From: Turritopsis dohrnii
Taxonomy: Eukaryota; Cnidaria; Hydrozoa; Anthoathecata; Oceaniidae
Assembly: GCA_027922465.2 (NCBI GenBank)
Contig: BQMF02000279.1
Span: forward strand, 1 to 64,000
Length of the DNA: 64,000 bases
Direction: 5' to 3'
The position numbers were made by a program, and so were the translations under genes. The notes under the pieces were generated by a model. It saw only the letters and a program-made list of their open reading frames with translations. It did not search any database and was not told the DNA's origin. Of the stretch, positions 1-64,000 are shown piece after piece (position 1 is the first letter of the stretch; every line of letters begins with the position of its first letter).

Positions 1-871
1 CACTAGGTAACATGTAAATACCTTGTCCAACAGAATAATCAACTTTGCTTGAAGCGTAATTTAAAGTATCTTGATAACGTTTAATGTCATCTTGAATATC
101 AACTCTGCGGTTAACAATGTCTTCAAAGTTGTTCATAAAAACTCTTTGAGCTGTCAAAGAGCTTGAATTATTACCTAAAATAGAAGAACGAGCTGAGGCT
201 TGCGAACTAAGAACAAGATAAGCATATGCTCTAACACTCTCTGAAATTTTTACAAGACCTGTTTTTGTAAAGCCTTTAGATTTTTCTATAATCCACCGCG
301 TCATGGAGTCGTCTGTGAAATAACTCAGACCTGGCGTTGGATAGTCTCTACGTCTTTTTTGATACGAGCTGTAAAAATATTGCCCTTTGTATTTTTTAGG
401 ATCAGAATCGACACCATATTCACTACAGATTTTTAAAAACTCTTCTTTGTTATAAGGATTATCGTATTGGTTGAAACTATCTTCAAAAGGTAGAGGTGTC
501 TGCAGACGCTTAATGATTCGTCTAATGTGATAATAGACGTGAAAACGATATACAGCTCGTACCATAGGAGTAGAGCGACCTTCTTTCAGATGTTCAGAAC
601 TGACCCCACAAGCACTTGAAGCACACCAAGTGACAAAATTGAATTGGGTTTGCCATAATTTAAATGGTTGCTCCTGCCAAATTTTCATGCGTTGTTCATT
701 TTCATCCATTTTGTAATTAGTAAAAATATTTGGAAAAGTTGCGGGGAAAGAACCATTCTCAGAGACAATAATTGTTTGTTTGTATAAATCTTTAGCATTC
801 AATATCTGGAGGTATTGTCCTCCATTTGGCTTATAAAGCGCATTAGGATTATATTTAAAAATATTCTCCAT
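1..871 (-). CDS. Polinton-associated protein of unknown function, 3' end cut by window
   Basis: An open frame of 290 codons runs from an ATG at 871 to the window edge without a stop. The product begins MENIFKYNPNALYKPNGG and has a Trp/Cys-rich segment (WCASSACGVSSEHL, about residues 82-95) followed by an aromatic/basic stretch (VYRFHVYYHIRR). No signal peptide or membrane segment is evident. I associate this kind of protein with invertebrate Polinton-like elements but cannot assign a function; a virion or minor capsid role is only a guess. It is transcribed divergently from the gene at 911, with a 39-bp AT-rich gap that must hold both promoters. Confidence 0.7.
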   Translation of the reverse strand, partial: MENIFKYNPNALYKPNGGQYLQILNAKDLYKQTIIVSENGSFPATFPNIFTNYKMDENEQRMKIWQEQPFKLWQTQFNFVTWCASSACGVSSEHLKEGRSTPMVRAVYRFHVYYHIRRIIKRLQTPLPFEDSFNQYDNPYNKEEFLKICSEYGVDSDPKKYKGQYFYSSYQKRRRDYPTPGLSYFTDDSMTRWIIEKSKGFTKTGLVKISESVRAYAYLVLSSQASARSSILGNNSSSLTAQRVFMNNFEDIVNRRVDIQDDIKRYQDTLNYASSKVDYSVGQGIYMLPS

Positions 872-910
872 TATTATTTAATAATATTATCTTATATTTA
901 ATACAAGAAA
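872..910. promoter_or_regulatory. 39-bp divergent intergenic promoter region
   Basis: This almost purely A/T spacer separates two divergent start codons, so both genes must initiate within or very near it. It contains TATTTAATA- and TTATATTTAA-like tracts. No discrete motif was proven. Confidence 0.4.
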
Positions 911-1471
911 ATGTATATCACAGTAAATCTCGTAAGGGGTGAGAAGACCATATATCTACCCTACTCCATTCGAAATATAGACGGTTCGAAAGAGATCGCA
1001 TTATTTGAGATATTTGCAGACACCGTCACCTATCAAATCACAACACCGATAACATTGAAAACGTCTGACGATGGGAAAGCTGAAAAGTCGATACCAAAAC
1101 GAACATTCACGAGTAGGGAATTGAATTCCTTTTTAGCAGGTGCCTTTTTAGAAGGTGATATAGAAATTAAATCATTAGCCAAATACCCTCAAATAATCAA
1201 AACAAATACGCTAGCTAAAATAACCAAAATGAATTTACATCTCTCTGAACTCGACAACACTCAAAATTTTGAGGATGGAAAGCTAAGTGATATTTTACTA
1301 ACCGTTCCCATCGCTAAATATAGTGACTTTACACATACTGAGCCTAAAAATCCTCATTATAAAAAACTAAAAAACGGTGTATTCCACTCTCTCACGTTGA
1401 GACTGACAGATCAGCATGGGGGTATACTAAGTGAAGATCTGGGTACAACCGTTGTTTTGCACATTCGCTAA
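911..1471 (+). CDS. putative minor capsid (penton-like) protein
   Basis: The 186-aa product is rich in beta-strand-like alternation and ends with a conserved-looking C-terminus, LTLRLTDQHGGILSEDLGTT followed by VVLHIR. It has no signal peptide, membrane segment or catalytic motif. Its size, predicted all-beta nature and place directly before the major capsid gene fit the single-jelly-roll penton protein of Polintons, but that is inference from context; I cannot show the fold from sequence alone. A perfect palindrome follows its stop codon and lies just before the capsid ATG. Confidence 0.6.
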   Translation: MYITVNLVRGEKTIYLPYSIRNIDGSKEIALFEIFADTVTYQITTPITLKTSDDGKAEKSIPKRTFTSRELNSFLAGAFLEGDIEIKSLAKYPQIIKTNTLAKITKMNLHLSELDNTQNFEDGKLSDILLTVPIAKYSDFTHTEPKNPHYKKLKNGVFHSLTLRLTDQHGGILSEDLGTTVVLHIR

Positions 1472-1490
1472 AACGAGATAAAAAGTAAAA

Positions 1491-1513
1491 ATTAATTATA
1501 TATCATAATTAAT
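1491..1513 (+). terminator. perfect 9-bp palindrome at gene 3' end
   Basis: ATTAATTAT and ATAATTAAT pair perfectly around a 5-nt loop. It lies 20 bp after the stop of the 186-aa gene and directly before the next ATG. It is one of five such palindromes in the element. Confidence 0.5.
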
Positions 1514-1514
1514 A

Positions 1515-2831
1515 ATGGAGTATGGAAAGAGGTTAAATCCAGAACGTTCACTTAGAACTGCCCGCGGTGTAAAAGGCTCTCGTTAAAAAGTAATTGTCAC
1601 ACACAATCCAAGTGAGATTGATCAAAATCAGCTATTATTGGTTAGGTTTCCAAATTTAGGAAGTGATGATGTCATTATTCCAGGAACAGCTAATCTAAGT
1701 TTTGATATTGAACTCGAATCGAAAGCTGACTCAAAAAGAACATTGGTCAGTAACATTGGAAGAGCTATTGTTAAGAAGTTGGCTGTCAAGTTCGAAGGTA
1801 AAGAGATATTGAGCATCGATGACTTTGATCTTTTTGGGTGTTACAGAGATTTATGGTTAACCAAGTTTGAAAAGAGAAACGCGATAAGACAGGGTATCAT
1901 CATCGACGATGGGTGTACAGAGAATTGTATGAAATTGAGGATTGGTGCTTCTGATAAAAAGGACGATGATGCGGAAGACAAAGCCATTGCTGACACCTAT
2001 AAAAACAAGTTTGTCATTCCACTCGACTTTGAAATGCTGGATAGTACTATCCCATATTATCAAGCAGGTTTAGGTAATAGGCTTTGCTACGAGATCACAT
2101 TTAACGACTATAACCGAGTTATTTATTCTAACCCTCCAGATACTGCCGCAGGTCAAAAACGTAACCCAGATGGTAAATACAAAATATCTAACATCTCACT
2201 TGAATATGAGCTTGTGACACAACCCACGTTGGCTAGACAAATCGCTTCTGAATATCAAAACATGGCTTTGCTCTATGATAGGATTTTGCGGCACAGACAA
2301 ATTAGAGTAAACAAGTCAGACACAACGTGGAATTGGTCATTCAACACACCTGCCAAATCTTTGAAGGGTATTTTAGTTCTATTTGAAGAAGAAAAATCCT
2401 ACAAACGAGAAACCTGTAAATTCTACAATCCAAAAATCAAAAAGGTATCTGTTATCGTCGAGGGCAAGCCTAACCAACTTTTTGCTCAAGGGATGCAGCC
2501 GTTTGAACAATACAATGAGATTTGCAAGTATTTTGCTGAAGGAAAACCAAAAGATAATAGCGTCGGCGAAAACCGAAAGCGCTTAGGATTACATGATGTA
2601 AAAGTCGCTGATTACTTGACAAACAAGTATGCTCTATGGTTAGATTTCAGAACAATTGATGAGAATTCCTTGCATGGGACCGGTCGAAGGATTGAAAATG
2701 CAAGTGAAGGCACCACCTTACAGATTGAAAAGACCGCTGAAACTGCAGGAAACTTAAATGCTTATATATATCTAATCATGGATGCTCAATTAAACATACT
2801 AAACGGAGAATTTATGTCTACATTATATTAG
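1515..2831 (+). CDS. major capsid protein (double jelly-roll), interrupted near its N-terminus
   Basis: The long open part (from 1587) encodes about 414 residues similar in character to the hexon-like double-jelly-roll capsid proteins of Polintons and adintoviruses. Recognisable stretches are LVRFPNLGSDDVIIPGT near the start, IGRAIVKKLAVKFEGKEIL, SIDDFDLFGCYRDLW, and the C-terminal barrel segment LFAQGMQPFEQYNEICKYFA. An ATG at 1515 in the same frame opens 23 codons and then meets TAA at 1584-1586. The capsid-like reading continues immediately after that stop, so the break looks like a nonsense mutation rather than a different start. Without the upstream codons the frame has no early ATG. The stop codon overlaps nothing; the ATPase ATG follows 4 bp after the terminal TAG, suggesting coupled expression. 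Confidence 0.85.
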
Positions 2832-2835
2832 TAAA

Positions 2836-3441
2836 ATGGACACACTTTACATGAAAGAACCTCACACGGCATTATTCGTCGGACCAACATCGTGCGGCAA
2901 AACGGATCGTGTTGTAAAATTATTAGAAAATCAATACTTTGATCACTTTGATTTCATCGTGATTATATGTCCCACCTTAAGGTGGAATCAAACTTACAGA
3001 GATCGGAAGTGGTTCTGGAATGACAGCTATGTGATTCTAATTGAGCCGGAAGGTCGCTTGTATGAATGGATTAAGAAAATGGACTTTTTCTGTGCTGGAT
3101 ACAAAACCTTATTTCTGATTGATGATATAATAGCTGATGAAAAATTGGACAAAAAGAGACAGCCTTTGCTCGAGTTGGCAATTAGCGGTAGACATCGAAA
3201 TCATTCGCTATGGTTACTCACACAATCATACACGGCTATACCTAAAAATTTACGACGGCAAGCTAAAATGTTATATGTATGGTACCCAAAAGATAGAAAT
3301 GATCTAACCACCATTCATAAAGAGAACGATGTCATTGATTCGCAAGAAGAATTGAAAGATGTCAAGGAAAAACTGAAAGGAGGGAAACACGCGTGCCTAG
3401 TCATGAGAATGGAACACCCAAGAACGCACGTGATTTGTTAA
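2836..3441 (+). CDS. genome-packaging ATPase, A32/FtsK-HerA type
   Basis: The 201-aa P-loop ATPase would power DNA packaging into the capsid. The Walker A motif GPTSCGKT lies at about residues 16-23, and a hydrophobic strand ending in FLIDD (about residues 95-99) is the Walker B motif. A polar sensor-like segment, WLLTQSYTAIP, follows at about 125-135. The length and motif order match the compact A32-like ATPases of Polintons and virophages, which lack extra domains. The gene starts 4 bp after the capsid stop codon, so capsid and packaging genes form one unit. A 25-bp perfect palindrome follows its stop. Confidence 0.92.
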   Translation: MDTLYMKEPHTALFVGPTSCGKTDRVVKLLENQYFDHFDFIVIICPTLRWNQTYRDRKWFWNDSYVILIEPEGRLYEWIKKMDFFCAGYKTLFLIDDIIADEKLDKKRQPLLELAISGRHRNHSLWLLTQSYTAIPKNLRRQAKMLYVWYPKDRNDLTTIHKENDVIDSQEELKDVKEKLKGGKHACLVMRMEHPRTHVIC

Positions 3442-3455
3442 ACAGGTTGACGTTA

Positions 3456-3480
3456 TTTGTTACAAGACTCTTGTAACAAA
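3456..3480. terminator. perfect 11-bp stem palindrome between convergent genes
   Basis: TTTGTTACAAG and CTTGTAACAAA pair without mismatch around a 3-nt ACT loop. It lies between the ATPase (plus) and the PPP1R15-like gene (minus) and could end both transcripts. Confidence 0.6.
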
Positions 3481-3482
3481 AA

Positions 3483-3535
3483 TATAAGACTCCTATAAGA
3501 CTCCTATAAGACTACTGTAAGACTACTGTAAGAGA
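3483..3535. repeat. 11-bp tandem repeat
   Basis: About four and a half copies of TATAAGACTCC/TGTAAGACTAC run into the 3' end of the minus-strand gene, so the last eleven or so residues of that protein are encoded by the repeat and are probably not conserved. Confidence 0.7.
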
Positions 3536-3749
3536 ATAATTTACGTCTCAATACAGGTTCTAGAATTTTACCAATATGTTTAATCCTCGATTCAAAGCGT
3601 ACTCTATCAACAGCAGCCTCTCTCCAGTTACTTCTACGAGATTCACAAGCAAAGATATAATGGACCTCTACTTCATCATTAAAAGTAACCCTTTTTGTAT
3701 CTTGATGGGAAAATATAATATCATCATCTGAGGATTCATCATCAGACAT
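3504..3749 (-). CDS. PPP1R15/GADD34-like PP1-binding protein
   Basis: The 81-aa product has an acidic N-terminus (DDESSDDD) and then a KRVTF motif at residues 19-23, a textbook RVxF docking site for protein phosphatase 1. The hydrophobic pair (VHYIF), then Arg38 and Trp42, follow with the order and spacing of the RVxF-phi-phi-R-W string known from PPP1R15A/B. Next comes NWREAAVDRVRFESRI (41-56), matching the W..xARDRxRFxxRI pattern of the same family's eIF2-alpha-directing helix. Known viral relatives (ASFV DP71L, herpesvirus ICP34.5) are likewise short and recruit PP1 to reverse eIF2-alpha phosphorylation. Function here is inferred from motifs. The gene converges on the ATPase; its promoter would lie in 3,750-4,011. 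Confidence 0.72.
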   Translation of the reverse strand: MSDDESSDDDIIFSHQDTKRVTFNDEVEVHYIFACESRRSNWREAAVDRVRFESRIKHIGKILEPVLRRKLFSYSSLTVVL

Positions 3750-3836
3750 AATTGTTTAAGTAAACAATGTTTATTTATTTAACAATGTTAGAATATATTA
3801 TTAAACATCATCCTCTTATAATTATTTTGTCTTACA

Positions 3837-3968
3837 AACTTATAAGAAGACAGCAAACTCTTATACAGCAAATTTCAACAAACTTATAAGAAGACAGCAA
3901 ACTCTTATACAACAAATTTCAACAAACTTATAAGAAGACAGCAAACTCTTATACAGCAAATTTCAACA
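3837..3968. repeat. three 44-bp direct repeats upstream of the 214-aa gene
   Basis: Three nearly identical 44-bp units start at 3837, 3881 and 3925, each with AACTTATAAGAAGACAGCAA and ending in AATTTCAACA. They fill the spacer between divergent genes and stop 43 bp before the next ATG. A role in promoter activity or replication is possible but unproven. Confidence 0.8.
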
Positions 3969-4011
3969 AAATTATAAGAGAGTATAAGAAAATTATAACA
4001 AACACAACAAA

Positions 4012-4656
4012 ATGATAGAATATGTCAACTTCGTGTTATTAAGCATACTGCTGGTCTCGCTATTTTACTTTTATTTTGTGTTAAAAAAATACCTCTCTCT
4101 AATAAAAATGGTGGAAACAGCGATCGATAATTTAATCAACCAGAGTTATGATGTTCCGGGTGAATTCCCATCTTCAGATGGTAAAAGACAAAAATTGCTC
4201 GAGTGTGTCTTAACCGGTAATAGCAAGCTATACTTAGAGAAAATGTACACGGAAGAGCAGATTAACAAACTCAAAGATGAAAAGGTAGAAAAACTTTTTA
4301 GTATCTATGAAGCTAACCTATCAGGTCAATGGGGGAAATCCTTGGGGAAATCACTCATACGCATTTATTCGAGGGGGGCTTGTACAATGTTAGGAATAGA
4401 CAATCAAGAAGCGCTGAGCAATGACTTGGAAGCTGACCCCTCCTTAAACTCTGCCCTTCAAAAATTTGCATGTGGCTTATATTATAAATTCGGCTCATAT
4501 TTAGCACCACTCAGTGTTGGACTTATTACCGGGAAGCATTATATCAATGAAAGATATTTAAATAAATCCGATGATAATATAAATACAGTAGATAATAAAA
4601 ATGTCAGAAGAACAGACTCCCATTCAAGTGACAACGAAGAACCCAAAAAAGGTTGA
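4012..4656 (+). CDS. membrane-anchored Polinton protein of unknown function
   Basis: The 214-aa product starts with a single strongly hydrophobic segment at residues 6-25 (FVLLSILLVSLFYFYFVL), likely a membrane anchor. A hydrophilic body follows, containing DGKRQKLLECVLTGNSKLYL and LSGQWGKSLGKSLIRIYSRG, and then a polar tail. I do not recognise a domain with a known function. Its last 56 bp overlap the start of the next gene in another frame, and together with the next three small genes it forms a tight plus-strand cluster of virion-type membrane proteins. Three 44-bp repeats and a TTATAACAAAC tract lie just upstream. Confidence 0.65.
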   Translation: MIEYVNFVLLSILLVSLFYFYFVLKKYLSLIKMVETAIDNLINQSYDVPGEFPSSDGKRQKLLECVLTGNSKLYLEKMYTEEQINKLKDEKVEKLFSIYEANLSGQWGKSLGKSLIRIYSRGACTMLGIDNQEALSNDLEADPSLNSALQKFACGLYYKFGSYLAPLSVGLITGKHYINERYLNKSDDNINTVDNKNVRRTDSHSSDNEEPKKG

Positions 4657-4927
4657 AGCGGGTAAGAAGTTGGCGGAATACAACCGTAAAAAACGAGAAG
4701 AATTAAAACAAGTGAAGAAGCCCGATGACTCTCTCACCAAACCAAATGAACAACCTATGAATTACACCTATGGTGTAGGTGGAATAATAGCTCTCGGTTT
4801 AGTTGGTGGATTTGCTTATTTTGTGTATAAAAAGAAAGAGCAAATATTACCCCATGGGTCACCATCCACCCCCCTTCCACAAAAATCTAAAATACCAGTG
4901 AAAATCAATAAACATGAAATGGAATAA
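4601..4927 (+). CDS. small single-pass membrane protein
   Basis: The 108-aa product has a very basic N-terminal segment, KKVEAGKKLAEYNRKKREEL (about residues 16-35), and one membrane segment at about 57-75 (GVGGIIALGLVGGFAYFVY), then a short Lys/Pro tail. There is no signal peptide. The basic stretch could face nucleic acid or a capsid inner surface; this is inference. The ATG is preferred because it lies inside the end of the upstream gene, a common coupling arrangement in this compact element. Function unknown. Confidence 0.6.
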   Translation: MSEEQTPIQVTTKNPKKVEAGKKLAEYNRKKREELKQVKKPDDSLTKPNEQPMNYTYGVGGIIALGLVGGFAYFVYKKKEQILPHGSPSTPLPQKSKIPVKINKHEME

Positions 4928-4940
4928 AAAGAAAAAAATG

Positions 4941-4950
4941 TATATATAAC
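4941..4950 (+). promoter_or_regulatory. TATATATAAC element 4 bp before an ATG
   Basis: Similar TATA-rich tracts lie within 20 bp of several start codons in the element (7662-7670 before 7674; 9143-9150 before 9159; TTATAC before 9603). The tight spacing suggests initiator-type promoters with very short leaders. This is pattern evidence only. Confidence 0.35.
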
Positions 4951-4954
4951 AAAC

Positions 4955-5182
4955 ATGGACAAGAAAAGTATCATCAACGATTTATATCACGCATCAGTCA
5001 TATCGGGACTCGCTACCGGCTACTCTATGCTTGTAAAAAAGGTGTTAAAAATGACACCTCCCTCTATTCAAAAGTTCGACTTGGAAGATACGGTAAAACT
5101 AGTTGTCATTATCGCCATTAGTGAAGTGACAAAGGACTACTTAATCAAACAAAAGATTTTGCCTGAAAATATCAATATCTAA
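4955..5182 (+). CDS. small hydrophobic Polinton protein
   Basis: The 75-aa product has two moderately hydrophobic helices, around residues 14-26 and 46-62 (LVVIIAISEVTKDYLI). No recognisable motif was found. It sits in the plus-strand membrane-protein cluster and ends 2 bp before the next ATG. Function unknown. Confidence 0.55.
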   Translation: MDKKSIINDLYHASVISGLATGYSMLVKKVLKMTPPSIQKFDLEDTVKLVVIIAISEVTKDYLIKQKILPENINI

Positions 5183-5184
5183 AT

Positions 5185-5607
5185 ATGGCTTCTATCGCAA
5201 TGATGTTGGGTGGAGCTTTGGCTAACGCTTTGGCTTTCACAGGATCAAGCTATCTGTTTTCAAGTTTATCCAAAGACAGAATCGATAGGGAAAGAAAACG
5301 TCATGATCTGGCCATAGAAAAATTACAAAAAGCACAGATTGAATGGCAGCAAAAACGACAGGAAAGGATCGATTTCATCAATAAACAACTATTGCTCGAA
5401 AAGAAGGCTGAGACTAAATTCATAGAGCTAAATGATGCAATGAGAGAGTACAATAGGGTGTTTAGTAATCATCTTGAACCGCTACCACGAGAGCCTGTAT
5501 TGAGCGACTTTTATACACCGAGTCATGATCAACATGAAAGGGAATTGGCTTTTATAGCTCTGAGTATGCTTGGAATTGGTGGAATTGTGTGGTATTTTGA
5601 AAGATGA
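5185..5607 (+). CDS. coiled-coil protein with hydrophobic ends
   Basis: The 140-aa product begins with a Gly/Ala-rich hydrophobic stretch (MASIAMMLGGALANALAFTG), has a long charged region at about residues 28-85 with heptad-like spacing (coiled coil), and ends with a membrane-like segment, LAFIALSMLGIGGIVWYF. The layout suggests a small virion membrane or tail-fibre-like component, but no homology to a protein of known function is recognised. It begins 2 bp after the preceding stop and converges on the 428-aa gene across a palindrome. Confidence 0.6.
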   Translation: MASIAMMLGGALANALAFTGSSYLFSSLSKDRIDRERKRHDLAIEKLQKAQIEWQQKRQERIDFINKQLLLEKKAETKFIELNDAMREYNRVFSNHLEPLPREPVLSDFYTPSHDQHERELAFIALSMLGIGGIVWYFER

Positions 5608-5624
5608 AGACCATCAACAAAAAT

Positions 5625-5649
5625 TATGTTACACGATACATGTAACATA
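5625..5649. terminator. perfect 9-bp palindrome between convergent genes
   Basis: TATGTTACA pairs with TGTAACATA around a 7-nt loop. It lies midway between the stops of the 140-aa (plus) and 428-aa (minus) genes and has the same GTTAC/GTAAC core as the sites at 3456 and 9473. Confidence 0.6.
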
Positions 5650-5664
5650 TACACTTTCAGATGG

Positions 5665-6951
5665 TTACCGTCTAGTGACAAGGTACGTATAGATCAACCC
5701 CCCAACCCCTACAATCAGAGCCCATAAATTTTGACTTAACCAACCTACAACTTCTTTTGCTCTGTTCAATATCCATGATACGATAGACCCAATTATTCCT
5801 GGTAAAGCCTCTGCCGCTCTAGATGCTAATCTACCTAGAAGTGATGCTAACGCTTTGAGTTTATTTTTTATCCATTCCTTTGCATCGTCCTTTTTATCAC
5901 CACCTTTGTCAGGATTTTGTGAAGAGCTTCCAGCTGCTGATGGTAACAAAGCTTCCACAAGGACACCGATAGCCATACCAAACGCTGTCAGAATGCTAAC
6001 GATTGTTATACCTTGTTCACGGAATAGTGTTCGTATCCTTTCACCTAATGAGGTATCTTTGTCAAGGACTTTAGCAATGGTTTCTTTGATGCTCGTAACT
6101 TGACTGTTTAATTTACCTTTGAGAATATTAATGTTCTCTTTCCTAGCTTTCAACTCTTCACGTAATCCACCCATTCTCTTTTCAACCTCTTTTCGTTGTT
6201 CATCTGTGTATGTTGCATCATTTTCCATTTCTTCCAACTTGTTTTTCTCCTTATCGATATGCTGTTCTATTCGAACCTTTTTTGCAACCTCTTCCTGAAG
6301 ACCTCCTCTTATGTTTCTCAGCGCCTTATCCAATCCTAACAGCTCGCGCACAGGATATTCAAATAGATCGCCGGTCTGAGTCATTTCATGATCGACAGAT
6401 TGTTGTCTTATTAATGAAATTAAATCTTCCGTACTATTTGCAATGTTCCCCGTAATTTCCTCAAGCTCTACATCACTCGATTTTGTGATTTTAGATGATG
6501 AAGGGAGTTCTTCTTGTATTTTATTTAACATAACTGCTTGTCGTGCTGTTATTTTGCCAATAGGTATATCAAACCCTAATTTACGTAACCCCTCCTTACC
6601 CAATATATCAGCTATAGTACCGGTAGCCCTTAGTCTTCCATTGTTTGTCAATGGTTTGCTACTGTCTTTGTAGTATAATTTACCTTCTCTGATTTCAAAT
6701 AGATCGGTATGTTTGGAATTAGGTTTTTCCTGATTGAGACTTTCAGATAATCTATCATACAGCCCTTCAACTAGTTCTTTCAAAACTCTAGTATGCAGAC
6801 TGTGACCTCCAAATGATGTTTCTCGTTCACCTGATGTATGTATCTGTACATGAGTTCGGTCACCGGTTGGTATGAGAGGAAACGTTTCATCGGTTGTTTC
6901 ATCTGTCGTCATCCTATGTTCTCCAAAGGGGTCAATGTCAATGTCTGCCAT
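5665..6951 (-). CDS. large Polinton-associated coiled-coil/membrane protein
   Basis: The 428-aa product starts with an acidic, Thr-rich region (TTDETTDETFPLIPTGDR). Its middle (about residues 215-290) is strongly charged with coiled-coil character. The C-terminal third has several hydrophobic helices, including GITIVSILTAFGMAIGVLVE (about 315-334) and a final LWALIVGVGGLIYTYL. I associate proteins with this final architecture with cnidarian Polinton-like elements, but no function is known to me; a virion membrane or attachment role is conceivable. It is divergent from the 149-aa gene across a 56-bp AT-rich gap. Confidence 0.65.
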   Translation of the reverse strand: MADIDIDPFGEHRMTTDETTDETFPLIPTGDRTHVQIHTSGERETSFGGHSLHTRVLKELVEGLYDRLSESLNQEKPNSKHTDLFEIREGKLYYKDSSKPLTNNGRLRATGTIADILGKEGLRKLGFDIPIGKITARQAVMLNKIQEELPSSSKITKSSDVELEEITGNIANSTEDLISLIRQQSVDHEMTQTGDLFEYPVRELLGLDKALRNIRGGLQEEVAKKVRIEQHIDKEKNKLEEMENDATYTDEQRKEVEKRMGGLREELKARKENINILKGKLNSQVTSIKETIAKVLDKDTSLGERIRTLFREQGITIVSILTAFGMAIGVLVEALLPSAAGSSSQNPDKGGDKKDDAKEWIKNKLKALASLLGRLASRAAEALPGIIGSIVSWILNRAKEVVGWLSQNLWALIVGVGGLIYTYLVTRR

Positions 6952-7007
6952 TTTATTTATTTAGAGGATAATTTATTATTATATTATGTTATAACAACCC
7001 TCTAAAT

Positions 7008-7457
7008 ATGAATGTTAAAATTTATCCAAAACTACCCACTGCTCCTGAGGATTTGAATGAGCAGGAAAAGTTTAACGCAAGCGTAATAAATTCAGAATTT
7101 GAAGAGTTGATAAAACTTAAGAACAAGTTTAGCGTAAAGCTCAAGAGATACAACAAAGCGATAGAACGATCGATGCTACTAAATGCTAGCTCAAGCGCTA
7201 TAGCCATTGGCTCTGGCATCGGTTCAATTGCAACATGGGCTACTATTATCGGAATACCTATTTCTGCAGGATTAGGTGGTGTAGCCCTAGCCGGCTCTAT
7301 CTGTACCGGACTTACCACAGCTGTCATCAAAAGATATCAAAAGGAAGTAGAAAAATTATATGATATTGTTACATCCTCAATCGCTGTGTTCGAAACTAAC
7401 ATAAGTCAGGCGCTGACCGATGGGAGGATCAATTACAAAGAATTCCAGGTTTTGTAG
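7008..7457 (+). CDS. membrane-active-like protein with premature stop
   Basis: The 149-aa product has a charged helix (about residues 28-55) followed by a long Gly/Ala-rich hydrophobic hairpin (about 58-103: SSAIAIGSGIGSIATW ... GLGGVALAGSICTG), then another amphipathic helix. After the TAG at 7455-7457 the same frame stays open for 45 more codons with similar composition, up to TAG at 7593-7595. That suggests the first stop is a nonsense mutation and the intact protein was about 195 residues. The Gly-rich hydrophobic hairpin resembles pore-forming or virion membrane proteins, but this is only physical similarity. Confidence 0.6.
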   Translation: MNVKIYPKLPTAPEDLNEQEKFNASVINSEFEELIKLKNKFSVKLKRYNKAIERSMLLNASSSAIAIGSGIGSIATWATIIGIPISAGLGGVALAGSICTGLTTAVIKRYQKEVEKLYDIVTSSIAVFETNISQALTDGRINYKEFQVL

Positions 7458-7673
7458 GGAACATATTACAAAGCTTTAGAAGGACTCAGTTCTACAGATA
7501 GAAAGATGGGGACTGAAACTCAAAATCAATTTCAAAAAAGTTTGATGATAGAACTCCAAAACCTGAAAAAATCCATAACCGAAAATGGTTACTAGGATGT
7601 GTGGTTATGTGTTCCTCAATTTGAAAAAGTGATTAATGATATAAAGAAATATGATCACAAGTATATATAGACA

Positions 7674-8012
7674 ATGGAATTCCCAACAGTTGCAACATTT
7701 GAACAAAACATGGAACAAATTACTCCAATCACAAAGTGGAGAGAGCTAACTGAAAACGTGATTTATCATGTTAAATCTGTGGTTGAGATAGACACACCTG
7801 CATCTGAATTTGGTTCTGGAAAAGCTATGTATGCAGAGGTCCAAGACAGAACAGGAAATTTATATAAGACATGGTTGCCTGCAAGACTTTGCGTTGAGTT
7901 GAAGGATTATGGTTGGAATTCTAGAGAAGCCTTTGTCAGACCGAAGGGGCTCAAACAATCTGAAAAGAATCATGAAAGGCAATTCTTTGATTATGACATT
8001 ATGTGGCACTAA
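7674..8012 (+). CDS. ssDNA-binding-like protein (OB-fold candidate)
   Basis: The 112-aa product begins with ITKWRELTENVIYHVKSV and continues through MYAEVQDRTGNLYKTWLPAR and AFVRPKGLKQSEKN. The pattern (start strand, then a turn with DRTG, then WLP) is like small OB-fold or replication-associated proteins found beside PolB in Polinton-like and adintovirus-like elements. Assignment to ssDNA binding is inference. A TATATATAG tract lies 3 bp upstream of the ATG. It converges on the integrase gene with a palindrome between the two stops. Confidence 0.55.
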   Translation: MEFPTVATFEQNMEQITPITKWRELTENVIYHVKSVVEIDTPASEFGSGKAMYAEVQDRTGNLYKTWLPARLCVELKDYGWNSREAFVRPKGLKQSEKNHERQFFDYDIMWH

Positions 8013-8032
8013 ACCTCGTCGCTAGACGACTC

Positions 8033-8057
8033 ATCTTTACTTGTTTCTAGTAAAGAT
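8033..8057. terminator. perfect 9-bp palindrome between convergent genes
   Basis: ATCTTTACT pairs with AGTAAAGAT around a 7-nt loop. It lies between the stops of the ssDNA-binding-like gene and the integrase gene. Confidence 0.6.
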
Positions 8058-8073
8058 ACTTTGTATTTACAGT

Positions 8074-9057
8074 TCACCAACCTTGCACATAATCAGGAGG
8101 TAGCTCTGTATCCTCAGGTATCAACATCAGCTCTTCTTTCACAAAAGCTCGTTCAGGTCCATCTTGAAGGTAATACATTACACGGTTACCAGGTTGCTCT
8201 ATTACCTCACTCAATCTATATGTCTTCTTTGACCATATGATATCTGTTGCTCTTTTTCGATGGTCATCGTGCTCTTCACCCGGTTGCAATAGATATCTAT
8301 ACAAACCATCTTGAGGTAATTTTTCTTCAGGTGGATAGCTCTCTTGTTTAGCGAGAGTTACCTCTTTCAATTTGATGGCATCTTTCGGTTTCATACCGAT
8401 CATCTGAGTCTTTGTATCATTCAATCTATTCACAAGTTTATACAAATATTTGACCCATGTAGATGATACCTTTTCCGAATCATTCAGTTCTTGAGCATCT
8501 TGTATTTTGAATAAATTTTCGGCAAGTATCTTGTTCAATGCCTCAACAAAAGCTGTATGGGTATGTTTATATTTTGTAGTTGCTCTTTTAATTTCAACAT
8601 TATTCTTCTCCAACAATTTTGATACATCCGCTTTGAATTCTGAACCGTTATCGCATTGAAATACTTTTGGATAAGTTAAGGGTCCAACCTTGTAGATGTC
8701 TTCAATCATAGCGGCAACCTCTTTCGCTCTCTTAGTATTCAAAGGTCGAGCCACCTTATAGCGTGAAGCAACATCGATACCAGACAAAATGTACTTGTAT
8801 TTATTACCATATAGCATATCACTAGGCATATACAATATATCAAATTGATGAATCTCATTCGGTTTAGTTACCTCATAATGTGGACGTTCAACATGTTTCA
8901 GTGCTGGTAAATGTACTTGCCACAAAGCTTGCTTTGATAGCCACTTCTTAATTTCCTTCGGTTTGAAGTTGAATCCGCTTAGATTGCGAACAGCCTTTTG
9001 TCCTTTCCATAAGTTTTGAGGTTGATAATAAATCTCTTGAAGTTTAGTGTCTGACAT
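8074..9057 (-). CDS. int: retroviral-type (rve) integrase of Polinton
   Basis: The 327-aa protein would cut and join element ends to host DNA. The catalytic D,D35E triad is intact: Asp73 in HQFDILYMPSD, Asp136 in FQCDNGSEF and Glu172 in AFVEALNK, with exactly 35 residues between the last two. The N-terminal 60 residues do not show a clear HHCC zinc finger. The C-terminal 60 residues (TYRLSEVIEQPGNRVMYYL...) resemble the chromo/SH3-like tail typical of Polinton integrases. Length is normal for the family and no frameshift is seen. It is divergent from the SAP-domain gene at 9159. Confidence 0.93.
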   Translation of the reverse strand: MSDTKLQEIYYQPQNLWKGQKAVRNLSGFNFKPKEIKKWLSKQALWQVHLPALKHVERPHYEVTKPNEIHQFDILYMPSDMLYGNKYKYILSGIDVASRYKVARPLNTKRAKEVAAMIEDIYKVGPLTYPKVFQCDNGSEFKADVSKLLEKNNVEIKRATTKYKHTHTAFVEALNKILAENLFKIQDAQELNDSEKVSSTWVKYLYKLVNRLNDTKTQMIGMKPKDAIKLKEVTLAKQESYPPEEKLPQDGLYRYLLQPGEEHDDHRKRATDIIWSKKTYRLSEVIEQPGNRVMYYLQDGPERAFVKEELMLIPEDTELPPDYVQGW

Positions 9058-9158
9058 TTTTTATTTATAAACAACGTTTTATTTTAGCTCATTTTGTTAA
9101 AAAAAAATGACATCAAAGTGGCTTAAAAGTTTTTATTATCTTTATATAAAGAATAAAC

Positions 9159-9461
9159 ATGACTGACAAAATAGAATCAGATTACCGATCAATGACTTAT
9201 GATACATTGATAAACTTATGTGCATCACGAAAAATAAAATATGTTAAGCAAATGAGTAAAGCTAAAATGATTGATGTACTTGAAAAGAATGATAAGGATC
9301 CATCTTATACTCTCGATCCTGATACGAAACAAGCATTTTATACACGCTATTCAAACTGGATAAATAACAATGAAGAAAAATATCTCAGATATCGAGAGCA
9401 TAATAAAGAGCAGAAAAAGATGGTTCGGAAACAAAAAAAATTGGCTCGTTCAACCTTGTAG
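9159..9461 (+). CDS. small SAP-domain-like DNA-binding protein
   Basis: The first half of the 100-aa product, YDTLINLCASRKIKYVKQMS followed by KAKMIDVLEKND, fits the SAP helix-extended-helix pattern used for DNA binding. The C-terminal third is highly basic (HNKEQKKMVRKQKKLARS). A TATATAAA tract precedes the ATG by 8 bp. The next gene, PolB, also starts with a SAP-like module, so this may be a separate copy of that module. Function inferred as DNA binding. Confidence 0.6.
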   Translation: MTDKIESDYRSMTYDTLINLCASRKIKYVKQMSKAKMIDVLEKNDKDPSYTLDPDTKQAFYTRYSNWINNNEEKYLRYREHNKEQKKMVRKQKKLARSTL

Positions 9462-9472
9462 AGGCTGTGTTT

Positions 9473-9498
9473 TTTGTTACTTAAAATCGAGTAACAAA
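9473..9498 (+). terminator. perfect 9-bp palindrome at gene 3' end
   Basis: TTTGTTACT pairs with AGTAACAAA around an 8-nt loop, 11 bp after the stop of the SAP-like gene. Its arm sequence nearly matches the palindrome at 3456. Confidence 0.6.
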
Positions 9499-9602
9499 TG
9501 TTACCAAGAGGGTTTGCGTCGTTTCATATTTTTGGTTTCATTTTAAAACATCTTAAAGAAATCATGATCACTTAAATATTACACAAATAATAATTATACA
9601 AT

Positions 9603-12600
9603 ATGACTTCACGAAATACTGTTGTTGAATTAAAAGCTATCGCGAGAGAGCGTGGCATACCTGGCTACTCAAAACTCAGAAAAGCTGAGTTGATCGAATT
9701 ATTAGCAAACCCACCTGTTCCACCACCAAGACCTGTTCCATTTATTCCTACCCAACAAGATATGGATTTGTTTGAGCAACAAGAAATGGGAAAATCTCGA
9801 CCTGTTGTGAAAAGCAAGTTGAATGAATGGAGAGATTGGTTAATAAATCATGTACCTAAAGCTATTAAGGAGAAAGTGAGTGGCGCTTTCAGAGAGATGA
9901 AGAAGAAGATTCTCAATCTCTACAAGAGGAAGAATAATGAAAAAGATGAAAAATTGGTGGAACCAGAAGCGTTTGTCCCCATTGAAATGGCGTTTGAGGG
10001 TTCTTACAAAAGGTTCAAGATAAACTCAGATGGAAAAAAGGACGTTGATTCGTTTCTCGATAAGGTTCGATCCATTTTAAGTGATCTGATTATGAGAGAA
10101 CTCAAAAATAAAAAATCAATAAAAATTCAAGCAACTGTGTGGATCAAATGGAGAAAGGAAGATCTATCCAATCCTGAAGCAACAATCTACGTCGATAAGG
10201 CGTTCAATAGCAATATGGAAACAATTCATAGTGAAAGCGATATATCTGATGTTATTAATAAGATGTTCAATAAGATAATCGAACAGGTTGAAAACCCTGC
10301 GTTACCTCAATCCGGCTTTGTTATCGATAAAATTTTAAATATTGATGTGGATTTTCACAAGCTAAAATTAACGAGAGGCAGCTCTTACTTACCGCTACCT
10401 AAGAATTTCAGTGGTAAGTATTCGATAATCAATCCTAAAAACAAAGATGATGAAGAGTGTTTCAAATGGGCTGTTATTGCAGCTTTGAACCATGATAAGA
10501 TTAAGAAAAATCCACAAAGGATAATGAATCTCAAGAAACACATTGATAAATATAATTGGGAGGGTTTATCGTTTCCAATGGCGCTAAATAAAATAGATTT
10601 GTTTGAGAGGAGGAACCCTGATATCGCTGTGCATGTTTTGACAAAAGATGTGACAGAAGGTATCTATATGTGTCGCAAGTCGAAGCATCTTGATCGCAAA
10701 GAAACGGTTGTTTTGTTTTTATTATGTGAAGAGGAAAAGAGACATTATATAGCTGTAAAGAACTTGAGTGGTGTCTTGAGTAAGGTCAACTCGAATCATG
10801 AACATAAGGAGCATTATTGTTTGAATTGTCTCAATGGATTCTTAAGTGAGAAAACACGAGATGAACACTTTGAATATTGTAAAAATAATGATGTCGCTAA
10901 GATTGAGATGCCAAATGAGGGTAGCACCGTTAAGTTTCATGACGGTCAGTACCAGCTCAAAGCTCCTTTCATAATGTATGCTGATTTCGAAGCTTTGTCA
11001 AAAGAGGTTTGTAAAGAACCGCGTAGCGTTATTGGATCATCCACTAAAAAGGTTGGTATACATATCCCCACAGGCTTCTGTTGTTATAGCAAATTTGCTC
11101 ATGGTGAAGTTTCAGACCCTCTAACGCTTTATCGTGGTGAAGACTGTGTTTTACGTTTTGTAGATCATGCGGTAGGTGAAGTGAAAAGGTTATACAATAT
11201 GTTTCCTAAACAGAGAATGCGAGACCTCACATATGAAGAGGAACAGGGATTTGTAGATTCTGATAAATGTCACATATGTATGAAAGAATTTGAAAAAGAT
11301 AATATTAAGGTTAGGGATCACTGTCATTTTACTGGTAAATTTCGTGGAGCTGCACATCAGTCTTGTAATCTTCGTTACAAAGTGCCTAAATACATCCCGA
11401 TCGTCTTTCACAATCTGAGCGGATATGATGCTCATCTATTTATCAAAGAACTAGCCAAACAGTATGGAGATGAAGGGATTGCCGTCATCGCTGAAAACAA
11501 AGAAAAATATATCTCTTTCTCATTGGATGTTAAGGTTGGTGAATACATTGATAAAAATGGGGTGACTAGGGTTCAAAAGATACAGTTGAGATTCATCGAT
11601 AGCGTGCGTTTCATGGCTAGTAGTCTGGATAACTTGGTAAACAATCTATCTGACGATCAGTGTAAAAACCTTCGAAAATTCTTCAAGGGTGATGAGCAAT
11701 TTAAACTATTGAGAAGAAAAGGAGTTTATCCTTATGAATACATTGATTCTTTTGATAAGTTTAACGAAACTAAGCTCCCACCGAAAGATGCTTTTTACAG
11801 TAAGTTGAACATGAAAGATATCAGTGATGCTGATTATACGCATGCACAGAATGTGTGGAAACACATGAAAAATAAAAATATGGGTGCGTATCATGATCTC
11901 TACCTCAAGACAGACGTTCTATTGCTTGCTGATGTTTTTGAGACTTTTAGGGAAACATGTATAACAAACTATAAACTGGATCCTGCACATTTTTACACTG
12001 CTCCAGGATTAGCTTGGCAAGCATGTTTGAAAAAGACAGAGGTTGAGCTGGATCTGTTGACAGATATGGATATGTTTCTCTTCGTAGAGCAAGGTATTAG
12101 AGGAGGTCTCTGTCAGGCTGTTCATAGACATGCTAAAGCTAATAACAAGTATATGGATGCTAAATATAAGAAGACTGAAGAAAGTAGCTATCTCCAATAT
12201 CTTGATGCAAATAATCTATATGGATGGGCTATGATTCAGAAGCTACCGACAGGGAATTTCAAGTGGGTAGATGCTAATAAATTTACTGCCGAATTCATTT
12301 CAAAGTTGGCTGAGAAAGACGGTAAATATGGTTATCTTCTTGAAGTTGATGTGAACTATCCTCAGGAGCTTCATGATTCACATAACGATCTTCCGTTTAT
12401 GCCTGAGCGAAAGAAGATCAATGGTGTAGAAAAGCTAACTCCATGTCTTTCAGACAAGAAGAACTATATTATTCATATCCGTGCACTTGATCAAGCGCTG
12501 AAGCATGGTCTTGTTCTTGAGAAGGTTCATAGAGTACTGAGATTTAGACAAAGCGCATGGTTGAAGCCGTACATCGATTTCAACACCAATTTGCGTACTA

Positions 12601-13415
12601 AATCAAAGAATGACTTTGAAAAGGACTTTTTCAAGCTCATGAACAATTCAGTCTTTGGTAAAACTATGGAGAATCAACGTAAGCATAAAGACATACGCTT
12701 GGCTACCAAGAAAGAACAATATGAGAAGCTGGTGATGAAACCTAACTTCAAGGGTAGTATCTGTTTCAGTGAACATTTGATGGCTGCTGAAATGCAAAAG
12801 ATCAAACTCGTGTTGAACAAGCCGATCTATCTGGGACCTACAGTTCTTGATTTGTCAAAGACGATTATGTACGAGTTTCACTATGATTACATGAAACCAA
12901 AATATGGTGACAATCTAAAGCTCTGCTATATGGATACAGACAGCTTTGTCTATCACATCAAAACCGACGACTTCTACAAAGATATTGCCAATGATGTAGC
13001 TTTGAGATTCGACACTTCAGCGTACGATGAGAAAGATAACAGACCTTTACCTATAGGTTTGAATAAGAAAGTCATCGGTCTAATGAAAGATGAGTTGGGT
13101 GGTAAGATAATGACAGAGTTTGTTGCTCTAAGAGCGAAGACATATGCATATAAACAGCTGGATGGAAAAGAAGACAAGAAGTGTAAGGGAGTCAAGAAGT
13201 GTGTAGTAAAGAAGACCATGGGGTTTGATGATTACAAGAGATGTTTGTTCGATGGTAAGAATGTTTACAGAGAACAGATGACCTTTCAATCGATTAAGCA
13301 TGATGTTCACACTATAAAAACAAAGAAACTCGCTCTCAATGCGGATGATGACAAAAGAATTATTGCAAAAGATGGTATTGCTACATATGCTAGAGGACAT
13401 TATAGGTATGTATAA
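9603..13415 (+). CDS. polB: protein-primed family B DNA polymerase of Polinton
   Basis: The 1,270-aa protein is intact. An N-terminal SAP-like module (VVELKAIARERGIPGYSKLR, about residues 6-25) is followed by a long element-specific region with ECFKWAVIAAL. Exonuclease motifs are MYADFEAL (about 458-465), IVFHNLSGYDAHLF (about 600-613) and YHDLYLKTDVLLLADVF (about 762-778). Between the first two lies a CxxC...HCH...CN zinc/HNH (endonuclease VII-like) insert at about 557-592. Polymerase motifs are YLDANNLYG (A, about 866), MNNSVFGKTMEN (B, about 1014) and YMDTDSF (C, about 1109). All expected catalytic Asp residues are present. It would replicate the element from terminal-protein primers. No hairpin follows its stop. 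Confidence 0.95.
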   Translation: MTSRNTVVELKAIARERGIPGYSKLRKAELIELLANPPVPPPRPVPFIPTQQDMDLFEQQEMGKSRPVVKSKLNEWRDWLINHVPKAIKEKVSGAFREMKKKILNLYKRKNNEKDEKLVEPEAFVPIEMAFEGSYKRFKINSDGKKDVDSFLDKVRSILSDLIMRELKNKKSIKIQATVWIKWRKEDLSNPEATIYVDKAFNSNMETIHSESDISDVINKMFNKIIEQVENPALPQSGFVIDKILNIDVDFHKLKLTRGSSYLPLPKNFSGKYSIINPKNKDDEECFKWAVIAALNHDKIKKNPQRIMNLKKHIDKYNWEGLSFPMALNKIDLFERRNPDIAVHVLTKDVTEGIYMCRKSKHLDRKETVVLFLLCEEEKRHYIAVKNLSGVLSKVNSNHEHKEHYCLNCLNGFLSEKTRDEHFEYCKNNDVAKIEMPNEGSTVKFHDGQYQLKAPFIMYADFEALSKEVCKEPRSVIGSSTKKVGIHIPTGFCCYSKFAHGEVSDPLTLYRGEDCVLRFVDHAVGEVKRLYNMFPKQRMRDLTYEEEQGFVDSDKCHICMKEFEKDNIKVRDHCHFTGKFRGAAHQSCNLRYKVPKYIPIVFHNLSGYDAHLFIKELAKQYGDEGIAVIAENKEKYISFSLDVKVGEYIDKNGVTRVQKIQLRFIDSVRFMASSLDNLVNNLSDDQCKNLRKFFKGDEQFKLLRRKGVYPYEYIDSFDKFNETKLPPKDAFYSKLNMKDISDADYTHAQNVWKHMKNKNMGAYHDLYLKTDVLLLADVFETFRETCITNYKLDPAHFYTAPGLAWQACLKKTEVELDLLTDMDMFLFVEQGIRGGLCQAVHRHAKANNKYMDAKYKKTEESSYLQYLDANNLYGWAMIQKLPTGNFKWVDANKFTAEFISKLAEKDGKYGYLLEVDVNYPQELHDSHNDLPFMPERKKINGVEKLTPCLSDKKNYIIHIRALDQALKHGLVLEKVHRVLRFRQSAWLKPYIDFNTNLRTKSKNDFEKDFFKLMNNSVFGKTMENQRKHKDIRLATKKEQYEKLVMKPNFKGSICFSEHLMAAEMQKIKLVLNKPIYLGPTVLDLSKTIMYEFHYDYMKPKYGDNLKLCYMDTDSFVYHIKTDDFYKDIANDVALRFDTSAYDEKDNRPLPIGLNKKVIGLMKDELGGKIMTEFVALRAKTYAYKQLDGKEDKKCKGVKKCVVKKTMGFDDYKRCLFDGKNVYREQMTFQSIKHDVHTIKTKKLALNADDDKRIIAKDGIATYARGHYRYV

Positions 13416-13532
13416 GATAACAAAGAGGTAAAAACAAAAACAAAAACAAAAACAAAAAGTTGAATAAAACATTATAAAGGAATTATACACAGTAATATAT
13501 AATACCTATGGATATTGACAGATTAAAATAAA

Positions 13533-14144
13533 ATGACAAGCATGTTATATACTATAGCTCTCGATAATGTTGTAAAATCGATAGATTCGAAAACTAAAAT
13601 CGATTCGTTAGATATACCTCGACAAATCAAAAGACATTGTAAACAATTAATAGAATTTAACGACGCGATAGATTCCAATAAGATAATAGAGATAGACGAA
13701 GAAATATTAAGTAACCTTTATACGATACATAAAAACGATGAAGATAAAAGATATTGCGAAATTATTTTAATTCAAGCATGTGGCAACGGGTATACGAGTA
13801 TATTAACAGAAATGAAAAAGAATACTAAGGATTTTGACAATGCGACGTGTGTAGACGTAGCAAGTTTTAACGGACACATCAACGTTTTAGAATGGTTGAA
13901 AAGTAACGAATTTACCGATTTCAGTAGAGGTGTATATGGAGCAAGTTATAACGGGCACATCAACGTTTTAGAATGGTTGAAAAACAATGGAGTTAATGAT
14001 TTTAGTAAAGGAGTAGAATTAGCATGTTTTAACGGTCGCATCGATGTTTTAGAATGGTTGAAAAACAATGGAGTTAATGATTTTAGTAAAGCAGTAGAAT
14101 TTATATGTAAAGCTGGGATTATTATTAGCTCATTTATGTTATAA
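13533..14144 (+). CDS. ankyrin-repeat protein
   Basis: The 203-aa product has a unique N-terminal half of about 85 residues and then at least three ankyrin-type repeats of about 33 residues, each with NGHINVLEWLK or NGRIDVLEWLK. Two adjacent repeat segments are almost identical at DNA level, so the array grew by recent duplication. The last repeat breaks off into ICKAGIIISSFML before the stop, suggesting truncation or a frameshift. The spelling resembles ankyrin repeats of giant DNA viruses. It lies beside PolB at the right end of the element; host-interaction is a common role for such proteins but is inferred. Confidence 0.7.
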   Translation: MTSMLYTIALDNVVKSIDSKTKIDSLDIPRQIKRHCKQLIEFNDAIDSNKIIEIDEEILSNLYTIHKNDEDKRYCEIILIQACGNGYTSILTEMKKNTKDFDNATCVDVASFNGHINVLEWLKSNEFTDFSRGVYGASYNGHINVLEWLKNNGVNDFSKGVELACFNGRIDVLEWLKNNGVNDFSKAVEFICKAGIIISSFML

Positions 14145-15889
14145 AAATAAAACTGCTACAAACTGCTTTTTACTACATTTTTATGAGATATTTAATTGTT
14201 TACAATTATGAGTAATTTGTGGTTATAATAACACGTTTCGTAACTCGTATCGCGTTATGAAAACAAAGATGATAGTAGGGAAATTCCCGAAATCATATGA
14301 TATAATTTCTGTGCTAGCATCGGCACTTTCCTATCTCTACACCAACTTAAAAGCAATTTTTTCAAGAATCTTTACGTGTAAACCCCCCATAACCCCCCCA
14401 GCATTTCTGAGCTTTCGTTAAGAAGGTTAACTCTGGATCGAGTTTAAAATAATAAGGGATATTTGGAACTCAGATAGACCAATAATCGATACACCTTTAT
14501 ATAGGGACTCAAACTGAGAGTATTGAAGCATTCTTTCTAAGATAAAAATAAACTCAAAGTGGCTTTGAATCATGGATGTCTCAACTCGAAATAAGAAGGC
14601 AAAAAAAAAGTTCCAGGACATTTCCAGCACTTCTGGAGTTTTAAGGCCAATTGGACACCCTATAGCCTCTTAGCAACATAGCACTATGTCTGTTGGTAAA
14701 TGAAAGCCCTAAGATCAATTGAGGTTTAATAGTTATGTAATCAATAAGCAATGTAATCAATATGTTGGTCTGACAACTCGTTACCAACAGACTTGACGGT
14801 GTAAACCTTGTGAAATGTGTTTGGGTTAATGAGGCATAAAGTCAGGGTTGGCCTCATTTGTTCAACTACTTTTATAAGTGTTTTCACCGTATTAATGTGG
14901 TAACAATTTGTCAGATGAACATACCCTAGTTAAGTATTTTATTCATTATATTTGGAAGATTAAAAACGTATTTAGTTTATAGATTTAACAAATTATATTA
15001 TGTCTTTCTATGCATCAAGTTATGGGTATATATGTATGTACTCAAGACACGTGTTAATTGTGTTATTGCTCTAAATTCTGTGTTAATGAGTATGTTAACG
15101 AATGGTCACGTGGTTTAAACGTCATTGAACGTCTTTAGCTGTTAATGTCGGTATATTGTCGGAGATTACGTCGTTGGGGCACATAAAGGTTAAACTCTAA
15201 AAAAAAAAACAAAACAAAAACAAAATCATTAGCTTCGTCATTATTATTTCATATTCTGACATCTCTATGTACAGGTGATTCGCACAACAGTCGACGGTTT
15301 TCATTAGTTACGATACAACACCCATGTTCTCGATCCTTCCGTTACGTTTCCCTTCTGAACGGCGCAACATTTATGGGTTTGTAGACTGGAAACGAGACCA
15401 CGGACGTGTGACGTAACTTATGAAAGGGTCTATTATCCTACTAAATTCTAATGTCAACCCTTCAAAAGAAATTGATAGTAATTTTACATCGTCATTAAAA
15501 TCTTACCTACAGTGAGTTCTCAGAAGCAACTCAAAGACTTAATGCGCATGCTCAATAAAAGCATGTCCTAACAGAACAATAATTAAACAAAACATGGCTT
15601 TTAGAATCCGTATAAAAAAATATTTCGTTTTTCTGATTTCGTAGACATTTCCAAAACAAATTTATATAAATAAGTCAATAAATAAAAATATTGGAAGAAA
15701 CAGAGAAAATAAGTGAATAATTTTTCTCGGAACAGATTGAGCATTTTTTATCACAGAGAGGGGGAGATTAGTTCCCAGGTAGGTTGAGAACGAAAATGTG
15801 ACGAAAACGCAACGAAAAATTACCTTTTTGAAAAATAAAACCTAATAAAATAATTTTTGTCTTGTAGATTAAAAAAGAATAAAATTATT
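14145..15889. other. non-coding stretch between Polinton and QSOX
   Basis: No supported gene. It holds AT-rich sequence, an A/C-rich tract near 15,200 and probably the element's right terminus, which could not be placed. The part nearest 15,889 should be the QSOX 3' untranslated region. Confidence 0.5.
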
Positions 15890-16882
15890 TCAAACAAAAG
15901 ATTTGAAGACCTTCTTCCGTCTTCTACGTATAAAGTAGATATACAGGCCGAGAACGGCTAATATAACCAGAGAGTAGAGGAAAACACACATACTCCAATC
16001 GATGCGAGATAATCCTATAGAAGCAAAAGACGGGGGAGAGGCAGGTTTCGAATAAAAGAGGTAATTAAATTTCGGTCTTACTGCCGTCTCGTCGTCTACA
16101 TCGTCGACGACGCCCAATGTCGGAGTTTTAAGACGAATGTTATCTGGCCCATAATGCTCCTTGAGAAATTCCAAAACAACTTTTTTATTCCACTTTGTTT
16201 CGGGAACATCATAGCCTGGATTCGTAATTATCGTGTTATCAGAGCTAGTCGGTTTGCGGCATTCTTCGCACAGGCTATCTGAAGGGAACTGGATTTTCGG
16301 GAATAACGGGTCTGAGCTGAGGGCGGTTTTAAGCCTGGCGTTGACTTTATTATGACTGCGCCATAACCAGAAAACCGATTGATCGTTTGAGCGAACTTCC
16401 TGATCAATATTCTGCGACATTTCCATGAAATGATCTCGACAGTAGCGACAACCAAAAAAATGATTGACAAATTGCCGAATTCTTTTTAGAACTTGTAAGC
16501 CGGATAGTGGCGGTGTAGGTTTGGTGGCGCACGTGACTGTGATTGTGTGGAAGAGCTGCCACAAACTGCAAGGAAAACCTCTATATTTTGGAGAACTGCC
16601 TTCACAAGATACCCACTGGATTTTACCTGACTGTGGATATTTTTTCATCTAAACAGAAACACAGATAAGAAAACTCAGCCTTGATTATGTGCTTCAGTTA
16701 TAAGAGGATAAGTAAAAATCTTCAATCGCATTCTTACCTTGTCACTGTTTATAAACTCAAGATAATCTTTAGTTTTTATGGAAGATCCTCCTTGGTCCTT
16801 CAGCCAATCATTTACTTTAACCAAATATTCCATGACATCATCTTTAGCAGGGAAACACTATAAACAAATAAGCAATGTAAAC

Positions 16883-16968
<86 letters not shown>

Positions 16969-19900
16969 TATACACAAATCAGAGGAATAAATGCTACCTT
17001 GGTCAATAGATCCACCCAGTTAATCATTGCTTCGTAAGCATTCTCCTTAATTTCATCTTTCTTGGGAATTTCACGACGCAACGAGAAACTGATCGCACTG
17101 ACCAAATCCTTCATATACACACCGGATTGCCTAGTGAGAGAAATTCGAAATTTGCAAGAAACTCCCTGTGGGCAAAATCGTCAAAAAATCACTGCGATGA
17201 AGAGCAATTTTATTGAAACAGTGTATTATTTCTATAGAAATGCACTCCTTCACAGTGATTTTTCAGCAAAGCTTTTTTTTTTTGTACCTCTGGTCAACTT
17301 TTTCCCGTTTCAATTCATCAACCACTGCTGGCTTCTCGATAGTTTTCGGAGGTTCTGTGAATATTCTTACAGTATCATTCAAAGCCTTTAGGAAACCAGC
17401 ATGACTGCGGTTAGATCTAAAGACACAATTGAGAAAAATAAATCTTTCTAATCGATGGAATTACAAAAACATCCAATACTATCTTTTAAGCAGCATATTG
17501 GCCAGTTTTGCAGTCCAGTTTTGTGTCGAGAGATGAAGTATCGATTTCTGATAGCTTTTAGATAACAAATGTTAATTTGAACTTTAGTTAATGATACCTA
17601 CTTGCTTAGTTCAGTAGACTCTCCTGTACGAAGGTTAACCAATACCAGTGCTGGAAATATAACAACCTTATACCTGGATGCAAGTTCTCCCTGTGAAAAA
17701 AGACATACAAACTCATTAATGAATTACTTAAAAGAGATTGGAGATTTTTTTTCTTACTTAAATAATCATATGGAATTACACGGGTTTTTTTTATAAGCAA
17801 CCAAGGTCAGGCCTTTGTAGTAATGTTGCTTAAAAAATGACCATTTTTGAATAGTAATGTTGCTTAATTTGTTGCTAAAGGATTAATTGAAAAAATATTT
17901 ATTTCCAGTCTTGAAAACCTTTGTCTAAGCTTAAGAAAGTCTAGGACACAGTACTGCAACCTAGTGTAACCACCTAGTGTAACAATTTTAAGAAATGTGC
18001 TGTAGCTATGCCAGTGCTGCATCATTTCAAAATTTCATGTTGCTAATTTATGTAAAATCCATGTAGTAGTGTTGCTTAACTTTTTGAGAAAATTACTAGT
18101 GTTGCTTATAAAAAAAACCTGTGTACTTTCAACGAAGTGCCACTCATTATCATCCAGAAAAATAGAATTTTTTGCCTGACTTTGAATATTAATGTTATTT
18201 TACAGAAGTCTGGAAAAATAAGCAAGAAAAAAGTTGTGAATGAGTAGATTTAGCTTTATTTTTTTCCGTTTTGCTTATTAAATCCTTGTTCTGTTCATGA
18301 GCACAATTTCCTAGCATCTTCATCTCTCTTGTAATTATAACGGGTGGGAATTATACTTAATATCTAAACCAGGGATTAAAGTAAATAATTATATAATTAT
18401 GTATATAATAATTATAACAATTATAACAATCATCAAGCATACTTTTTGGAGGAGAAAGATTTTTCAATATATAATTCTCAATTTTCTAGTTAAATAATCT
18501 TGACTTACATTTAAACTGTTAACCCTTCGTACAATAATCTTTTTACATTGGTCGGTATCTAGTACGAGCTAAAACAAAGTATGAAGTTAAACTATTGAAG
18601 GAAGTAAAGGGGCTACACCATGAAATGTGTAGTTATTTATGAGGTCCTAATTTCCTAATTTCAATCAAACTTCTATGTTATTGGAACAATCACGAATAAA
18701 CATACAAGCTTTCCTGTATACGATGAAGCCTCTTCAAACACTAATGCTAGATAGTCGTATGTTGATAAACGATATCTCTTGTATTCACTGACAACATTAG
18801 TTCTAAAATGCGATAGAACATAGATGAGTTCTGTGCACAAATTTTTATTCGAAACCCTAAACTCAATGACTAATATACATACGTAGCAAAATTGAAATTG
18901 GGTTTCACATAGTTAGCGTCAGTTTGATTTTCAATGTGGTCAACCAAAACCCTTCTAATGTCTGTTATCTGAACACTACCTATGCAAACAAAAAAAGTTT
19001 TTTTATTTTACTGATACGAAAATATGTAAAATTCCCATAACTGCTATCATCCAATATCTCAATATGCAAATTGTAACATCTTTTTGTGTGATTTTTATTC
19101 CACAGTTAACATTCCCTAACATGACAACTATGCAAACTTAACTTTCTTGTACGGCTTACCTTCAAAACTTATTCCCATACCATTGTCTTTTTTCTTGTCA
19201 TCATCTTTTTTTTCCTTATTCGGGAGATGCCAGCCAGGATAATAGAACTGAATATAGTGGAAAATGTTCAATTATTGCTACCTTAATGAATTTTCGACAT
19301 TCACAGAAATCCAATAACATGCCTCATAGTAAACTAACAAGGAAACATGTAATAAGATTAAATGATTAATGCAATCATCTTTTATATACCCTTATAGTAG
19401 GATAAGCTTCAATTTTGAATTTGGTGCAAGTGTCTAAATTTCGTTCAGCTGCACAGTTAATTACTCCAACATCAACATATGCCTTCCAATCTTAAAGAGA
19501 AAATTAAATTGAGCTATTTTAAAAGGAATGGTGAACAGAACAGTCAACGCAAACTTCAAATATTACTGGATTACAATTATAAATGAATTCTTATATGCAT
19601 CCAATTTTAAAATTGCATAAAAACTTGTCATTAATCCAATCACTATATATATATATATATATACATTAAGAATGCCTTATCTACTTGCCTCCAATTCAAT
19701 TAATGTTTTTTGTATAGCTAACATTGTGATAAAACCATAAAACAAAATCAGTATGAGAATTATAAGATCAGCTTGTTAGCAATAGCCTTATAATGCCACT
19801 AATTTAAAATTTATTTACTTATTTATTTGATATTGTTTTACGTGGCTAGCCTCACTTAGTCACTTGTGCATCTGCTTTCCAGGAGAGGCCACTGCTTAGG

Positions 19901-21420
19901 TTGGAGGTTCTGAAGTATTTGGCACTCTCCTGAGTGACAGAAACCCAATCAAGGGCCTGTGCTCTCCTAAATATATAATCATCTACCCAATTTGCTTTGT
20001 ATGGCATGGGTAGACCTGGTATAGTTATGGTACATTGATTTGCATGGTGAAACACCACCAAGGGGAGAATTGAATCCTGACCTCTCGCACGAAATACAAG
20101 AGTGATAGCCACTATGCTACGGCGGCAACTGAAACATTACCTGGTTCAGCTGGGAATTGACAAAGAAGATCATTTTCACTCATAATTTGTAATTTTTTTA
20201 TTGAGTTTGACACAGACATTTTTAAATAAAAATGAATTTCCAGTTCTTAGTTCTCCTAAGAACTGGAACTGCCAATAACATGCCAAAGACAAATGTTCAT
20301 TTTTTTAACACTATGCATCTTCATGTAAATTTACATAAAGAAAAAAAACGGTGACATTAAAACAGTGGTTTCTCATTAAAAACGGTCACAAGATGTTTTG
20401 TGCAAGATTAATGTGAAATCATTTCATTATACATCATGCCTGAATTTTAAGGGAAAATATCTCGCAAACAAATTACATTTTTTTTGGTGTGCAATTATGG
20501 TGATGGGATTACAACGAATTTAAGTCCCATTTATTTTATAGTGAAGATGAATCTCCACTAGATGATTTTTATGACAGTCATTATAAATTTTCATGTTGAA
20601 ACTTGATAGAAGTGAACTGAAGTTAGCTGGTCTCCACAGTAAAAATACTTTTTGCAATCATTAAATTTCAAAGCAAAGATATCATCAAATTCAGAATACA
20701 AATTGCTATTATTTACATTTCGTGTTGTGCTCAGTGTTAGCAGAAAAACAAGAAACAACCTAGTGGAGTAGTACTAAAAATTATCACATAAATATATAAT
20801 TTTCACATAAATCATCCAGTAACTGTTGTTAAACTATGGTAATAATCTTAAGTGGAGATCATACATAAATAATATTTTCCTGACATTTCTTACCCTTGAA
20901 ACACACCCATTATACAATCATTGATCTTGATCTTCTCTGTTATTAATAGATAATAATGTTAAAAAATAGACATACAGTTAACATTTATGTAATGCTGCAA
21001 CCCTGAAGGTATATATCAATCTCATAATATGATTTAGATATTATGCTTTAATCATGTAAACCTATTTGAAAGTCAACTATCTGCATGAATAAAATACTAT
21101 CAAAATATTAACTCATATATTATTAAAAATTAAGAATACTTACTTTTTAATTCCCAGGCGAGGCGCAGCCACTTCGGAGCAAACATTTGACAATGCCCAC
21201 ACCAACTTGAATAAAATTCTACAATCCAAATTTTTCTATTTCCTGTCAATTGTTCTATTATCGTTTCATTTGTAAATTGCACCATAGGGTCACTCTCTTT
21301 ATATAAACTCTGAGTCTCACTTGATATTGGTATAGTTAAAATTGATAACAGAAAAACTAAAAGAAACATGACAGTATTCATGTATTTATTGCGATGAAGA
21401 TGTTCCTGTTTCTCCGCCAT
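15890..21420 (-). CDS. QSOX: quiescin sulfhydryl oxidase (QSOX), complete 11-exon gene
   Basis: The enzyme oxidises thiols to disulfides in secretory proteins, reducing O2 to H2O2. Exons 5' to 3': 21144-21420, 19390-19490, 19160-19247, 18883-18979, 18706-18802, 18509-18568, 17602-17690, 17288-17416, 16998-17130, 16738-16857, 15890-16648. All introns are GT-AG and the phases join into 1,950 nt, 649 aa. A signal peptide (about residues 16-33) precedes the thioredoxin domain with WCGHC (C74, C77). The Erv/ALR domain in the last exon has RGFPCSLW, FFGCRYCRDHF (C464, C467), the FAD-site WLWRSHNKVN and a third CxxC, LCEEC (524-527). A C-terminal membrane helix at about 617-637 precedes a basic tail. 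DYLALVFEEASSYTGK matches the non-catalytic thioredoxin fold. Confidence 0.95.
16883..16969. repeat. (ACA)n microsatellite in QSOX intron
   Basis: About 28 near-perfect ACA units lie between the 16998-17130 and 16738-16857 exons. Confidence 0.95.
17168..17276. repeat. family A MITE in QSOX intron
   Basis: Ends GGGCAAAATCGTCAAAAAAT and its inverted partner (CAGTGATTTTTCAGCAAA) flank a short core with TTTCTATAGAAAT. Related copies lie near 25,430, 35,445, 39,186, 55,780 and 58,880. Confidence 0.7.
17778..18124. repeat. family D MITE in QSOX intron
   Basis: Terminal inverted repeats of about 24 bp, ACACGGGTTTTTTTTATAAG at the left and its near-complement ending AAACCTGTGT at the right, bound a 347-bp non-coding element. 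GTTGCTTAA-type motifs recur inside. A second copy lies at 53,192-54,015. Confidence 0.75.
19846..20130 (-). repeat. tRNA-derived SINE (type 2) in QSOX intron 1
   Basis: Read on the minus strand from 20,130, it starts with a pol III A-box-like GTAGCATAGTGGCTATCAC followed by a B-box-like GTCAGGATTCAATTCTCC. The remainder is tRNA-unrelated body. It does not fold as an intact tRNA. Confidence 0.7.
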
Positions 21421-22197
21421 ATTTGTTTTTGTTATTATTCAAAAAATTTTTCGACATTCTGCAGAATAGATCTCCATTTGCTTTTTGTGATGGTTTGTTC
21501 CGCAACTTATATAATTTATCATGCCGAAATCTTATAATAATGATAGACAGGTACTACCTGCTGCCAAAACCCTATGTTGAAAAAGAAGAATATTTTGTAG
21601 GTATCACTCACCAACCACAAGGCCGATCTTCAGGGGACAAAAAGTTTAATCTCTAAACACTTCTTGAGGGTGATATAAAAAAGCGCATCGAGTAAAATTA
21701 TTTAAGGAAAGCTCTCTCTGCAATCTCATTGGTTCACACCGGCTAAGAAGTGATGCCACCAGTATAACAAAAAGTCAGGAGACTGTAGGTTCGAGGTTCG
21801 ATGTCAATTTTTTTGTCTAAACCATCCTACCGTGATGTAATCATATGATGGACACGAATATTGTTGTATGATATATTTAAATACCGTATTTCCTCTAACA
21901 AACGTCGCACTTATAGCCGAAAATTTGTAATAAACGCCGCAATAAACAGGCGGTACGAAGTAACAAAAAGAAACTGTATGTACATGACCAAAGCACTTTC
22001 AATATAACAAAACAACCCATCTTGTCTGAGTGAAGAAGAACTAGAAAGATGCATTTCTATCAACAGCTTCGTGATTCCGACTGCTGCTCTATCACTTTTT
22101 GCATTCTTAATCTCGAAAAACTGTTTTTGTTTATAGTGAGGGTGTTGGTCTTTAGATACATTTTTGACCTGTGTCATAAAATTTCCTCTCAGTTGCA

Positions 22198-22436
22198 TTC
22201 TTTTTAGAAGAGTCTGCGCGTATCAAGAGGTTTCTTTTTAGAAGAGTTTGTGCGTATCAAAAGGTATCTTTTTAGAAGAGTTTGTGCGTATCAAGAGGCA
22301 TCTTTTTAGAAGAGTTTGTGCGTATCAAGAGATATCTTTTTAGAAGAGTTTGTGCGTATCAAGAGGTTTCATTTTAGAAGAGTTTGTGCGTATCAAGAGG
22401 TTTCTTTTTAGAAGAGTTCGTGCGTATCAAGAGCTA
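22198..22436. repeat. 34-bp minisatellite, seven units
   Basis: Units read TTTTTAGAAGAGTTTGTGCG then TATCAAGAGGTTTC with few changes between copies. Confidence 0.9.
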
Positions 22437-22511
22437 ACAAAAACCTGTATTACAACCATTGACATGCATTTCAATTCTTCTTTGAAAATCTCATAAAGCC
22501 TTAAATTTAAT

Positions 22512-23173
22512 GTGGAACCTCTAGTAGCGGCCACTTCTTTGAACCAAACCTCAATGGCCGTTGTATAGAGGTTGTGTGGGAAAAAAATCTTAACCTAAAA
22601 GCCTGTTTTAAATTGTCACGACGAAAAATGAGGTTTTTTAATCCTGATATGGTGTCAAAGTTTGGGTAAAACAAAAAAACCTGAAAGTTACAATTTTTCA
22701 ATGTTTCCTTACTGTCATCTTCTCCAGCGCGACACGGAGGAGTTGTTCAACATTATGTCTATTTTTTCTACTTTTCTAGCCAGCCATTCCAGTTTGTTTT
22801 CAGGCACAGGGTAATGAAAGAGCTGTTAATTGGTTTGACTAGATTCTTAAAAAAACAGTGAAAGCGGGAAAAGTAGCCAGGTAGTGGATAAAATAAGTAA
22901 TGACGTTAAATAATGCCTTTTAAAGAGAAAAGATTACGTAAGATATCTTATTTTTCATTCGTTTATACTGCAAGAAACCATTATGTGGCTGTTGTATAGA
23001 GGTAAAATTGTTTATCTAGCTATCAAAAAGTGGCTGTTAGACTGTTACCTAAAAGTGACCGTTGAATATAGAGTTTCGTATATGGGTTTGACCAGGAAAC
23101 GAAGGGACTTCTTTTAATGGCCGTCGATTGGAGCTAGTCATTGAATAGAAGTGGCCACTATAAAAGGTTCCAC
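22512..23173. repeat. non-autonomous inverted-repeat element
   Basis: The left end GTGGAACCTCTAGTAGCGGC and the right end, whose reverse complement is GTGGAACCTTTTATAGTGGC, form imperfect terminal repeats that extend into CACTTCT on both sides. No transposase frame lies between them. Confidence 0.65.
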
Positions 23174-24651
23174 TGCGCTGGCAAACATTATGCATTTTGC
23201 TACAGCGTTCTGTGCCAACGACTTTCTACGCTAGCAGAAAAGTAGAGATAGGAGGATTGAAATGAATTACCTTCTTGCATCGATGTTTTGGAATTACTTC
23301 AGGAACATCGAATAATAAAAACAACAACAAAGAACATTCATCATCTGACCCTTTATTACATGCCGACGTCGGCCCTGCACCGAAACCTGTACGACTTTCG
23401 TTTACTAGTGATACGGCTTTTGCTTCAACAAATGCATGTGGAACACTTTTGAAAAGAGAAAAATACAATTACTTGCGGATTTCTTGGCCGGTGCATTGAC
23501 GAAAAACGTAGCCATATTGTGATAAGTAGTATATAATGATCACCAGCTCTATCGCCAATCAGACGTTTACACCACGAAGGGACATCTTTAGACAAAAACG
23601 GTATGTATCAGACTATGAAAAGGTAAGCAGTGCAAATCACATAAACAACAGATAGACACATTAACTTGGCAAAAAGGATAATAATGAGATAAAATGGCCG
23701 AAACAAAACTAATCCAGATTGAGTATATGCAAGGCCTTCATAGCAGTTGGAAGACAAGAAAGACAGGTCTTTTTTCATGCTCATTGTGACACGGTTGCTG
23801 AGTTTCAGGAAGGTAAAGTTCCAGTCAGTATTTTCTCACTTTTGCTGCCATTTTGATTAATGCTTAAGAGTGCATTATTGATGCTATACAGAGATTTTTA
23901 ATATGGTGTCAAATTTTAAGAATTTCTCAATGTCTGGTCCAGCAAATTCTTGGTCTGCGCTTATACATTTTCTTTAATTAAAAACTTTTGAAAATATACA
24001 CGTATCCATGGCAACAGCTCACATACACTATGTATATTTCTTTTGTTTTGTTCTTTTGCTTTTCTGGGGTTTTAGGGACTGGTCACATGGAGCTATTCAT
24101 CCCGACTGGATGAGATGAAAATTTCCCCGTGGAAGTTTTTGCATTGCAATCATATGAGATTTTTGTCCCATCTTCTTGCCGGGATGAAATCATTCCGGGA
24201 CAGACCTTTTCATAAATTACGTCATTACAAACATCGCCTCGTTTCTAAGTTAATAGATTATTACGCGCTTAAACTTAATTAAAGAATTTCGTGAAAACTT
24301 TTTCCCTGAGGTGTCGTTTTTCTTTGTAAACAGCGCAGACGTCATTAGTATTCAGTTTGAAAACGAGACGTTATTTGTTGTGACGTAATTCATGAAAAGG
24401 GTTTTAGTTTTTATGTTATTGTTTATATAAAAACTTCAATTACTATGCAGGCGTGATCATATGGGAAAAAACCACCTCGCTTAAAAGCGAGATACAGGGA
24501 AAGATAAACAAAATCTCGGTTAACCGGGACGGGGTTATTTTTATTTATTTTTTTTTTTTTTCCATATGATGAGAAAAATAAATCTAGTGAAGGAAACTTG
24601 TTCCCCTTAAACTGGCAACAAACATTAGTTGCCTTAAGTGGTGTGGACATG

Positions 24652-24952
24652 CGCAGCGATGGTGTAGTGGTAAGTACCTTTGAGTGCGACCGCTGCGACC
24701 TGTGTTCGAGTCCAATCTCAATACTCCACTCAGATGCGCTTTAAAAGCAGTGCATCAGCCCAATAGGAGCCTTCGTCTGACTGCACACTGGCCTTCCGGC
24801 AAGTTAGGGCAATACTATACGTATCTCTGGCGGTAAGTCATCTAATAGTTGCAAGTCGGCGGGCGGAAGAACCAACCATTACGGATGGAAGCCCAAGGAT
24901 TAAAAACTCCCGTTACTTAGTTACTTACTCACTTTACTTACTTGTCTGCTAT
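24652..24952 (+). repeat. tRNA-derived SINE (type 1) with TTAC tail
   Basis: It begins GCGCAGCGATGGTGTAGTGG (A box) and continues to GTGTTCGAGTCC (B box), then a unique body and a (TTAC)n tail. A closely similar copy in the opposite orientation interrupts the minisatellite at 36.1-37.1 kb. Confidence 0.85.
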
Positions 24953-25429
24953 GAACAGATGCGTGCGTAAACAAACCGTATTGCAAGCACACATAAATCT
25001 GTATTAAATATTACCTTGATCGTGAGCCTTAACACCTGTACATATTATTAGAGCTAGAGAATTTTCGAGCAATTGTAACCACGGAGGAGGCTCAAACGAT
25101 TAAAGGCACCTCAAACGATCAGCAAAAATTCGCATTGTGTTGAACTGTTAACTGGGTCTCTCTCAGTCAATGACAGAAGACAAATTGAAAGTTATTACGA
25201 GTAAAAACAACAACAACAAAAAATTATGAGTCTAGATTAAAATGGCACATTTTATTCTATGTTCCGACTTGCGTCACTAATTATTTTGAAATAATTAAAT
25301 CTCACTTCTTTGACCGTCATGATGGCTCTACCCATCTCGTTGCTATGACGTTTGCATTCTCCCCTTGTTCATTAAATATTTTGTTAGCCTCGAGGTCACC
25401 ATGGTTCAAAATGAACGCAATAAACCCAA

Positions 25430-25530
25430 AAAAGCCTCTACGATGAAGAACATTTTTATTCAGTTAGTGCGTATATTTCTATAGAAATGCACTCTTTCGC
25501 AGAGATTTTTCAACAAAATTCGCCCCTGGC
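25430..25530. repeat. family A MITE, partial copy
   Basis: It shares the TTTCTATAGAAATGCACTC core and the GATTTTTCAACAAAATT end with the copies in QSOX, TSP1 and collagen introns. Confidence 0.6.
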
Positions 25531-25976
25531 AATAAAACAAAGATTTATAGCTATTGATTATCCTCAGTCATAAAATACCATGACGAATCATCGAAACACT
25601 GAATACAGCACATAGAACAATTTCAAACTATAAAACCTCCACCATTTCAAACTTCATGGTGTGAACTTTGTAAAATTTGTTTGACTGATTGAGTTTATAA
25701 ACAACATTGTAAACAACGCCTTGAAAAAATAACATCCATGACGTTTGCGCTGTTTACAAAGAAAAGCGACACCTTAAAGGCATAAAGGGATTGATTACGT
25801 AATAACTACCATAGCTAAAAACGAGTTGTCAGTGATGTGACTTAAGAAAAGATCAATCCCAAAAAAACAAAAAAAAACAGTTGGAATTGATCAAAACAGT
25901 TCACGTAAAGATACTCCACCGTACAAATTTATTGAAATTAACTGCGGAGGAGTACATTTTTTTAGAAAGACACCTA

Positions 25977-26129
25977 CAGTGGACTCTCTATAATTCGACT
26001 TTCCATTACTCGAGCTCTCCATAATTCGAACTGAATCAGTGAGTCCCTTCAAGTTAAAACCTACCAATATCACTCTCTCTAATTCGAACTCTCCATAATT
26101 TCGAGGTTCGAGTTAGAGAGAGTCTACTG
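25977..26129. repeat. family B MITE (TA target site, CAGT ends)
   Basis: CAGTGGACTCTCTATAATTC at the left and GAGAGAGTCTACTG at the right are flanked by TA. TAATTCGAACT blocks recur within. The ends and TA site fit a Tc1/mariner- or pogo-type non-autonomous element. Confidence 0.75.
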
Positions 26130-27182
26130 TATATACAATGTGCTTCAGAATGTTGAAAGTGGAAATTTAAAAGCTGTTGTTTTCAGTGAACATATCGAGT
26201 TAAAATTAAGGAAAATGTCTTGGAAAAATGTAATTAAAATGGTCGATGGGATGATCTACACTCCCAGGTGTAGCAACTTTTCACCTCTCTTAAAAGAAAC
26301 CTTATCTTATTGCCTCACCTTACGGACTCCTGTGAAACAAATAAGCGGATATAATCTTTAAGTGCATTAGGGTGCATCCAATTACATAGGAAAATGAGTG
26401 CGCATATTTACAGGATATATTTTTTTTACTAAATTTATATAGATCATTAATTACTTGTCAACAAAATTGCATAAAATAGCTTTGTACATTTGTTGTTATG
26501 ATACGAAGTGTGCTATTGCTTCACGATTGTATGTTCTCAGCCCAAATATGTAAAAAACGCACCTGTCCTAAGTTTAACTCAGTTACACCACTGACGCAAT
26601 CTACGACTCAGTTACGCCACTGATAAGCAACTACATTTTGAGAAGACAAAAATAATTTAGCTACACTCAGGGCTGTGCTGAAATTGACCTTCATGAAGCT
26701 TGTGTTTTCCCTGATATAATCAAAATCTCTATCAATGTTTGGGGCTCCGGCTGAGTTGCTTATTATAAAAACGTGTATTACACGATTGCATTCCGACCCG
26801 AAATCTGAGATGAAAAATACTTTAACACTTCACATCGACAGCGCCTTCTTTTCAAGCTCCTGTGAATTTGTCGAGATTATTTACACAAGGTAAACAAAAA
26901 AACATATGGTTTAACGCTATCAACCTGAAAATCAAAACTATTAACCCATCATAAACTCACTCTATGATCGCATGGAACAGTATAAATAAACGACAGCTAC
27001 ACACAAATTTCCCGTTGAATAAAATCAGTGTGATAAAGTTAAAAGAGACAATGCACAGCTGGTGTTGACTTTGTAATGGTGTTGATGTTACTTTAATTTT
27101 TTTTAACGGCAGGATACCTCCAACCTCTAGCGATGTTTACCAGCACAAATATCAACAGTGCAAAGGAACAATATCGATATGT

Positions 27183-27196
27183 TATATATATATATA
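27183..27196 (+). promoter_or_regulatory. TATA box candidate of the 149-aa secreted protein gene
   Basis: A TATATATATATATA run lies about 63 bp before the ATG at 27259. The downstream paralogue also has a TATAAAT, supporting this as a real core promoter. Confidence 0.4.
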
Positions 27197-27258
27197 CCAA
27201 TATCGATATAGATTGAAGCGTGGAGATACGACGTTTTTTCTTGGTCATTATCAAAAAT

Positions 27259-27708
27259 ATGCGTTTTAGAAAACTGATGTTCGTGCTGTTGCTGTTCTTT
27301 AAACCGTTTGTGAAGTCAGAAAACCAACCTAGCCAGCTGAGGGAGAAGTTGATAAAGATTTTGTCTGATATTATTGAGTTGAAAGATTTAGAACAAAGCC
27401 ATCAAAACGATATTTCGAAAATATTTGCAGAAAACGGGTGCAAATGTTTCTGTAACGGACGAAAAGACTTTCAAAGTCTATTGCATTATGGAAAGAGACT
27501 GTACGGGGAAGATCGAATTGAAAATAGGGAAGGAGGAGAGTCTTCAACACAAGGTCGTAATCGAGGCAATGATTTTACGAAAGAATCGGTTACCACTGAC
27601 CTACAAACGGGAAGAGCTGATGATCGATTTTCAAATCTTTCACGATTTTTGAAGAATTCGGCTGGTTATATGTGGTACTGGAAAAAGAAGGGTGATTCTC
27701 GAATATAA
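27259..27708 (+). CDS. secreted NGCKCxC protein, repeat-free paralogue
   Basis: The ATG at 27259 opens 149 codons; an in-frame GTG further upstream is not used here because the ATG starts an obvious signal peptide (MRFRKLMFVLLLFF, cut near VKSEN). A helical, charged stretch (LIKILSDIIELKDLEQ) leads to the three-cysteine motif ENGCKCFCNG at about residues 56-65. A Gly/Arg/Glu-rich middle (REGGESSTQGRNRGND) follows, then an aromatic-basic C-terminus (GYMWYWKKKG). The same order occurs in the gene at 29,751, so the two are tandem paralogues. AATAAA occurs about 55 bp after the stop, making a compact one-exon unit. No known family is recognised. Confidence 0.65.
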   Translation: MRFRKLMFVLLLFFKPFVKSENQPSQLREKLIKILSDIIELKDLEQSHQNDISKIFAENGCKCFCNGRKDFQSLLHYGKRLYGEDRIENREGGESSTQGRNRGNDFTKESVTTDLQTGRADDRFSNLSRFLKNSAGYMWYWKKKGDSRI

Positions 27709-27800
27709 ACGGATGTTGCTCAACAATTTGATGTGAATTCTGTAAAACATTTTAAATGTAAATAAATAGTAAACTGACATCTTTTCTGAGAGTATATATG

Positions 27801-27934
27801 TTACGGGGATTGTGATAAATTGGGAGTTATGCATATTCCCCGGTTATTATGCATAATAACCCTGACCCTATCAGGAATTATGTAAAATAACTGGTGAAAT
27901 TGCATGATCTCCGAATTTATCACAATCCCCGTAA
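27801..27934. repeat. 134-bp MITE with 20-bp perfect-type inverted ends
   Basis: TTACGGGGATTGTGATAAAT at the left is the exact reverse complement of ATTTATCACAATCCCCGTAA at the right. Confidence 0.85.
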
Positions 27935-28240
27935 TATATGAATGTTAAATGAAAGATGAAGTATGGTGGAAGTTGTGATTTTGAAATCGAAATCCATTTT
28001 GAAATCGAATCCATTTTCGTTTTTATTGAAGTCAATCAGAGATCGAAAGATCGGAAATTTTTCTATTGATTGGGAAACTGCATTCGTTTTGCATTAAAAC
28101 AGGTGGAAATTTTTCCCAGCCTGTGATGTAGTTAAAAGTGTTTTCTTGCCAAATAGATACAAAACGACAGAGTATCTTTCCAGGCTAACACAACGTCTTC
28201 CTTATACAGTCCTATCACTGAATCTCAACGAAAGACTTTA

Positions 28241-28601
28241 CACTCTTTCCGTTTTTATAAGAATTCTTTTTTTAGGAATCACAAGGCTCAAAATGCTAAA
28301 AATTTAAGAGCTATTTAAGAATCAACCTGAGACTTAATATATTAATTCAGAGATTTCTGAAAATCTTATATACTGAGATGTTGGTAAATTTTCGGGGTTT
28401 TTTGTGTTTTCCCACCTCTTACGTTTTGTGTGTATGAAAATTTTGACCTTTCAAATAATGATACCTCCGATTCGCTCATACTATTTGACCTGCAGAAATT
28501 TAAGAATCATGTAAGAATGTTTTAGGCTCATATTGACTGAATCATTAAGAATCATTAAGGCTTGGCTCGATTTATGTAATTCTTATAAAAACGAAAGAGT
28601 G
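28241..28601. repeat. MITE with CACTCTTTCCGT ends and TA target site
   Basis: The left end CACTCTTTCCGTTTTTATAA is mirrored at the right by TTATAAAAACGAAAGAGTG. TA flanks both ends. Confidence 0.8.
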
Positions 28602-28872
28602 TATTTGATGAGAGAAATTCAAAGCTCAAAGTTAGTGGTTTGATATGACCTTGACAATGTACATAGGCACCTTCGGATTAGATTTTTTCTTCAATATCTG
28701 TGAAATTTGTTGTGAGCCATTGAGAATAAACGATTACTATCTATATTCTTCATCATCACGTGAAGATCTTAGAAACTGAACCAAAACTAAAAGCCTTATT
28801 TGGTAAAAAAAAAAAAAAAGTGTAAGAATGGTTCTATATTTTTGTTACCTTAAACCTAAGGTTACGTTAAAT

Positions 28873-29068
28873 TTTCTAAATCACTTTAGTCCGTAAACTA
28901 ATTGATCATGCGCTGAATATACTTTGGAATTTTCACTCACGTTTTCCTCCCACAAAAATCCTAAAACTTCAATAAGGTTTTCAAATTCATTTTAGTCCGT
29001 GAACTAATTGATTATGCGCTGAATAAACTTTGGAATTTTCACTCACGTATTCCTCCCACAAAAAATAT
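28873..29068. repeat. direct tandem duplication of about 100 bp
   Basis: Two copies run from TTTAGTCCGTAAACTAATTG (or TTTTAGTCCGTGAACTAATTG) to CCTCCCACAAAAA with a few substitutions. Confidence 0.85.
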
Positions 29069-29646
29069 TTACCTATATGGACTTAAAGAAAGTTGTGTTC
29101 CGTTATTCCTTAAGATCTTCTGACGACTTTTACGTCAATCGGTGATGAAGTCATTTAAAAACAATGCAATGTCATAACAAAACAATGCAATGTTTTTCTT
29201 TACGTTTCACAAAAACGTAATTGCTCGTCGGAATGTCGAAGAGCCAAGACTATAAACTGTCCCGCTCCTTCATCTTGTTATGTTTTGACAACGTGTTCAT
29301 CTTTCTAAGACCTTCATAAAAGATGATTTCGTCCGGTTATGCTAATGCTGGAAAAGGGTATTGAAATATTAATACCTCATAAATAAGCAAAGACAGAGAG
29401 ATTAGGAATCTTTTCTTAGGAATTTTATTGTCATTTTTCCTGTATGATTCCGAAAAATGGGCCGACAGAGAAAGTCAAAAGAGAACACTTGTTTTATTGT
29501 GACCGCTTGCATATCAGTAAAAATGATCTTTTTCAAGATTGCGAATTTTCAAAAAGTTGTTGTTGATGAATAATTCTTTCTTTAATACTACTGGTTTTTT
29601 TTTTTTACTAAAAAAGTATTGATCCATATCTGGATACGTCGGCCCC

Positions 29647-29653
29647 TATAAAT
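29647..29653 (+). promoter_or_regulatory. TATAAAT box of the RGGDS-repeat gene
   Basis: A canonical TATAAAT lies 65 bp before the upper ATG (29712) and 104 bp before the preferred ATG (29751). Confidence 0.45.
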
Positions 29654-29750
29654 GAAAAGAATATGAATTTCCCGGGTTACTTAGTATTTGCCAATCTGTG
29701 GGGAAACATACATGAAAAGTCATCAGTATATTCCATCGAAGTTTTCCGAA

Positions 29751-31055
29751 ATGAATCACAAGAGGCATGTTGTTTTCCTTGTTTATTTGTTTTTCAATAA
29801 ATATTGTACTGGGAATGAAGTTCTTAACGATATCAGCGATGGAAAAATCAATGCAAATGAGTTGAAATGGCAAAAAGCAGTCAAGCTGTTACTTGATATT
29901 GTCGATTTGCAAGAAAGGCAAATTTTCTCGAATCAAGGCAATGTTATAATGAAAGTCTTGAATGAAAATGGTTGTAAATGTACATGTCGCAATCAAAAGT
30001 CGTTGCTTCCATATGAACAAAAGGTTACTGGATCTCTTCGTGATCAGCTAAGAGGTGGAGATTCGTTTAGGACTAATGATCAACCCAGAGGTGGAGATTC
30101 CTTGAAGAGTAATAATCAGCCCAGAGGTGGAGATTCGTTGAGTACTAATGATCAGCCCAGAGGTGGAAATTCGCTGAGGACCAATGATCAGCCCAGAGGT
30201 GGAGATTCGTTTAGGACCAATGATCAACCCAGAGGTGGAGATTCGTTTAGGACCAATGATCAACCCAGAGGTGGAGATTCGTTTAGGACTAATGATCAAC
30301 CCAGAGGTGGAGATTCCGTGAAGATTAATAATCAGCCCAGAGGTGGAGATTCGTTTAGGACTAATGATCAACCCAGAGGTGGAGATTCGTTGAGTGCTAA
30401 TGATCAGCCCAGAGGTGGAGATTCGTTTAGGACTAATGATCAACCCAGAGGTGGAGATTCGTTTAGGACCAATGATCAACCCAGAGGTGGAGATTCGTTT
30501 AGGACTAATGATCAACCCAGAGGTGGAGATTCGTTTAGGACTAATGATCAACCCAGAGGTGGAGATTCCTTGAAGATTAATAATCAGCCCAGAGGTGGAG
30601 ATTCGTTGAGTACTAATTATCAGGCCAGAGATGGAGATTCGTTTAGGACTAATGATCAACCCAGAGGTGGAGATTCCTTGAAGATTAATAATCAGCCCAG
30701 AGGTGGAGATTCGTTGAGTACTAATTATCAGCCCAGAGATGGAGATTCGTTTAGTGCTAATGATCAGCCCAGAGGTGGAGATCCGTTTAGGACTAATGAT
30801 CAACCCAGAGGTGGAGATTCTTTGAAAATTAATAATCAGCAAGGAGGTGGAGATTTATTCGAGACAAATAATGAAGGTGGAGGTGGTGACGATGGCATTT
30901 TATCGTTATTACATGAGCGCATGATTAAGAAGACTGAAACATTTTCCTCATCTGACGGTCGCCGAGTGAAAAAAGGGAATTGGGGAAAAGGTGACTATAA
31001 GAAACTTTGGCCGAAATATGCCGAAGAAAAAAATAATGGTGAACGACGCGTTTGA
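29751..31055 (+). CDS. secreted RGGDS-repeat protein
   Basis: The preferred ATG at 29751 gives 434 aa with a signal peptide (MNHKRHVVFLVYLFFNKYCT); an ATG at 29712 would add 13 residues. A helical segment (VKLLLDIVDLQERQ) leads to ENGCKCTCRN, matching the paralogue at 27,259. Then come 23 tandem 12-residue repeats of DQPRGGDSFRTN type (variants SLKIN, SLSTN), about 276 residues. A Gly/Asp-rich link and a basic-aromatic tail (GNWGKGDYKKLWPKYAEEK) close the protein. The repeats carry no dibasic cleavage sites, so a neuropeptide precursor is unlikely; an extracellular matrix, mucus or adhesive role is a guess. The repeated RGGD is one Gly away from an integrin RGD site. No known family is recognised. 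Confidence 0.75.
   Translation: MNHKRHVVFLVYLFFNKYCTGNEVLNDISDGKINANELKWQKAVKLLLDIVDLQERQIFSNQGNVIMKVLNENGCKCTCRNQKSLLPYEQKVTGSLRDQLRGGDSFRTNDQPRGGDSLKSNNQPRGGDSLSTNDQPRGGNSLRTNDQPRGGDSFRTNDQPRGGDSFRTNDQPRGGDSFRTNDQPRGGDSVKINNQPRGGDSFRTNDQPRGGDSLSANDQPRGGDSFRTNDQPRGGDSFRTNDQPRGGDSFRTNDQPRGGDSFRTNDQPRGGDSLKINNQPRGGDSLSTNYQARDGDSFRTNDQPRGGDSLKINNQPRGGDSLSTNYQPRDGDSFSANDQPRGGDPFRTNDQPRGGDSLKINNQQGGGDLFETNNEGGGGDDGILSLLHERMIKKTETFSSSDGRRVKKGNWGKGDYKKLWPKYAEEKNNGERRV
30042..30869 (+). repeat. 36-bp coding minisatellite, 23 units
   Basis: The DNA unit (AGAGGTGGAGATTCGTTTAG and then 16 bp) repeats in frame. Blocks of several identical units show recent expansion and higher-order copying (for example the SLKIN-SLSTN pair occurs twice). 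Confidence 0.95.
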
Positions 31056-31897
31056 CATTTTTTTAGGATTTTCATTATGATATTCCATGTTGTGAGTTTG
31101 ACTTTGTGTTTCTTCAAGTCACGAGGGTAACGTTTGTACGAACTTACGAAAATAAAAACAATGTTTCGACCATTGGATATTGCAAAACGTTTCTTTCCCA
31201 AACTTTAAGGCCAAGTGTCACCAAGGTAAGTGGTTGTAGAACCGTATATATAAAACTCTATATTGAAAATCGTCGAATTTTGAAAATTTTGAGGTGGAAT
31301 AATTGCAATTCCAATAGCAGGGCCCCTCAAGAATATTTCATAAATGGGAGGGGTGTTAGCTTTCCAAGAGTAGGACCGTTACAATCGAAACCGGGAGTGG
31401 AAAATATATTTAAACGTGGGTTAATTAGCCAAACTCATAGAAATTACCTTGTTTACAAGAATCTATATTTGCTATGCATTTGTAGGGATTTATGTACAAC
31501 ACTTGGCAGAGTTGTCCTCAGAAACTTCATTGCAATACTCGAAATAAGCGTGCAAACTACAATATTTCTCTTGATACAAGAATAGCTTATAAAAATCAAA
31601 GAATTTTGTAGCAGTTTGATGAAGTCATAAATTAGCTAAAGTATTTTTGTGTAATGGTCTCGTTGACAGTATGAATTTGGCTAAATACCCATAGTCAAGA
31701 TTTCAGGAATTAAAAACGGTGAACATATCAAGCGAGAACTTGCTCCCATATATTCACTGTGTCAACACTGCACGAAGGTTTGTGCAAACCTGGGCAATAT
31801 CTTGAAAGTAAAATGAAGTTTTTCTTGCCGTGTATATAAGTTGACATTAGTGCAATGATTAAAAAAATGCTTGTGGGTATCACACAACGTGCTTCTC
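31056..31897. other. short intergenic stretch
   Basis: Between convergent genes: the 3' end of the RGGDS-repeat gene (an AATAAA lies about 95 bp after its stop) and the 3' untranslated region of the vWA/TSP1 gene. No other feature is seen. Confidence 0.5.
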
Positions 31898-34800
31898 TTA
31901 CATTGTAAGTTCAAAGACAAAATTAGTTTCTTTCTTTCCCACGCAATTCAAATCGCCATCTTGACAGGCCTTGAAACGACCTTTTATACAATGTTTGTTA
32001 TCTTTCTTACCATTTCGGTTGTAAGTGTCCCCTGCTTCCGGACCCGACCAGCACTCACCTAAAAAAACAGTTTAATGATATTGTTTTTATTATGGTAAAC
32101 AGATAACCAAGAAGAAATGAGTGAAACGTTTAGGCGTCAACACATCAGTGTTATTTACATAAACTGAAGATGATAAGATCATTTTTATTTAGGATAGATT
32201 TAGGATTTCCTAAAGTCTTAATCGCATAAAAAAAGGGAAGTACAGTAGACTATCTCTAACTCGAACCTCGAAGGGGAAAACAAAATCGTTCGAATTATGG
32301 AGAGTTCGAGTTATAGAGAGTGATATTGGTAGGTTTTAGCTTGAAGGAACTCACTGATTCAGTTCGAATTATGGAGAACTCGAGTAATGGAAACTCGAAT
32401 TATAGAGAGTCCAGTTTTAAACCTGAAATGACGTCGTAGCGCAAAAGGAAAAACATAATAGGCGTGTGTACAATGTCTGAAGGTTTCAAGAAAGTCAAAA
32501 ACGTTTTTCAAGTTGAAACGCAACAGCTGCTAGAAAACTATTCCATGCAACCTTTATTGTTATTGTCACCCTTTATTTAATGGCTAATTTATTACACAGT
32601 ATTCGTGTCATTGAATATGTTTTCAGCTTAAGAAAACAGAGAGAAATACAGTAGAATCCCGATAACTCGAACCCCCACGGGACCGAGAAAATAGTTCGAC
32701 TTATCGAATGTTCGAGTTATCGGGGGTATTCTATGAGAAAGTATTGGTGAAGGGGAATTCGAAATTGGTTCGAGTTATTGAAAGTTTGAGTTATCGGGGG
32801 TTCGAGTTATCGGGATTCTACTGTATTTGTAAATGGTGGACCAACTCGAAAACGTACCAAAGAATTGAGCGCTGAAGAAACGATAATGTAATTCTTTGGC
32901 TTTGGCGGCACACCTGCATATGAAACCAACATGGTAGCTGTCCCAGTTCTTCCAGTCGATCACTCGACCGTTCCACGAACGGTGAGTCGGGTCCCGTTCT
33001 GTTAGGATCAGTTCTGGTAACGGTCGTGGACTTTTCATGTCGTCATGGAAACATCCCAGTGAACGATACTGAATGTGGCAGGTGTCAGATCCAGCTGGAG
33101 ATTAGAACATTTGAAATTTGTTTATTTCGATATTTTTTGAAATATCGTGAGAAAAAAATACAACAATTTTTTTTAAAACATTTTTTGTAGCGAGGGAAAA
33201 TAATTTTTCAATCCCTAAATATCGGAAAGGAACTTTTAAGCTATTCCTAACATTTGGAAAGGAACTTTTAAGCTATTCCTAACATTTGGAAAGGAACTTT
33301 TAAGCTATTCCTAACATCGGAAAGGAACTTTTAAGCTATTCCTAACATTTGGAAAGGAACTTACAAGTTTTTTCTGTGGGATGAACTGTCGGCGATTGAT
33401 CACCTGAAATGAACAACGTCATTTAGTTCGTCATTTAGATTCTGTGAATTTCTACTCAAAATAGATTCACTGGCAAAACCTATGCAGAAGTAAAAAGACT
33501 GTTTACAGTGGAATGTCTTTTTTTCTGTTTCTGGTTTTTCCGTGCAAGTTTTCTTCACATCATCACACGACAATTTTTGAACAGTTGTTAGTGTACCAAC
33601 AATCAACCGGGTACGAACAGCTTCCCCGCATGTTAGGGACCAAACACTCCAAGCTGCCCAATTACAAACAATAGTGGTGCACGAGCCTAAATGAAAACTC
33701 CATGATATTACAGAACAGTTAACGTGAAGGGTTTAAAGAGGGATTTCCATTATACATTTTGATATATCGCGTATCGTATGAAAATTCAACATCTAATTAA
33801 CAGATTAACCATCAATGATGACCGTTTGTTAGTGCTGGTCGGATATATGGTGAAAAAGGGATCATGACCAGTGATGATTAGTGATGATGACGACCACATG
33901 TTAGTAAGAACGAAAACATAACATCTCTCCGTTCTCTTTTTTCAAAAAATGAAGCTTCTGGTGATATAGAACCAACCAATGAACTCAAAGTGATACATGT
34001 TGATACGCGTATCAAAATACGTAAGTGGAAATCCCGCTTAAGGGCATTAGAATTTCATGTTGACAGCATACACATGGTCTCTTTCGATTCGGTTTCTTCT
34101 GTTCTCGGACATGTCTTTTGGAGACCATCACAATTAGTTTTTTTAATGAGTTTTGGGATGACATTCGTCAGTCTCGTGCGAGACATTTCACCACATTCTG
34201 CTGACCAATCGGACCAAAGACCAGGGACACATTCCACATATTCGCAATCACCTGAAACGTCATAACTATGGGTATAACTGGAAAGAATGTTAATGGTGTT
34301 CAACAATTTTGTAAGAGAACTAAGTAGATTTACATAGTTTATCCCTTTCTTCTACCTCTTCAGAAGTGGGACATGTTTGTTGCAGTCCGGAACAGTCGTA
34401 CTTCTGCACGGTGTTTACCCTGACATTCGTCACTCTCTTCCTCTGGCTCTTTCCACAATCGGCAGACCACCCTGTCCACGCACTTTTTTCACATTCCACG
34501 TAACTACAATTACCTAAAAATCATAAAACTTTCTAAAGCACTGAGTAGCTCATAATGTAAACAAATTGGAACATCGCAACACGTTTTAGGTATTTTGTTT
34601 GTTAGCAGTGTGTCGACACACAAGAAACCAAATCGTTGTCAGTTCTTAGGCTTGCATCTTTCAAAGCCGGTTCTTTCGCCCTGTCCCTTACAACGGAGTA
34701 AATCTCTACGAATAGTATTGCACTAGTTTGACCGAAGTCTAACATGCAAACAGGCAACAGCTCCTAATAAACTCATCGCGTTTTTAAGTGCATCGACATG

Positions 34801-37800
34801 CAGAAGGACTGGGAGGCGCGAACGGATGATGGCAGGAAGGTACTTACCACTGTAATATCGTTGCATCCACTTGTAGGTTTTCATGACATAAACTAAGCTA
34901 TATATGTGCCATCGATAGTTGGCAAAAATTGAAGAACCTGCTCTCATTTTGTCTGTCCACATGATATGATTTGTGTGGGACACTGTGTATTTTCTCTCAT
35001 CTAATTTTCCTCTACTACCATTATCTGGGCTCTTGCAATTTGCTTTCAACATTTTGATTCTTTTTCTTTTACTCGCTTTCAATAATAATTTTTAACAGTT
35101 TTCAAAATTCTTTATACTTTATGTTTATTTTTATTTTTAAACAAGTATTTCATTGATACTAGTTCAATTTTAACTGACGAAATATGGCTGTATAAAACAT
35201 TGATATTAATAGTAATACTTACATGGAATTTTCTTTTCCTCCGTTTCTTCTGTCTTTGAACAAGTAGATGGCAATCCAGCACAACTATCTCTCTTGATGA
35301 TTTTACTAATTGATTGAATAGTTCGTGATCGTGTTACATTACCACATTTGGCGGACCATCCGGACCAACTTTGTGAAAGGCAGTCAACATACTCACAATC
35401 ACCTTCAAAAATATTGAAAAAAACAGAAGATATCGCAACTTGTTGGGCAAAATCGTCAAAGAGGGAAAGAGGCTTTTTCTTTGAAATTGTGGGTATATTT
35501 CTATAGAAACACCCTCCTTCGCAGTGATTTTTCAACAAATTTGCTTGATGGGAAAACGTTCCTTAGTTTTAAATAAGGCTCGACACTTATGTCGTCCTAA
35601 ACTACCAAACAAGTGTTTGCTTACATAATTTTCTTCTATTTTCAGTTTCTTCAGACTTCGAACACGTCTGTGGCAGATCCTGGCAGGAATACTTCTCGAT
35701 CGTCTTTTTAAGAGCGTTGATACTTCTTGTACGACTTGCATTTCCACATTCTGAAGACCAGCTTGACCAAGCCCCCGGTTTGCATTCAACATAGCTGCAG
35801 TTACCTGAAAATCAATATTCTTAGAAAGGAGCAGAAGGGGAATTGTCTTAATAGACGTTTCTGAATACAGAGGAGAAATATGTTATAGTAAGTTCTCTCT
35901 AACTCGAACCGCGAAGAGAAAAACAAAATCGTTCAAATTATGGAGAATTGTAGTTATAGCAAGTCGAATTGTAGAGAGTCCACTGTTATAGTTAGAAGGA
36001 TAGACATCGAAATGATTGAAAAAGAAAAGTTGATGATATAAAAGCCTTCGTACTGACAAACGCTTTCATTCACTCGTCAAATATTTTACAAACGAACGAC
36101 ACCTCTATATCCGAGTGAGTAAAAGTGTATTGCCAAGTGACATGGTAGCTAACGTTCAAGTGACATGATAGCTACGTTCAAGTGACATGGTAGCTACGCT
36201 CAAGTACCATGATAGCTACGTTCAAGTGACATGGTAGCTACGTTCAAGTGACATGGTAGCTACGCTCAAGTGACATGATAGCTACGTTCAAGTGACATGG
36301 TAGCTACGTTCAAGTGACATGGTAGCTACGTTCAAGTGACATGGTAGCTACGTTCAAGTGACATGGTAGCTACGTTCAAGTGACATGGTAGCTACGCTCA
36401 AGTGACATGATAGCTACGTTCAAGTGACATGATAGCTACGTTCAAGTGACATGATAGCTAACGTTCAAGTGACATGATAGCTACGTTCAAGTGACATGGT
36501 AGCTACGTTCAAGTGACATGATAGCTAACGTTCAAGTGACATGATAGCTAACGTTCAAGTGACATGATAGCTAACGTTCAAGTGACATGGTAGCTACGTT
36601 CAAGTGACATGATAGCTAACGTTCAAGTGACATGGTAGCTAACGTTCAAGTGACATGATAGCTACGTTCAAGTGACATGATAGCTAACGTTCAAGTGACA
36701 TGATAGCTACGTTCAAGTGACATGGTAGCTACGTAAGTAAGTAAGTAAGTAACGGGAGTTTTTAGTCCTTGGGCTTCCATCCGTAATGGTTGGTTCTTCC
36801 GCCCGCCGACTTGCAACTATTAGTTGACTTACCGCCAGAGATACGTATAGCATTGCTCCAACTTGCCCGAAGGCCAGTGTGCAGTCAGTCGATGGCTCCT
36901 AATGGGCTGATACGCTGCTTTTAAAGCGCATCGGAGTGGTGTATTGAGATGCGACATGACTGGACTCGAACACGGGTCGCAGCGGTCGCACTCAAAGGTA
37001 CAAACCACTACACCATCGCTGCACGTAGCTACGTTCAAGTGACATGATAGCTAACGTTCAAGTGACATGATAGCTACGTTCAAGTGACATGGTAGCTACG
37101 TTCAAGTGACATGGTAGCTACGTGCACTGAACTGAACGTGAGGTTTTAAATGGCGCCTCAAGTGAAAACAAAATCATCAGGGCGATGTCGTTATTATATG
37201 TTTTTGCATTCCTATTTTATTTTATCATTCGAATTTGAAGAAATCTCCATTTATTTTGGCTCGCATGCAGCGTGCATGTGCAGAATTTACTGATTGGACG
37301 TCAAACTTGATGTGCTGAATCATCAAAAATATTACCATCAGCATACGTACATTTCGTAGATTTCCTTTCGTATTCTTCTGTAGAAGGGCATGACGTCATC
37401 AATCCAGAACATGTTTCCCTGTGATCTGTCTTCGAAACAGCGTTGATAACCCTTGATCTTGTTGTATTTCCACAGCTCGAAGACCAGTGTGACCACGACC
37501 CAGGAATGCATTCAACGTATTGGCATTCACCTAAAAATGTAAGAACATTTAGAATGATGATCAATAAACTAGTGAATTTTTATAAATTACCATGGAACAC
37601 CACAATACTTACAAAGTTGGTTTCTTTCTTCGACTTCCTTCTCCTTGCTGCACTTCTTAAGCAAACCTTGACAAGTGTATCTTTCGACAGTTTTCTGGAC
37701 AGTCTTGATTGAGCGGGTTCTTTCTGCGGGACCACATTCTTGAGACCAATCTGACCACGATTGAGGAAGACATTCCACAAACGTGCACTGGCCTAGAGTA

Positions 37801-40800
37801 ATAATAAAGTGAATACAATGATATTTTCTGTTTACTTAAAAATTTCCGACTATATTATCCGATAATCAGATAATTCTATCCGATAATAATCCAATTCGTT
37901 CTACTCACATAAAGTTTTCCTTGTTTCGTTTTCAACCCCTTTCGTACAGGAGGTCTTCAAGCCATCACAACTTGCTAATGGTGTACTTCTCCTTACAGCT
38001 TTTATCTGTCTACTTCTCTCAGCGTTCCCACAAACTTTACTCCAAGACGTCCACGGTTGAGGCATGCATTCTACATACTCACAATCACCTTGTATAAATA
38101 GGAAATAAAATTTCTTAAAACTGAATCATCAAGTATGCTTTAGCTGTGCATATTGCTTAAAGAAAGAAGATTTTTCAGAGATGTTTTCATACATAATTTC
38201 ATTCTTTCTTCTTTTTCTTCGTGACGAGGACAAGTAAGAGTCAACCCTTCGCAGTTATATTTATAAATAGTTTTCTGGACAGCGTTGGTGCTTCTTGTTC
38301 TTGTTCCTTTACCACAAGCAGTATCCCATGACGACCACATACCAGGCACACATTCGACATACTTACATTCGCCTGGTGGACCTGGTGAAAACGAAATGTG
38401 AAGATATTAACAGTGCAGCATGTTAAACCTTTTCAATAAAGCTAATCTTCATACAATAATGATCTCTGTCCTCGGTTTCTTCGGATGATCCACACTTTTG
38501 GGGCAAATTCTCGCAGCTACTTTTCAAAACACTCTTTTCAATTGCATTAATGGTTCTGGTCCTGTTTGCTTTTCCACATTCTGAAGTCCACTTAGTCCAG
38601 TCTCCTGGCTGACATTGTACATAGGTACATTTACCTATAAAACATGAAACAATTCTTATAATTTAGTTAAAAACTTTTATTTGAAATTATAAGCTAAGTT
38701 TTGAACATATATATTTTCTGAAATTACATTTTCAAAAAAATACTAACACGGCTTATTTCTTTCTTCAACATCTTCCTCTTTACAAGTCTGTGTCAATCCG
38801 TCACAGCTATATTTCTCAACGGTTTTTTCAAGAACATTGATTGGACGACTTCGAAAACCTTTTCCACAATCGGAAGACCATTCTGACCATGTACCACTCA
38901 CGCATTCTACATAACTACACGTGCCTTCAAAAAACAAACGAAAGTGACGATCAACTCATCTAAAGCCATGCAGGACATGAATGTAAGACTTACATTTTTT
39001 GCTTCTACTTTCGGATTCTTCAGATTTGGGACATGTTATTGGTAGTCCATTGCAATTTTCTTTCATGGTGGTCTTATGTACAGTTTTTACGGTTCTTGTC
39101 CGACTACCTTCACCACAGTCTGATGACCAATCGGACCAGGCTTCAGCTTCACAACTGACGTAATGACACTCACCTTAAAATCAAACATCCCAATGGGAAA
39201 GTTTGTTAAAAAATCACTGCGAAAGAGGTGCATTTCTATAGAAATATACACACTATTTCAATAAAAATGCTCTTCATCGCAGTGACTTTTGACGATTTTG
39301 ATCACTATGGTTAAACATAGTAGCACACAAACTTTTCTCATAATATATTTAGGTGAGTGTTCTGTTTTACCTTAACTGTGAGACTATTACAAACTGAAAT
39401 TCCTATGACGCCAACACAAAACAGTCCTTAAGAATCCTTACATAATTTTGTGGTTGACTGTATTTCTTCCTTTGCTGGACATGCTGTTTGCAACCCCTCA
39501 CAGCTGTGTGTCTCCATAGTTCTCTGTATAGCATTGATATTTCTCTTGCGAACAATTTTTCCACAACTAGCTGACCAAACTGACCACGAGTCTGAAATAC
39601 ACTCGACATAATTGCAAGTGCCTACAAAATGCAACAATATTGACAAAATGAAGTGATCTGTTTTATTGATAGTTCGGGGGCTTTGTTGAGGTCCAAGAGA
39701 TTTGTCTAGCTGAATGCCAGTTGCGGTTGAAAGACATAAAATCTGCACAGTATTATTGATAACCTGTTCCAGGTAAACATAACAAAAAAATAAATAAACA
39801 ATAAAAAATTGTGTCAAAAACTGATAATACTTCTCCATACATAATTTTGATCTTTCTTCTATTTCATTCTCTTTCGGACATTGTTTTGGCAAATCTTGAC
39901 ATGAAGTCTTATATGAAGTTTTTCCAATGATATTAATATTTCTTGTTCTTGTTCCTTTACCACATGTTGTTGACCAGTGTGACCAGGATGAAGGCTTGCA
40001 TTCAACGTAGCTACACTCACCTTAAAATAAAAGTCAACCGCAAATGTCTGTTTTTCTTTTGAAAGAAATGCCAATACATTGTATTCTTAAACATAAAAAT
40101 AGATTCTTACAGAGTGTCACAAGACTTTCATTGGTTGAAATATTTTCACATGTCTGTGGTAGGTCGTCACAGCTTTCTTTTTCAACTGTTTGAGCTTTTT
40201 GAGTGATAGATCTTTGTCGAACTGCATTTCCACATGTCTTTGACCATTCAGACCACTTTCCGGTTATGCACTGAACATAGTTACACACACCTAGAAAAGA
40301 TGTTCAACATTGCAGAAAAGTAAGAATATTGGAGTGAATTGAAGTACAATTTCTGATAAAATTGTAAAGATAATGGAAATGATCTGCCTGACATGATTCA
40401 ATATCATTCAATTAAACTTGTGTAATTGAATTACCATCAACAAGCACAGCTGTACTTTATGTTTTTCCAAATAATTTCCATTATTACAAACTCAAATTTT
40501 TAGAGGGTGGGGGTGGGGGGCAGTATTTATTTCAAAATACAAATTGCTAATCAATAAAAGATAATATAACTTTATCAATACTTAGAAAATAATAAATGCA
40601 GTGTTTTTAGATGCCACTACAGGGTGCTAAGATAGCGTTTTTTCTTGAAAAAGTGTGGTGCTTATATTAGAGAATGCACATCACCATTAGCAAATCTGAA
40701 CTTTTCAACATACATTTGACTGACTTTCTTTCTACTTGTGTCATATAAGCTGAGCAGGTGTTTGGTAACTCATCGCATGATGGACGTTCAACAGTCACTT

Positions 40801-43800
40801 GAGTGGTGTTAACAGTGCGTGATCTGGACATCAAACCACAGCTAGAACTCCAGGAACTCCAAACATTGTATGAGCATAAAACAGATTTACAAGTTTTTAA
40901 ACCTAAGAAAGTATAAAGACGCACAAACAAAAATAAAAAAAATGCGAGATTTTAATTGTACCCTTTCAATCATGTTTATGACCTACATGGAATTTTGGTT
41001 ACTGATTGTATTTCAACATCTTTGGTTTCCTTGCAACCATGTATACTTTGAGCATTTTCACAATCGTAAAAATATTGGTAATGGTGAAACCTTCTTAATT
41101 GTCTGTGGCGTGTAGAATTTCCACATGTTGTGGACCAAACTGACCAGTTGTCCCATGCACACTTGTTGATTTTACATGGACCTAGATTATATCACATTTT
41201 CTTCAGAACTTCGATGACATGCATTTATCAAATAAAATAGGTATATTTTGAAAGAATGAAGTAGCTTTTGAGAATTAATTGACCAATGAAAACTTATGTA
41301 GATTACAAATACAACAAAAAGTCATTACAGTAAACACTCTTTGTTTCCATCATTGGCGTTTTAGAACATGGTTTGGTTTTCAAATGTGATGGACATCGAT
41401 AATAATAATATTCAACTTTCTTAGTTTCAACCATGTATCTCTGACGTTTGATATCGGATCCACACGTTGCTGAGAATTGTGACCATGACCCCCAGTTGCA
41501 TATATAGTTAGTGCAAGTAACAACAATGTCTGCAAGAAAAAGAAAAAATTAAAATATTATACATCTTGTAATAAAAATGTCACTCTTGGCCATTTTATCC
41601 TGTTATAAAACCTAATATTAACGTTTTCTTAGGAGCAAAATATTTTACTTCATCAGACATTTGAAAGAATGTTAGATTAAATTAACAAATTGCAAATACT
41701 TCTGCAAGCTTGCAATGATTTCGTTTGCTGTTCATATCTCTTGCAAGTTTTCACAACACCAGCACAACCCCCATATTTCTTTGTTACACGATTATATGCT
41801 CTATAAAGGTGTCTTGTACGTGTCGCAACATCACAGGTGGAGGACCAAGAAGACCATGCATACCATGAGCATATTTGATACGGACAATTTGTAGCTGAAA
41901 AGAACAATTTTGTATACATCAAGAGGGGGGGAGCTAAAACACCATATTTTTCAAAATTGCATGAAAGCAAATTACCTGTACAACTAGTTTCCCGAACACT
42001 GTTGACAATTTTGTTCAAATTGTTAAAACTCCCAACTCTAAAGATATTCCGAGTATCGGTAGCTATAGCTTTTAATTCATTCTCGTTTACATTAGAACCA
42101 ATTCCAACTGCATATATGTTGATTCCCATCGCAGCTAGCTTCTGAGATGCTTTACGTACCAACGTTGGTCCTGCTTGGCTTTTTCCATCTGTTACAATAA
42201 TGAGAACCTACCAAAATATACGGTAATGGGAAATACAGTATATACATACTGCACAGAAAACTGTTGGCTTTGTTATTCTCAGGACTTTTCATCTTTAAGC
42301 AAGCATGGAAATATTTGCTTAAAACAGCATTAGAATCTTAATCTTTCTGGCATCATTTCAAACCGTTCTCCCGGAAAGAAAAATGCCGGTGACTATGAAA
42401 TGATCAACTGTTTTCCCCTTATTTCTGTACGGAAATACATTATGAATCTATGAATGTGAGAATAAAAAAATAGATGATAATAATATAAAAAACACTGGAA
42501 AAAAGGCTATGTTAACAGCTTCTGAATGCCAAAATAAAACCTAGCATAGTCAATAAAAGATGATTATGGAAAGTTTATGAGCAAACATTTAAGAACTTTC
42601 TTAAAACTAAGAAGTTTCAGACATGGAAAAATGTTGTTGGAAAGCTTAGTGATCAAGTACTGCTATGCAAATATCTGCAAAATATTTAATAGAACTTAAG
42701 CACTTAACTGATTATTTACGCTATATAATAGGTTACCTTGGAAACACCATGTCTCATCCCACTGGACACCTGATACATGTGAGTTCTTGCAAGATCCAAT
42801 GCTTTTTCAGTACCAGTGTTTCCACCTATAAAACAAAAAGGCCTGACAGGATTATGAGAAAATATTGACCAACATCAAAGTTATGTAAAAAGGTCATTAG
42901 TCAATGCAGTGCCACCAGGGCAACATTCTAAATACGAAATTGCCTTTTTGTAAATCATTAGTTTTGAGCCAAAACTTCTTCAAAGAATATGTATTTAAAT
43001 AAATTTATTTGAGCAAATAACGTTATCAAGAAAAATTAAAAGAATCATTGATTATTATTAAAATTCATTCAGAACGCTTTGAAATGCGTCCATGGTTCAT
43101 CATCAGCTAAAATGAAAATTTCATTCTTCAAAGAATATCTTGAATAGTTAATTTAGTTGGAAGGCTAAAAAATAATTGTTCAGGAAATTCAATGGCCTGC
43201 ATTCAATATTTTAATATTAACAGTGTAGCAAAGATATTGCAAGAACTAAAGTTTGTTTAGTTTTGTTTTCCAATAAAACTAGTATAACTACTCTGCAGAA
43301 TGACAACATTTTAAACTAAATAGAAGCCAGTTTATGCCAGGGTTAACGGACCGAAATAACTATTACCATATAAATTCATTTGGTCCAATGCACTATGTAA
43401 ACCAGTTTTACTGTATCCTCTGAAATCTCGAAATTGGAACCTCAGCCTTGGATCTGTAGAGTATGTAATAACTGACACTAGTGTTTTATCCACTCCAATA
43501 GAAAGATAAGTTGTCAAGTCTTTGATAAAATTAGTTTCCTTGCGAAATAATGAAACAGGATGAATAGACGTAGATTCATCAAGAATCACACCAAGATCGA
43601 GTTTACACTCTGGTGTTGGATGACCTATGAAATAAAGGTTTCTTAATGTTAATCGTGAGAATATTAAAAACAAAAATTCAAAGAAATTACAATCAATGTT
43701 GCAACAACAAGAAGTTTACATCAAGCATTGTGAAAATCTTAAGTACGGACATACATGGCCTGATATTTTGAGCTTGTGTTTCCACATTTTCTTTTATCTT

Positions 43801-46800
43801 ACACCCATATGTTTCTTGTGGAATTGCACAGTTGTAAAAGTATTGATAGTAATAGTATCTGTATATTTTTCGTGTTCTTGTTACTTGACCACAAGTAGCT
43901 GACCAAGAAGACCATTGATACCAAGTACAAGTATCAATTTTGCATGGACCTTTAACAAAAACCAATAAATCATCATCATAACTTAAGATTAAAAATAATT
44001 TAAAACCATAACAATGAAAATAATATAGAAAACATGAATTCATAAACATTAACATTCTTATAGTTTATAGTGTATTTTTACTTCCTAGCAAAAAATACGA
44101 CAATTACAAAATACGACAAAGGAAAAAAATATTGACTCACAGTAAATGCTGCTACTTTGAATCTGTGGCGTCTTTGAGCAAGACTGATAGTTTAAAGTGG
44201 AAGGGCAGCGGTTATAATAATAATCTGTACGTTCTGTTTGAACAAGAAATCGTTGGCGCCTTATATTTGCTCCACAGGTTGCTGTATACTGTGACCAGCT
44301 TCCCCAGTTACACATATAATATTTACATTTAACAATCGCCGCTAGAAGATATAACACAAGTTTAACAAATTGAACATACCTTACTCAAGAAAAAATAATT
44401 TAAACATACGTTGGCAAGCTGGTAATGTCTTTCCTTCATGTAAGATGGGACGGCAACTTGTTGCTAAACCAGCACACCCTCCTGTACGTTTAACTGATCT
44501 GTCATATGCTTGATACAAAGACTTGGAACGTCTTACAGAACCACAAGTGGCTGACCATGATCCCCAGTTGTAGTAGTGACAAAGTTTGTAATGACATGTA
44601 ACACCTGTAATACAGTGGAAACGTTGAGCTCAATTTCATTGAAAGAACATAGTGGCTATGGTTATATTCATAGCTTGCAATAGATATTCTAAGTTAGTTA
44701 TTGGTAATGACTTGTAAAAATAATTACTCACTTTGGCAACTTGCTGTACTAACACTTTTTACAATCGAATTTAACTCCATCAATCCCCCCACTCTAAAGA
44801 TGTTATTATCATTGGATGCAATTGCTTTCAATTCCTCTACATTGATTTTTCTTCCAACACCAACAGCAAATATATTAACTCCTTTATCTGCTAGCATATC
44901 AGATGCTTGTTTGACTCTAACAGGACCCACTTGACTGTTGCCATCAGTAACGACAATTAATACCTAAATAAGGCACAACATAGGACTTTTTCTAAATACT
45001 TACTTCTTGTATGGTAATGCATATTCTGTACATATTAAAACAATGAAGAGATTTTGTGGAAATCAAAGTGCAAAGTTCACATTTCGCATGTAAACATGGC
45101 AACAAAAGCAGAACAGAAGAAATTAAACATTTCATTTTGCTCCAGGAAGAACACAGAAATTCATGAAACATTGCCCTATATAAGTACAAATAGGAAAAAT
45201 AGGAAAACTACTTTTAGTTTTAAATGCCATGGATGTCTTAGGAAGCCCAGGTCTGTCCATGCCTGTCTCTTTCTTTTGCAACACTTCCTTTGTTTTTCTA
45301 TGCCTGCTATACTGGCCGAAAAAATAGGTTCCTCTCCACTAGAGCCCAGTGCAGAAAAATACTTTTTTAGTGAAACATTCTTATCAATATGTAGAAAAAC
45401 AAAAGAAGTTTAGACAATTGTGATCATACAACTTTTTGATTCTTGTCATGTTAGTTTTAGCGAGAAGCAAAATAATAATTACAAGCACCTACTTTTGATA
45501 CATCATTTCGTTGACCAGAATATGAAGAAAACATGTTTATTCTAGCCATGTCCAAAGCCTTCTCTGTTGCAGTATTCCCACCTGAAATGAAATCCTTGAA
45601 AATAAGGATTTAAATAGAAATCAAGTGCAAGCTGCAATCAAATCTTCAAGGGTGTTTTACCTCTCATTGTCATTGCTTGCAAAGCATTATCCAAGGCGTA
45701 TTTACTCTGGCCATAAGCATCAATGAATTTGAATTTCAGTCGAGGCTCAGTAGAAAATGTCATTACAGAAACCAATGTGTGATCTTTTCCAATGGTCAAA
45801 TGGTTTGTAAGATCTTTTATAAACTCTGTTTCTTTTCGAAATAAAGATTGGGGTTGAATTGATGTTGACTCATCAAGAATGATACCAAGGTCCAGTTTAC
45901 ATTGTGGAACTTATAAAGAACATCGAATATGAAGAATACATTCTGGTTCATTTTTTTAAAAATCAAAATAATAACAAGTTTTTAAAAATCAGCAGAAGCT
46001 TTTCGGTATAACCATACTCAGTGCTAGTAAAAACGTTCATTCTGATTCATTCTGGTTCATTTCAATCAATAGCCAAGAATAGACATTTACATTGGTATTT
46101 TATACCAGTACAAATGCTAACAATTTCCAAATATTATAAATACAATTGGATAGTGCTATGTTTCTGATGTTATTACGTTAATAATGATCATACAAAAAGT
46201 CTTACTTGGACATTTCTCTAAATTTTTGTTTTCAATAGAAACTGAATGACATTCAGTTAACAGACCAGCGCATCCGCCAGATTGATTCTTCTTTTTTCTC
46301 TGAAAATTTATCAATCTTCTTGAACGTGAAATACTTCCACATGAACCAGACCAGGATGACCACTGCTGATAATTGCACTCGACATAATCACAACTCTTTG
46401 CTGGAAAAAAATTGTTGTATTTGCTTAAATAACAATGCTCCCCTTTATAATAAGACTGTCGTTTAAAAGGTACAAAATAATCAAATTAATTTACGGTTGC
46501 AAATAGTGGTAATGCAAGAGCATAAATAGAACTTACGTGTACAACTGGCAGTACGAATCTTTTCCACAATACTTTGAAGGCTACTTATGCTATTTACACT
46601 GAAAACGTTTTGATCATTTGAAGCTATGGCCCTTAGTTCATCCTGTTTGATTTTATTACCAATACCAACAGCAAATATGTTCACTCCCATGTTAATCAAT
46701 AGGTCAGAAGATTGTTTGACACGATTTGCACCAACCTGACTATTGCCATCTGTGATGACAAGCAGAACCTAAATATGGAAATGATCTAAATGAACTGCCA

Positions 46801-49800
46801 CTCAGTTTGAGGAAAGAGGAGTCCTCCTGCTTAGTTCAAAACGCTTCTTAAGGAACGTTTCAGTGTTTCTTTTGTGACGAATGAGCTTGACATTGGGAAT
46901 ATACAGGTCATTATGGTCTTTAAAGGGATTCCTGCTTCCAAAATAATATTTCAAGGGATGATAGAACTCACAAAGTTGTTTCAGAACTCTTTTTACAGTT
47001 TTCGGAAATTTTGTTTCCTTAGGCAGATATTTCCATTTAAAAATCATCAAATTATGCAATGCATATTATGATGTAATAAGATAGTTTTTTGTTAGTGTGT
47101 ATAACTTCTGAATTAGTAAATAACATGCCTTCACTCTTCCATTAATCAACTCAGAGTGGAAGACCTTACTCCATAATAACTTACAAAGATGTAATATTGA
47201 TCATATCTAAAGTTATTGCAATGATGAGTGTTAGCTACTATCTTATTACATCACAAATATGCATTGCATAAATTGAATATAAGATTTTAAAAACAAAATA
47301 TCTCAAGAACTATAAATATTCATGAAATACTGAAAAGAGACTTGTTCAGTATCTTTTTGAGCTCTATCATATTTGTGAATATCATTTTGGACGCAGGAAT
47401 CCCTTTAAATGAAGCTTTTGATACACTTATTTATTTATTTATTTTTTTTCTGATCAAATCAGTCTTTGTGAGTGTCGTTATTCCAATTTATTTAACCTGT
47501 ATCTCCTTTTCATATTTTATTTGATAGTTTAATATCATTTCTGGTTTTTCCAATACCACTAATTTCTACTTTTAATGGTATTTTCCCATAACAGGACACG
47601 CATTGATAGCAGTTATATAACCGAAGTGTCCTTATCCTGTAAAAATATTTTTGAAAAGCAAAAGAAAAGAACAGGTTCTATGTACAGATTGCGAATGAAA
47701 ACTGTTTACTTTAGAAACACCATATCTCTGTCCACTGTCACTGGCAAACATCTTCATTCTTGCAGTATCTAAAGCTTTTTCAGTTGCTGTATCACCACCT
47801 TTGAACATTTAAATAAGTTTTATCAGATAATATCCTCTATCAACAAGGCTTAAATTGAGAAACAGAATGTATAAAGTGTGTTTAAGTAGTCAAAACAATT
47901 TAAAATTGAAGAATTTTGGTATTCAAGTGTTTCCAATGTCATCATCAGTATACATCAATATAATATGATATCAAAAAATAACTTACCAGTCATTACCATA
48001 TATCTTAAAGCATTGTCCAGGCCAGTTTTACTATAGCCCTGATAGTCTCGAAATTTAAATTTCATCCGGGCATAAGTAGAAAATGTCATCACAGATACCA
48101 ATGTGTGATCAACACCAATTGTGAGTTCATCAGTGACACTACGTACAAATTCTGTTTCCTTTTGAAAGTTTGTGGATGGAAATATAGAACTGGATTCATC
48201 CAGAATAACACCAAGATCAAGCTTGCAATTTGTAACAATAGCACCTGTAACAAAACTGGTGTTTTTGCATCAAATTTACATTCTTGGTTTTATAGATAAC
48301 ATTATTTATTACTTACTTCTGCAAGTACCCAAATCTTTTTGTTCTTGTTTACTTGACTGACAGGAGGTTTGAAGGCCATTGCATCCTGTTGTTTGTTTTC
48401 TCTGTCGATTGACTTGATTTTCAAGTCTTTGTGTTCGATAAGCTTTTCCACATGTCAGAGACCAAGATGACCATGCAGAATAAAAGCATTCCTTGTAATA
48501 ACATGTCACAGCTAAAAGGGAATAAAAAATACATAAATTTTTATTGTAGTACAGAAGTAAGTACTATTTTTCCAATCATGGAGATAATATATACTTGGAC
48601 AGAATGTCTTCAAAATGGAGCCTTACTTGGACAAGCCACTTTCTTTATTGAATTCGCTACACTTGTAACCATGGCTGATGTGCTGATTTGAAACATTTTC
48701 TGACTGTCAGAGGCAATTGCTTGCAACTCATAATAATTAATATTATATCCTACACCAATTGCATACACATGAATCCCTTTTAATTTTAATTTTTCAATTT
48801 CGTTCTTAATACTTGAAGTATATGATCCACTTTTTCCATTGGTAATAACCAGTAAAACCTAACTCAAAAAAGAAAAATAATACTTCTGTTTATTACTCAT
48901 TGCTCCATCTAAGTTCTCATGGAAATAAGTGCTGATGATGCTAAAGGTCACTATAATTGATAGCTTATCTGAAAGAAAACATCTACCTTTGAAGCACCAT
49001 GTCTCTGTCCCCCATAGGATGAAAACATTGTTGTTTGTGCCAGCTGCAAAGCCTTTAGAACATAAGACCAGCCATCTAAAATATCGTGAATGCAACAATA
49101 TAACAGTATAACAGTTTTATATAATGAACAATGAATAATGGCAGATGAACTGGGATCAATTTCTCCAACAAATTATGCTAAAGTTACCTGTATGCTTTGA
49201 TTTTTACAAAAGCCAGTGCTCTTATTTTGTTCTTAGTTAAAAAACAAAGTTTCATATTTCAGCCTTGTTTTTCTGTTTAGTGAAATAAAAAATAAATCTG
49301 TTGCTCTTGTTCTTTCTGTCCTACCAATTTCAATTAATTTGTAGCATAGTGCAGTGGCAAGATATACCCTAAATTTCACTATTGGAAAATTCAGGCTCAA
49401 GCTGTTCCAAATTTTTAAAGCAATGATTTGAGCCTCAGTTTGTCCTTATTCTTTACTTATTTTTAGGCCAAATCTTAGATTTGTATTCTTTATACTTATA
49501 TTTAAGAATAAACTAGCGATATCTACTGTCATATAATTCTCAAGTAACTCTATCCATTCACCTAATTTCATTCTTGAGAAGATTGTTCTGTTTTGTCTTT
49601 TTGCATTCCTTAACGTTTGAAAATACTTTAAAAATACATCCAAAAATTTGAATAAAATCTAATGTATATTACAAAAAAAACATGTGCCATACCAGGGACA
49701 AATGCAAAGTCAAACCTGACATTTCAAATAGTATAAACAAACTATACATACATTCTTGATTAATGTAGTACAAGGCATTCTGAAATCCAGTCTTGCTATA

Positions 49801-49999
49801 ACCAGCATAATCCCGAAATCGAAAGTTCATTTTAGCATTGTTAGCATATGTGATTACAGAAGTCAAAGTATCTGCATTTCCAATTTTAAAATTATTAACC
49901 AAAGAATTCACAAAAGTTTTTGATGATTGAAAATATGAACCAACGTAAGATGACTTATCAAGTATGATGCCAAGATCAAGCTTGCAATCAGCATTTACC
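31898..49999 (-). CDS. secreted vWA/thrombospondin type 1 repeat protein (coadhesin-like)
   Basis: Thirty-eight exons were mapped from GT-AG sites and join into one frame of 7,153 nt (about 2,383 residues). Order from the N-terminus: vWA1, TSP1, vWA2, TSP1, vWA3, three TSP1, vWA4, three TSP1, sixteen TSP1, then a Cys-rich C-terminal domain. Each vWA uses three exons (about 250, 89, 232 nt) and each TSP1 one exon (177-201 nt), with phase 1 between modules, ideal for exon shuffling. Such proteins are extracellular and adhesive; coral coadhesin is a named example with the same domain types. The exon at 49,752-49,999 needs two more upstream bases, so the signal-peptide exon lies further 5' and was not found. 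Confidence 0.9.
32243..32414. repeat. family B MITE
   Basis: It starts CAGTAGACTATCTCTAACTC and ends near GAGAGTCCAG, with several CGAATTATGGAGA blocks. It is related to the element at 25,977 and the partial copy at 35,886. Confidence 0.75.
32649..32823. repeat. TA-flanked MITE with CAGTAGAATCCCG ends
   Basis: CAGTAGAATCCCGATAACTC at the left is mirrored by CGGGATTCTACTG at the right, and TA flanks both. It is a sister family to B, with GTTCGAGTTATCGGGGG repeated inside. It lies directly beside the 32858-33094 exon. Confidence 0.85.
33222..33367. repeat. 30-31-bp minisatellite, five units
   Basis: The unit GGAAAGGAACTTTTAAGCTA plus TTCCTAACATTT is repeated with small changes, in the intron before the last TSP1 exon. 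Confidence 0.9.
35445..35548. repeat. family A MITE
   Basis: Ends GGGCAAAATCGTCAAAG and GTGATTTTTCAACAAATTTG flank a TTTCTATAGAAAC core. Confidence 0.7.
35886..35988. repeat. family B MITE, shortened copy
   Basis: AGTTCTCTCTAACTCGAACC at the left and GAGAGTCCACTG at the right. The inner part is deleted relative to 32,243. Confidence 0.65.
36134..37125. repeat. 21-22-bp minisatellite, about 33 units, split by a SINE
   Basis: Units ACGTTCAAGTGACATGATAG plus CT (or GGTAGCT) run from about 36,134 to 36,735 and resume from 37,026 to 37,125. There is one variable A, giving 21- and 22-bp forms. Confidence 0.95.
36734..37025 (-). repeat. tRNA-derived SINE (type 1) inserted in the minisatellite
   Basis: Read on the minus strand it begins GTGCAGCGATGGTGTAGTGG (A box), has GTGTTCGAGTCCAG (B box) and ends in (TTAC)n. 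GTAGCTACGT occurs on both sides, fitting a 10-bp target-site duplication, although the same string also occurs within the array. Confidence 0.85.
39186..39308. repeat. family A MITE
   Basis: An inverted copy relative to 17,168: AAATCACTGCGAAAGAGG at the left and ATCGCAGTGACTTTTGACGA at the right, with a TTTCTATAGAAAT core. Confidence 0.7.
40987..41894 (-). other. three divergent TSP1 units after vWA4
   Basis: Exons 41700-41894, 41329-41529 and 40987-41181 encode a Gly-Gly-Cys type unit (YGGCAGVVKTC), a Tyr-rich unit with CNWGSWSQFSATCG, and a unit with CAWDNWSVWSTTCG. The same three types, in the same order, follow vWA3. Confidence 0.88.
41976..43624 (-). other. vWA domain 4 (3 exons)
   Basis: Exons 43367-43624, 42737-42825, 41976-42207. 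MIDAS residues look intact: DESTS in LDLGVILDESTSIHP, and VTDGKSQ. It would bind a divalent cation and a protein ligand. Confidence 0.9.
43755..44604 (-). other. three divergent TSP1 units after vWA3
   Basis: Exons 44410-44604 (TGGCAGLATSC), 44141-44341 (CNWGSWSQYTATCG) and 43755-43949 (WYQWSSWSATCG). The lengths 195, 201 and 195 nt match the triplet after vWA4 exactly. Confidence 0.88.
44732..45909 (-). other. vWA domain 3 (3 exons)
   Basis: Exons 45661-45909, 45493-45581, 44732-44963. MIDAS motif DESTS and VTDGNSQ are present. Confidence 0.9.
46206..46400 (-). other. TSP1 unit between vWA2 and vWA3
   Basis: One 195-nt exon encodes YQQWSSWSGSCGSISRSRR and SGGCAGLLTEC. Confidence 0.88.
46537..48244 (-). 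other. vWA domain 2 (3 exons)
   Basis: Exons 47987-48244, 47710-47798, 46537-46768. MIDAS motif DESSS and ITDGNSQ are present. The second intron of the domain (46,769-47,709) is long and has no other feature. Confidence 0.9.
48317..48511 (-). other. TSP1 unit between vWA1 and vWA2
   Basis: One 195-nt exon encodes CFYSAWSSWSLTCGKAYRTQ and TTGCNGLQTSC. Confidence 0.88.
48627..49999 (-). other. vWA domain 1 (3 exons), degenerate metal site
   Basis: Exons 49752-49999, 48987-49075, 48627-48858. The fold is recognisable (CKLDLGIILDKSS, LLVITNGKSG, IHVYAIGVG), but MIDAS positions differ: DKSSY instead of DxSxS and TNG instead of TDG. Confidence 0.85.
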
Positions 50000-50267
50000 C
50001 TTAAAAAGACAAAATTTAAAATATCAGGCCATGAAATGAAGAGCAAATATGTCATCTTGCACGCTTTGAGTGTGTGACACACACATTTTGGTAATCACAC
50101 ACTCTAAAAATTCCTTATCTGAAATAAAAATTTTGTGAAATATTTAAGTAGTTTACATGGCTTACTGTTTGTTCCAGCAATTGCTTTAGTGCACTTTATT
50201 GCAATACAGAGTATAAAATTTCAAAAGGTTCTCTGGTATGCCAATCAAAACTGCTGATTGTAAATCT

Positions 50268-50472
50268 GGTGCTATTGCACTTTTGTACCCCACTAATATT
50301 AATCACAATTCTGATGCAGAATTTCACGCTGATTACCTGTACCTGGGTCTCAAAATCAACAGGTTAGGGTTAGGGTCAGGTAAAGGGTTAGGTTAACATT
50401 TCAATAATCAGTGTGATATTCTGCATCAGAATCGTGAATAATATTAGTGGGGTATGAAAGTGCAATAGCGCC
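50268..50472. repeat. fold-back element with 8-bp target duplication
   Basis: Arms GGTGCTATTGCACTTTTGTA and the inverse of GTGCAATAGCGCC extend inwards through TTCTGATGCAGAAT/ATTCTGCATCAGAA. GTAAATCT flanks both ends exactly. The loop holds GGTTAGGGTTAGGGTCAGG. Confidence 0.85.
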
Positions 50473-51231
50473 GTAAATCTCACAAACATTTCAACGTTGG
50501 CATCTCTGGAAAAGTGATGTCTTGACCATCGACTATGACACAATCACAACATCAGGAATTTTTCACCTATTGATTGCTTAAATTGGTTTTTAAATCTGCC
50601 AATGTCCACATATTTCCCCAAAATTGTTACACATATTTTTTTTATAAGAAACCTAGTAAGTGTGTCCTAGTTCCATAAGTTTCTTATTTCAAGGTCAAAT
50701 TTTAGTTCTAATTGTTTTTTTAAGCTGTGTTATAACTTCGAAAGGGTAAATAACAATTGAAAGAGATAGTTGCAAAATGCACCATTAAAATCACCTACTT
50801 TAAAAAAGTAGAAGGGAGTTTCTTAACTCAAAACACTGCTGTTGTTTTTATAATTTTAAAGGCTTCTTTTTGTAAAGTTTGGGGTTATTTTAGGATATTT
50901 TAGTTCTAGGTTACTTATAAACCGGTTTCTTAGAAAAAAAGAACATGTATAGTCAAATATCCCGGTGTGCTAAAACGCGTTTCAGAGGTAGAACTCCTAA
51001 TAATGATTTCACTTTCGATTTACAGGTTTGTTTTACCGCAATACACGTTCACGCCCTGGGCGTTTTTATTAATGAATTACATTCAATTCATGTGACATCA
51101 AAATTTCGTGATGTTGTGGCGAAAAATTTGCTTGGGTCATCAGTGAGCATAAAAATACTGTCTCGTTCTTTTAACCGTTTTTGTAAGACTACAAAAAGTT
51201 TAATCAACTCAATAACACGAAGCTTTTAATA

Positions 51232-52524
51232 GAAAACTAGCCGCCAAGGCGGCGTCGCTCGCCGCCGATGTTCATCATGCGCCCAGTTCACGAAAAATAA
51301 AATTAAGGAATTGGCAATGATAAGTGTACCCATGTTGTAGAGCTCGAAAAATTGGGTTTCAATGGAATGGCCTCACACTGACGTCGCACAAAAGATAAGA
51401 AATTATTTCACTCACAACTCACCTACCATTTTGCGTGACAGACAAACGGAGAATCGTCGTTCGCCGCCCATGTTCAGCATGCGTTGACTTCACGAAAAAT
51501 AAAATTAAGAAATTGGAAACCGAAAGTGTTACCATGTTGTAGAGCTCGAAAAACTGATTAAAAAAATGTATGGGATCGTTCTGCTGCGATCAACCGTTAC
51601 AGAGATATCATTCTTCAAAGATTTTGATGACGTCACAGACCCCTCCCAAAAAAATTAGACCCAAATTTTTTGTCACCCCATCGCCTGTATCGCGGACCCG
51701 AAAAAACGTCAGTTATCCTAGAGGCAGATTCGAAATCAAATATCAAATATCAGTTTACAATGGTTCCAAAAAAACCCAAATTTCATGTGTTATTTATTTT
51801 TTAAAACAATCGTTGATCAGTACAACAATGCACTCAAAACGTAGAGAGAAAAAAACTTTTTATGAGCTTTTGTTTTAAAAACGTTACGCGCTCTAACATG
51901 GGTGCTATCAAACAGGGGGAAAATGGTTTCTCTTCTTAAAAAGTTCACACGGAGGAGAGAAAAAAGGCACGTGCTAAATGAATAAATAGAATAAAAAAAC
52001 GTTCGATCAGAACGCTTAACAATTAAAAGAAGAAATTAATTTATTAAAAGAAAAGCAAAAAAAAAAAAAAAAAACATTTTGTTTTGATATGATACTCTTT
52101 TTTTACCTATCGGTTTTTAAACATTTTGATTGCTCAAAAAAAAAGTTCACCCGTCTCAGACAGTCAGGCAAGAGTTAGTGGCAAACCGAACATATGCTGC
52201 CACGTTCTGCCACTGCTGCTTTTTGTCCAAAATGTTTAATCAGTTAGTTTCTTTGTATTTAGTTGATGTACTGTTTTCAAAGCCAAGTCAATGTGGAATA
52301 TAAAACTAACAATAATGATAAAAACAAAACGTTATTCCTATTAGTTCATCAGCCAAAAAAAAAGTCACATTCGATTGGGTTTGCAATGTATTTGCTTCGA
52401 ACTCACGTCGCACACAAAAAAAGAAATAATTTCGCTCACAACTCAATCTACCATTTTGCGTGACTTACAAACAAACAGACAGACAGACAGACAGACAGAG
52501 AATCGGCTATTAATATATAGATAA
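51232..52524. repeat. composite transposon-derived repeat
   Basis: It starts near CTAGCCGCCAAGGCGGCG and ends near GGCTATTAATATATAG. Two segments (CACGAAAAATAAAATTAAG ... CATGTTGTAGAGCTCGAAAA) are direct repeats about 200 bp apart, and CACAACTCA(A)TCTACCATTTTGCGTGAC occurs twice. The transposon class is not assigned. Confidence 0.55.
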
Positions 52525-53191
52525 TAATGTCACATTAAAAAAGTAATGCCGCACATGTTTTTTTCATTCTTCATTCTTCGTCTTAATTATCTTTGTTAAT
52601 TAAATCAATGTTACTTACATATTGAAACCACAGTGGGGCATTATTTCTTAATGCGAGATTATTTACCCCGGAAAAAACACTGGGTAAGAGGTTGTGATAC
52701 TGTTGTGGTGAAAGTGTGCCAAAACAAATCGCGTTCGTCGAAAGATTTTCTAAAGATGCAACCTCGTACCCAGGGTTTCTTGCCTTTTCGATATACGGAC
52801 GCCGTCCGATGATGAGATGATGAGCCAAAATACAAAAGGGACATTTGCGAAACGTTTATTCTAATAATCATCATTTCGTTTAAAAAGATCTAATTAATAG
52901 GAAAAAAAATTGATCCTGGAAATTTTTACTAGTAATAACAATGGTTTTGGGAAATTTAAGATTAAATTTGGGATTAGATTTGGTATCAGATTATACCAAA
53001 TTTGACGAACAACCATATTAATGGAATATATGGTTGGTTGAAATTTGTTTGACGTTTTCGAGAAATTAATCTGAAATTTCTCGCCGATTTGAGGCCATTT
53101 GAAATTCCCTTCCAAGCAAAAAACAAGCCCAATAAAAACTCGAAATTTATGATTACTTCCTTACTAAGTACGACCCATACAAAACAACCTA

Positions 53192-54015
53192 ACACATTTT
53201 TTTGTAAGCAACAAGTTATAAGCAACACTAGTAACTTTTCACTAAACGTTAAAGATAAAGATCATAAGGCCGAGGAAAAAGTGTGTCAGCATTTTTCTTG
53301 TGAGATAATCTCCGCGAGGGAGCCAATCATTTATCTACTTTCTTTGAGCGCATTGTTAATAATAAACAACTGCTGGTTCTCAGACCATTTCTCAATTGTT
53401 CTATATCTACTGACATCAGCATAGTATAACCCTCAAGTCTTATTATAACAGTACTACAAGCATCTTAGATAAATTAGCAACATGAAATACAGCACATTTT
53501 TTAAAATTTTTACACTGGTGGGTTGCAGTACTAGGTTGTACGCTCTATATAATGATTTGAATGTCCTACACTTTATACTTAGATACTTTAATTAAACAAC
53601 TAAAACGTACAAGAAGGTTTTCAAGATGGAACATATATGTATTTTTTTTAAATCACTCGCCCCACTCAAGGTTGAAGCCACTACAAGGAGTGGGACTACA
53701 TATTCCGGATGTTCATCCTAGCGTTAATCTCCCCGACTAGCCTTCATTTTCCCCGAAATACATCAGGGTATCAAGCTAGTTGCAGTACCTCCAGGAGTCG
53801 TGACTTTTTCAACACCCGACCTCAGCGGAGTTTGAACCCGCAATATTGGGTTCCCAAGCTCAACGCTTAAACACTAAGCCGCTACTGCTTAATTATTGAT
53901 TATTATTGATTAATGCTTAGCAACAAGCTAAGCAACACTACTACCAAAAAATGACCATTTTTTAAGCAACATTATTACTGACGTCTGACCTTGGTTGCTT
54001 ATAAAAAAAACGTGT
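53192..54015. repeat. family D MITE with nested insertion
   Basis: It is the reverse-oriented relative of the element at 17,778: GTAAGCAACAAG near the left and GGTTGCTTATAAAAAAAACG at the right end. Inner blocks (TTAGCAACATGAAAT, TGGGTTGCAGTAC, AATGACCATTTTTTAAGCAA) keep the same order. It is enlarged by a SINE and other sequence. Confidence 0.7.
53645..53890 (-). repeat. tRNA-derived SINE (type 3) nested in a MITE
   Basis: On the minus strand it begins GCAGTAGCGGCTTAGTGTTT (A box) with a B-box-like GCGGGTTCAAACTCCGC. Confidence 0.7.
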
Positions 54016-55034
54016 ATGCCATTATGAGCATTACGAATATACCTGGAGATAAATGCGATGAAAATGATTGCAACCACAAGTCTACTCAATCCTTCTTTGT
54101 TGTCCTTCATGTTTTCAGTTGTGAAAAAACCTTATGCAATAAACTACTCGAATGTTATTTTAAAATGGCGGAAGAACTGCCTCTACGTATGATAGGTAAT
54201 TATTGCGTATACCAGTTTTCAAACAAACTGTTAATTTTTATGAGGGTATGAGTAATTTGTGACAACGAAAATCGAAATGTTACACGATGTTGCTATTGAA
54301 AGCTGTTCAAACAGGAATATAAACGGATCATCTTAGTGGTAATGCGCCCGAACATTTTCCCAGACTCTTTTCAAAACTTCAAATAAAAGAAAACAGTTCG
54401 AATAATGTCCTTTGGAAATCAGCTTTTGAGATCAATTCCGCATGATTGAAGTTCTAGTTGATACTCTCTGTCACTTAACAAAAGCTTTCGCGGAAAAGAA
54501 TTTGATTGGAGGATTGATCACGGCGAAAATGGAATATTGGAAAGCAGCAAAAACGTTTACTCTCCACCCTCCACCCTCCACCCTCGTTGAAGAACTTCTC
54601 AACAATGTCCAAAAAACGTAATATCTCTTTTAAAAAGCTGTTTTATGTGAAATTAAAACTAGTATATAAATACAAATTTCGGTTGCATAAAAAACCCTCC
54701 ATCATAATAATTAAAACAAAACTTGAACTACCACCTTTTGTCTCGCGTGCACAGACAAACTTGTTGAAACACAACTACTAGAACGTTTGGGTAACCGAGT
54801 TGATTAGTGTTTTTATCGAAATAAACGTTGCGTTTAGGTTAGAAAAGGGAGCGAAAATATATTAAAAACACTGATATCGTATACTTGTTCTAAAAAACCT
54901 CATAAAATATGGGTAAAAAGCCGGTCAGCAAGAGAGATTTTGAAGTTACATTTGCATTGTTCGTTGCTTTCAACTGTCACCATAATCTAAGTGGCTACCG
55001 TCGTCTCCACGTCTAATCTACAGCGGTAACAAGA

Positions 55035-56934
55035 TCATTTAAAACATACGGGACCGATATGATATGATAGCGAAGATACATCATCAACCGAATTGAAGTC
55101 AGGGTCTGCATTTGTGTGGATTTGAAAGTCATCCAAAGGCAAACCGTCAACGTCACTTGAAGCCAGTGTTACTGTTACACTGCATTTCGAACCCTAAAAA
55201 GCATGCTATAAACATCAATTCGAACCGTAAAAGGCATATTATAAACATCAATTCAGCGGATTTCATTTTCAAACGCTGGGTCTGGCCTTTTCTGTATACC
55301 CTTTCCTTCCATTAAAGGTGAATTTTACTGCTCTGGGTCTACTGAGGGCCAAAAACAACAAAATAAACAACCGAATAAACAAACAAACAAACAATAAACA
55401 GTAGTCCTTACATTACACGATCTTTTCTTCGATTGAATGTATGTCTGCGGGATAGTTCGGCTATCCTCGTGTTTCCATTTTAATTTACGAAATTTGATAT
55501 CTTCTATCTGAGCCGATCTGGATGTAGTGATGGTGAAGTTTTGTGTGGCATGTTCGCTGAGCAGGCGAAGGAAATTCAACTGAGATCGGCCGAAGAAAGC
55601 GTAAGTGATCTAAACAGAATGGAATGTTACTTTTTACATCTAATATGCGTCACTTTGAGTTTTATGATATGAGCAATGTTTTGTTTACAAATTAGTATTA
55701 AGTGAGTACTTTTGTAATAATGATATTTTTCCACCATAATAAAGATCAAACACCTTTCCTTATAATCTTTCACAGAGAGAAAATTTGTTGAAAAATCGCT
55801 ACGGAGGAGTATTTTTCTATAGAAATGTACGCACAATTCCAATGAAAATGCACTTCGTCGCAGGGACTTTTTGATGATTTTGTCCACTGGGTTTCAAACA
55901 ATATTATTCTGCATGATTCATGAAAAAGAGTGTAAAGAAACGTTCAATTTCATGCAATTGTTACACTGAATCGTTAGGTTTTTATAAATGTTTCAGTACA
56001 GAAGTCGAATTTTTAAAATCATTTCGTTTGAGAGGCATTTCATGTAACTACCGCTCTTCGAATTGTTAAAAAAAAATTGAGATCTTACTCGTTGGCCTTG
56101 AGGTGTCTCGCTGAACCACTTCTTTGCATCTACAGAAGACGAATACTTCTCGTCAACCTTAAAAGATAAACGAGATGAAATAAAAGTTGTTTTTTAACCT
56201 CGACTCGATCTGCTTCAATTTTGTCACCCACACAGTAGGCTAGCCACATATGATCCTTCATTTTGTTTCAGTGGAGGGACTGTATCAAGATTCGTGTTTT
56301 CCTTACCAGACCCCCTTACCACTGTTGCTAAGTCACAGTGGCCAAGGTTACAAGGTGTTAACTAGAACTCACCAAATTTCCTCCTTGGTCGGGAGGAAAA
56401 CAGGTCTCTCCACCGGAGGTGAAATTACAAAAAACCAACACTGCATCGGCTTCGTTTCCTTGATTGGGATCGATCCAATAATATCCTGTCAGATGAAGAG
56501 CAAAGAAATTCATTTATGGACGATTAAAAATGGACGGAACTCATTTAAACCAAACATTTTCTGATATTTCCTGTTGGTCGATACCAAGTGTATTCTTACA
56601 ACACGATATGCCCTCCCCCTATGAATCTGACGCCTGACACACGAGGACTGTGAACAACGTTTGCAGACAAACGAAGGGAGACGGGGGGAGAAAAATCCAT
56701 ACCATCCTTGTAGTTCTTGGCACATTTCAGCATGTCCTTGCAATATCGTGCAGGGTTATCTTTTTTTCCTTCAGGATTTTTCATCGAATCGATTGTTTTC
56801 TTCATTTTTACCACTTCTTTGAAACTATCTTCCTGTACACTCCTCCTTTGACGTCTTTTTGATTTATAAGATCCTCCACCAGGCGTTTCATAATAACCAT
56901 CGTATGGACCTAACCGATAACCGGATTGCATCGG
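55035..56934 (-). other. COLFI C-propeptide of the collagen (5 exons)
   Basis: Exons 56703-56934, 56373-56485, 56089-56157, 55412-55609 and 55035-55193 join in frame and stop at TGA 55035-55037. A basic SKRRQRRSV site fits furin/proprotein cleavage of the propeptide. Family landmarks are [60 protein letters not shown] and the terminal IGPVCFK. The propeptide directs chain selection and trimerisation. Confidence 0.93.
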
Positions 56935-59900
56935 CTAAAAACACAAACGTTGGCATGGTAAGTGTGTCCACAAAAAAAAAACACGTCAGTAAATAAAATA
57001 AAGACTTACAAATACTCTGGAGATTCCCTGGAACGAAATCAGAAAGGTATTGTTAAAATACAAAAAAAATGTTTTGAAGAAGCCTTCAATTCAGTCGCTA
57101 TATAATTCAATAATTCAGACTTACTGGTGGTCCGGGTGGTCCCTAAAATATCCAATAAAAGTAGTGTATGTTTACTGTGGAGGGATAGCATGTGATGTTT
57201 GTGGAATACAGCAGAAAAGAATCAACAGGAAATTTAAATGCTTATATTTAATTTTGCACGATCACAATATGTATTATCTGATAGTGTTACGAATTTCACA
57301 CTGAACACCTCTTTCGATAAAAGCTTTTAAAACAACTACCACTCCACAACATAATTTGAGATAGCTACCACCCCAAACTTCGAACTGGCATGTTATTCCG
57401 CGTAACCAGAACACCATTTCAAGCTATTTCTCATAAACTTAAACGACGTGTTTATGTTGTAAGATGAAAACAACTAGATTCATACCGGTGGGCCAGCATT
57501 TCCCTAAAGAAATGAAAATTATTATTATTCAGACTTCATGGATTTTTCCTAGCATAGTCTTCCATCACAGTTACCAGTCAAACACCCAACAATACACATT
57601 CATTGGAATAACGTAACATTTTCTTAAGATTAGGAGAAAATTAGACACACCTTTTCACCGCTGATTCCACGATCACCTTTCGACCCCTAGAACATTGATT
57701 TATCATTCATTAGTGATTTTCCAACATGACCTATTAGTCAGGGTCACAATTCTAGAAGGTCCCAGCACATTGATACTCTCTTCCAATCACTCAGCTAGAT
57801 AACCAGCTAAGAGCTGAAAGGACGAGTTCTCCCAGCCAATGAAATACATTGAGCATGCGCATCTGCCATTATGAGTCATCAAGGAGTTTTTAAATCATAA
57901 AATCATAATAAGTTTGTAGCGAAATCAAGTTTTCAATGTGTACGTGAGTACTTCAACTCGAATTCAACCAATCAACTGATTCATGAAAAACTAGTCACTT
58001 TTAGATAATGATAAAAAGGTCAGGTACTCATTAAAACCGGGGGGAGGTGGGAAAGATATATGAAAATCTCAACATTGGCTTGGACTTGTCAACATACCTT
58101 GAAACCGAATGACCCCTACAATATAAACAAACAAAACGTTTTTGAATGACGATGAAATAAACAATAAAATTGGTTGATACGAAAAAGGATTTCATCTTAC
58201 TTTTGCTCCTCTTAAGCCGTTCCTCCCGTTCTTGCCATTGTCACCAGGAGCTCCCTAAAAACCATTTTATATTGCATTATAAATTTCCTTGACAAAATAG
58301 CATAAAAGACTTGGTGGAACACTTCTACCAGTATCTTACAGATTTTCCTTGCGGTCCGCGTAATCCCATCATTCCATCAAGCCCATTTGCACCCTAAAAT
58401 ATGGCGGGTTAAAAATTAAAGAAAGCTATAATAGTTTATAAGGATTTTAGTAATCAAATCATATGCATACTTTTTCTCCTTTTGGGCCGACTTCGCCTGG
58501 TGGACCAGTGACTCCTGCAGGTCCCTAAACAGGATAAAGAATAGGATAAAAAATTAACAGCGGTTTTACCTTCACACCAACAGGAGAGAATATTCATAAG
58601 AATTACTTAAAAGTGCAAGCAATGTATAAGAAACTAGACGACGGCTTTCATGGACAACGCACCTGTTCACCTTTAAGGCCTTGTGATCCTTTTGCACCAG
58701 GAGGTCCAATTGGTCCCTACACCAAATAAACTCCTTTTGAAATAAACTGAAATTTAAGCTCATTGCCCAAACAATGCCTCATTATCTTAACTAATATATC
58801 TCCGTAATGATAGTTATAACTATTGCCAATAAAAATTTCAGTAGGACTAAATTATCAGAGATCATCACTAAGGACTAGCGTCGAAGAGCATTTTCATTGA
58901 AATTGTGTGTAAATATCAATAGAAATGCACTCGATCGCAGAGATTTTTAAGCAAATTTGCCCACTGGGAGCTAAATTCGTATTGAGATGCTCAGAGAATT
59001 AAATCCTTACAGCTAAACCTGGATTTCCGGGCAAACCCGGAGGGCCTGGACCTCCCTGCGGACCCTAAAAAAAGATAATTTTAGAGTTAAATTAAGATTA
59101 AAAACATTGTATCAGATCGGTCATAAGCTGACTTCGTAATATAAAAAGAGATATTCGAATTATTTTACTGAAAACGTACAGGCAAGCCTCGACCACCAGG
59201 GAGTCCCGCTGGTCCAGCAATACCACGTTGTCCCTAAAATATAAGAAAACATAATTTTTACTCATGTAGTCTCTATCAATATTTTGTCAGTATGGAATTC
59301 ATAATCATACTCACAGGTAATCCAGGGGGACCAATGGGTCCATTTATGCCAGGAGGACCAGGTTCACCCTGCAAAATAACACGGATATAGTTTATAAAAT
59401 ACTGCATTTTACAACCTCCTGTTTACTCTCATGAAAAAAAAAAGACATTATACTTTTACGCCAGAAGCTCCTCTTTTTCCTTGTTCACCCGACGGGCCTT
59501 CTGGACCCTAGAATTATATCACATAATGTTCTCACTGAGAAAGAAATGCACTCTCACCAAAAGATACGAATGAAACAGAAAACAGATCGTTACGTTGGCA
59601 ACTCATTTACAAGAAATAGCTAGAGTATACATACTGGTGGACCAGTTGGACCCCTTTCACCTTCTTCTCCTGAAATGCCTTGAGGCCCCTAAGTATGCGA
59701 ATTTCAACAAGGTCAAGAAAGCGTTCCAAATGACTGTTTATTTTTATGCGGATTCATTGAGATCAAAAACTTACTGGCTCGCCAACACTTCCTTTACTAC
59801 CATCTTTACCTGGTCCTCCGTCCAAACCCTAACACAACAACAAGTAGATATAGGCTGGGTTCCACATATATGATCATTTACAATGAAAGCAAAATACAAG

Positions 59901-62900
59901 AAGGGCATAACAAAATAATGTACTCACTGGAGGGCCAGGCAAACCAGGAGAACCATCTTTTCCAGGCTGGCCTTCAGCACCCTATTAAACAGTTGAAATT
60001 TATTGCACATAAAACCTTTGACATCGTGCATGGCTAATGCAATTTAAGTGAAGAGAAACACATACTTTCACACCTCGCAAACCAAGTGACCCCTTAGGTC
60101 CAGTTACACCTTTTCGACCCTATAGAAATGAAATCAAATGTTCTAGAATTGCCCTTTTTACATTTTAGAAAAGAAAAAAGAAAGATATCGCAAAACATTA
60201 CCTGAACTCCTCGGATTCCTCGTTCACCTTTGTCTCCTTTCGAACCTTTGTATCCCTAAAGTTACAGAGATGGAGAATCATTGCCCTGGTAAATTTCTCA
60301 ATTTAACTGAAAATAAATCAAAATCATAACTTACAATTTGTCCCTGTTTTCCAGGCTCCCCTTTGACACCTGGTTTTCCAGGAATTCCCTGTAAATACAA
60401 AGTTATTTTAATTCAAGAAAGAACTTTCTAACCATAATAAAGTTTTAGGTTATCAAAAGATAAATATAGTACCATATCCCCTTGCTTCCCCTGTAATCCT
60501 AGATTGCCTGGTTTACCAATGTTTCCCTGGAAAAACATATTTGTATGGTGTAAATTTCGAATTAACATTTTAAAGCAAAAGAAATTAACAACAAATACTT
60601 TACCTTATCTCCTACTGGACCTGGTTTCCCTCTTTCACCTTGAAGGCCAGGTTCACCCTAAATAATTTAAAGAAACGTAATTAATTATTTGGTTAGTTTG
60701 AAAGTATTGAAGTTCAGATCTAGATTATTCAATTCACATCAAGTTTACGTAAATATTATACTTTTCCATCTACCCTATCAACCTTTTTAATACTGACATT
60801 AAGTGGTATTTAATTTTGGTGTGATAAGAGCTGCTTGGAGAAAAACAGCAAAGGACACAAGTGTCTGAACTATCCATTTTTCATTTGTAGCTCTTTCAAC
60901 CCTAAATTGGGTTTGACTAGATTTTAGGAGTTGTAGATTTATGACTGTCATAAAAAGGATTGATAAGGTATTTATTATGTCAAAAAAGGGTTGATAATTA
61001 ACTTTGATTTAAATGGGAACTTGAAGGATTATCAATAGTCATACCCTCAATCCGGTATTCCCTCTATCACCTGGTGGGCCATCTTTGCCAGGTATACCCT
61101 AAAGAAAAATAAGAAAATCTAATTAAAATATTACCAAAAACCATTGATCAAAACATGAAAGTATCGCGTATGTTTAATACTCACAACCGGACCTTGCAGT
61201 CCAGGCTCTCCTGGAATACCGATTGGTCCAGGTGGTCCCTAAACACAGAGATTCCACGGTGACAAAATTTTATCACAATAAAAAAGACAAAGCAATAAAA
61301 AAAGATTAGGAAAGAAATTCCAAACATTAATAAGAATGTACCTTACTTCCTCTTGGTCCAGGCTTGCCAGTAGATCCTCTATTTCCAATAGGGCCCTGCA
61401 GAAATGAGCATAAGGAAATGAATTAAAATTATATGTCACATTTTCTGTTTGAACGGTCAACCAATAAGAAACGGATTAACCATTACCACTGGTCCAGGGT
61501 AACCTCGTTCGCCTTGTGGTCCAGGTGGTCCAACTTCTCCCTTTCAAGTAAAAACGAAAAATGATTGTCCACACATTGGGTGATAAAGTTTCCCAAAATG
61601 AATGTAAAATTCTAATATTTCGAATATGAGCACCTGTTCCCCTCTGCTACCATCTTTACCAGGAGAACCAGGAAGACCCATATTTCCCTAAAGTATGAGG
61701 ACAATGCTTAATACACAGATGAATGTCAAAAATTTGTTTTTTTCTGAATAGTGTGCAAAAAATTGTCAATATCTGAGAACTGCAATCTGAAACGTCTTGT
61801 TTCAGATTCAGTTTTATCAAATCACATTTTCATTCTTAACATCTTATTTTAACAAAATCATACATAAATAGTACCATTTTCTTCCTTTCTCTCTTATATC
61901 TTATATCTCACACCTTTTTACAATGATTAAAATAATGAGCAACACACAAAAAATGTATCCATGTTCAGCAGTGAGAGGTAAAAATCCAACATACAGGAAT
62001 TAAAACAACCAGTGTTGAGTTTCAACTTTTTATAAAATAACTGACCTTTTCACCATCTTTACCGATTTTTCCCGGCTTACCAGGAAACCCAGGTTTTCCC
62101 TTCAATGAAATAACAATCATTTTAGCAAAACTTTGACTTTTCAATACACATATAGAAATCCACTAACAACCACTCACTCTACTCCCTTTTGGCCCTTGTT
62201 TGCCAGGTTTTCCAATGTTACCAGAAGGACCCTAGTATCAAACATACAACAATTTTGAAGACTGATTCATAACTGACTGAAAATTTTGGTTCTAACAGGT
62301 GGTCAGCTGCCCTTAAAAATCCCCCATCAAACCTGATGGTATTTGTGTAGTAAATTATTTTACTGGTACTCTCATTGTGTTCCTGTATTTGCATCAATAG
62401 AATTTGCAATTCATTCTTATATGCAACTTAAGGGTTGACCCAAAATGTATTCAAAGACATTCGATTCCATCAAACATGTGAATTCTCATCAAACATTCCA
62501 TCAAACATACGAAAAAAATGTTTGATGAAGTATTTGGACAGCTTTCTACTAGAACCATACGACAATTTAAATATAATAACAATATGAAAAATAGACCGAA
62601 CAAATTCATTCTATTTAAATCCAAGTAGCTAGATTATAAATAAAATAGATTATAAATAAAACAAGCTTATGTACACCTCATATCTCTGATGCTGGTTTAG
62701 ACTAAAGTCGAAATATAAGAATTTCATAATCTTGTTTTATTTATAATCTCGCTACTTGGATTTAAACAAAATGTATTTATTTGGTCTATCTTTCATGTTA
62801 TTTTTAACCAGCCCTAAGGTAGTCAAAAAAAGAACTAACCGTTTCACCTTTCAGACCACGTTGTCCAGGAACACCTTGAGGACCAGGCTTACCCTAGAAA

Positions 62901-64000
62901 GATTTAACATGAAAAACTGTCAGATGAAATCATTTAAGGCAAAGTTTTAAGAATGGTGGCTACTTACTTGAATTCCATGTTCGCCAGGGGGTCCCGTTTT
63001 ACCAGGTATCCCAGGCGGACCCTTGAAACAGAAAATGGGGTAATATTATTGGTGAATTAATCAAATATAATAATTAAATGAGACTACGTTTGTTCAATAT
63101 GAATTTCAAACTCAAGATTTCAAGTTTCAAGATGTTACTGTTTACTTTAAAATAATTAAATTATGTTAAACATACCATAATGCCTTGAACACCAGGGGGA
63201 CCTTCAGATCCTTTAGGACCAGATGGACCCTAGAAGAAACTCGTCATTGAAAATAACTTATGCTCAACACTTGTTAACAAAGAAAAAAATACTCTAAATG
63301 TTCCACTACCATTTTCCCAGACATGCCTTTGATCCCTGGTTCACCAGCATCACCCTGAAGAAACCACAGTAATATATTACTACAAATGTATCCAAACTTA
63401 CCAATAGTTAAAAAATCACAGCATGGATAACACAGAAACCAAGAGTTTTGAGAATATAAAACTTGCCTTATCGCCAGGTTTGCCAGGTTTACCAGTCTTC
63501 CCTTTGTCTCCCTAAAAATTGAAAGGTTTGTCATCATCTATGATGTTAGAGAATCGAAAGTATCACTTCAAAAGGTTTAAAATTACCTTTAATCCATCTT
63601 TTCCAGGAGCTCCCGTTTGACCAGGATCACCTGGCTTACCCTAAATGTTAGAAATTGATGTTTTTTATCTTAAAAATCTTGATGTGAGGTTAAATCAAAA
63701 TTATTTTCATCTGTATTTTACCTGTCTACCAGACAATCCACGTTGACCAGGTGGCCCTCGATCACCAGCAGGTCCCTAAGACAGATAAATTAAAGGTAAG
63801 AACATAACATAGAATACGGAAGATATAAAATTCAACTTCAATAAAAAACATACTCTTGGTCCAGGTAGCCCATGTGGCCCCGGTGGTCCAGGCTTGCCAG
63901 GTACTCCCTGTTATAAGCAGAAAGCAAACAAATAATTAGTCTGTGCATCAAACCTTTAAGTCACACTTTATAGACACTATGTATGAAGAAAGTTACCATA
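55035..64000 (-). CDS. fibrillar (clade A/B/C-type) collagen alpha chain, 3' part
   Basis: The gene runs beyond the right edge. Coding exons (minus): one starting 63997 and cut by the edge, then 63854-63907, 63722-63775, 63587-63640, 63467-63511, 63310-63354, 63176-63229, 62968-63021, 62840-62893, 62178-62231, 62046-62099, 61634-61687, 61487-61540, 61342-61395, 61185-61238, 61045-61098, 60604-60657, 60473-60526, 60335-60388, 60202-60255, 60066-60119, 59928-59981, 59775-59828, 59635-59688, 59454-59507, 59315-59368, 59180-59233, 59011-59064, 58663-58716, 58471-58524, 58340-58393, 58201-58254, 58098-58115, 57651-57686, 57486-57503, 57125-57142, 57010-57027, followed by the C-propeptide exons. 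Twenty-nine are 54 bp. Each starts with a whole Gly codon, the hallmark of fibrillar collagen genes. The protein would form trimeric extracellular fibrils. Confidence 0.95.
55776..55885. repeat. family A MITE in collagen intron
   Basis: AATTTGTTGAAAAATCGCTA at the left and CGCAGGGACTTTTTGATGA near the right, with a TTTCTATAGAAAT core. Confidence 0.65.
58880..58970. repeat. family A MITE in collagen intron, 5'-truncated
   Basis: GAAGAGCATTTTCATTGAAA at the left and CGCAGAGATTTTTAAGCAAA then TTTGCCCACTGGG at the right. Confidence 0.65.

Follow-up and report, generated by a model that had tools for sequence, protein, structure and literature searches.

Our analysis implies that a short gene carried by a Polinton-type element of the hydrozoan Turritopsis dohrnii is, judged by its sequence, a genuine PPP1R15-core gene of this Polinton family, and that its product is quite probably a minimal viral eIF2-alpha phosphatase targeting subunit, i.e. 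a known trick in a new carrier. The gene, hereafter R15, encodes 81 aa and lies on the minus strand at 3504..3749 of the window, by which we mean the whole analysed stretch of 64,000 nucleotides. The window is the left end of contig C279 in a 436-Mb genome; therefore the element is cut and the window starts inside it. The observations behind this reading are the homology to PPP1R15, the contact residues at exact spacing, the carriage by the element and the retention in nearly all sampled copies. From the homology we infer the mechanism, in which the R15 product would dock on the host PP1 catalytic subunit via RVxF-phi-phi-R-W, would recruit G-actin through W42/F52/R55/I56 and would aim PP1 at phospho-Ser51 of eIF2-alpha. 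The translation arrest imposed by infected or stressed cells would be undone and the host cells would keep making viral proteins; the binding of PP1, actin and eIF2, the phosphatase effect and the benefit to the virus are in this sense predicted. Host interactions of Polintons are hardly known, and a Polinton R15 in at least 276 places of one animal genome would extend the evasion of translational arrest to a new carrier group.

The R15 frame runs from ATG to stop; the preliminary description gave its position and length but not the strand, and the motifs named there are present: K19-R-V-T-F23, V29-H30-Y31-I32-F33, R38, W42 and N41-WREAAVDRVRFESR-I56. The membership in the PPP1R15 family claimed there, for which a profile comparison had been proposed, is supported by PF10488 (PP1c_bdg/PPP1R15), which matches residues 13-59 with 30.3 bits against a curated Pfam cut-off of 26.1 (E 4.4e-7). 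The best solved relatives by sequence in a phmmer search of the PDB are human PPP1R15B (4v0x, E 6.1e-6; 4v0u, E 9.4e-6) and ASFV DP71L (9nb9, E 2.1e-5); PPP1R15A matches more weakly (7nzm, E 0.6). A custom HMM built from 10 PPP1R15B-like proteins (P0122-P0131) selected R15 alone among the 1127 window frames of at least 30 aa (27.9 bits, E 8.7e-8), and in the shuffle control the best score of this HMM across 60 first-order Markov windows was 13.4 bits. The shortness of the protein could invite the explanation that the frame or its resemblance arose by chance or convergence; this explanation was ruled out by the Pfam and PDB E-values, the Markov-window control and the conservation over 41 copies, and its probability is practically negligible.

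The contacts described for PPP1R15A/B comprise the RVxF motif, the phi-phi pair V564-H565, R578/R658, W582/W662, F592/F672, R595 and I596/I676 (PMC10743859; this paper and the others given by PMC number are cited from excerpts). Ungapped spacing puts them on V21/F23, V29-H30, R38, W42, F52, R55 and I56 of R15, within residues 19-56 (3582..3695, minus strand) that begin with KRVTF. The matching spacing speaks for the earlier proposal that the RVxF-phi-phi-R-W residues and the helix block following them are PPP1R15A/B-like. The conservation of the RVxF-to-RF block in related copies was likewise seen: at 41 distinct places that were read (the window, 22 profile-chosen and 18 ATPase-chosen copies), residues 19-56 are uninterrupted in 41/41. 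Among the PP1-docking residues of RVxF and phi-phi, V21, F23 and H30 are found in 41/41 copies and V29 in 40/41, with Ile in the remaining one; of the residues for the PP1 pocket and actin activation, the Trp (W42) is present in 41/41 and the Arg (R38) in 40/41, one copy having His. The predicted G-actin contact set Phe-x-x-Arg-Ile (F52, R55, I56) is kept at each position in 41/41 copies. The complete set of invariant residues comprises V21, T22, F23, V27, H30, Y31, I32, W42, E44, A45 and A46 as well as D48, R49, V50, R51, F52, S54, R55 and I56, and the changes crowd at residues 26, 28, 33 and 40, with fewer at 43. Four copies, whose odd lengths were part of the reason for their selection, carry changes outside the core, three of them at the C-terminus (L022-L024) and one at the N-terminus (L025). 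The R15 copies would thereby offer a natural variant library of a minimal eIF2-alpha phosphatase core, in which never-changing residues can be told from freely changing ones.

Apart from the core, R15 has an acidic N-terminus. DP71L is reported to require V16, F18 and an LSAVL tail (PMC5346070), onto which LEPVL (63-67) of R15 was aligned; the final R15 residues run into tandem repeats. No RARA motif is present in the 81 aa, and neither is an FLKAWVY-type eIF2-gamma-binding Phe/Trp helix, because R15 has a single Trp. According to PMC10998612, this helix lies outside the shared core and does not define it, the core of about 70 residues being the part common to mammalian, viral and invertebrate forms. 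The same source reports in vitro dephosphorylation of eIF2-alpha by this core in combination with PP1 and G-actin; on the eIF2 trimer the core is about 10 times slower than an extended form. In PMC7615683 an R15A C-terminal fragment binds PP1 with no rise in activity on eIF2-alpha, and the substrate helix H1 is given as conserved in Drosophila R15, ICP34 and DP71L; as excerpted, the two papers disagree on the sufficiency of the core. DP71L with its 70-72 aa acts in cells (PMC5346070, PMC10807198). One would argue that R15 recruits PP1 to another substrate (e.g. innate-signalling kinases) or merely sequesters it, as RVxF docking alone is common among PP1 regulators (PMC10743859) and gamma34.5 is also reported to aim PP1 at IKK-beta (PMC10807198). 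The missing FLKAWVY-type helix and the R15A fragment point the same way. However, the match spans the actin/eIF2-alpha part (residues 42-56), which is unneeded by a plain PP1 docker, and we consider such a role unlikely compared with the targeting of eIF2-alpha.

The carrier had been described as a Polinton-type element, and its genes bear this out; we make the assignment because of the gene set given here and the gene content usual for the group. This set includes an rve integrase of 327 aa (8074..9057, minus strand; PF00665 E 1.1e-10), an A32-type packaging ATPase of 201 aa that R15 adjoins (2836..3441, plus; PF04665 E 9e-8), a polymerase-like frame of 1270 aa (9603..13415, plus) and a putative major capsid protein frame (1515..2831, plus; 439 aa in the relative P0002). 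The polymerase frame has 40% identity to a frame of the viral contig L001 and no Pfam or PDB polymerase match, and from its motifs we take it to be probably a family-B DNA polymerase; the other frames of L001 look to us like capsid, ATPase and integrase. The neighbour of R15, in head-to-head orientation, is an element gene at 4012..4656 (plus), and further element genes are found at 2..871 (minus; truncated at the start of the contig, with 385 aa in copy L010) and at 911..1471 (plus; 186 aa), the latter presumably a minor capsid protein. An ankyrin-repeat frame lies at 13533..14144 (plus; PF12796 E 1e-7, three 81-bp direct repeats). No adenain-type cysteine protease family was found at E<=1 among the part of the frames that was scanned. 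Protein identity of the ATPase between copies is mostly 92-97%, unlike that of 911-1471 and 7674-8012, which occur as strongly diverged alleles whose best segments have about 63-98% and 65-100% identity.

The capsid assignment comes from relatives and from structure comparison. Of 7999 proteins scored in the protein collection, 6069 are relatives, at E<=0.001, of the part of the frame after an in-frame stop, and they are up to 92% identical. The structure models are poor (pLDDT 33.8 for the first, 44.7 for the second), and the second, itself of low confidence, gave no Foldseek match at E<=0.001; its 14 best PDB rows are all capsid entries of Sputnik, mavirus, adenovirus, faustovirus or PBCV-1, the fold of which we take to be the double-jelly-roll. 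In the viral library the first ten Foldseek rows combine hexons and capsid proteins with a polymerase and with proteins that are unnamed or uncharacterised. The single in-frame stop of the window frame lies near codon 24, and therefore the virus is not intact in the window copy. Of 18 other copies none has a stop at that position and 3 have one elsewhere, and some are also split by frameshifts.

Outside the element, Erv1/Alr and thioredoxin exons lie beside it at 15890-16648 and 21130-21420 (minus strand) and resemble a QSOX-like host gene. The window also contains a minisatellite with a 34-bp period at 22165-22470 (seven overlapping copies listed), a long frame of repeats of about 12 residues of the QPRGGDSFRTND type at 29685-31055, and many short frames at about 33000-50000 (minus), which to our eye resemble extracellular-protein exons of the TSP1 and von Willebrand A types. 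Elsewhere in the genome, contig C880 shows a mitochondrial COX1 match at 5673-7012 that is split over two frames. The frame changes at profile position 284, and TGA codons occur in frame (4+5), as is compatible with many animals; the shift may be an assembly error or frameshifting.

At least 276 distinct places of the genome have R15 with no stop in the match. This number merges all rows of the PF10488 and window-protein searches with 16 rows of the human-core search, and it is biased to intact copies because only the best candidates were scored. In the PF10488 search the best 150 of 413 candidates were scored, and all 150 exceeded the cut-off, their matches being free of stops; the human-core (412 candidates) and window-protein (447) searches, scored for the best 150 each, also gave no stops in the match. 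When copies chosen by profile were retrieved together with about 10 kb of sequence, 20/20 had R15 in the same slot, by which a host gene or an isolated pseudogene was rejected. A sample independent of R15 was drawn from the ATPase list, which gives 150 of 941 candidates in order of their closeness to the window; from the top down, every row with an odd number was taken until there were 20. R15 is intact in its slot in 18 of these 20, displaced in one and absent from one. In the displaced case (contig C76) other frames were inserted after the ATPase and R15 is listed 3.4 kb further on. In copy L032, frames at 1232-3301 lie between the ATPase and R15; we presume that they resemble a DNA-transposon protein. 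In the absent case (L039, contig C256) R15 is missing and the two flanking repeat arrays are fused. Therefore the element can exist without R15. Over the whole list, R15 was found within 5 kb downstream of the ATPase in at least 106 of the 150 ATPase places, and of the remaining 44, four were read, R15 being present in three (L033, L037, L049) and absent only from L039.

The repeat arrays in question are short tandem repeats of about 11 bp, located at the 3' end of R15 and beyond it (3480..3530, seen in the sequence and the copy alignment) and 44-bp tandem repeats on its 5' side (3834..3979, from the repeat listing), whose length varies between copies. Across 39 copies the corresponding spacers measure 36-432 and 27-500 bp, and it could be that the arrays drive loss or exchange of the cassette. 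Contig C746 contains three R15 copies at about 25.9, 33.4 and 40.9 kb with a spacing of 7502 bp, as if part of the element were tandemly repeated. Several R15 copies are found close to the low-numbered end of their contig, at distances from a few hundred bases up to a few kb (e.g. C173:224, C657:50, C772:684), which suggests that the assembly breaks at recent copies.

With the window R15 protein as query, no relative was found among 5.8 billion proteins, viral contigs or phage records, which is weak evidence of absence because protein searches of the word-based kind easily miss proteins that are short and diverged. A search with a human PPP1R15B alignment gave 11 proteins at E<=1 among 23 candidates, namely the human PDB chain and ten PPP1R15B-like proteins. 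Since the same collection holds the close capsid relatives mentioned above, R15 may be confined to this lineage. Searching the viral contigs with the polymerase gave one related element, L001, and with the ATPase, integrase and capsid none. Thus the survey of related elements proposed in the preliminary description found same-slot copies in the own genome and no R15 in other Polintons or viruses, L001 being negative. A host PPP1R15 gene was not seen among the best 150 of 412 candidates scored in the human-core genome search, all of which reach at most 31.1 bits and have open frames of R15 size (70-110 aa); the host gene could be hidden by an intron or by divergence. No publication linking a polinton with PPP1R15 or GADD34 was found in the literature searched.

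The evolutionary pattern is the most interesting part of the R15 case. Purifying selection across copies (a dN/dS below one), for which a test had been proposed earlier, was not supported gene-wide, and the ratio of about 1.2 falls where the preliminary description placed evidence against its own reading; the PPP1R15 core and the Polinton carriage, which it also claimed, stand, and R15 is kept in the same slot in many copies. In the 33 copies with five readable genes the R15 core has pS 0.028, pN 0.033 and a pairwise ratio of 1.21, with a bootstrap range, drawn on a subset of pairs, of 0.38-3.41; the neighbours in the same copies give 0.13 (ATPase), 0.11 (p5185), 0.29 (p4012) and 0.48 (p4601). 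Minimum-spanning-tree ratios are 1.10 for all columns, 1.98 for core 11-70 and 1.65 for residues 19-56, and this tree count takes variants shuffled between mosaic copies more than once. Counting variants gives 1.21 for singletons and 1.71 for shared ones, and the shared-variant ratios elsewhere are 0.25 (capsid part), 0.22 (ATPase), 0.14 (p5185) and 0.18 (2-871 gene). Some other small element genes are also near one (p4955 0.99 shared, p7674 1.23 for singletons, p4601 0.70 and shared 0.80), and R15 is the extreme, not the sole, case of a high ratio among the element genes.

The number of synonymous variants is also unusual. The R15 core has 5, fewer than any of 87 equally long, overlapping windows taken from the neighbours, and the 0.136 synonymous variants per codon in R15 are the lowest among 12 genes counted (others 0.213-0.403). 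In 200 random pairs, codons 11-70 are 97.2% identical between copies; the final 180 bp of the ATPase reach 94.6%, and the two non-coding flanks 90.9% and 93.3%; over its whole length, R15 DNA with a mean distance of 0.044 is no more conserved than its neighbours (0.031-0.047). Residues identical to PPP1R15B vary in 2/18 cases versus 14/27 for the others (P 0.005 and 0.003, with E26 left out post hoc); with E26 included P is 0.018 (Fisher) and 0.13 (permutation), and for the nine literature contacts alone it is 0.30 and 0.20, i.e. not significant. We do not regard the ratio of about 1.2 as fatal, because it comes with so few synonymous variants and so wide a bootstrap range, and because change tends to avoid the PPP1R15B-shared residues. 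The copies are mosaics, the distance correlation being 0.43 between R15 and ATPase and 0.12 between R15 and p5185, and these correlations tend to drop with gene distance.

Synonymous variants that are few beside amino-acid variants that are many would be compatible either with a recent sweep and subsequent diversification or with relaxed selection. Relaxed selection is what would be expected if R15 were a hitchhiker that was gained and amplified with the element and is now under little or no selection; the contrast of its ratio with 0.11-0.48 in the four neighbours and the 26 amino-acid versus 5 synonymous shared variants speak in this direction. It would account for the ratio, but not for the low synonymous count or the intact motif. 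In addition, R15 is intact in place in most ATPase-chosen copies, its frame stays while the flanking spacers vary in length, and the PPP1R15B-shared residues vary less than others (the P of 0.005 leaving residue 26 out post hoc), so that we regard a hitchhiking R15 as improbable. A single R15 cassette that swept recently and diversified afterwards accounts for both the low synonymous and the high amino-acid variation. As a tentative possibility, Polintons would fight the integrated stress response, and the R15 cassette would have swept recently through the mosaic copies and then diversified at 26, 28, 33, 40 and 43 beside invariant PP1/actin contacts, because the R15-PP1-actin-eIF2 complex would be the target of a factor from the host or from a rival virus. 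If this is true, antiviral defence based on eIF2-alpha would be the driver, in this animal lineage, of an arms race with DNA viruses that integrate.

It could also be that R15 serves the integrated element or the host (stress tolerance of carrier cells) and not infection, as the virus in the window copy is not intact and hundreds of copies are resident in the genome. The purifying selection on the capsid part, the ATPase, p5185 and the 2-871 gene is what a replicating virus would be expected to show and makes this very improbable, with the limit that some small genes lack the purifying signal (p4955 0.99, p4601 0.80). Against a viral eIF2-alpha phosphatase targeting subunit, which remains our preferred reading, we count the dN/dS of about 1.2, the ATPase-chosen copy without R15, the searches that found no R15 relative from another virus, the free variation of residue 26 (Glu both in human PPP1R15B and in the window), the whole-length R15 DNA that is no more conserved than its neighbours, the single Trp with no FLKAWVY-type helix, and the literature on the R15A fragment, the H1 helix and the slow core.

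The element resembles Polintons/Mavericks and adintoviruses in its rve integrase, A32-type ATPase, capsid-like gene and presumed family-B polymerase, and no PPP1R15-like gene was found for this group in the literature searched at listing level. A Hydra polinton and a Stylophora coral adintovirus are named in PMC11071308, the excerpted text of which is without the word phosphatase. Among cellular proteins, the C-terminal core of human PPP1R15B (CReP) shares 45 ungapped residues with R15, 19 of them identical, and the listed contacts; the human protein has 713 aa (PMC10743859) with eIF2-gamma-binding and membrane regions, which R15 is without. In most of the proteins P0122-P0131 the similarity reaches only a few residues upstream of VTF, which may mark an exon start, whereas R15 is one frame. 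The viral PPP1R15/GADD34 mimics described so far in the cited excerpts come from vertebrate viruses, namely ASFV DP71L, HSV-1 gamma34.5 and the PP1 recruiter TGEV protein 7 (PMC10807198). Herpes simplex gamma34.5 (ICP34.5) is like R15 a viral PP1 recruiter of PPP1R15 type (PMC10807198), with a herpesvirus as carrier and the likeness taken from its description alone. The short form of DP71L (70-72 aa) is similar to R15 in its size, its RVxF, its W-x-x-AAVDR-x-RF-x-x-RI block and, by alignment, its Leu-x-x-Val-Leu tail (PMC5346070, PMC10807198). It differs in its carrier, which is an asfarvirus and not a Polinton, in being one residue shorter between phi-phi and Arg, in the acidic N-terminus, which belongs to R15, and in the H1 substrate helix that PMC7615683 attributes to DP71L and that is not claimed here for R15. 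A viral PPP1R15 mimic is already known as a kind; it is the carrier that is unexpected and the copy number that is remarkable.
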